Origin: an uncultured Bacteroidota bacterium
Lineage (GTDB): Bacteria; Bacteroidota; Bacteroidia; Chitinophagales; Chitinophagaceae
Assembly (NCBI GenBank): GCA_903882965.1
Contig: CAIRZD010000194.1
Coordinates: forward strand, 1-33,729
Direction: 5' to 3'
DNA length: 33,729 nt
The notes beneath the pieces are model-generated. The model searched no databases, had not been told where the DNA came from, and worked only from the letters and a program-made list of their open reading frames with translations. Below are positions 1 through 33,729 of this stretch, in pieces. Numbering within the stretch: the stretch's first letter is position 1; each line of letters opens with the position of its first letter. A program made the position numbers and the translations under genes.

Positions 1-424
1 CTAAATGCCCTTCTTCAGACAGTTGCAGGTTTGCATTGCCGGTTTTTTTATCAACATACATATCACGCGTAGCACCTCCGGGCGCCACTTCCCTGAAATC
101 CAACGCTATTTTTTTATGAGCGCCCAACGTAGCAACCATAAACCCACCACCACCCAGGTTCCCCGCTTCAGGATACACTACTGCAAGTGCCAGTTGCGTA
201 GCAATCACAGCATCTACAGCATTGCCGCCCTGCATCAATACGTCCATGCCCACCTTTGCAGCAAGCGTATGAGCGCACACCACTATGCCGTTTTTCCCGG
301 CAACATCTTTTTGGATAGAATAATTATAAGGGTCTATTGGTATTTTCTTTCCAATACCCTGCGCATAAGATATGATACCTGTTAGAAAAAGGAAAATGCA
401 TAAAAACGAGTATTTCAATGACAT
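1..424 (-). CDS. ggt: Gamma-glutamyltransferase, N-terminal part (runs off left edge)
   Basis: The minus strand is open from an ATG at 424 to the window edge (141 complete codons). Residues 1-23 form a signal peptide (hydrophobic core ending in SYAQ), so the product is exported. The following sequence has the hallmarks of the gamma-glutamyltranspeptidase large subunit: GMDVLMQGGNAVDAVIAT, then LALAVVYPEAGNLGGGGF and a DFREVAP segment. The family cleaves gamma-glutamyl bonds of glutathione in the periplasm and matures by autocleavage. The nucleophilic Thr lies in the C-terminal part, outside the window, so activity cannot be judged. It is codirectional with the pigment genes upstream (64 bp gap) but has no obvious link to them. 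Confidence 0.9.
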   Translation of the reverse strand, partial: MSLKYSFLCIFLFLTGIISYAQGIGKKIPIDPYNYSIQKDVAGKNGIVVCAHTLAAKVGMDVLMQGGNAVDAVIATQLALAVVYPEAGNLGGGGFMVATLGAHKKIALDFREVAPGGATRDMYVDKKTGNANLQLSEEGHL

Positions 425-488
425 GATGCGATCAGTTATAGCCAATCTGCTTGGCATCCAAAAAAACTATACTAAATAACAAATAGTT

Positions 489-1739
489 TTACTCTTCCTT
501 ACTACTATACCTCTTCTCAAGCTCTATAAGCCGCGCCAGCTTAGTTAACCCCGTTGCATGGTCTTTTACATAAGGATTGGTAGTATCCCAAACATATCCT
601 GCAAGCACAGAGCATATTTTGTTCTTGATCGCATTATCCTGCCTGTCGGCAAAGAAAATAGTGTCAAGAGTGCCATCATACCATGCATTTACATACGAGC
701 GAAATGTATCTACACCCTGCATCATTTGTTCTGTATATTCTTTATGCCAATCTACACTTTCTCCTCTCAATGTCCGAATCACCAGGTGCGCGGCTATCTG
801 GCTCGATACCGTAGCGAGCGTAACACCTGATGAAAAAACAGGGTCAAGAAATTCCGTCACATTCCCTGTAAGCACAAATCCATCTCCATAAAATTTATCA
901 GTAGTTGTAGACCACGATTCCAGCACCCTTGGCGGAAATACCATTTCCACATCTTTGAATCGTTCACTTAAATAAGGCTCAGATGCGATCAATGCACGGA
1001 GCTGTGCTTCATCATCTCCTCCTGTTTTTTTAAAGAAACCCGGGTCCCCCACAAAACCCAGTGAAGTGATCCCATTCGAAAATGGTATCACCCATATCCA
1101 TATCCCCGGTGCATGCACAACAATGGTAATTCGGTTCGGCTCATCATCCATAGATCGCTTGGTATCTACCATATGCGAGAACAAAGCCTTTCGTGGAGGA
1201 AGGTTAGATGGCTTATCCAGATTAAACAATCTCGGTATCACCCGCCCATAACCACTACCATCAATAATAAACCGTGCTTCGATCTCGCTCTTATTCCCGT
1301 TTATATCTTCTACAGTTGTTACCGATTCTGTACCATTGAATACAATACCGGTCACTGTTGTTTCATACGAAACCGGCACCCCCATTCCCACTACAGTATC
1401 TGCAAGTGTTTTATCAAATTCCCCTCTCGGCACCTGCCACGTCCAATTCCATCCGGGTGTATATTGGTCCGCAAATGAATAGTCGCACACCTTACCATCT
1501 TTCACAAACTTCGCACCGAATTTCTCCTGGAATCCTTTTGCTTTTACAGCTTCCAGGAAACCCGCTTCCTCAAGCGCTTCCATACATCTCGGCAACAAGC
1601 TCTCACCGATCACAAACCGGGGAAATTTCATTTTCTCCACGATCTTTACCTTAAAACCCGCTTTATTAACGATCGATGCGGCCACAGTTCCGGCCGGCCC
1701 TGCACCTATTACCAGCACATCTACCTTTTCTGTATTCAT
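489..1739 (-). CDS. FAD-dependent halogenase-like oxidoreductase of the flexirubin locus
   Basis: This is a 416-residue flavoprotein of the geranylgeranyl-reductase/tryptophan-halogenase superfamily. The FAD-binding GAGPAG is at residues 12-17, and the GESLLP loop follows at about 45-50. A WIWVIP stretch at 214-219 matches the WxWxIP signature used to recognise flavin-dependent halogenases. A DPVFSSGV motif near residue 300 is typical of the superfamily. It is the last gene of the minus arm, 22 bp after the methyltransferase. Some flexirubins are chlorinated on the aryl ring, and halogenase-family genes occur in such clusters, so ring chlorination is plausible. Ring hydroxylation or reduction is the alternative. 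Family membership is secure; the reaction is inferred. Confidence 0.8.
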   Translation of the reverse strand: MNTEKVDVLVIGAGPAGTVAASIVNKAGFKVKIVEKMKFPRFVIGESLLPRCMEALEEAGFLEAVKAKGFQEKFGAKFVKDGKVCDYSFADQYTPGWNWTWQVPRGEFDKTLADTVVGMGVPVSYETTVTGIVFNGTESVTTVEDINGNKSEIEARFIIDGSGYGRVIPRLFNLDKPSNLPPRKALFSHMVDTKRSMDDEPNRITIVVHAPGIWIWVIPFSNGITSLGFVGDPGFFKKTGGDDEAQLRALIASEPYLSERFKDVEMVFPPRVLESWSTTTDKFYGDGFVLTGNVTEFLDPVFSSGVTLATVSSQIAAHLVIRTLRGESVDWHKEYTEQMMQGVDTFRSYVNAWYDGTLDTIFFADRQDNAIKNKICSVLAGYVWDTTNPYVKDHATGLTKLARLIELEKRYSSKEE

Positions 1740-1761
1740 ATAATTAGAATTAAGGGAATAG

Positions 1762-2832
1762 TTATTTTCTTTTCCTGCACTTCAGCAGTGTTTGGCTAAG
1801 ACTTATATTGTCCGTTTCTTCCACTACTTCAAAGCCAGCTTTATCAATACATTTCAAAAATACTTCCGCACTATACATCTGGCTGTTACCATTAGCTATT
1901 GCCGTAAAGTAAAGTGATGTTTGTTGCAGGCAGAACGCAGCTATCTCATGCCCCTGTTTATCCCAGAAAGGCTCCATGATAATGACATAACCATTGTCAT
2001 CAAGCGCCTCATGGCACCTGCTTAAAATTGAAATGATCTCTGCCTCTGAGAAACAGTCCAAAAACTGGCTCATCCATATCGCGTCAAACCCTTTAGGTAT
2101 TTTTTCCTTTTCATCAAGGATATTCACCGGCAAAAAAGACACCTGGCTACCCAGTCCTTCCTGTTCTATCTTCGCCTTTGCTATCCCCAGTTGGCCGGGC
2201 AGGTCCATGATCGTCACTTTTATATCAGCAGAATATTTTGCTGATGTGATTGCCCATTTACCCGTATTCCCACCTATGTCCAGTATATTCTTTATCCCAT
2301 CTTTATACACCATTGGCAATACATCAGGGAATGCATCATCCGAAAAATAGTGATCAAAATTGAACCAGCTTTTCTGAATATCCTTCGGCAATTGCGATAG
2401 CCCTTCATAAACCGTTTTCCATGGGCCCAGTTCCCTAAGCCCCTCCGGCTTCCCGCTCTCAATGCTTTTATCTAACGAGAAAAGCCCTTTGTAACAAATA
2501 TCCTGCACAAAGTCCATGTTCACTCTTGTAAGCTCATCATGCAATATAAAATAACCCGTTTTTGCCAGGGTATATTTCCCGTCATTTACCAGCACCAACC
2601 CCAGGCTTAACCCCGATTCTAACAACACACGCACACCATACTCCTGCAATTTTACTTTCCCCGCAATTTCTGCTAATGTTAGTCCTCCTGTGCCGCTATC
2701 CTCTATAACGGTTAATATCCCCGTCTCCCGCAACACTCTTGCCGACTGAAAAATAACCGGCCCAAATGCGATCCACTGTGCAGTTTCGCGTGCCTTAAAT
2801 GCAGTCTTTGTTTCTTTCTTAAAAAAATTCAT
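1762..2832 (-). CDS. SAM-dependent methyltransferase (O-methyltransferase-like, winged-helix N-terminus)
   Basis: A 356-residue class I methyltransferase. Residues 15-100 look like the winged-helix dimerisation domain of plant-type O-methyltransferases (AEIAGKVKLQEYGVRVLLESG). The SAM-binding glycine motif NILDIGGNTGKW is at 182-193, and an acidic motif (TIMDLP) follows about 20 residues later. FDAIWMSQFLDCFSE and YVIIMEPF match later motifs of the fold. It lies between the FabG-like reductase (81 bp) and the halogenase-like gene (22 bp), probably one transcript. Flexirubin head groups can carry a ring methyl, so the aryl starter or a downstream intermediate is the expected substrate. C- versus O-methylation cannot be decided from sequence. 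Confidence 0.8.
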   Translation of the reverse strand: MNFFKKETKTAFKARETAQWIAFGPVIFQSARVLRETGILTVIEDSGTGGLTLAEIAGKVKLQEYGVRVLLESGLSLGLVLVNDGKYTLAKTGYFILHDELTRVNMDFVQDICYKGLFSLDKSIESGKPEGLRELGPWKTVYEGLSQLPKDIQKSWFNFDHYFSDDAFPDVLPMVYKDGIKNILDIGGNTGKWAITSAKYSADIKVTIMDLPGQLGIAKAKIEQEGLGSQVSFLPVNILDEKEKIPKGFDAIWMSQFLDCFSEAEIISILSRCHEALDDNGYVIIMEPFWDKQGHEIAAFCLQQTSLYFTAIANGNSQMYSAEVFLKCIDKAGFEVVEETDNISLSQTLLKCRKRK

Positions 2833-2913
2833 GAAATAGCCTTATAATTATTTACGAAAAAATCACACGCTAGCCGCATACTTTTAGGTTCTCACTTTTA
2901 ACCTCTGACTTAA

Positions 2914-3633
2914 CTACGAATACAACCCTCCGTTCACGGATATCACCTGTGCGGTTATATACCCCGATTCAGGCGAAGCTAGAAACGCTACAGCGTGAGC
3001 CACTTCTTCCGGGTTTCCAAAACGCCTCACCGGTATCAATACCGCCATTTCTTTCTCATCTATACCTGCCGTCATATCTGTTTTTACAAAGCCTGGAGCC
3101 ACTGCGTTTACGGTTATACCCTTCCGCCCTACCTCTTGTGCCAATGCTTTGGTAGCAGCTATCACACCGCCTTTAGCCGCCGAATAATTAGTTTGCCCCG
3201 GCAACCCTTTCAAACCCGAAAGAGAGACAACATTTATTATCCGCCCATATCTTTTGAGCAGCATACTGTTCAGTACAAAACGGGTCACATAAAAGAACCC
3301 ACCCAGGCTGGTATCAATTACTTTATCCCATTGTTCATCCTTCATCCACAGCATTAGCCCGTCATCCTTTATGCCGGCATTGTTTACCAGCACTTCAATA
3401 TATTTCTCCGGGTTAGCCGCTACCCATGCCGCCAGCACTTGCTGCACCTGCTCTTTATCTGCTACATCAAATTGCACTAGCTCTCCGTTCCCCGCTATTT
3501 GCGAAAGCGTATCTTTCGCTTCTGTTTCATTACTCTTATAATTGACCAGCACATAATAACCCATAGCAGCCATCTTTATACAGATAGCTTTTCCTATCCC
3601 CCTCGATCCTCCTGTAACTAATGCACACTTCAT
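2914..3633 (-). CDS. fabG: FabG-like 3-oxoacyl-ACP reductase (SDR family)
   Basis: A 239-residue short-chain dehydrogenase, normal length for FabG. It has the NADPH motif TGGSRGIG (7-14), NNAG (84-87), catalytic Ser137, Tyr150 and Lys154 (YSAAK), and a PGFVKTDM segment. It would reduce beta-keto groups on ACP during polyene chain extension. It sits between TAL (19 bp) and the methyltransferase (81 bp) in the minus arm, so it is probably a pathway-specific paralogue rather than the housekeeping FabG. One oddity is the position usually held by the catalytic Asn (VIDTNLxG), which reads VIDTSLGG here, placing Ser109 where Asn is expected. Confidence 0.88.
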   Translation of the reverse strand: MKCALVTGGSRGIGKAICIKMAAMGYYVLVNYKSNETEAKDTLSQIAGNGELVQFDVADKEQVQQVLAAWVAANPEKYIEVLVNNAGIKDDGLMLWMKDEQWDKVIDTSLGGFFYVTRFVLNSMLLKRYGRIINVVSLSGLKGLPGQTNYSAAKGGVIAATKALAQEVGRKGITVNAVAPGFVKTDMTAGIDEKEMAVLIPVRRFGNPEEVAHAVAFLASPESGYITAQVISVNGGLYS

Positions 3634-3652
3634 CCTATGCTCTTTTCTTTAT

Positions 3653-5200
3653 TTAATTAAATGAATTTATCAGATCTCCCTGCTCAAAAAAGTGCTTCAC
3701 ATTTTCCAGGTCTTTATACTTTGGCTTATCCTCAATAAACCTCGGGAATATCTTTCTTACCTCGTCATAAACCGATTTTGTCTTTGGCGACAATTTTGCG
3801 GCACAATCCAAGTGGTCTATCGCCTGCAATACCGTCATCATCTGTATCGCCAATACTTCAAATGAATTTTCAATTACCCGCCGCGTCATCAATGCCGCAT
3901 TGCAGCCCATGCTCACTATATCCTGGTTATCGTTGTTGCTGGGTATGCTGTGCACATACATCGGGAACGACATGGTCTGGTTCTCTGCCACAGTCGATGT
4001 TGCCGTAAATTGCATTCCCTGCATCCCGAAATTAAGCCCCAGTATACCCGAATTCACAAATGGTGGGAATTTCTGGTTCAGCTTATTATTCAGCAGATAG
4101 TTCAGCTGCCTTTCAGATAGCATGGATAGCTTAGTGATGGCAATTTTAAGCTTATCCATTTCCAGCGATACATAATCTCCGTGAAAATTACCGCCATGAA
4201 AAATGTTTTTGTGCTCATGGTCTATGATCGGGTTATCATTCACTGAGTTCAGTTCATTTACCACCACATCTTCGGCCTGGCATATCGTATCATAAATCGG
4301 CCCCAATATCTGCGTCACGCAGCGCAATGAATAATACTCCTGCACCTTATCTTCAAATACTTCCTGCTCCAGGTGCTCCGGCTGGTACAGATGTTCTGAC
4401 CTGTTGCGGATCATTTTGCTATCCTTCAGCGTATCGCGCAGCATAGTGGCAATTTTATTTTGACCCTTATGATGCTTTACAATATTCAGTTCGTACGAAA
4501 AATGGTCGTCAAATGCCGCCACTACTTCATTCGTCATCGCCGACAGCAATACCGACCATCCCAGTAATTTCTGTGCCTGTATTATATTCACCATACCTAT
4601 ACCCGTCATAGCAGAAGTGCCGTTCAGTACAGCGAGCCCTTCCCGCGTATGAATAGACATTGGTTTTATCCCTGCCTTATTAAATACTTCTGCCGTTGGG
4701 CATATTTTATGTTCATGTATCACCTCACCCTCACCTATCAATACCAGCGCCAGGTGCGCCAGTTGCACCAGGTCGCCGCTCGCACCTACCCCGCCATGTT
4801 CATAGATACAGGGCGTAATGTCTTTGTTTATCATTTCTTTCAGCAACGCTACAACTTCAGTATGCACCCCTGAGTATGCCTGCATCAGGCTGTTCAGCCT
4901 TGCTATCATTAATGCCTTCACCAGCACCGGCGGCAGCAATTTCCCGCCCCCTGATGCATGGCTGCGTATAAGATTGTATTGTAGCTGCAAAAGATTTTCC
5001 TCGCTCACACGGTACTGCGCCATCGGCCCGAAACCGGTATTGATACCATAGATCAGCTTGTTACGCGAAAATTCTTGAAGGAACTCATAATTAATAGCAA
5101 CCTTATCTACTGCGGCATCATTTAATCCTATCTCTTTCTTCTTAAACACAACCTCAGAAAAATCAGCCAAAGAAAGAGCCTTCCCACCAATATATATCAT
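3653..5200 (-). CDS. tal: Tyrosine ammonia-lyase (aromatic amino acid ammonia-lyase)
   Basis: A member of the histidine/phenylalanine/tyrosine ammonia-lyase family, 515 residues from the ATG at 5200. An in-frame upstream start at 5281 would add 27 residues unlike the family, so I reject it. The MIO-forming Ala140-Ser141-Gly142 lies in GGVGASGDLVQLAHLAL, and catalytic Tyr51 is in YGINTGFG. Text such as QLQYNLIRSHASG, EKVQEYYSLRC and YHSIP-type segments closely resembles the Flavobacterium johnsoniae TAL as I recall it. The selectivity pair is Ser80-His81 rather than the His-Leu of Rhodobacter TAL, as in the Flavobacterium enzyme. It would release 4-coumarate from tyrosine, the aryl starter for flexirubin/aryl polyenes. 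It is the first gene of the minus arm. Confidence 0.9.
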   Translation of the reverse strand: MIYIGGKALSLADFSEVVFKKKEIGLNDAAVDKVAINYEFLQEFSRNKLIYGINTGFGPMAQYRVSEENLLQLQYNLIRSHASGGGKLLPPVLVKALMIARLNSLMQAYSGVHTEVVALLKEMINKDITPCIYEHGGVGASGDLVQLAHLALVLIGEGEVIHEHKICPTAEVFNKAGIKPMSIHTREGLAVLNGTSAMTGIGMVNIIQAQKLLGWSVLLSAMTNEVVAAFDDHFSYELNIVKHHKGQNKIATMLRDTLKDSKMIRNRSEHLYQPEHLEQEVFEDKVQEYYSLRCVTQILGPIYDTICQAEDVVVNELNSVNDNPIIDHEHKNIFHGGNFHGDYVSLEMDKLKIAITKLSMLSERQLNYLLNNKLNQKFPPFVNSGILGLNFGMQGMQFTATSTVAENQTMSFPMYVHSIPSNNDNQDIVSMGCNAALMTRRVIENSFEVLAIQMMTVLQAIDHLDCAAKLSPKTKSVYDEVRKIFPRFIEDKPKYKDLENVKHFFEQGDLINSFN

Positions 5201-5391
5201 GAATATTATTTTATAATTTAATGCCTTAAAACCTAAACCGTAAAAGTATAATAAAGATAGCGGATTTCCATTCCTACACATCTGTCAAACACCTTTGGAG
5301 GGTGAGTCTCAAAAAGGTGTATACACTCCCACCCACTTCCCACATCCATTCACTAAATTACATTTAGAACATAAAATGCCTGCAAAAAGAA

Positions 5392-5531
5392 TTAATACCA
5401 ATGGACTTTAAAACACACTTAACTCAACAGACCTTTGCGCGGCGCAAAGCGAGGCTTGGTGAACAGGCTGCGAAAAAGCAATCCCACGAAATCCATTTTT
5501 ATCAACACATTTTAAAGCCCAATTGGTATAA
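5392..5531. repeat. Palindromic repeat element (REP/MITE-like)
   Basis: The left end (5392-5417, beginning TTAATACCAATGGACTTTAA) and the reverse complement of the right end (5504-5531, beginning TTATACCAATTGGGCTTTAA) align over about 26 bases with few mismatches. The interior carries a near-perfect 17-base palindrome, CTTTGCGCGGCGCAAAG, around 5436-5452. This layout suggests a dispersed non-autonomous or REP-like element that landed in the divergent promoter region. Only one copy is seen in this window, so its repetitive nature is inferred. Confidence 0.5.
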
Positions 5532-5551
5532 CCGATTAAATTAAGCCCTAC

Positions 5552-5642
5552 GTAGTGGGTTATAAATCAAAAATATTTAATGCATTTTAAATCAACAGAA
5601 AGATAAATAAAAGATCAACATGAAATTTATAAAACCCACTAC
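5552..5642. repeat. Inverted repeat with GTAGTGGG arms
   Basis: GTAGTGGGTTATAAAT (5552-5567) is mirrored by ATTTATAAAACCCACTAC (5625-5642). The arms pair over 16 bases if two extra bases in the right arm are looped out. They are 57 bp apart, too far for a compact terminator. A paired operator or the ends of a small element are both possible. Confidence 0.4.
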
Positions 5643-5810
5643 CCACACCATTACACCCAACAACCCGAAAATATCAACACCAGATCGACACCATTTTTAT
5701 ACCCCAAGATCCCAAAAACAATATGATTACAGAAAAATCCTCGGTGGGATATTTTTGTGACATTTTGCGGCATTTTGAGACATGTTTAAAAAACACCAAG
5801 TAATATTGAT

Positions 5811-5841
5811 TTTGACCATTAAATAAAGTACATTACTTTTA
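5811..5841 (+). promoter_or_regulatory. Promoter of the ketosynthase (plus-arm) operon
   Basis: TTTG (5811-5814), a 19-base spacer and TACTTTTA (5834-5841) match the Bacteroidota sigma-factor consensus TTTG-N19-TAnnTTTG at all but the last position. Transcription would begin near 5848, about 30 bases before the ATG at 5877. Confidence 0.65.
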
Positions 5842-5876
5842 AAAACTAACAGTACAGCATTAGTAATAACAGCAGA

Positions 5877-7100
5877 ATGAACAGAGTAGTAATCACAGGC
5901 TTGGGTATTTACTCATGTATAGGCTATAACCTCGATGAGGTAAAACGATCATTATATGCCGGCAAGTCAGGGATCATCTATTCACCCGAAAGAAAAGATT
6001 TCGGCTATGCATCCGCACTCACCGGCTTCGTTGACCGCCCAAACCTCAAGGGCCTCCTCGACAGGCGCGCCCGCCTCATGATGCCCGAGCAGGCCGAGTT
6101 TGCCTATGTGGCCACCCAGGAAGCCCTACAAATGGCGCAGATAGACAACAACTTTCTCGAGCAGCACGAAATAGGCTTGCTGTATGGCAATGACAGTTCC
6201 GCAAAGCCCGTCATAGAAGGCGTAGATATCATCCGCGATAAAAAGGACACCATGCTCCTCGGCTCCGGTTACGTTTTCCAAACCATGAACTCTACGGTGA
6301 ACATGAATCTCGCTACCATTTTCAAAATACGTGGCATCAATTTCACCATCAGCGCAGCATGCGCCAGTGGCTCCCATGCCATCGGCTTAGGCTATACATT
6401 CATCAAAAACGGCATGCAGGATTGTGTTATATGCGGTGGCGCCCAGGAAGTAAACCTGTACTCCATGTCGTATTTCGATAGCATCGCCGCATTTTCAAGA
6501 AGAGAAAACGACCCTACCCACGCATCCCGCCCGTTCGATAGGGATAGAGACGGGCTCGTCCCCAGCGGTGGTGCCGCAACCGTTATCCTCGAAAGCCTGG
6601 AATCTGCCCAAAAAAGAGGTGCCAAAATACTCGGCGAAGTCATCGGTTATGGGTTCTCTTCTAATGGCTCCCATATCTCTAACCCCACCGTTGAAGGCCC
6701 CGCCCGCTCCCTCGAAAAAGCATTGATAGATGCCGGCATACAACCCGGAGAGATTGATTATATCAATGCCCATGCTACCTCCACAAAGGCAGGTGATGCC
6801 AGCGAGGCCAAAGCAATAAATACATTATTTGGTGCATCTCGCCCCTATATAAGCTCTACAAAATCCATGACCGGCCACGAATGCTGGATGGCTGGTGCCA
6901 GCGAAATTGTTTATTCTATGCTCATGATGGAAAATAACTTTATCGCACCCAACATCAATTTCGAAAACCCCGATGAAGATAGTGCTCAGTTAAACCTCGT
7001 CACCAATACCCTCGATCACGAATTCGATATCTTTTTATCTAATTCATTCGGTTTTGGCGGTACTAACTCTTCGCTCATTGTTCGTAAATGGAAAGAATAA
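5877..7100 (+). CDS. Beta-ketoacyl-ACP synthase (KAS I/II type) of the flexirubin locus
   Basis: A 407-residue thiolase-fold condensing enzyme with the full Cys-His-His set: Cys162 in SAACASGSHAIG, His299 in NAHATSTKAGD and His334 in KSMTGHECWMAG. The C-terminal FGFGGTNSSL is the usual FabF/FabB signature. It extends acyl-ACP chains by two carbons. Its position at the head of the plus arm, 84 bp before an ACP gene, points to polyene chain elongation rather than bulk fatty-acid synthesis. Aryl polyene and flexirubin clusters normally have two or more such synthases and only this one is present here. Confidence 0.9.
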   Translation: MNRVVITGLGIYSCIGYNLDEVKRSLYAGKSGIIYSPERKDFGYASALTGFVDRPNLKGLLDRRARLMMPEQAEFAYVATQEALQMAQIDNNFLEQHEIGLLYGNDSSAKPVIEGVDIIRDKKDTMLLGSGYVFQTMNSTVNMNLATIFKIRGINFTISAACASGSHAIGLGYTFIKNGMQDCVICGGAQEVNLYSMSYFDSIAAFSRRENDPTHASRPFDRDRDGLVPSGGAATVILESLESAQKRGAKILGEVIGYGFSSNGSHISNPTVEGPARSLEKALIDAGIQPGEIDYINAHATSTKAGDASEAKAINTLFGASRPYISSTKSMTGHECWMAGASEIVYSMLMMENNFIAPNINFENPDEDSAQLNLVTNTLDHEFDIFLSNSFGFGGTNSSLIVRKWKE

Positions 7101-7172
7101 ATGAATCACACACTTTAAAATAAAATTTATTTAAAACACAATTAAACCTTAACAGATTTGTGATAAAAAAAT

Positions 7173-7180
7173 TATATTTG
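7173..7180 (+). promoter_or_regulatory. Possible internal promoter box before the ACP gene
   Basis: TATATTTG is an exact match to the Bacteroidota -7 consensus TAnnTTTG and ends only four bases before the ACP start codon at 7185. A TTG lies upstream, but the spacer is about 14 rather than 19 bases. If used, the transcript would be leaderless or nearly so. Confidence 0.35.
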
Positions 7181-7184
7181 CCCT

Positions 7185-7439
7185 ATGGATAGCAGTGTTA
7201 TACAAAAAATAAATGATTTGTTAATTGAAGAGTTTGAGGTCGCACCGGAAACTATTACCCCTGATGCAAGCCTGAAAGAAACCCTTGATCTCGATAGCCT
7301 CGACTATATCGACCTGATAGCAATTACCGAAGCTAATTTCGGTTGTAAAGTAAAACCCGAAGATTTTAATAATATCGTCACATTCAGCGATTTCTACAAT
7401 TATATAGACGCACATGTAAAGGTGAAGGCAGTGATATGA
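7185..7439 (+). CDS. Acyl carrier protein
   Basis: An 84-residue acidic four-helix carrier protein, normal ACP length. The phosphopantetheine attachment site is Ser38 in LDLDSLDYIDL. It would carry the growing aryl-polyene or acyl chain for the adjacent ketosynthase and FabG-like reductase. The stop codon overlaps the start of the acyltransferase gene by 4 bp (ATGA), which implies translational coupling. Being inside the pigment locus, it is probably a dedicated ACP and not the housekeeping AcpP. Confidence 0.92.
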   Translation: MDSSVIQKINDLLIEEFEVAPETITPDASLKETLDLDSLDYIDLIAITEANFGCKVKPEDFNNIVTFSDFYNYIDAHVKVKAVI

Positions 7440-8313
7440 CGCAATCCTGGGAAGGAAGATCAAAAGGAAATAAACTAGGCTACAGCATATTTATTTGGTT
7501 ATTACGGGTTGGCGGGTTGCGTCCCGCTTATTTTTTATTACGGTTTGTTGCTTTCTATTACTTTTTGTTTTCGTCTTCACACAGGTATATATATGGCTAT
7601 TTCCACAAAAGACTAGGATTCAGCCGGTGGCGTTCATTAACCGGTATCTATCGCAATTATTATCTTTTTGGGCAAACGCTTATTGATAAGATAGTTGTTA
7701 TGTCTGGTTTAAAAGCTCCCTATACTTTTGTTTTTGAAGGCGAGCACTATATCGAAGAAATTATGGCCGCCGGAAAAGGAGGCATACTCATCAGCGCGCA
7801 TATCGGTAATTATGAACTGGCAGGTTATTATTTTAAAAGGCTTCCTGTTAAAGTGAACATTATAATGGTAGATAATGAACAACAGCAAATAAAACAATAC
7901 CTCGAATCCGTGATGAACGACCGTAAACTGAATATCATTACCATCAAAGATGACCTCTCACATATTTACGAGATAAGCAATGCTTTAAAAAATAATGAAC
8001 TGATTGCCATTCATGCTGATAGATTTGTGAAAGGCAGCAAAACCATTAGTGGCAATTTCCTTGGTGAAAACGCTGATTTTCCCATGGGGCCATTTGTATT
8101 GGCTACTACTTTTAAGGTGCCCGTGTCTTATGTGTTTTGTGTCAAAGAGGCTTCCACACATTACCACTTATCTGCCACTGCACCCAAAGAATACACCGAA
8201 AATAAACAGATTGCCATACCTGCCGCGCTAAACGATTATATAACCGAACTCGAAAAAAAACAACCCAGTACCCCGAGCAATGGTTTAACTATTATAACTT
8301 TTGGGCAAGTTGA
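7436..8313 (+). CDS. LpxL/HtrB-like acyltransferase, frameshifted near the 3' end
   Basis: A lysophospholipid acyltransferase-type protein with an N-terminal membrane segment (about residues 29-46) and the catalytic H-x4-E motif in AHIGNYELAG (His122, Glu127). Members of flexirubin/aryl-polyene clusters attach the acyl or aryl chain to a lipid anchor. As sequenced, the frame runs on to 8437 with an atypical tail. Reading the -1 frame after an eight-A run at about 8252-8260 gives TTQYPEQWFNYYNFW and then a stop at 8311-8313. That tail is what the family normally ends with. One extra A would restore the gene. A sequencing slip, a real mutation, or slippage on the A run are possible. I annotate the restored gene; the out-of-frame extension to 8437 is not a real C-terminus. 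Confidence 0.8.
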
Positions 8314-9062
8314 GATCGAAAACTTTTTATATCGCCGGCATAATAATAATAGCCCTGATGGCCATACTATTGCCATGGTATTATTGTTTGCTGTGCTCTC
8401 TGCTCTTTCTTACAATACTTTTCCTTGCATGCATTAACCTTTCGTGGAATTTTTTCATACCAATAACATGCAAAGCACAAACAAACGAAAAAGCGGTAGC
8501 ATTATCTTTCGACGATGGCCCTGCCGCTTGGACTAACCAGATCCTGGATACATTAAAGCAGTACAATGTGCCTGCCACCTTTTTCTGCATTGGCAAAAAT
8601 ATTTCCGGCAATGAGCAAACACTCATAAGGATAAACGCAGAAGGCCACTTGATAGGCAACCACAGCTACTCACACCATTTTTGGTTCGACATGCTCAGCT
8701 CCCAAAAAATGCTCGCGGATATGCAACTAATGAGTAAAGAAGCTGTTGCAATAACAGGCCTGGAACCGCTCTTATTCCGCCCTCCATATGGGGTTATGAA
8801 TCCAAATCTTGCACGTGCAATTAAAAAAGGTCAATTTATGCCCATCAGCTGGAGTATCCGCTCGTTTGATACAACTATTAAAGACAAACAAAAATTATTA
8901 TCCCGTATAATTACAAAAGTAAAGCCCGGCGATATTATTTTGCTCCACGATTCAATGGAAATTACTGCAACTATTTTACCTGAACTGATCCAACAACTCA
9001 TGAGCAAAGGCTACAAAATAGGCCGGCTCGATAAAATGCTTAATATTAATGCCTATGCCTAG
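8301..9062 (+). CDS. Polysaccharide deacetylase (NodB domain), membrane-anchored
   Basis: Starts at TTG 8301, overlapping the restored acyltransferase end by 13 bp. An in-frame ATG at 8358 is an alternative start. Residues 9-56 hold two hydrophobic segments. The NodB homology domain then follows in order: motif 1 SFDDGP with Asp71-Asp72, zinc-binding His121 and His125 in NHSYSH, motif 3 RPPYG at 160-164, and a late LLHDS with the catalytic His. Length is about 250 residues. Polysaccharide deacetylase genes occur in several flexirubin clusters, where their substrate is unknown; a peptidoglycan or glycan role is equally possible. It is tightly packed with its neighbours, so cotranscription is likely. 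Confidence 0.85.
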   Translation: MGKLRSKTFYIAGIIIIALMAILLPWYYCLLCSLLFLTILFLACINLSWNFFIPITCKAQTNEKAVALSFDDGPAAWTNQILDTLKQYNVPATFFCIGKNISGNEQTLIRINAEGHLIGNHSYSHHFWFDMLSSQKMLADMQLMSKEAVAITGLEPLLFRPPYGVMNPNLARAIKKGQFMPISWSIRSFDTTIKDKQKLLSRIITKVKPGDIILLHDSMEITATILPELIQQLMSKGYKIGRLDKMLNINAYA

Positions 9063-9696
9063 ATTTCATAAACTCATCTTATTCTGCTGCTGCCTGTTTG
9101 CGTTACACGCTAACGCCCAGCATCCCGGCTACAAGCAAATCTCAAACACTGACGATTTCAGGCAGCAATTCGCTAAGGCCTCACAAGCCACACATTCCAT
9201 TCAGTGCGATTTTGTGCAGGAAAAAAACCTGAGTATGTTGTCAGACAAAATTGTTTCTACAGGGAAATTCTGGTTCAAACGGGAAAACAAAGTGCGCATG
9301 GAATACCAGAAACCTACTTACTACCTTCTTGTTATCAATGGCAACATGATAAAAACAAAAGACAACCAAAAAGAAAACAAGGTGTCTTCCAAGTCAAACA
9401 AGATGTTTGAACAGGTAAATAAAATGATGATTGACTGTGTACAAGGCACAGTGCTCAGCAACAGTAGTTTTACTGCCCGTGTATATGAAAACGCTTCTTC
9501 TTACCTTGTAGAGTTATTACCCACTGTTAAAAGTCTGCAAAATATATTTAAAAGCATTGATCTCGTTATTGATAAAAAAGATTACTCCGCTTTAAAAATG
9601 GAAATGTGGGAGCAATCTGGTGATAATACAATTATTACTTTTACACATAAACAAATGAACATAAATATTTCCGATGAGGTGTTTTCAGTTAATTAA
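9049..9696 (+). CDS. LolA-like outer-membrane lipoprotein carrier
   Basis: A 215-residue periplasmic protein with a signal peptide (residues 3-23, ending in ANAQ) and the LolA pattern: CDFVQEKNLSMLSDKIVSTGKFWFKRENKVRMEYQKP, where a hydrophobic-strand fold follows the FxQ motif. The start at 9049 overlaps the deacetylase by 14 bp; Met3 at 9055 is equally possible. LolA-like proteins are standard in aryl-polyene and flexirubin clusters and are thought to move the lipid-linked pigment across the periplasm. It is probably distinct from the housekeeping LolA that serves lipoproteins. Confidence 0.8.
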   Translation: MPMPRFHKLILFCCCLFALHANAQHPGYKQISNTDDFRQQFAKASQATHSIQCDFVQEKNLSMLSDKIVSTGKFWFKRENKVRMEYQKPTYYLLVINGNMIKTKDNQKENKVSSKSNKMFEQVNKMMIDCVQGTVLSNSSFTARVYENASSYLVELLPTVKSLQNIFKSIDLVIDKKDYSALKMEMWEQSGDNTIITFTHKQMNINISDEVFSVN

Positions 9697-10348
9697 TATT
9701 TTAAAAAGAAAAGCGATTCGTGCAGTACCTCTAATAGCGGTCATCACATTGTTTTTCCTTCCGGCAAACGCACACAAATCCCACTATCGTGACCTGAAAC
9801 CTGCCAACGGTGATGTTAACTGCATCAAAAGCTTTGCACCTCAGTTTACCAATACGCTTTATAGTGCCAGTGTAGATGTTACCAAACACCACTTCAGTGG
9901 TATATTGTTCTTTAAATACATGCCCGATAGCAGCACCCGCGTGGTTTTTACTAATGAAATGGGTGTAAAATTCTTTGACTTTGCCTTTACAAAAGACGAT
10001 GAGTTTATCAAATACTATGTAATGGCTAAACTGGATAAAAAGGTCATTGTAAAAGCCCTTAGAAAGGACCTTGAATTAGTGATCCTCCACCAGGATCTTT
10101 CAAATGCAGTATTACTTAAAGATTCAATATACAATTATACCGCTATCCCAAACAGCAAAGGGAATGACTACTATATAACGGACCATTGCTCAAAACTTAT
10201 ACGTATAGAGAAAGCCTCAAAAAAGAAGGCCGTTGTGGAAGTACAAATGCTTAATTATAACAATGGCATTCCGGATAGCATCAGCATAGTACACAAAAAT
10301 TTCAAGTTCAATATCCTACTGAAAAGAGTTGAAAAGGAATCTGAATAA
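9674..10348 (+). CDS. Exported protein of unknown function, last gene of the flexirubin arm
   Basis: A 224-residue protein whose N-terminus (residues 15-34, hydrophobic core ending in PANAH) is a signal peptide after an unusually long basic n-region. It overlaps the lolA-like gene by 23 bp, which suggests translational coupling. The body is rich in beta-strand-like alternation (SGILFFKYMPDSSTRVVFTNEMGVKFFDFAF). I do not recognise the family. Its position next to a LolA-like carrier suggests a LolB-like or envelope acceptor role, by analogy with the outer-membrane lipoproteins of aryl-polyene clusters. There is no lipobox Cys at the cleavage site. Confidence 0.7.
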   Translation: MRCFQLINILKRKAIRAVPLIAVITLFFLPANAHKSHYRDLKPANGDVNCIKSFAPQFTNTLYSASVDVTKHHFSGILFFKYMPDSSTRVVFTNEMGVKFFDFAFTKDDEFIKYYVMAKLDKKVIVKALRKDLELVILHQDLSNAVLLKDSIYNYTAIPNSKGNDYYITDHCSKLIRIEKASKKKAVVEVQMLNYNNGIPDSISIVHKNFKFNILLKRVEKESE

Positions 10349-10386
10349 GCAATGCACCGCACACTTTTAAATTGTCCACTTAAGGC

Positions 10387-10896
10387 TTAATCCTGTTTAA
10401 CAAACTCAGGCAGATGCCCTGCAGCATATTCCAGCATATGTTTTACTGTCTGGTTTTTAATTTTATTATACTGCTCTTCTATTACTTCAAACTCTTTTAG
10501 TTCATCATAAAGCTGTGCGAATTCCTGTACTGTTGTTGCTTTATTCAGTAAATCCCTGTTCAGCACATATACTTTCAGCACATCATCCAGCACCAGCGCC
10601 ATATCATTTGAGCCTATTGCATAAAGCTGCTCTATCATAGATGGCAGCATACCTACATACCCATTATGTATGAACTGTATAAACCCGCCCTGCCCTACCT
10701 GCATACGCAGATAATCATAAGCTAATAGCAATTGCTGCCCCTGACTTAGCCCATCGAGAAAATCAAATGTACGGCGCCGGTATAGCTCTTCATGCAATGG
10801 CTGTACTAAAATATCGTATAGTTGCTCATCATCTCCTGATGCTATTGCCTTTTTTATGGCATCTTTGTTTATAGATGGCAGAAAATTGCTGCTCAT
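10387..10896 (-). CDS. DUF4375 (DMP19-like) family protein
   Basis: A 169-residue cytosolic, mostly helical acidic protein. The segment VGQGGFIQFIHNGY (about residues 67-80) matches the NGGFxQxFxN core of the DUF4375/DMP19 family. The founding Neisseria member is a DNA-mimic protein that antagonises a repressor, but most members have no assigned role. It is convergent with the flexirubin plus arm (38 bp between stops) and divergent from the YeiH gene (54 bp). No partner gene is apparent. Confidence 0.75.
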   Translation of the reverse strand: MSSNFLPSINKDAIKKAIASGDDEQLYDILVQPLHEELYRRRTFDFLDGLSQGQQLLLAYDYLRMQVGQGGFIQFIHNGYVGMLPSMIEQLYAIGSNDMALVLDDVLKVYVLNRDLLNKATTVQEFAQLYDELKEFEVIEEQYNKIKNQTVKHMLEYAAGHLPEFVKQD

Positions 10897-10950
10897 AATA
10901 TTATCTTTGATCCGGAATTATCATTATAAATATCGTGCAAATATCTGTTA

Positions 10951-11928
10951 ATGAAAACAACTTTACTCAATTTACCCAATACTTTAAGACAAGTAATTTT
11001 TGTTTTATGCCTTGTTATCTGCATAATTTTTCAAATAGATCCGCCCATAGCACTACTCATGGGCCTTGTCATAGCCTTAGTCATCGGCCATCCGTTCATA
11101 CATCTGAATAAAAAAGCCACTACCCTGCTGCTGCAGGTTTCCGTAGTATGTCTGGGTTTTAAAATAGATTTTGGCGAAGCAATGAAAGCCGGGAAAGAAG
11201 GTTTTTTATTCACTGTGGGAACAATAGGTATCACTTTATTGGCAGGTTACTTTATTGGCAAGAAATTAAAAATCAATAAAAATATATCTACACTCATATC
11301 TAATGGCACTGCTATCTGCGGTGGTAGCGCTATTGCCGCTATAGCCCCCATCATCAAAGCAAATGATGAAGAAATAAGTGTGTCACTTGGTACTATCTTC
11401 ATTCTCAATTCTATAGCCTTATTCCTCTTCCCATGGATAGGGCTGCATCTTATCAATTTCACCGATCAGCAATTTGGCACCTGGTGCGCAATAGCCATAC
11501 ATGATACCAGTTCTGTCGTAGGCGCTGCAAGCAAATTCAGCCCCAAAGCGCTCCAGATTGCTACTACAATAAAACTGGAAAGAGCTTTATGGATAATCCC
11601 ACTATCGCTCATCACTGCTTATTTTCAGAATAGTAAAGGAAAGATCAAGATACCTTATTTCATTTTCTACTTTATCCTTGCCATTCTTATATCTACATAC
11701 CTGCCACAATATTTTCCGGCTATAAATAACAAAATTGGCGGTAAAACATTATTTGAATATACTTTTATATTCGGCCGAAAAGGTCTTGTGATCACACTTT
11801 TCCTCATTGGCTCCGGACTTTCTTTAAACACTATCAGGTCAGTTGGTTGGCGGCCGGTATTGCAGGGTGTATTACTATGGCTTATCATTGGCAGCGCATC
11901 GCTTGCAGTAATAAAAGGAGTATTATAG
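10951..11928 (+). CDS. YeiH-family membrane protein (putative sulfate exporter family)
   Basis: A 325-residue polytopic inner-membrane protein with about ten hydrophobic segments. It shows the conserved features of the YeiH/PF03601 family: GFKIDFGEAMKAG, the glycine-rich SNGTAICGGSAIAAIAPII, and IHDTSSVVGAASKFS. The family is annotated as a putative sulfate exporter on thin evidence, so the substrate is uncertain. It stands alone, divergent from the DUF4375 gene and followed after 55 bp by the dioxygenase gene. Confidence 0.87.
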   Translation: MKTTLLNLPNTLRQVIFVLCLVICIIFQIDPPIALLMGLVIALVIGHPFIHLNKKATTLLLQVSVVCLGFKIDFGEAMKAGKEGFLFTVGTIGITLLAGYFIGKKLKINKNISTLISNGTAICGGSAIAAIAPIIKANDEEISVSLGTIFILNSIALFLFPWIGLHLINFTDQQFGTWCAIAIHDTSSVVGAASKFSPKALQIATTIKLERALWIIPLSLITAYFQNSKGKIKIPYFIFYFILAILISTYLPQYFPAINNKIGGKTLFEYTFIFGRKGLVITLFLIGSGLSLNTIRSVGWRPVLQGVLLWLIIGSASLAVIKGVL

Positions 11929-11983
11929 CAAAATATTTATATTCATTTTTTGCTGCCTGAGCTAACATTCGTAATTTCCCGCC

Positions 11984-13018
11984 ATGGAAAAGAAAGAACG
12001 TCCTCCTGTATATTATAGTGACTACCTTCAGTTAGATAAGATATTGCATGCACAACATCCCGAAAGTGCCAAAGAAGGTGTTAGAGCCGATGATGAAATG
12101 TTATTCATTATTATTCATCAGACCTATGAGCTATGGTTTAAGCAAATATTACATGAGCTATCCATTGTAAGAGATATATTCCTGCAACCCAATATCCAAA
12201 ACAATACCCCCGATATTTATAATAGCCTGCACCGCCTTAAGCGCATATGTAGCATACTCGAAATAGCCGTTTCGCAAATAGGTGTCATTGAAACAATGAC
12301 ACCGCTCGACTTTCTCGACTTCCGCGATCTGCTCCGCCCGGCATCAGGCTTCCAGAGCATACAGTTCAAAATGATAGAAGCCACCCTCGGCCTCAGTTTT
12401 GAACAGCGCTTCGGAAAAGCCTATTACCTATCACAACTCACGCCCGTTGACGTGCAAAAAGTGAAGGACCTCGAACACAAAAAATCCTTGCTGACCTTAA
12501 TTAACGAATGGCTCGAACGTATGCCATTTGTAAAAAAGAAAGAATACTGGGATGGCATCTCAGATACATCCTTCTGGGCTAAGTACCGCGATGTGTATGA
12601 AAGCAGTCTCATGGAAATAGAAAAACCAAACCTCTGGGTATTTGATTCTATCTTCATTGACGATCATAATTATCCTCCGGGACGGGCCTTCAGCGCAGAT
12701 GCCAGCCGTAATGCACTCTTTATTATGCTCTACAGGGATCAACCCTTGCTACAGTTGCCTTACGATCTGCTCAGCACACTCCTAGAGATAGATGAATTAC
12801 TCTCTATGTGGCGCCACAGGCACATCCATATGGTACAGCGCACTATTGGTAAGCGTGTAGGTACAGGTGGCAGCTCAGGCGCTGAATACCTGCGTGGCGC
12901 GGCAGATAGTCATTATGTATTCAAAGAACTTGCTGAACTCACCTCTTTCTTGTTGCCAAGGCACCTATTACCAAAATTACCCGAAAGAGTAATTCACGAC
13001 CTCAGCTACAGGGAGTAA
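11984..13018 (+). CDS. kynA: Tryptophan 2,3-dioxygenase
   Basis: A 344-residue cytosolic heme enzyme that opens the indole ring of L-tryptophan to N-formylkynurenine, the first step of the kynurenine pathway. The N-terminal DEMLFIIIHQTYELWFKQ contains the substrate-site His45. DFRDLLRPASGFQS contains Arg114, which binds the substrate carboxylate. HRHIHMVQRTIG followed by GTGGSSGAEYLRGA contains His280, the expected heme ligand. It is longer than the Xanthomonas enzyme because of an insertion at about 150-215. No other kynurenine-pathway gene is nearby, so the pathway is dispersed. Confidence 0.95.
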   Translation: MEKKERPPVYYSDYLQLDKILHAQHPESAKEGVRADDEMLFIIIHQTYELWFKQILHELSIVRDIFLQPNIQNNTPDIYNSLHRLKRICSILEIAVSQIGVIETMTPLDFLDFRDLLRPASGFQSIQFKMIEATLGLSFEQRFGKAYYLSQLTPVDVQKVKDLEHKKSLLTLINEWLERMPFVKKKEYWDGISDTSFWAKYRDVYESSLMEIEKPNLWVFDSIFIDDHNYPPGRAFSADASRNALFIMLYRDQPLLQLPYDLLSTLLEIDELLSMWRHRHIHMVQRTIGKRVGTGGSSGAEYLRGAADSHYVFKELAELTSFLLPRHLLPKLPERVIHDLSYRE

Positions 13019-13091
13019 GAAAAGCTCTGTTTCAATAATCACTTTGAATCCTGGGTAATTATATTATTGCCCGGGTTTTAGGATTTATATT

Positions 13092-13850
13092 TTGAATTCT
13101 CGCTCAATGCTCGCAATAGAGGTAGACGATTTACATAAAAACTATAAAGGTGCATGGGCTCCCGCTCTGGATGGCTTTTCTTTTTCAGTAGCTCAGGGGA
13201 AAATATCAGGCTTACTGGGACCCAATGGAGCAGGTAAAACAACAACTATAAATATCCTCTGCGGGCTTATAGCTCCGGATAATGGCACAGCAAAAGTATT
13301 TGGCAAAAACTGCAGTACCGAATCGATCCATGTACGTAATAAAATAGGCGTAGCACCGCAGCAAGTAGCCTTATTCGGGAATCTAACTGCTATAGAAAAC
13401 CTTCGCTACATCGGCAGGCTATATGGGCTCAGCGATAGTGTTATTAATAAGCGCTCAATGAACCTCCTTGAGCTGCTTGGGCTAAGTGCCCATGCCGACA
13501 AACGTATAAACGCATATAGCGGTGGAATGAAACGCAGGGCAAATATTATAGCGTCATTGCTTCACGAGCCCGAATTATTGATATTGGATGAACCCACCGC
13601 CGGAGTAGATGTGCAGTCCAGGGCGCTCATTCTCAGTTTTCTGCAACAATACAGGCAACAGGGTAAAACGATACTTTATACATCTCACCTCATGGACGAA
13701 GCGCAGCAAATATGCGATGAGGTGACAATCATTGATGAAGGCAAGTTTATAATAAACGGAACTCCGGGTGACCTGATCCGCGAAACAACTGATTGTAAGA
13801 AACTGGAAGATGTCTTTTTGCATTACACAGGCCATACTGTGCGGGATTAA
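13092..13850 (+). CDS. ABC transporter ATP-binding protein
   Basis: A 252-residue ATPase with Walker A GPNGAGKTT (43-51), a Q-loop (GVAPQQVALF), signature YSGGMKRR, Walker B LLILDEPTAGVD and the switch His in TSHLMDEA. It resembles the CcmA/DrrA-type subunits of ABC-2 exporters. The listed start is TTG 13092; ATG 13107 (Met6) is an equally good choice. It is 14 bp upstream of its permease partner. The substrate is unknown; a link to the pigment locus about 3 kb upstream is possible but unsupported. Confidence 0.92.
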   Translation: MNSRSMLAIEVDDLHKNYKGAWAPALDGFSFSVAQGKISGLLGPNGAGKTTTINILCGLIAPDNGTAKVFGKNCSTESIHVRNKIGVAPQQVALFGNLTAIENLRYIGRLYGLSDSVINKRSMNLLELLGLSAHADKRINAYSGGMKRRANIIASLLHEPELLILDEPTAGVDVQSRALILSFLQQYRQQGKTILYTSHLMDEAQQICDEVTIIDEGKFIINGTPGDLIRETTDCKKLEDVFLHYTGHTVRD

Positions 13851-13864
13851 TTAAACAAATAGTT

Positions 13865-15163
13865 GTGAAAAAAATAATTGCTACAATAATAAAAGAATGG
13901 CTACTGATGAAGCGAGACATCGCAGGCTTATTATTGTTGCTTATTATGCCGGCCACGCTGATCATTGTTATGGCATTGGTACAAGACGCCCCTTTCAGGG
14001 ATTACCAGTCAATGAAATTCGACATCTTACTTGCCAATAACGACCAGGGCAGTACCGCCCGGCAACTAGTTGATGGGTTAAAAAACAGCGACAACTTTCA
14101 CATTATCGATAGCCTGGATGGGAAACCTGTTACAGAGGATATACTAAAACAATTATTGCAAAAAGGGGATTATAAGATAGGCGTTCTCATCCCGGCAGGC
14201 ATTACTGCGAACATGGCAAATTCGGCCAACATTGCCGCAAATAGCATATCGAAAAAAATGGGCGTAGATGCAATGCTTCCTACAGGGCCGCTGCAGGGGC
14301 AAATGTATGTGCATGTATTCTTTGACCCTGTATCAAAACCGGCTTTCCGCACAGCTATCAGTGCTGCACTAGATAAATATATCACGGCCTCCTGCTCCGG
14401 CATTTTGTTGCAACGTTTATCCTCTTTAAATAAAAATAGTGCCGATACCACAGTTCACAATGACGACCTAACAAAAATAATGCAGCCCATCGGGGTAAAG
14501 GAGGAATCTCTTAGCGGCAATACCCTTATGTTGCATATCAACTCCGTGCAGCACAATGTGCCTGCCTGGGCAATATTTGGCATGTTCTTTATTGTCATCC
14601 CGATTGCAGGAAATATGATTCGCGAGCGCGAAGATGGTAGCGCTATACGTATGGCACTTATCCCAAACGCCAATAAATTTGTGGGACCGGGTAAAATAAT
14701 TTTTTATACGCTTATTTGTTCGCTGCAATTCATCCTTATGCTTTGTGTGGGCCGCTGGGTTATGCCTTATTTGCATTTGCCACAACTATACCCTGGTTTA
14801 CACTCATGGTTGTTATTCCCTTTATCACTTTGCATTGGTTTCGCGGCTACTGCATATGGCTATTTTATAGGAACAATTTTCAAAACTATCAATCAGGCTT
14901 TACCATTCGGGTCTGTATCTGTGGTCATTCTATCGGCTTTGGGCGGTATATGGGTGCCTGTTGAGATATTACCGCATAATATGCAGCGTATTGCGTTAAT
15001 TTCTCCGCTTCATTGGTCGCTCAAAGCTATTAATGAAGTAATACTTAGGAATGGTGATATTCATTCAGTATTTCTTCCGTCACTGCTATTATTAATTACA
15101 GGAATATCTCTGTGGGTAATAAGTATCATTGTAGATAAAAAACGGCCGCAATCTATACAGTAA
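13865..15163 (+). CDS. ABC-2 type transporter permease
   Basis: A 432-residue permease starting at GTG 13865. It has one N-terminal membrane helix (about 20-42), a large periplasmic domain (about 45-240), then five hydrophobic helices ending near residue 425. This is the YhhJ/YbhS-like layout of ABC-2 half-transporters, in which the first periplasmic loop is long. NMIREREDGSAIRMALIPNAN matches the coupling-helix region of the family. It forms an exporter with the ATPase encoded just upstream. No membrane-fusion protein gene is adjacent. Confidence 0.88.
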   Translation: MKKIIATIIKEWLLMKRDIAGLLLLLIMPATLIIVMALVQDAPFRDYQSMKFDILLANNDQGSTARQLVDGLKNSDNFHIIDSLDGKPVTEDILKQLLQKGDYKIGVLIPAGITANMANSANIAANSISKKMGVDAMLPTGPLQGQMYVHVFFDPVSKPAFRTAISAALDKYITASCSGILLQRLSSLNKNSADTTVHNDDLTKIMQPIGVKEESLSGNTLMLHINSVQHNVPAWAIFGMFFIVIPIAGNMIREREDGSAIRMALIPNANKFVGPGKIIFYTLICSLQFILMLCVGRWVMPYLHLPQLYPGLHSWLLFPLSLCIGFAATAYGYFIGTIFKTINQALPFGSVSVVILSALGGIWVPVEILPHNMQRIALISPLHWSLKAINEVILRNGDIHSVFLPSLLLLITGISLWVISIIVDKKRPQSIQ

Positions 15164-15313
15164 AGATGTTTCAGTTTTGATTGTTTGAGATTATTTTTAT
15201 TGCTTGCCTGCTAGTTTATTTGAATTATTCCGGGTTAAAAATCAATGGCACGATATTTAATAATTATAGTTGTTCCAATTAAATGGATCGATATTATTCT
15301 ATAAAACAATTTT

Positions 15314-15583
15314 ATGCAGGAGATACTTATTATTTGTTTGATTGGCGCCATCGCCGGCTGGATCGCAGGAGCTATAGTTGATTCAGAAAGCGGTAGTTTT
15401 CTGCTTGATATCCTTATAGGCATCATAGGTGGGTATATCGGCTATCGACTATTCGGGGGCAAATTAAATATAACCGACAATATTTGGGTCAATAAGGTGA
15501 TAACCGCTACAGCCGGCGCAACAATTCTTGCTTTGATAATAAAACTGGCAAGAAGAGCTGCAAGGCCTCGTAGATCAATATAA
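15314..15583 (+). CDS. GlsB/YeaQ/YmgE family small membrane protein
   Basis: An 89-residue protein with three hydrophobic segments and the glycine-rich pattern IGAIAGWIAGAIVDSES ... LLDILIGIIGGYIGYRLFGG, diagnostic of the transglycosylase-associated protein family (PF04226). It ends in a basic tail (RRAARPRR). Members are stress-linked inner-membrane proteins without a defined biochemical role. It is monocistronic. The 15584-15840 stretch downstream holds no gene I can support. Confidence 0.88.
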   Translation: MQEILIICLIGAIAGWIAGAIVDSESGSFLLDILIGIIGGYIGYRLFGGKLNITDNIWVNKVITATAGATILALIIKLARRAARPRRSI

Positions 15584-15879
15584 ATTGTGCTTCAGTTTTA
15601 TTTTACGCTTCATCCGTGGAGTGGCGTAACTATCTCTTGCTCTGCAACCTCTACATATCTTACAAACTGCGTTATTATAGCAAATATTCTTACTGGTTTC
15701 TCCAAAACATTTCCCATTTTTACGTTACGCAATTGTGTATCATAAAACCAAGAACACTTAAGATGGTTTTAATACGCGATTTTTGCTGTGTTGTAATTTC
15801 CCAAAACTGCTTTTGTATAGAAAATAAGTAAACCAGAACTGTGATAAAATCGTTTCATTTTTTTAATGTAAAAAATCAA

Positions 15880-17109
15880 ATGTCAAGACGCACTGTATCT
15901 TCGATCAGGTATCTTTCTGCGAAATGGCACCTCTTAACTTGTTTGTGCCTTGTGCTATTATACAAACCCACCGCCGGCTATTCTCAGGACATGTATGATA
16001 TTACTATACAACCTGCAGACGCAACAGCGGCACACTATGTGCCGCTGTTAAAGCATAAACGTGTAGCGCTGGTGATCAACCAAACGTCTAAAGTAGGTGA
16101 TGAATCGTTGCTGGATATACTACTGATCAGAAATATAGATGTGGTGAAAATATTTGTACCTGAACATGGATTCCGAGGGCACGATGATGCTGGTGCATCA
16201 ATAGAAAATACAGTTGATTCAGCTACCCACCTGCCGGTAATATCACTATACGGCACACACAAAAAACCCAAACCGGAAGACCTGGCAGATATAGATATAG
16301 TTGTGTATGATCTCCAGGACGTGGGTGTTCGGTTCTACACTTATATCTCAACGCTTGAGTATTGCATGGAAGCTTGTGCCGAAAATCACAAACAATTTAT
16401 GATACTTGACCGCCCAAATCCGAATGGTTTTTATGTTGATGGGCCGATTCTGGAAGCCGAAAACAGATCTTTTGTTGGCATGCAGCCTATACCAATAGTG
16501 TATGGTATGACCGCAGGCGAATATGCACAAATGCTGGTTGGTGAACGCTGGCTGTCACATGCTGAGGATGTGGATCTGAAAGTAATTAAATGCCTTAATT
16601 ATGATCATACTAAAAAATACAAACTACCTGTAGCACCTTCTCCAAACTTGAAAACGATGGCGGCAGTATACGCTTACCCTTCATTATGTCTTTTTGAGGG
16701 CACTGTAATAAGCGTAGGCCGGGGCACGAACCTGCCTTTTCAGCAATATGGTTGCCCGGAATTTGAGGGCAAATACAACTATAGCTTTACACCCAAAAGT
16801 ATGGAAGGTGCTAAAAATCCGCCATACCAAAACAAGATTTGTTATGGTGAGGTTGTTGGCAATGGAGATCAGGAAGTTTTAGAAAACATTAATAACAGCA
16901 TGCGTATTAATTGGCTTATTAACGCATGGAATAATTACCCCGACAAGGAAAAATTCTTCAATAATTTTTTCATTAAGCTTGCAGGAACAAATAAGTTGCA
17001 GGAACAAATAAAAAATGGTGCAACAGAAGAACAGATACATACAAGCTGGCAAAACGATATTGTAACATTTAAAAAGATCCGTAAAAAATATTTGTTATAC
17101 CCTGAATAG
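15880..17109 (+). CDS. DUF1343 / NamZ-like exo-beta-N-acetylmuramidase
   Basis: A secreted protein of 409 residues from ATG 15880. GTG 15841 would add 13 residues before the same signal peptide and is less likely. The signal peptide ends near PTAGYSQ. The DUF1343 core is clear: RVALVINQTSKVG, FVPEHGFRGHDDAGASI, DIVVYDLQDVGVRFYTYISTL, LDRPNPNG and EGTVISVGRGTNLPFQQYG. The characterised member, B. subtilis NamZ (YbbC), releases terminal MurNAc from peptidoglycan fragments, so cell-wall recycling is the likely role. A muramidase partner such as NagZ or AmiE is not adjacent. Confidence 0.88.
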   Translation: MSRRTVSSIRYLSAKWHLLTCLCLVLLYKPTAGYSQDMYDITIQPADATAAHYVPLLKHKRVALVINQTSKVGDESLLDILLIRNIDVVKIFVPEHGFRGHDDAGASIENTVDSATHLPVISLYGTHKKPKPEDLADIDIVVYDLQDVGVRFYTYISTLEYCMEACAENHKQFMILDRPNPNGFYVDGPILEAENRSFVGMQPIPIVYGMTAGEYAQMLVGERWLSHAEDVDLKVIKCLNYDHTKKYKLPVAPSPNLKTMAAVYAYPSLCLFEGTVISVGRGTNLPFQQYGCPEFEGKYNYSFTPKSMEGAKNPPYQNKICYGEVVGNGDQEVLENINNSMRINWLINAWNNYPDKEKFFNNFFIKLAGTNKLQEQIKNGATEEQIHTSWQNDIVTFKKIRKKYLLYPE

Positions 17110-17299
17110 CAATAGTGCAGGTATAGGAATTATTAACTTTAAATTGAAAAGAAAACTTGTGAACTCAATAAAACACATTGGTAATGTCAAGACATAACGA
17201 TTTTAGCCTGTTTTATAGAAAAAAACAATTCTGATAATAGTATTCTGCAATAAATATTCTAATTTAGTGTCATTAATCAAACCGATAAAATTCATAGAT

Positions 17300-17725
17300 A
17301 TGAAAAAACTGATTATTACATGTACTTTGCTTACTGCCGCATCAATGGTATCTTTTGCACAAAATGCTCCCACTGGCACGCAACCTGGTGCCGCACAAAC
17401 GGCACAACAAGCACGGCCTATGCCAGCCACTCCGGAAGAAATGGCAACGCGCCGTACCAAAGTAGATGAAAAAATGTTTAACCTCACTCCAGACCAAATG
17501 AAAGGAGTGCATGATATAGAATTGGAATTTTGCACAGCTAATCAAAAATTCAGATCAGAGGCCAAACAGCCAACACAGGAGGAAATGGAAAGTATCATGA
17601 CCAAAAGAGACCAAAAAATGAAAGCAATATTGACTGCCGACCAATATGCAAAATATGAAGTTACAAGAAGCCGGCAGCATAATACACCAATGACACCTGC
17701 TACACAACCGCAACAAGGTAAATAG
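17300..17725 (+). CDS. Small exported protein of unknown function
   Basis: A 141-residue protein from ATG 17300, chosen because it begins directly with a classical signal peptide (KKL then a hydrophobic core ending in SFAQ); an upstream ATG at 17267 would add 11 unneeded residues. The mature part starts with a Pro/Thr/Ala-rich linker, then a charged helical region (EEMATRRTKVDEKMFNLTPD ... QEEMESIMTKRDQKMKAILTADQYAKYE). The pattern of helices with a DQ/LT repeat resembles Spy/CpxP-like or DUF4890 periplasmic helical proteins, which would suggest chaperone-like or stress functions, but the match is loose. A strong terminator follows. Confidence 0.75.
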   Translation: MKKLIITCTLLTAASMVSFAQNAPTGTQPGAAQTAQQARPMPATPEEMATRRTKVDEKMFNLTPDQMKGVHDIELEFCTANQKFRSEAKQPTQEEMESIMTKRDQKMKAILTADQYAKYEVTRSRQHNTPMTPATQPQQGK

Positions 17726-17757
17726 AGAGTATTGGAATAACACTTAATGAATATAAT

Positions 17758-17812
17758 AAACTGATCACAACCATGATTCTGTCTCAGCGGATTTTTGGGT
17801 TGTGATCAGTTT
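17758..17812 (+). terminator. Rho-independent terminator after the exported-protein gene
   Basis: AAACTGATCACAACC (17758-17772) pairs perfectly with GGTTGTGATCAGTTT (17798-17812), and the right arm is followed by a T run. It begins 33 bp after the stop at 17725. Confidence 0.75.
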
Positions 17813-17925
17813 TTTATTTGACTCTATCATTTCTGCCAGGAGAGCAACTCCCAGCATATAACATCTAGAACTCATGCTATCAAGGTTTGAATTATTGCCT
17901 GAGTTTTACTTAAGCATACAAAACG

Positions 17926-17955
17926 AAAATAGGCACTCATAAGAGTGCCTATTTT
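17926..17955 (-). terminator. Terminator of the tRNA-Met gene
   Basis: A perfect 13-bp stem with a four-base loop: 17926-17938 (AAAATAGGCACTC) pairs with 17943-17955. It lies directly after the tRNA 3' end on the minus strand and ends in a T-rich tract in that direction. Confidence 0.8.
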
Positions 17956-17960
17956 ACTTG

Positions 17961-18034
17961 TAGCGAGGAGGAGACTTGAACTCCCGACCTCAGGGTTATG
18001 AATCCTGTGCTCTAACCACCTGAGCTACCTCGCC
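17961..18034 (-). tRNA. tRNA-Met (CAT anticodon)
   Basis: Read on the minus strand, a 74-nt cloverleaf. The acceptor arm GGCGAGG pairs with CCTCGCT (first pair G-U). The D-arm is AGCTCAGGTGGTTAGAGC. The anticodon loop TTCATAA has anticodon CAT, with an A-C mismatch closing the stem. The T-arm loop is GTTCAAGTC. CCA is not encoded. The D-arm and acceptor fit an elongator Met tRNA better than an initiator, because the first pair is formed. A lysidine-modified tRNA-Ile2 also reads CAT and is the main alternative. Confidence 0.88.
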
Positions 18035-18046
18035 AAAAACGGAGTG

Positions 18047-18054
18047 CAAAGGTA
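18047..18054 (-). promoter_or_regulatory. Promoter -7 box of the tRNA-Met gene
   Basis: On the minus strand TACCTTTG is an exact TAnnTTTG match, 12 bases upstream of the mature tRNA 5' end. Nineteen bases further upstream is CATG, a weak -33 element. Confidence 0.6.
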
Positions 18055-18283
18055 TATAAAAACCTTGAATTATCATGCTTTTTTAAGAGAAGTAAGCTAT
18101 ACCCTTCTCAAAAAACATAAATTCAAAAAGACACTGCTTGAATAATTAAAAAACAACTGCGCAATAAAGTAATTTGTATGCAGTATCTTTATTATAATAT
18201 AGCAACAAATATTTATACTACATACATAGGGCTATGCCCTGGATTTCGTGCGCTGCTGTCGCTTCTTATGGCAGCAAAATATT

Positions 18284-19483
18284 ATGGCAGAAAGACTGAA
18301 AAGAAAGGCCCGGCAACAACAAAAAACGAATGAATACACGATACATAACAAGGTGAAAATTGTTCGTGGAGGTGCCGATTATTTCCGTTGCATTGAAGAA
18401 ATTGCCAATAATGCAAAATACACCATCCACCTGCAGACCTACATCTTTGACGAAGATGAAACAGGAAACATGGTAGCAGCAGCGCTGATAAAAGCCGCCA
18501 AGAGAAATGTGGCTGTGTACATGCTTATAGATGCGTATGCATCTCAAAAACTTTCCGCACCATTTATATTACGTCTTAAGGAAGCAGGTATTCATTTTGC
18601 ATACTTCCGCCCATTGATAATTAGTAACTTTTTTTACCTGGGGAGACGATTGCATCATAAAGTAGTAGTTGCCGACTCGGCAGTATGTATGGTTGCCGGT
18701 ATCAATATCAGCAACCGCTATAATGATGTTGGGGATTCGAAGGCATGGCTCGACTGGGCAGTCTACGTCGAGGGTGAAGTGGCCAGGCAACTAAACAATA
18801 TATGCGTACATACATGGAACAGATCTCCAATCCGTAAAAAGTATGACGCCGTTGTTCCTATACTACCTGTTTTACCTGCCGAAGAATGTTTGGTAAGGAT
18901 CCGCAGAAATGACTGGGTATACCGGCATACACAAATAACAAGAAGCTACCGTGAGTTATTCAATTCGGCGCATGCACATGTAACCATTATGACCAGCTAT
19001 TTCTGGCCACCGCAAAAACTGCTCAAATGTATGGCCGCGGCTGCAAGCAGGGGAATAAAAATACAATTGATATTGACCGCCAAAGCAGATGTTCCTTTCG
19101 CAAAATATGCTGAACGGTATTTGTATAACTGGTTGTTCCGGCACAATATCGAGGTGTATGAATACGAAAAAAATATCCTGCACGGTAAATTAGCTGAGCG
19201 TGATAATGAGTGGATCACAGCAGGATCATACAATGTAAATAATATCAGTGCGTTTGCCAGTGTAGAGCTTAACCTGGATGTAAAGAATGCAACCATTGCC
19301 ACAGAAATGAATGATAAATTGCAGGCAATAATTAATAATGATTGTAAGCAAATCACTGAAACAGAATTTACTGCTGCAAATAACTTACTGAAGCGGTTTT
19401 ATTATTACCTCTCTTACCGCCTCATCCATGTAGTGTTTTATCTTTTCACATTCTACTTCACGCAAAAACGAGACAAGAGTTAG
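18284..19483 (+). CDS. Phospholipase D-like protein (cardiolipin-synthase type)
   Basis: A 399-residue protein from ATG 18284; a GTG at 18248 would add 12 residues. Both HKD motifs of the phospholipase D superfamily are intact: HHKVVVADSAVCMVAG in the first half and HGKLAERDNEWITAGSYN in the second. Cardiolipin synthases use such motifs to join two phosphatidylglycerols. The C-terminus ends in a hydrophobic segment (LIHVVFYLFTFYF). It lacks the two N-terminal membrane helices of ClsA, as in ClsB/ClsC-type enzymes. It converges with the next gene and overlaps its end by 4 bp. Confidence 0.85.
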   Translation: MAERLKRKARQQQKTNEYTIHNKVKIVRGGADYFRCIEEIANNAKYTIHLQTYIFDEDETGNMVAAALIKAAKRNVAVYMLIDAYASQKLSAPFILRLKEAGIHFAYFRPLIISNFFYLGRRLHHKVVVADSAVCMVAGINISNRYNDVGDSKAWLDWAVYVEGEVARQLNNICVHTWNRSPIRKKYDAVVPILPVLPAEECLVRIRRNDWVYRHTQITRSYRELFNSAHAHVTIMTSYFWPPQKLLKCMAAAASRGIKIQLILTAKADVPFAKYAERYLYNWLFRHNIEVYEYEKNILHGKLAERDNEWITAGSYNVNNISAFASVELNLDVKNATIATEMNDKLQAIINNDCKQITETEFTAANNLLKRFYYYLSYRLIHVVFYLFTFYFTQKRDKS

Positions 19484-20490
19484 ATTCCTTTTATTCTTTT
19501 TAAAAATGTGATTATCGCGGCTTTACCCCATCCTGCAAAACGACCACGCTGAACGATCATTTTATTATCATCAGGGTACTGCAAAAAATAATGAAAGACA
19601 AATTTCGGCTCAATGGTAGCCCATCCCAGTTGCTCTCCAAAACGCAAATCATTGAATACAAGGGTATCATGCCATAGCTGCGCTGCATAATAGCCTTGCG
19701 AGAATAGCAATAACCTATCAATATCTTCCCCGTTTGCAGAAGCCTTTAACAACGAATCATTACGGCAAACAAAATGAAAATCTATTCCTTTATTCTTATC
19801 AAATACAGACCTGTAACCAATGTCATAACCTGAATCATTCTGAGCTACAATATACCAGAGCATATTATTGAGCGGTGTAGGTGTGGTAAAGTATTTTTGG
19901 GAAACGATATCCTTGCTCCGCATTTCCTGCTCTACCGTATGATCAATAAACAACTTGAAACCTATACCCAGTATCAGGTATAAAGCACTCAATCCCAATG
20001 TCACCTTTACCCAAACCATTCTTTTTATGCTTGAAGGCTTTATTGACAATAGCACAACCATGCCTATCGCGGGCCATATGCTAAACAGGGGATCAGCAAC
20101 ATACATGGTATTAAAAGAAACACGATAATGGCTGAATGGCTCAAACCAGCCGGTACCATATGCGTTGAACGCATCTATAAATATGTGAATGAATATCTGC
20201 GCACCCCAAAACAATAACCATCGACGGATATCCATACCCGTTGATTTGAATACCTTAACTGAGCAATAAGCCAATAGTGGAGTCAATAACAATACGAATA
20301 GAAAGGAATGGGTAAAACCCCTGTGAGCCATAACATCCTGAGCCGTAGCTAGCCAAAAGGACGCCACAAAATCAATGTCCGGAATATTTTGTGCAATAGC
20401 GCCTAATATGAGCGCTTTTTTACCTAGTTGTTTCCCTGCAATTGCCTCTCCAATACAAGCCCCTAACACTATATGGGTAAGTGTATCCAT
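19480..20490 (-). CDS. YdjM-like membrane-bound metal-dependent hydrolase
   Basis: A 336-residue inner-membrane protein of the LexA-regulated YdjM family (PF04307). The conserved N-terminal pattern is present: MDTLTHIVLGACIGEA, NIPDIDFV and AHRGFTHSF, whose His and Asp residues are the proposed metal ligands. Hydrophobic helices fill residues 60-190. The C-terminal third (about 200-336) is soluble and contains a repeated Trp/Tyr-rich pattern. Enzymatic activity has not been shown for the family. It is convergent with the phospholipase-D-like gene. Confidence 0.82.
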   Translation of the reverse strand: MDTLTHIVLGACIGEAIAGKQLGKKALILGAIAQNIPDIDFVASFWLATAQDVMAHRGFTHSFLFVLLLTPLLAYCSVKVFKSTGMDIRRWLLFWGAQIFIHIFIDAFNAYGTGWFEPFSHYRVSFNTMYVADPLFSIWPAIGMVVLLSIKPSSIKRMVWVKVTLGLSALYLILGIGFKLFIDHTVEQEMRSKDIVSQKYFTTPTPLNNMLWYIVAQNDSGYDIGYRSVFDKNKGIDFHFVCRNDSLLKASANGEDIDRLLLFSQGYYAAQLWHDTLVFNDLRFGEQLGWATIEPKFVFHYFLQYPDDNKMIVQRGRFAGWGKAAIITFLKRIKGI

Positions 20491-20619
20491 AGTTTATTTA
20501 ATAAAATATAGGAAGAAATAAGATGAAATCATGGCTAAGTGTTGAATTTTTATTTTTATTTTGATATTTTACAGCCAAATTACAATAAACATTCAGGAGA
20601 ATTACTAAAAAAACACTTT

Positions 20620-21096
20620 ATGAAATTAAACATCGTTACGGTTTTATTTTTAACACTGCTACTATCTATCGGATCGAGCACTAAATCAGTAGCACAGGAT
20701 TGGAGATGGCACAGAGGGGGGCATTGCTCTTATGCAGCCGATACCGCTTTTGCCAGAAATTTTGAACATTGCGGCCGCTGGGGTTGTGCTCCACGCAGGT
20801 TTTATCGCCGTATGATGTGGTGTGGAGACACTTCAATGTGTAACAAATGGTGCGGTGGCCGCCCATACAGATGGAGCAGATGGGGTAATGCTGAAAATTG
20901 GAAAGAAGCAGATGCCAACTTCGAAAAATATCATAAAGACATGGAAGAAAAATGGAAAAACTACATGGATGATATGAAGAAGGATGAAAAAGAATTCCAT
21001 GAGCATTGGAAAGATGACAAATGGGATGGTGATTACGGATGGCGCTGGCATCGCCGGTGGCGCAGCGACTACTACTATCGTGGTGGTGGTTATTAA
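20620..21096 (+). CDS. Secreted Trp/Cys/Arg-rich small protein, unknown function
   Basis: 158 residues from ATG 20620, chosen because it opens a signal peptide (LNIVTVLFLTLLLSIGSSTKSVAQ) and follows an AGGAGA ribosome-binding site; an in-frame start at 20539 has neither advantage. The mature protein has an odd composition: about 14 Trp and 6 Cys in some 135 residues, with clusters such as HCGRWGCAPRR and CGDTSMCNKWCGG, then a charged helix, then a GWRWHRRWRS tail and a Tyr/Gly end. I do not recognise a family. The even Cys number would allow three disulfides, and the basic aromatic tail suggests binding to the envelope or to nucleic acid. Confidence 0.65.
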   Translation: MKLNIVTVLFLTLLLSIGSSTKSVAQDWRWHRGGHCSYAADTAFARNFEHCGRWGCAPRRFYRRMMWCGDTSMCNKWCGGRPYRWSRWGNAENWKEADANFEKYHKDMEEKWKNYMDDMKKDEKEFHEHWKDDKWDGDYGWRWHRRWRSDYYYRGGGY

Positions 21097-21116
21097 TACC
21101 AATACATAAACTTATA

Positions 21117-21147
21117 ACAAAAGGCTTCTCAATGAGAAGCCTTTTGT
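21117..21147. terminator. Bidirectional terminator between the Trp-rich gene and kdsB
   Basis: A perfect 14-bp stem with a 3-base loop: ACAAAAGGCTTCTC (21117-21130) and GAGAAGCCTTTTGT (21134-21147). It lies in the 78-bp space between two convergent genes and is T-rich on both strands, so it can end transcription from either side. Confidence 0.85.
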
Positions 21148-21174
21148 ATGTTACATAAGTATCAAAGCAGATTA

Positions 21175-21915
21175 TTATTTACCCATTCTCCTGAGTACTT
21201 TTTCCACATCTTCAGGTGTATCAATGCAATGACTTTCGAAATGCGTTATAACGCATTTCACCTTAAAGCCGTGCTCCAGCCAACGCAGCTGTTCTAACGA
21301 CTCAGCCTGCTCTAAGGAGGAAACAGGAATTACAGAAATCTTCTCGAGTACATCTCTGCGGTATGCATACATGCCTACATGGCGGTGATAAGTAAAGTGT
21401 TTGTGCCAATCTTTTTCATCTACTCCTTTTATAAACGGAATTACCATGCGGCTGAAATAAAGGGCCTCCATTTTGTCATTGAGCACTATTTTCACTTCAC
21501 CAAGATCAAACAGCTCTTCGTAATTGCTGACAGGTATCATTTGCGTCGCAAGTTCCGTGGTACCATCCTGTAGCACCGCAGCGAGCTCATCTATCTGCTG
21601 TGGGTCTATAAAAGGTTCATCACCCTGTATATTGATCACGTACTTGTAAGCGGAGCCTAATTGTTGCAATGCTTCCTTACAGCGGTCTGTACCATTAGCA
21701 TGATCTGCCGCAGTCATTAATACCTCCCCTCCAAACGACTGCACATGATTGAAAATGCGCTCGTCATCGGTAGCAACCACTAATTTATCCAGCGACTTAC
21801 TCATTGCCGCCTGCTCATATACACGCCGGATCATACTTTTGCCCTGAATATCAATAAGTGATTTGCCCGGGAAACGGGTAGATGCATACCTTGCGGGGAT
21901 TATACCTGCTATCAT
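21175..21915 (-). CDS. kdsB: CMP-Kdo (CMP-Kdo8N) synthetase
   Basis: A 246-residue 3-deoxy-manno-octulosonate cytidylyltransferase. The N-terminal AGIIPARYASTRFPGKSL is the CTP-binding signature, and VVATDDERI and INIQGDEPFI are further family motifs. Length is normal (about 245-255). It activates Kdo as the CMP-sugar. Since kdnA and kdnB are in the same operon, the amino form Kdo8N is probably its natural substrate, as for the Shewanella enzyme. It is the last gene of the operon, overlapping kdsC by 4 bp (ATGA), and a terminator stem follows about 28 bp beyond its stop. Confidence 0.92.
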   Translation of the reverse strand: MIAGIIPARYASTRFPGKSLIDIQGKSMIRRVYEQAAMSKSLDKLVVATDDERIFNHVQSFGGEVLMTAADHANGTDRCKEALQQLGSAYKYVINIQGDEPFIDPQQIDELAAVLQDGTTELATQMIPVSNYEELFDLGEVKIVLNDKMEALYFSRMVIPFIKGVDEKDWHKHFTYHRHVGMYAYRRDVLEKISVIPVSSLEQAESLEQLRWLEHGFKVKCVITHFESHCIDTPEDVEKVLRRMGK

Positions 21916-22625
21916 TGTGGTGATCGTTCTATTATGTTAGGTTCAACGGAAGTGTAATGAACAGTATCCGGAATATTGCGGGCATATAAGTATTCACGAT
22001 AATCGTCTGAAAAATGTACCCGCTGCATGATAGTTTCGTCAAAGCGGCCAGTGAGCCCCATCAATAATTCAACAGCTTCCCTCAACGCATTATTCCCACC
22101 GCTATTACGGGTAATGTAATCTGCCAGGTTATTTTCCTTTACCAGGTTTTGAAACATGGGATTACAATCATGGCCTATCATAATACGCAACCCGCACACC
22201 CCTGCTATTGAAAGGTCAAGAACATCATCAAAGAAAAAAGCTACCTCATGTGGCTCTATATTATGCTCATTGCATAAATGAGCCAATGCTTCACTTTTGT
22301 TCTTCATCTTATAATATACCGAATGAAAATGCTCCCGTTTTGCAAGTGTGAAAGCAGAGGTGTTTTTTTCACCGGAAATAACAGCGACCAAAGGGTTATG
22401 CCCCATGCGAAGAAAATGATTGAACCGGAGCATGTTGATGCCCATTGAATCTATTTCATTATATGGGCTGGAACCACTTTCGTTTTTTTCACCACTATTA
22501 AAAACCCCATCCCAATCGAAGACATAGGCTTTTATCTTCACCAACTTGTCATATATCACAGCAGGTTCCGAAAGGAACCTGCCCATGAATAATTGTTTTA
22601 TTTGCTGAAAATCGGTAAAGCCCAT
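21912..22625 (-). CDS. kdsC: KdsC-like HAD phosphatase (Kdo-8-phosphate phosphatase)
   Basis: A 237-residue HAD-superfamily phosphatase. Motif I FDWDGVFNSG contains the two Asp of DxD. AVISGEKN is motif II, a lysine in KNKSEAL fits motif III, and FFFDDVLDLSIAG fits motif IV. KdsC is usually about 170-190 residues. Here there are roughly 30 extra residues before the core and about 35 after it. It would remove the 8-phosphate from Kdo-8-P so that KdnB can act on the free 8-hydroxyl. It lies between the transaldolase-CBS gene (25 bp) and kdsB (overlap). Confidence 0.85.
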   Translation of the reverse strand: MGFTDFQQIKQLFMGRFLSEPAVIYDKLVKIKAYVFDWDGVFNSGEKNESGSSPYNEIDSMGINMLRFNHFLRMGHNPLVAVISGEKNTSAFTLAKREHFHSVYYKMKNKSEALAHLCNEHNIEPHEVAFFFDDVLDLSIAGVCGLRIMIGHDCNPMFQNLVKENNLADYITRNSGGNNALREAVELLMGLTGRFDETIMQRVHFSDDYREYLYARNIPDTVHYTSVEPNIIERSPQ

Positions 22626-22650
22626 TATAAAATATCTGGTTGCAATACAA

Positions 22651-23664
22651 TTAATACTTCTTCAGATCCTGGATGTCAAGCATACCAAATGGTTTGCCAT
22701 TTTCTGTAACAAGAATTGTATCTACACTGTTTTTCTTAAAAATACCTTGTGCCTCATTCAGCAATGCATTTGCATCCACACTGATCGGCGCTTTATATTC
22801 AAGACTACCTATTTTTTTGCTTAAAATATCCTGGCCATCTTTCTGGAGTAAACGCCTCAGGTCACCATCAGTAAATACACCCTTCAGGCTGCCATCTTCA
22901 TTAACAACCGTGATACAGCCAAAACCGTATTCAGTCATCTTTACAATAGCATCTTTAAGGTTAGTGTCTGCTTTCACCAATGGGTTGGTGCCATTTATTG
23001 CCTCTTTTACTCTTACAGTCATCAACCTGGTATCTGTAAGGAATTGCTCCGTACCAACAGTAGTGAAATTATTATCAGTAAGCCCTTTCAATATTTTCAA
23101 TGGTACAGTGATCGTATGTGCACCCACATTAATGGCATTACGCACATGCTCTGTAGTACGTACGGAACTAAACATTATTTTGGTGTTGTAGCCATAACGC
23201 TCTACCGCAATAACACACTGTTCCACAAGTGCCAATGCATCATGCCCCTGGTCTTGCAGGCGGCCTACCAACGGGCAAACATATGTTGCTCCCGCATGCA
23301 TAGCCATATAAGCCTGTTGAAGTGTATAAACAAGGTGCACGTTTACAAGCAACCCTTCATTGCGCAATAATTTGCAGGCACGCACACCTTCTAACGATAC
23401 CGGTATTTTGAATACAGTACGGGTAGGGTCAAGACCCAGGTCCAACTGGCGGCGGGCTTCTTTTACTACATCTTCAGCTGTATCGCCTAATGCCTCGATC
23501 TGTAATACAGGCACCATTTTAGACAACTTTACAATAGTGCCGTCTACATCAGTTATGCCTTCACGCTGCATAAACGTAGGTGTGGTAGTCAAACCATTCA
23601 AGAATCCTAATTTAAAGCCTTCTTCAATTTCTTTGAGATTGGCTGAATCGAGGTATAATTCCAT
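22651..23664 (-). CDS. Transaldolase/fructose-6-P-aldolase-like domain fused to KdsD-type CBS pair
   Basis: A 337-residue fusion. Residues 1-218 are a small transaldolase/FSA-like barrel: start MELYLDSANL with Asp6, Schiff-base Lys86 in VFKIPV, and Glu57 at the usual acid position. Residues 222-337 are two CBS domains. The string GVFTDGDLRRLL (262-273) closely matches the CBS part of KdsD (arabinose-5-phosphate isomerase). The usual KdsD SIS domain is absent. Several active-site positions differ from FSA: TTTP instead of TTNP (Thr28), His110 where Thr is usual, Cys130, and Leu132 where FSA has Tyr131. The gene is inside the Kdo8N operon. A plausible role is to supply arabinose-5-phosphate by aldol addition of glycolaldehyde to glyceraldehyde-3-phosphate, a reaction known for E. 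coli FSA. This is inference; a regulatory role is the alternative. Confidence 0.85.
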   Translation of the reverse strand: MELYLDSANLKEIEEGFKLGFLNGLTTTPTFMQREGITDVDGTIVKLSKMVPVLQIEALGDTAEDVVKEARRQLDLGLDPTRTVFKIPVSLEGVRACKLLRNEGLLVNVHLVYTLQQAYMAMHAGATYVCPLVGRLQDQGHDALALVEQCVIAVERYGYNTKIMFSSVRTTEHVRNAINVGAHTITVPLKILKGLTDNNFTTVGTEQFLTDTRLMTVRVKEAINGTNPLVKADTNLKDAIVKMTEYGFGCITVVNEDGSLKGVFTDGDLRRLLQKDGQDILSKKIGSLEYKAPISVDANALLNEAQGIFKKNSVDTILVTENGKPFGMLDIQDLKKY

Positions 23665-23691
23665 GTGTTGTTATTGTTTATTTAAAAAAAG

Positions 23692-24108
23692 TCATTGTAC
23701 GTATTTTCTAAAAAATCTTTCCGGATCAAGTACCTGTATATCTGAGAAATAAAAATCATCGAGATCATTACTCACTATACAAGTGCAATCTGAATGTAAA
23801 GCCGCATAATACTGAAGGCCGTCTTCAAAATCATGCACCTTTTTGTTTTGTATTGCCGAAACAGCCTCTTTATGCCCACAATCTGCAATACTTAAATGCT
23901 TCACCAGCAAGCTTATTTTCTCTTTTGCTTTAACCTGCCCATGTTTTTTCTCAGCAAAATAATATGCTATCGCAAGGCAAATATTCGTTGTAACCAATGT
24001 TGTATCCTTTTTGCCAGCCATACTTAATACCCGCGAGGTATAAATATATGACGGGTACTCTTTATTAAGAACCGAAACAAGAATATTTGCATCCAGAAAA
24101 AACTTCAT
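23692..24108 (-). CDS. PIN-domain toxin (VapC-like)
   Basis: A 138-residue PIN-domain protein of the PIN_3 type: FLDANILV with Asp6 at the start, TTNICLAIAYYF in the middle, and DFEDGLQYYAALHSDCTCIVSNDLDDF (Asp96, Asp115) near the end. Such proteins are Mg-dependent RNases that cut tRNA or other RNA. It overlaps the antitoxin gene by 4 bp (ATGA), so the two are translated together, and it lies 27 bp before the transaldolase-CBS start. The required acidic residues are present, so it should be active. Confidence 0.85.
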   Translation of the reverse strand: MKFFLDANILVSVLNKEYPSYIYTSRVLSMAGKKDTTLVTTNICLAIAYYFAEKKHGQVKAKEKISLLVKHLSIADCGHKEAVSAIQNKKVHDFEDGLQYYAALHSDCTCIVSNDLDDFYFSDIQVLDPERFFRKYVQ

Positions 24109-24359
24109 TTCTTTCTATTATAGTATTCGTCTTTAACAGCATTGCGTTTACGGGGAGTAATATACTCTGCTTCTCCTTCAGATACTGTATTTACCCAATC
24201 AGCTACGGGAATATCTTCTATACTATGATAACCTCCTGACGTAGCCTTGCGTAATAAGATCTCCGTAAGCCTGCTGAGACTTATTCCATGGTTTTCTGCG
24301 TAATGCTTTGCCTTATCAATGATATTGGCGTCAAAGCTTAAAGTTACTTTAGCATCCAT
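24105..24359 (-). CDS. Antitoxin partner of the PIN toxin (RHH-like, DUF6364 type)
   Basis: An 84-residue protein with a ribbon-helix-helix-like N-terminus: a short strand (AKVTLSFD), then two helices (IIDKAKHYAENHG, SLSRLTEILLRKA). The charged C-terminal tail is the likely toxin-binding part. It directly precedes the PIN gene, the standard order of such modules. A promoter with two direct repeats lies immediately upstream, which fits autoregulation by the antitoxin. The pair interrupts the Kdo8N operon between kdsA and the transaldolase-CBS gene. Confidence 0.8.
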   Translation of the reverse strand: MDAKVTLSFDANIIDKAKHYAENHGISLSRLTEILLRKATSGGYHSIEDIPVADWVNTVSEGEAEYITPRKRNAVKDEYYNRKK

Positions 24360-24371
24360 TGTTGTATCATT

Positions 24372-24410
24372 TTATACGACAAAATTAAAAAACTTATACG
24401 TACAAACAAA
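24372..24410 (-). promoter_or_regulatory. Promoter and direct-repeat operator of the toxin-antitoxin pair
   Basis: On the minus strand TTTG (24410-24407), 19 bases, then TAATTTTG (24387-24380) is an exact Bacteroidota promoter match. Two copies of a TTATACG-(T)ACAAA repeat (plus-strand 24372-24384 and 24394-24406) start 22 bp apart, about two helical turns, overlapping the promoter. This is what an RHH autorepressor would bind. Confidence 0.6.
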
Positions 24411-24425
24411 AAATTTAAGCTTAAT

Positions 24426-25259
24426 TTATTGTCGGTATTTCACTTCTATAGTATGCAACTCTAAAAGTGGCTTTAAAAATTCTTCTAATTTATATACACT
24501 AAGCTGGCTTGCTGCATCACAAAGGGCTTTTTCCGGCTCAGGGTGTGTTTCTATAAAAATACCATCTACACCTGCTGCCACACCTGCATAGCTAAGTACG
24601 GGTAAAAACTCTCTTGCACCGCCTTTTGCATCAGCACTTGGGATACCGTACTTACGAATAGAATGCGTAATATCAAACACAACCGGATAACCTAACTGCG
24701 ATAAATGATAAAAACTGCGGGGATCAACAACAAGGTCATTATAACCCATCGTATATCCACGCTCAGTAAGTATTATCTGGTCATTACCACTCTCCAGGCA
24801 TTTGGCAACAGGGTGTTTCATATTCTCCGGTGCCAGAAACTGGCCATGTTTAATATTTACAACCTTACCCGTTTTTGCAGCAGCAACCATAAGGCCCGAT
24901 TGCATACAGAGATAAGCAGGTATCTGCAATATATCACAAACCTCACCAGCAGGTGCAGCCTGGTCCGGGTAATGAATATCTGTTAACAGTGTAAAACCAA
25001 ATTGCTCTTTAACCTTGGCAAGTATCTTCAACCCTTTATCCAAGCCCGGGCCATCGTAATATTTGAGGCTGCTGCGGTTATCTTTTAAGAAAGAAGACTT
25101 GTAAATGATTGGGATATTCAGCTTAGCACTCACCTCTTTCAGCTTTTCGGCCGTTTTCATCATAATCATTTCATCCTCTATAACGCAAGGACCTGATATA
25201 AGGAACAGCTCATCTGCGCCACAATTGATATTGCCTACTTTTATTTTCTTATTACTCAT
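24426..25259 (-). CDS. kdsA: 3-deoxy-8-phosphooctulonate synthase (Kdo-8-P synthase)
   Basis: A 277-residue barrel enzyme that condenses PEP with arabinose-5-phosphate to Kdo-8-phosphate. It has LISGPCVIED at the N-terminus, IIYKSSFLKDNRSS (PEP/A5P-binding), LTDIH, NIKHGQF, TERGYTMGYNDLVVDPRS and FDITHS. A Cys metal ligand seems absent at its usual place (NCGADELF), and NGTSMCS is not seen, so the metal-dependent or -independent class needs alignment. It follows kdnB after 28 bp and precedes the toxin-antitoxin promoter by about 15 bp. Its substrate A5P is the compound whose source is unclear here. Confidence 0.93.
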   Translation of the reverse strand: MSNKKIKVGNINCGADELFLISGPCVIEDEMIMMKTAEKLKEVSAKLNIPIIYKSSFLKDNRSSLKYYDGPGLDKGLKILAKVKEQFGFTLLTDIHYPDQAAPAGEVCDILQIPAYLCMQSGLMVAAAKTGKVVNIKHGQFLAPENMKHPVAKCLESGNDQIILTERGYTMGYNDLVVDPRSFYHLSQLGYPVVFDITHSIRKYGIPSADAKGGAREFLPVLSYAGVAAGVDGIFIETHPEPEKALCDAASQLSVYKLEEFLKPLLELHTIEVKYRQ

Positions 25260-25287
25260 GATCTTGATTTTAACAACCTATTGTGGG

Positions 25288-26373
25288 TTACATTCTTTTA
25301 TACAAATCCTTAATAGTATCTATCGTTACCTTTTCTTTCCAGTCTGCGCCAATAGCATGATTCCACATATGTGGGAGGTTGTATGCCACTTCAGCCATTG
25401 CTGTTATCGTTTCGTCACTCCAGACTTTACTCAATCCTTGCGGCAGTTGCACCTTATGCGTCTTTAGCATTTGCTTCAGCTCCCTAACCCCTTCGCCATA
25501 ATAATCCTCCAAATGCTGGAAAGCGAGACAATTTGCATAACAATGTTTCTCACCCAAAATTTTAGACAACCCGTAAGATAACGCATGGCATACGCCTACC
25601 TCTGAATAAGTGAGACTGAGGCCACCCATCATTGAGGCCACCATAAGCTTATCATCATTATCGGGTGTTTGCCCTGCTTTTTCTCCGAGATATATTTCAC
25701 GGCACAATTTCAATGACTGCTCTGCATATGCGTGGCTGTATGCATTATTCAGTGTTCCGTTCTCTGATTCTATACAATGAATATAAGTATCCATCCCTGT
25801 ATACAACCATTTATCAACCGGCACAGAAACAATAAGCTCCGGATCAAGTATCACCTGGTTAAAAACCGTCCAGTCACATTTCAGCCCGAGTTTCTTTACT
25901 GGGCCGGTAAGTACTGCCGTCATAGATACTTCAGCACCCGTACCTGAAATTGTAGGCACGCCCAAATGGTATATACCCGGCTTTTTAATAAGATTTAAAC
26001 CCTGGTATAATACAGAAGAGCCTTCATTGGTAAACATCAATGAAATTGCCTTTGCAATATCCATAATGCTGCCGCCGCCAATACCTATAACACCTGCGGG
26101 CAAACCTTTAGATGCTAATATCTCATCACGAAGGCTATCGATCTGATCAGTGGTCGGTTCATGAGGATCTACATCTATAAAACGTACCACATCTGCAGCA
26201 GTAGCCGGTATACGACTTTCCAACTCTTTACCTTTAAAGTAATTGTCTACTACAAAGAGAAAGAATTTGTCATGCTCATTGCGTTTTTCTGCAAGAATGC
26301 CTTCCATATTGGCAAAACTGCCACGACCGAAAACTACTTTATCTATGTTTTTAAAATTCTTATGCATCAGCAA
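25288..26373 (-). CDS. kdnB: Kdo 8-oxidase, iron-type alcohol dehydrogenase family
   Basis: A 361-residue Fe-ADH/dehydroquinate-synthase-like dehydrogenase. The N-terminal FKNIDKVVFGRGSFANM, IGIGGGSIMDIAKA (NAD site), PTISGTGAEVSMTAVLTGP, GMDTYIHCIES and VCHALSYGLS with KHCYANC (metal-binding Asp/His residues) closely resemble Shewanella KdnB as I recall it. KdnB oxidises the C8 hydroxyl of Kdo to an aldehyde that KdnA then aminates. It lies 20 bp after kdnA and 28 bp before kdsA, so cotranscription is very likely. Function is inferred from family and from the exact pairing with kdnA. Confidence 0.87.
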   Translation of the reverse strand: MLMHKNFKNIDKVVFGRGSFANMEGILAEKRNEHDKFFLFVVDNYFKGKELESRIPATAADVVRFIDVDPHEPTTDQIDSLRDEILASKGLPAGVIGIGGGSIMDIAKAISLMFTNEGSSVLYQGLNLIKKPGIYHLGVPTISGTGAEVSMTAVLTGPVKKLGLKCDWTVFNQVILDPELIVSVPVDKWLYTGMDTYIHCIESENGTLNNAYSHAYAEQSLKLCREIYLGEKAGQTPDNDDKLMVASMMGGLSLTYSEVGVCHALSYGLSKILGEKHCYANCLAFQHLEDYYGEGVRELKQMLKTHKVQLPQGLSKVWSDETITAMAEVAYNLPHMWNHAIGADWKEKVTIDTIKDLYKRM

Positions 26374-26393
26374 GTAAAAATTAATATTCAGAA

Positions 26394-27599
26394 TTATGCG
26401 TGAACCGGCATTGCTTTCTTAGCGCAAGCTGCGATATTATTCGCCAGGCTTTTCACTTCTTCTTCCGTCCATGTGCAGCGGATAACAAACGAAATAAGCC
26501 TACCCACCACTTCCTGCGATTTTGGTAAATGAAGGTTATTATAATCCTGTGGCATACCAAGCACCTGTGCCGTGAGCGGAGATGCCGTTTTCATATTCTT
26601 TAGATGATCCCATTGGTTGATAAAGTGGTACATGTTCAGATACCAGTAGTTAAACCCACCTATACCTGCTTTGTTTAGCTCATCAACTGTTTGCTTTGCA
26701 ATCTCAGTATCCGGCATTAAAATATTTAAGAATGTAGCCGAATCTCCTGCAGGATCAGTAAGTTCAGAAAATGAAATACCTTCTGTTTGAGAAAGAATAT
26801 CCGTCAACATCTTCTTGTATTTCCTGTTCACTTCGCGGATATGCGGCACTTTGCGCGTTTGCGCCACGCCTACAGCAGCATGCAATTCGCTGATACGGTA
26901 ATTAAAACCCAGTACAGGGTGTTGCTCCATGCCACGGTTATTGCCTACATGATTATGCCCGTGATCTGAATAGGCATCGGCAAGCTTGTATATCTCTTCA
27001 TCATTAGTAATAAATACCCCACCCTCGCCTGCTGTCGCTATCTTGAAAAAGTCGAACGAAAAGCTACCGGCTTTACCAAACAACCCAACCGATGTGCCCT
27101 TATAAGACGCGCCAAAAGCCTGGCCTGCATCTTCTACAAGTATCAGGTTATGCTCTTTCGCCACAGCCATTATGCCATCCATATCAGCCATTGTGCCGCA
27201 CATATGCACAAGACAAATGCCCTTTGTTTTCGGTGTGATTGCTTTTTTTATTCCTTCTGCGCTTAGGCATAGCGTTTCATCGATCTCTGCAAAAACAGGG
27301 ATCGCACCTATAAACAATACCGCTTCAACACTGGCTATAAATGTAAACGGAGGTACAATAACCTCATCACCGGCACCTAAACCTGAAGCAGCCATAGCGA
27401 TGGCAATAGCAGCAGAACCATTGGAAACCGCGTGCGCATATTTGGCTCCGGTTATTTTTCTCACTTCCGCTTCAAAATCACGGGCTTTCCATATCCCATT
27501 GCGTTGCTGGTCGTGATTGTAACGGAAAAGCATCCCCGTTTCCAATACATCATTTATTTCTTTGCGTTCTTCATTTCCAAAAAGTTCTGTTCCTGGCAT
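26394..27599 (-). CDS. kdnA: 8-amino-3,8-dideoxy-octulosonate transaminase
   Basis: A 401-residue PLP-dependent DegT/DnrJ/EryC1/StrS aminotransferase. The start MPGTELFGNEERKEINDVLE, the RYNHDQ segment and the SDHGHNHVGNNRGMEQHP region closely match Shewanella KdnA as I recall it. PLP contacts are Asp157 (LVEDAGQAFG) and the internal aldimine Lys186 (SFDFFKIATAGEGG). It aminates the C8 aldehyde made by KdnB, giving Kdo8N. The gene begins 111 bp after the waaA stop and has its own possible promoter. Amino-Kdo adds a positive charge to the LPS inner core and blocks steps that need the C8 hydroxyl. Confidence 0.88.
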   Translation of the reverse strand: MPGTELFGNEERKEINDVLETGMLFRYNHDQQRNGIWKARDFEAEVRKITGAKYAHAVSNGSAAIAIAMAASGLGAGDEVIVPPFTFIASVEAVLFIGAIPVFAEIDETLCLSAEGIKKAITPKTKGICLVHMCGTMADMDGIMAVAKEHNLILVEDAGQAFGASYKGTSVGLFGKAGSFSFDFFKIATAGEGGVFITNDEEIYKLADAYSDHGHNHVGNNRGMEQHPVLGFNYRISELHAAVGVAQTRKVPHIREVNRKYKKMLTDILSQTEGISFSELTDPAGDSATFLNILMPDTEIAKQTVDELNKAGIGGFNYWYLNMYHFINQWDHLKNMKTASPLTAQVLGMPQDYNNLHLPKSQEVVGRLISFVIRCTWTEEEVKSLANNIAACAKKAMPVHA

Positions 27600-27620
27600 T
27601 TTAGTAGCATTTTGAGGGTG

Positions 27621-27628
27621 TAAAAGTA
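27621..27628 (-). promoter_or_regulatory. Possible promoter box before kdnA
   Basis: On the minus strand TACTTTTA, the same -7 variant as in the ketosynthase promoter, lies 22 bases before the kdnA ATG. No clear TTG is present at the 19-base spacing, so it may be weak. Confidence 0.3.
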
Positions 27629-27710
27629 CATTTTATGGTGTTAATAAAGGTTAAACTTAGTCTAAAAGCCTGCAATGAAATAAGCTTCTAACATAATATG
27701 AATGATGCAT

Positions 27711-28970
27711 TTATCTAATATCCAGCCACTTTGACCACTTTATTTGCTCCATGATCATTGTTGTGGCACCTGTATGCTCTGTCATAAATGTTTTCAGCGA
27801 ATTACTAATCGAGAGCCTGTATTGTTCATTTACAATCAGTTTTTCAAGTATTATTTTGCACCCGGCCGCGTCATTTACCGGGAAAACGTACTCCAGAGCC
27901 ACTAGTTGTTTTGCTTCTACAAACTTTTCAAATATCGGGCCAAATATTACAGGTACACCAAAAACCGCCGGCTCTAGTATATTATGTATCCCCCCTTTCT
28001 GAAACCCACCTCCTATAAATGCAATATCGGCATAGGCAAACAAACGGGACAGCATCCCTATATTATTAATGATCAGTACTTTTTTATCATGCCCTGTATT
28101 CTCAGCGTCAAGGTCTGAAAAAAGGATGTTATTATCAAAAAGCTGTTCCACTTTACGGATATGCGCTTCATCTATTTCATGCGGAACAATAATAAGTTTC
28201 CAGTTTTCGGGCAACACGGAAATGCAATCTTTGAGTACATTTTCATCGCCTGGCCATGTGCTGCCTGCAATAAGTATTTTATGATCTCCTTTAAATTGCT
28301 CTATGGCAGAAATCGGCGTTACATTTTTCTCAATAACCGATACTCTGTCGTAACGGGTATCCCCGGATATCAATACGTTCTTATGAATCCCAATAGTAGC
28401 CAGCATGCTTTTAGATGCTTCATCCTGGAGAAAATAACAACTAAAGCATTGTAGCATATCTCTGAATATACTTCCGTACCATCTAAAGAATGGTTGTCCC
28501 TGCCTGAATGCTCCTGAAATAAGCAATGCAGGCACTCTCTGTATCTTTAGTTGTGTGAGGTAATAATACCAAAACTCATATTTTACAAATAGCGCTATAG
28601 TAGGGTTTATGATACTTATAAACCGCTCCGCATTTCGTTTACTATCGTGTGGCAAGTAAAAAATATAATCGGCAAGGGGGCTGTTTCTACAAGCTTCGTA
28701 GCCCGATGGAGAGAAGAAAGTGACCATGATCTTGTATACAGGATATTCTATACGGATAGCTTCGATCAACGGTTTTGCTTGCTCAAATTCGCCCATTGAT
28801 GAGCAGTGTACCCATATCCTCTTTTCACCCGGATTGAGTGCATTACTGATATTATGCTGCCAATCCTTTCTTCCCGCTATCCATTTCTTCGCCTTATTAT
28901 TAAAGAGTGCATATATTTTGATGGCTAAATAATAAAGGAAAAGAAAAAGATTATACAGGATCAACATCAA
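27711..28970 (-). CDS. waaA: Kdo transferase (3-deoxy-manno-octulosonate transferase)
   Basis: A 419-residue GT30 enzyme, normal length. An N-terminal membrane anchor (about 1-22) precedes the glycosyltransferase. The acceptor-side motif CSSMGEFEQAKPLIEAI contains the catalytic Glu, and the C-terminal half has ISGDTRYDRV, LIAGSTWPGDENVL and AFIGGGFQKGGIHNILEPAVFGVPVIFGP, the CMP-Kdo-binding region. It transfers Kdo, or here Kdo8N, from CMP-sugar to lipid IVA at the cytoplasmic face of the inner membrane. Whether it adds one or two residues cannot be told. It is the first gene of the locus and is followed by kdnA after 111 bp. Confidence 0.93.
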   Translation of the reverse strand: MMLILYNLFLFLYYLAIKIYALFNNKAKKWIAGRKDWQHNISNALNPGEKRIWVHCSSMGEFEQAKPLIEAIRIEYPVYKIMVTFFSPSGYEACRNSPLADYIFYLPHDSKRNAERFISIINPTIALFVKYEFWYYYLTQLKIQRVPALLISGAFRQGQPFFRWYGSIFRDMLQCFSCYFLQDEASKSMLATIGIHKNVLISGDTRYDRVSVIEKNVTPISAIEQFKGDHKILIAGSTWPGDENVLKDCISVLPENWKLIIVPHEIDEAHIRKVEQLFDNNILFSDLDAENTGHDKKVLIINNIGMLSRLFAYADIAFIGGGFQKGGIHNILEPAVFGVPVIFGPIFEKFVEAKQLVALEYVFPVNDAAGCKIILEKLIVNEQYRLSISNSLKTFMTEHTGATTMIMEQIKWSKWLDIR

Positions 28971-28983
28971 CTAAAATATTAAA

Positions 28984-29013
28984 TGAAAAAAAGCACAATG
29001 CAATAAGTGCATT
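28984..29013 (-). terminator. Hairpin with T-run in the waaA leader (terminator or attenuator-like)
   Basis: On the minus strand AATGCA, five bases, TGCATT (plus-strand 28997-29013) is followed after GTGC by a run of seven T (about 28984-28990). It may end transcription from the upstream phosphoesterase gene, but it also lies inside the predicted waaA leader. Confidence 0.4.
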
Positions 29014-29023
29014 CTATTTCATA

Positions 29024-29055
29024 CAAAAGTAATGGTTTCCAATAGTATGTGACAA
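29024..29055 (-). promoter_or_regulatory. Promoter of waaA and the Kdo8N operon
   Basis: On the minus strand TTG (29055-29053), 21 bases, then TACTTTTG (29031-29024), an exact TAnnTTTG. Transcription would begin near 29018, giving a leader of about 50 bases before the waaA ATG at 28970. Confidence 0.5.
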
Positions 29056-29057
29056 TT

Positions 29058-31478
29058 CTAATCGCCGTCGCCATCATCATCCCTATCTTTTTCTTTTACA
29101 ACAGCAACAAATGCTGCGCGCTTGGGAGCTGGGATAGCAATACCACCCTTAATACTTTTCCAAAGCACATCATTTAAAGCCTTATCAGGTACCTTATCTG
29201 CTTTTGAAAGGTCAAAACCATCACTTTCTTTTGAGAATTCATTCTCTGCAATGTTTAATGCATCCACATCCACTTGTGAAGGATAGTGCTTAAAACCTGC
29301 AACATCAGGCAATGGCCTGAAACACCTGTACATAGGCATAGCAGCTGCATCATACTGGCTCATAGGCGGTATACCAAGTATTAGTTCTATAGTGCGCAAC
29401 ATACCACTTGTTGAATACATCGTATGGTCAACAAATTCCCTTTTTACATAAGGCCCCGCAATATATGCGGTACTACGATGTGCATCAACATGGTCGGGGC
29501 CATTTTGCGCATCATCTTCCAGTATAAATACCACACAATTCTTCCATAAAGTGCTTTCAGATAAATGTTCAATTAGTTGACCTACAGCCTGGTCATTATC
29601 TGCAACAAAAGCAAATGGTGTCCGTGATTTTTTGCCCAACCCCGCAGTATGATCACTCGGGAGGTAAACAATATTCAGTTGCGGCACAGCATCTATAGCT
29701 AATAATGAGTCGAAATCTTTTTCCCATATTTTTTCACGAGCTATATCCCGGATACTAAGATTCCAGCCGGGATACATCGCACACATATGCTTTTGCAGAT
29801 CAGGCAGGTATACTGTACCATCGTCGTCGGTAAATTCTCCATAGTCACGGAAAGAAACACCTGCACGCAAAGCATAATCCCACAAAAATCCATTTTTAGG
29901 GGTGGCAACTTTTTTATTAGCTGCAAAATCATAATTCCCCCCACGCCCACCATAATTTGTTGGCCACGTTTTTTCCACAAAATCATTTGCATATGCCGCC
30001 ATACTCCAGTTGTGGCCATCTGCACTCACCTCCGCATCTACATAAAAATTATCAAGCAGTACAAATTGGTCTGCAAGGGCATGCTGGTTTGGGGTTATTT
30101 TTTTGCCAAATAATACAAGGCTTGTATCTCCATTTCCTTTAGGCATATCCCCCAACACCTGGTCATATGTCCTGTTTTCTTTAATGAGGTAAAACACATG
30201 TTTTATTGGTGAAGACGCCCCTACCTTCATGGGAACCGGATTGCCAACCTCACCATTTGTCTGCAATTCTTTTTCTTTTGTGTAAGGTGTATTAGCATAT
30301 ACTTGCTTTGAATACCGCCCAAGCTCTTTTGCATTGGGCTCATGGACAATGCTCATGGATCCTTTAAACAGGCTACCTATATATTGGTCTACTTTCTTGT
30401 TGCCCTTCTTGTATGTAGCCTCTCCTCCTTTATGCACCGGCTGTGGTCCTTTAGGGTTTGGCAGTGAGGTATTCCCCTTCCCGTTCAGCACTAATATACT
30501 ACTACCTATGGTCCTGACACAAGTAGGATACCACCCGGTAGGTATATACCCTTTTGATTTACTGGATCCCGGTTCACTGACATCAAATACTGCAAGGCAA
30601 TTATTATCAGCATTGGCTATGTAAAGTGTCTTATTATCTGCACTCAACGCTACACTGTTAGTAGTTGAGCCACTTGGCGCATCAGGATATAAGGCTGTAT
30701 TCAAAGTTTCAATTACTTTCTTTGTTGTGGCATCTATTACCGATACAGTATTATCAATAGAATTAGCCACAAAAACATACTTACCATTCCTGGTAATACA
30801 AATGTCATTGGGGTTGCGCGCAACATTTATGGAGTCTGTAATTACCTCCCGCACTATATCAAAAACAAATAGTTTACTGCCGCCCCAGATAGATATGTAT
30901 AGTAAATTGTGGTCGGGAGAAAGCAGGCAGGTATAGGCTTCCGCACTTAATGGCACCTGCTTAATTACATGTTTTGTCTTTAGATCAATAATATAAAGTG
31001 AATTATTTTCTTTCGTCACTACATATAGCCTTTTCGCTTTATCGTCTATGTCCAAACCTGTAGGAGATATTTTTTCAGGCCATTTTTTGCCAAGCAATAT
31101 ACTATCTGCCAGTATCAGTTTATTATTGCGCACCGCATATTTCAATATACGGTTATCATTACCACCTGATGCATAGAGGTATTTACTATCCTGGCTAAAC
31201 TTTAAACCCAACCAACTTTTCGCTATTTCTTTTGTGCAAATTACAGCATGGGTTTTGGCATCAATAAGTTGTATCGTTTGTGTGCTCACGCCATTATTAG
31301 TAACAGCTATATATTTCCCATCGTTTGAAATGGCCATATTCAAGGGCAAATCGCCAAGCTTTACTACTTTCCCTGCAGGTGTTAAACTCCAGCCATTAGG
31401 CAATAGCACCTTTTTTTGCTGGGCGCTTACAATAATAGCGCATAGGCAATACGATACAAATAGCAGGCAATACTTCAC
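29058..31478 (-). CDS. Secreted YVTN beta-propeller / alkaline-phosphatase-like phosphoesterase
   Basis: An 806-residue exported protein: signal peptide 1-19, a YVTN-type seven-bladed propeller at about 30-340 (repeats such as GKYVFVANSIDNTVSVIDATTKKVIETL), and a phosphoesterase domain at about 425-730 (HVFYLIKENRTYDQVLGDM, VDAEVSADGHNWSMAAYANDF, HTAGL, EDDAQNGPDHVDAHRSTAYIAGP). This is the layout annotated elsewhere as bifunctional YncE/alkaline phosphatase family. It probably hydrolyses phosphate or phosphonate esters outside the inner membrane. It ends in an acidic tail (DRDDDGDGD). It is divergent from glmM and reads towards waaA. Confidence 0.85.
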   Translation of the reverse strand: MKYCLLFVSYCLCAIIVSAQQKKVLLPNGWSLTPAGKVVKLGDLPLNMAISNDGKYIAVTNNGVSTQTIQLIDAKTHAVICTKEIAKSWLGLKFSQDSKYLYASGGNDNRILKYAVRNNKLILADSILLGKKWPEKISPTGLDIDDKAKRLYVVTKENNSLYIIDLKTKHVIKQVPLSAEAYTCLLSPDHNLLYISIWGGSKLFVFDIVREVITDSINVARNPNDICITRNGKYVFVANSIDNTVSVIDATTKKVIETLNTALYPDAPSGSTTNSVALSADNKTLYIANADNNCLAVFDVSEPGSSKSKGYIPTGWYPTCVRTIGSSILVLNGKGNTSLPNPKGPQPVHKGGEATYKKGNKKVDQYIGSLFKGSMSIVHEPNAKELGRYSKQVYANTPYTKEKELQTNGEVGNPVPMKVGASSPIKHVFYLIKENRTYDQVLGDMPKGNGDTSLVLFGKKITPNQHALADQFVLLDNFYVDAEVSADGHNWSMAAYANDFVEKTWPTNYGGRGGNYDFAANKKVATPKNGFLWDYALRAGVSFRDYGEFTDDDGTVYLPDLQKHMCAMYPGWNLSIRDIAREKIWEKDFDSLLAIDAVPQLNIVYLPSDHTAGLGKKSRTPFAFVADNDQAVGQLIEHLSESTLWKNCVVFILEDDAQNGPDHVDAHRSTAYIAGPYVKREFVDHTMYSTSGMLRTIELILGIPPMSQYDAAAMPMYRCFRPLPDVAGFKHYPSQVDVDALNIAENEFSKESDGFDLSKADKVPDKALNDVLWKSIKGGIAIPAPKRAAFVAVVKEKDRDDDGDGD

Positions 31479-31629
31479 TGAAATATATTTATCGTGAAAA
31501 TACTTTAAAAACTATAAACATCTGACAGGTTTTATTCTTGTTAATCAATAATTAACGTTGCAGCAAAATGAAGCGAACTTATAAAATCAGGTTGCTTGTT
31601 TTTATTACCTTCGCAATAGAACAGTATAT

Positions 31630-33024
31630 ATGGCACTGATAAAATCCATTTCAGGTATAAGAGGCACAATAGGTGGTACACCCGGCAAAAGCCTGACCCC
31701 GATAGATGTAGTAAAATTCACCACTGCTTATGGCGTGTGGGTTGCACAACAGGGAAGTAATAAGAAAATAGTTGTGGGCAGAGACGGCCGCATATCCGGC
31801 GGCATGGTTCGGGACCTCGTAGTGGCTACATTACAAAGTATAGGCTGCACGGTAATAGACCTGGGCCTGAGTACAACTCCCACTGTAGAAATGGCAGTAA
31901 AAATGGAAAAAGCAGGCGGAGGTATCATACTCACGGCCAGCCATAACCCTAAGGAGTGGAACGCATTAAAACTCCTGAATAAGGACGGCGAATTCCTTAA
32001 CGCTGCCGAAGGGCAATGGATACTGGACTATGCCGAAAAAAACGACACTAACTATGCCGAGATCAATAAAATAGGCACCGTAACAACCAACGATACTTAT
32101 ATACAGAAACACATAGATATAATACTCGCTCACCCACTGGTGGATGTTGCAGCCATAAAAAAAATGAACTTCAACATAGTTGTTGATGCGGTAAACTCTA
32201 CCGGCGCTATCTCAGTGCCACAATTACTGAATGCACTGGGTGTAACTGATATTACCGTGATCAATGAAGAAGTAAATGGCCACTTCGCACACAACCCGGA
32301 ACCATTGCCCGAAAATCTCATCGAGCTTTGTTCAACAGTTAAGAAGAAAAACGCTACCATTGGCATTGCAGTAGACCCTGATGTAGATCGTCTCTGCTTT
32401 GTTTGCGAAGATGGTAGTTTATTTGGCGAGGAGTATACACTTGTGGCAATTGCAGATTACATCCTTTCACACAAAAAAGGCAATACGGTTTCTAACCTAT
32501 CCTCTACACGCGCCCTGCGCGATGTCACCGAAAAACATGGCGGGCAATATTACCCCAGTGCCGTAGGCGAGGTAAATGTGGTAAAGAAAATGAAAGAGGT
32601 AAATGCGGTAATAGGTGGCGAAGGCAATGGTGGCATAATCGTACCAGAGCTACATTACGGACGTGACGCACTCATTGGCATCGCATTGTTCCTCACACAT
32701 CTTGCAAAGTATGGCAAGTCGGTAAAATCATTGCGTGGCACTTATCCTAATTACTTCATCTCCAAAAACAAAATAGAGTTGGGTGAAGATGTGAACGTGA
32801 AGCATATTTTTGAACAGATAAAGAAGAAATATAACAAGCAACCCATCAATACGGAAGATGGCCTGCGGATAGACTTTGACAATGATTGGGTACACCTGCG
32901 CACCTCAAACACAGAACCCATTATTCGTATCTATTCCGAGAGTGGCTCTGAAACTACAGCTAACAATATCGCCAAACGTATAATGGCTGATATTAAGGAG
33001 ATGATGCTGATGCAGGCGGAGTAA
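31630..33024 (+). CDS. glmM: Phosphoglucosamine mutase
   Basis: A 464-residue alpha-D-phosphohexomutase, the Bacteroidota-type GlmM length. It converts glucosamine-6-P to glucosamine-1-P for peptidoglycan and LPS. Features in order: ISGIRGTIGGTPG, phosphoserine Ser104 in TASHNPKEWNALK, Mg-binding DPDVDRL in the middle, sugar-binding GEGNGGII, and the C-terminal phosphate loop RTSNTEPIIRIYSE. It is monocistronic and converges with the next gene, leaving 4 bp between stops. A GTTAAT-N5-ATTAAC inverted repeat at about 31540-31556 lies in its upstream region. Confidence 0.93.
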   Translation: MALIKSISGIRGTIGGTPGKSLTPIDVVKFTTAYGVWVAQQGSNKKIVVGRDGRISGGMVRDLVVATLQSIGCTVIDLGLSTTPTVEMAVKMEKAGGGIILTASHNPKEWNALKLLNKDGEFLNAAEGQWILDYAEKNDTNYAEINKIGTVTTNDTYIQKHIDIILAHPLVDVAAIKKMNFNIVVDAVNSTGAISVPQLLNALGVTDITVINEEVNGHFAHNPEPLPENLIELCSTVKKKNATIGIAVDPDVDRLCFVCEDGSLFGEEYTLVAIADYILSHKKGNTVSNLSSTRALRDVTEKHGGQYYPSAVGEVNVVKKMKEVNAVIGGEGNGGIIVPELHYGRDALIGIALFLTHLAKYGKSVKSLRGTYPNYFISKNKIELGEDVNVKHIFEQIKKKYNKQPINTEDGLRIDFDNDWVHLRTSNTEPIIRIYSESGSETTANNIAKRIMADIKEMMLMQAE

Positions 33025-33028
33025 TATC

Positions 33029-33424
33029 TTACTTTAATTCCTTCAACCTATATTCCACATCTAGAAATAAAGTGCCGTTAGCATTATTGCTGACATATTC
33101 GTATACATCACATGCCTTTGTTAGCAGTTGATCTTTTCTATGTCGGTCATTGGTTTTGTACCCCAATTCGTATAGAAGATCACCAAAATTTCTCAAATTC
33201 TCTATGGAGAATTTTTTTTGATTCACAAGAAAATGAAGCCCGTCTTCTTTTTCCACATTAAGGAATGCTTCAAGATCAATACTAAGTTCATCCTGGACCT
33301 GTTGCATTATATCTTTTATAGCTTCTTCAGGGACGTTATGCTTGTCCAGAAGCTTGTTGACAAGCATGCCAATTATCATCCCTATCCGGTCCAACTCTCT
33401 TTTTATTTTATCCTCTTGTGCCAT
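33029..33424 (-). CDS. Small helical protein of unknown function
   Basis: A 131-residue, predicted all-helical cytosolic protein with no signal peptide. The first half is amphipathic (IKRELDRIGMIIGMLVNKLLDKHN), and the second half (KFSIENLRNFGDLLYELGYKTNDRHRKDQLLTKACDVYEYV) resembles a TPR-like hairpin. The overall feel is like DUF6483-type proteins, but I cannot assign a family. Fifteen bp separate it from the remnant gene upstream on the same strand. Confidence 0.65.
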   Translation of the reverse strand: MAQEDKIKRELDRIGMIIGMLVNKLLDKHNVPEEAIKDIMQQVQDELSIDLEAFLNVEKEDGLHFLVNQKKFSIENLRNFGDLLYELGYKTNDRHRKDQLLTKACDVYEYVSNNANGTLFLDVEYRLKELK

Positions 33425-33439
33425 ATTGGAAATTACGGA

Positions 33440-33670
33440 TTATTGATTAAACAAAAAAGCAAATATCAGCGGAGCATCAGTAGTAACATCGCTCTCCACA
33501 ATAAATTTAGGTATATGAATATCGAGCTTACCAGGTAATTTTTTCATTAGGTACTGCTCGCATTGGCGCTAGTCTGCGCATAGCCACTCGCCTAAATAAT
33601 CTAACCATTCTGTCAATGGAAAATACAAATTCTTTGCTCCGATTTCATAACACTTAGAAAAGTGTATACA
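33440..33670 (-). pseudogene. Decayed coding fragment with an internal TAG
   Basis: One minus-strand frame runs for 77 codons from 33670 to the stop at 33440-33442 with only one interruption, a TAG at 33569-33571. Both parts read as plausible protein (GAKNLYFPLTEWLDYLGEWL before it, and ending VTTDAPLIFAFLFNQ). No good start codon is seen in the upstream part. It may be a mutated gene, or an error in the sequence. The remaining bases to 33729 hold only a GTGTATACAC palindrome at about 33663-33672. Confidence 0.45.
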
Positions 33671-33729
33671 CTATTCATGTTTACTCAAATCGCCATGCTA
33701 ATTTTACAGATTCATTTGGCCATCAAACC

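Follow-up and report, generated by a model that had tools for sequence, protein, structure and literature searches.

Kdo biosynthesis, as known so far, starts with D-arabinose 5-phosphate (A5P), which is made by an isomerase containing a SIS domain. The locus analyzed here comes from an uncultured member of the Chitinophagaceae (Bacteroidota; GenBank assembly GCA_903882965.1, contig CAIRZD010000194.1, positions 1 to 33,729; this entire stretch of 33,729 nucleotides is hereinafter called the window) and encodes several enzymes of the Kdo pathway, including KdsA, along with a protein that joins a transaldolase-like barrel to a pair of CBS domains. The question raised by this locus is what supplies KdsA with its sugar phosphate, and whether the fusion protein does so in place of the isomerase KdsD.

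Domain architecture of the fusion protein

The first-pass annotation read the product of the fusion gene as a barrel joined to two CBS domains and lacking a SIS domain, and the Pfam and NCBIfam searches confirm this architecture for an open reading frame on the minus strand (Table 1). Residues 3-201 match the TAL_FSA family (PF00923; E = 9.8e-35, 120.7 bits against a cut-off of 27), two CBS stretches are detected at the C-terminus (E = 1.2e-16), and no SIS domain is found in the protein by the Pfam scan at E <= 0.001. The barrel scores below the cut-off of the FSA equivalog model TIGR00875 (163 against 245.95 bits), and its closest relatives in the PDB are the small transaldolases 3r8r, 1vpx and 3s0c. 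The KpsF/KdsD model TIGR00393 covers only residues 193-328, that is, the CBS part (65 bits against a cut-off of 203.7), for which the best PDB matches are 4o9k (62 bits), 3fna (40) and 3k2v (37), all CBS pairs of A5P isomerases, followed by 9sr9 and 2yzi at 31 bits.

The string GVFTDGDLRR in the CBS part had been described as KdsD-like and is indeed nearly identical to GIFTDGDLRR of Escherichia coli KdsD, but similar strings (GVLTDGDLRR, GSLTDGDLRR and GALTDGDLRR) occur in other CBS proteins, so that the string is not exclusive to KdsD. We therefore do not accept it as proof of KdsD origin, nor does the CBS tree (55 rows, with L183 and L186 left out as long branches) settle the matter: the fusion CBS pairs form one clade (support 96/87) and the KpsF CBS pairs another (95/86), the two are not grouped in the best tree, and the AU test (p = 0.278) gives no grounds for either accepting or rejecting a constraint that joins them. 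The existence of 80 further full-length loci argues against an assembly or reading artefact, and the occurrence of full-length homologs with 60-93% identity in many genomes shows that the fusion is not due to chance.

Gene neighborhood

Along the minus strand, the genes are ordered waaA, kdnA, kdnB, kdsA, an antitoxin/PIN pair, the fusion gene, a divergent kdsC-like HAD gene and kdsB. The description of this region as a Kdo8N operon is borne out by the solved relatives of two of the products: the aminotransferase has as its top match the 8-amino-3,8-dideoxy-octulosonate transaminase 5k8b (445 bits, the next one at 185), and the Fe-ADH protein has the Kdo 8-oxidase 5k8c (419 bits, followed by 3rf7 at 404 and then by a match at 88). 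KdnB has been described as a Kdo 8-oxidase (PMC5125639). With the KdnA and KdnB assignments being firm, the name Kdo8N operon is right for this window. The placement of the fusion gene between kdsA and kdsC holds for the gene order but not for adjacency, the antitoxin/PIN pair separating kdsA from the fusion gene, so that the two are not immediate neighbors in this window. In the related loci that contain both kdsA and the fusion gene (59 in all), the distance separating them is at most 100 nt in 29, 101-500 nt in 4 and more than 500 nt in 26.

A match to the PIN protein of the window was detected in 11 of the 80 related loci, in one of which (L068) it is located between waaA and kdnA. In eight close relatives (L039-L046), kdsB comes after the fusion gene, and the kdsC-like protein of the window is not matched there. 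Elsewhere in the window (489-9696), there are genes for a halogenase-like FAD protein, an O-methyltransferase, a short-chain dehydrogenase, an aromatic amino acid lyase, a ketosynthase, and lipid A acyltransferase-like and LolA-like proteins, a set that resembles a flexirubin or aryl polyene cluster.

Table 1. Genes, domains and key codons of the Kdo8N operon region (window coordinates)
Feature	Position	Strand	Evidence
kdsB, CMP-Kdo synthetase	21175..21915	-	TIGR00466 212 bits, above cut-off 155.2
KdsC-like HAD phosphatase, divergent	21912..22625	-	NCBIfam KdsC NF007019 55 bits, below cut-off 208; no Pfam match at E <= 0.001
Transaldolase/FSA-like barrel + CBS pair fusion, 337 aa	22651..23664	-	Pfam and NCBIfam matches
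CBS pair, about residues 215-337	22654..23022	-	Pfam; top PDB matches are A5P isomerase CBS pairs
Transaldolase/FSA barrel, about residues 1-214	23023..23664	-	Pfam match 3-201; alignment with FsaA, TalB and 28 plain homologs
Switched pocket positions L132, C130, H110, T28	codons 23269-23271, 23275-23277, 23335-23337, 23581-23583	-	alignment
K86, Schiff-base lysine position	codon 23407-23409	-	alignment
PIN-domain protein (probable toxin), between kdsA and fusion gene	23692..24108	-	PF13470
Probable antitoxin, 84 aa, overlaps PIN start codon	24105..24359	-	read from sequence
kdsA, fusion-associated clade	24426..25259	-	TIGR01362 329.5 bits, above equivalog cut-off 314; clade support 100/100
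kdnB, Kdo 8-oxidase	25288..26373	-	5k8c 419 bits
kdnA, Kdo8N transaminase	26394..27599	-	5k8b 445 bits
waaA (kdtA), Kdo transferase	27711..28970	-	PF04413 above cut-off; NF004388 181 bits, below cut-off 438

Phyletic distribution of the fusion

Full-length fusions were identified in 5 of 296 Bacteroidota genomes that are at least 90% complete (72-100% identity, the window's own copy included); among the matches listed, the next best ones after the fusions are plain barrels with no more than 39% identity. A sample of the order yielded fusions in 9 of 248 genomes, one of them at 60% identity, and a scan of GTDB genomes yielded 491 relatives, the best 80 of which are all full-length fusions with 80-93% identity. 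Some of these 80 loci end at contig ends, and kdsA is found on the same strand in 59 of them, a kdsC-like gene without kdsA in 15 (13 of these with kdsB), and the fusion alone in 6; at least one of kdsA, the kdsC-like gene and kdsB is on the strand of the fusion in 74 of the 80. In genome G190, both kdsA and the fusion gene are present, on different contigs. Two of the loci (L061 and L106) are titled Azovibrio and Candidatus Saccharibacteria, with fusions that are 81-84% identical to those from Bacteroidota; these are probably mislabelled bins. Spread of the fusion on plasmids was considered and rejected, given that among 84 plasmid records matching at E <= 1e-20, none covers 80% of the protein.

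A KdnB match (E <= 1e-60) is present in 34 of 40 fusion genomes, a count that may hold near-duplicates (G316 and G485, as well as G308 and G517, appear to be the same genomes). The six genomes without a match are G292, G415, the closed genome G517, and G394, G317 and G325, the last three of which may be incomplete. Given these six genomes, one of them closed, the association of the fusion with Kdo8N looks incidental, and a role specific to Kdo8N is weakened.

Absence of KdsD in genomes encoding the fusion

A search for a KdsD SIS protein in the remainder of the genome, which the first-pass annotation had put forward as a check, found none in this 95.3% complete assembly of 508 contigs. The four SIS matches comprise two in a single 613-residue frame, which its two domains suggest to be GlmS-like, one in a PGI/PMI-type protein scoring above its NCBIfam cut-off and one in a GmhA-like protein (gmhA, 203 bits, just below the cut-off of 209). 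The KpsF model hits CBS regions in the fusion and in a 503-residue frame and, weakly, the SIS regions of the proteins just listed. We accordingly reject a KdsD missed elsewhere in this genome, and the closed genome G517 agrees, with neither a KpsF match (E <= 1e-30) nor a KdsD-type SIS frame; its SIS frames are one of 618 residues with two SIS domains, one of 372 residues and a weak one of 234 residues.

Across the 296 genomes, KpsF (E <= 1e-30) is detected in 211 and KdsA (E <= 1e-50) in 219. Among the latter, KdsD went undetected in 5 of 5 genomes with the fusion versus 4 of 214 without it (Fisher p = 3e-8, with kinship ignored). Within the family of the window (82 genomes of the order sample), the search detected no KpsF in 7 of 8 genomes with the fusion versus 1 of 74 others (p = 1.7e-8, kinship again ignored). 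Two genera, g5 and g155, each include one fusion genome without KpsF beside relatives with KpsF and without the fusion. Of 36 fusion genomes, near-duplicates possibly included here too, only one (G316) has KpsF above the cut-off and 35 have KdsA, with no KdsA found in G317.

The association is not perfect in either direction. G485 and G316, with identical KpsF coordinates, encode both the fusion and KpsF; the KpsF of G485 shares 65-68% identity with its counterparts in the five closest family members that were compared, including two of its own genus (65%), and so looks native. Conversely, G023, G200, G268 and G284 possess KdsA and neither KdsD nor the fusion, and G499, from the family of the window, has neither KdsD nor the fusion, which indicates that absence of KdsD has other causes, too. 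These five cases are possibly assembly gaps or further replacements.

In a hand-picked subset of 36 native Bacteroidota genomes, kdsA and kpsF are at most 2.5 kb apart on one strand in 32; the four exceptions all come from the window's own family and have kpsF elsewhere. In E. coli, kdsD adjoins kdsC. Judging from gene order and gene content, the fusion is in a genomic and pathway slot equivalent to that of KdsD. The claim that the fusion stands in place of KdsD thus gains from these comparisons, the SIS domain being missing and the absence of KdsD accompanying the fusion across Bacteroidota, and replacement of KdsD by the fusion appears well supported. A plain transaldolase homolog is encoded in at least 4 of the 5 fusion genomes of the phylum set as well, so that the fusion would not be simply an enzyme of the pentose phosphate pathway.

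Active site and proposed reaction

The barrel was compared in two alignments, one of 85 fusion loci with 28 plain Bacteroidota barrels, E. coli FsaA and TalB, and the other of 80 distinct fusion barrels, among them the one with 60% identity. Residues D6, E57, K86, N108, R135, S167 and R169 are conserved in all 85 loci and all 80 distinct barrels, and T26 in the 80 distinct barrels. Of these, D6, E57 and K86 are predicted to form the catalytic triad, with K86 as the Schiff-base lysine, and R135, S167 and R169 are the predicted phosphate-binding positions. In a related transaldolase, the triad is D6-E61-K89, and N111 and S133 orient the sugar (PMC11659671); the residues named there match D6, E57, K86, N108 and position 130 of the fusion.

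Five positions in or next to the pocket are switched (N28T, T110H, S130C, F132L and D137Q) in 80 of 80 distinct fusions compared with 28 of 28 plain homologs, and position 166 is S in all 80 fusions and A in the plain homologs. With a threshold of 97% per group, 22 of 212 columns are fixed for different states in the two groups (in two of these, the plain group has gaps) and another 40 are fixed for a shared residue, so the pocket switches are part of a wider divergence. The aligned pocket of the fusion differs from those of both FSA and transaldolase, and given the five switched positions, its reaction may differ from that of FSA. Residues at positions 28 and 130 presumably contact the C1 hydroxyl of the donor in transaldolases; if so, the loss of both would fit a two-carbon donor. 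Position 132 corresponds to F178 of TalB; changing an active-site Phe, which we take to be F178, to Tyr reportedly confers aldolase activity on transaldolase, to go by the title of a cited study. A TalB F178Y mutant is named in PMC9947464.

Taken together, these observations lead us to propose that the fusion replaces KdsD and supplies an aldose phosphate to the co-inherited KdsA, most likely A5P made by class I aldol chemistry, a reading to which we assign a probability of roughly one half. Both the reaction (its substrates and its product) and the ligand of the CBS pair are inferred, as follows. Glycolaldehyde, a two-carbon aldehyde, would be bound by K86 as a Schiff base; R135, S167 and R169 would hold D-glyceraldehyde 3-phosphate for attack by the enamine formed, and A5P would result from arabino stereochemistry as in FSA. 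The CBS pair might tune the rate of the enzyme upon sensing a nucleotide, which could be the pathway end product, CMP-Kdo or CMP-Kdo8N; CMP-Kdo is named as a possible ligand because 4o9k was reportedly solved with CMP-Kdo bound.

The statement that FSA can make the arabino product from glycolaldehyde and glyceraldehyde 3-phosphate is found in print (PMC9947464, PMC11821518). E. coli FsaA has been called an A5P aldolase, and a four-enzyme pathway from these two substrates works in vitro and, when overexpressed, in vivo (PMC9947464); nucleoside synthesis with FSA leads to the arabino product, in a paper that also cites a study titled as a one-pot synthesis of A5P with FSA (PMC11821518). An E. 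coli strain without kdsD and gutQ depends on added A5P (PMC11301363) despite the presence of fsaA and talB in E. coli K-12, which indicates that ordinary levels of such enzymes are insufficient there. Furthermore, transketolase alone releases erythrulose rather than glycolaldehyde (PMC7403953) and is therefore not an easy source of the latter. Of the whole proposal, the supply of glycolaldehyde is the least secure element.

This difficulty would disappear if the fusion filled the same role by other chemistry, such that the Schiff-base lysine turned ribose 5-phosphate (or ribulose 5-phosphate) into A5P within the active site, either by retro-aldol cleavage and re-addition with C2 inverted or by an enaminol shift, in neither case with a need for free glycolaldehyde. 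H110, which replaces an invariant threonine of the plain homologs in 80 of 80 distinct fusions, could offer a new acid/base for such a reaction, and the phosphate-binding residues would fit any pentose 5-phosphate. We know of no member of the transaldolase family, however, that converts ribose or ribulose 5-phosphate to A5P, and we regard this route as unlikely. A precedent for epimerization by a C2 aldolase comes from dihydroneopterin aldolase, which interconverts dihydroneopterin and dihydromonapterin beside releasing glycolaldehyde (PMC1971073).

Co-divergence of KdsA

The KdsA proteins from fusion loci and fusion genomes are 76-94% identical to that of the window (its own copy aside), compared with 44-52% for 16 native Bacteroidota KdsA, and they form a single clade in a tree of 38 rows. 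Eleven positions separate the two groups, and five of them, A61D, F117Y, R120M, K139H and Q205R (E. coli numbering), distinguish all 72 fusion-associated rows (62 of them distinct, with none left out) from all 16 native rows. None of the 72 rows departs from N62, R63 and S64, which belong to the A5P motif. In the PDB KdsA alignments shown, position 61 is A in 5 of 5 and position 120 is R in four; the remaining one, 1t8x, has G, and we take it to be a deliberate R106G mutant. R120 and Q205 presumably contact A5P, with R120 reaching it from the neighboring subunit. In a model of the Neisseria KDO8P synthase, an inhibitor contacts Asn57, Arg58, Lys133, Arg163 and His197 (PMC6650799). Pairwise distances of the fusion and of KdsA are correlated (r = 0.73 over 58 loci), and the fusion is accompanied by the fusion-type KdsA clade even where the two are unlinked, as in G190. 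Thus, the fusion and KdsA have changed as a pair, which would give either a co-adapted KdsA that uses A5P or a KdsA with another substrate. In G296, the genome of locus L042, a fusion-type KdsA is encoded alongside a native-type one (L153, 46% identical to that of the window).

With KdsA altered near the A5P site, the sugar may be one other than A5P. In the broader form of this idea, which we consider rather unlikely, a class I aldolase and a co-diverged KdsA would constitute a parallel route, building an aldose phosphate that differs from what KdsD makes and leading to a different Kdo-type acid, or to Kdo without the link to ribulose 5-phosphate. The narrower form, with the fusion and its KdsA partner making and using an aldose phosphate other than A5P and the operon product being a Kdo-like acid unlike Kdo, draws on the separate KdsA clade, its 44-52% identity to native KdsA, the joint alteration of the two proteins, and the invariant D61, Y117, M120, H139 and R205 in place of A, F, R, K and Q. 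Against it stand the retention of N62, R63 and S64, the score of the window's KdsA above the equivalog cut-off, the presence of kdsB and waaA in the operon, and the chance that R205 makes up for R120, and we deem it quite improbable.

Other sources of A5P and other roles of the fusion

A5P could also come from another enzyme, such as GlmS, or from spontaneous isomerization, with the fusion acting elsewhere in the pathway, in folate synthesis, or in a purely regulatory capacity. All 11 fusion genomes in which this was examined encode frames with two SIS domains that appear GlmS-like. E. coli has GlmS as well, and yet without kdsD and gutQ it requires A5P. GFAT is related to GlmS; the human enzyme isomerizes ribulose 5-phosphate to A5P, and the human and yeast enzymes complement the E. 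coli kdsD gutQ mutant, in contrast to GFAT from Trypanosoma cruzi (PMC11301363). An unrelated source of A5P fits poorly with a fusion that travels with one KdsA clade, whether linked to it or not, and that is followed by the absence of KdsD. As for folate, transaldolase-family proteins have been predicted to be dihydroneopterin aldolases (PMC1971073), but no folate gene was detected among the operon genes scanned with Pfam and NCBIfam. All these variants appear very doubtful. It is highly improbable that the fusion acts as a true transaldolase, removing dihydroxyacetone from octulose 8-phosphate (a transketolase product from glucose 6-phosphate, by chemistry treated in PMC5854111) and leaving A5P, the resemblance of E57 and N108 to TalB, as opposed to FsaA, being offset by C130 at the sugar-orienting serine position (PMC11659671) and T in place of N28, both ill-suited to a dihydroxyacetone donor.

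Implications and comparison with known systems

Returning to the proposed replacement of KdsD by an aldolase, our observations suggest that some environmental Bacteroidota without detectable KdsD carry an enzyme of the aldolase type whose sensor domain resembles that of KdsD, and this would be an undescribed natural way to the KdsA substrate. Among the papers listed in full-text searches of the open-access PMC literature, no title or abstract opening describes the fusion or a natural aldolase route to Kdo. If correct, the proposal would reveal a second, unrelated way to this substrate, which would alter how the pathway is annotated in a group of environmental Bacteroidota. It would also offer an aldolase route to A5P found in nature, such routes being otherwise met in synthetic pathways, and would account for genomes that look unable to make Kdo.

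Four known systems are relevant for comparison. The FSA and small transaldolases (PF00923; E. coli FsaA, 3r8r, 1vpx and 3s0c) have in common with the fusion the barrel, the Schiff-base lysine, the catalytic Asp and Glu, and the phosphate-binding Arg and Ser; the fusion differs from them in its CBS pair, in the five switched positions and in falling below the FSA equivalog cut-off. KdsD, KpsF and GutQ, which combine a SIS domain with a CBS pair, have the CBS pair most similar to that of the fusion among the PDB matches, occupy the same slot beside kdsA or kdsC, and are nearly mutually exclusive with the fusion across genomes. In contrast to them, the fusion lacks the SIS domain and has an unrelated fold and, presumably, unrelated chemistry. 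The Kdo8N operon of Shewanella oneidensis is comparable through KdnA and KdnB, to the solved forms of which the window proteins are strongly matched; the fusion, unlike this operon, is also found without a KdnB match. Finally, folB2, a transaldolase-like predicted dihydroneopterin aldolase, has the same fold and a proposed C2 (glycolaldehyde) reaction within a biosynthetic cluster, in a different pathway and with no CBS pair mentioned in the available part of the paper, which presents this glycolaldehyde-releasing folate step as a prediction awaiting validation (PMC1971073). Set against these systems, the fusion is best described as a known fold in an unusual architecture with what is probably a new role in the pathway.
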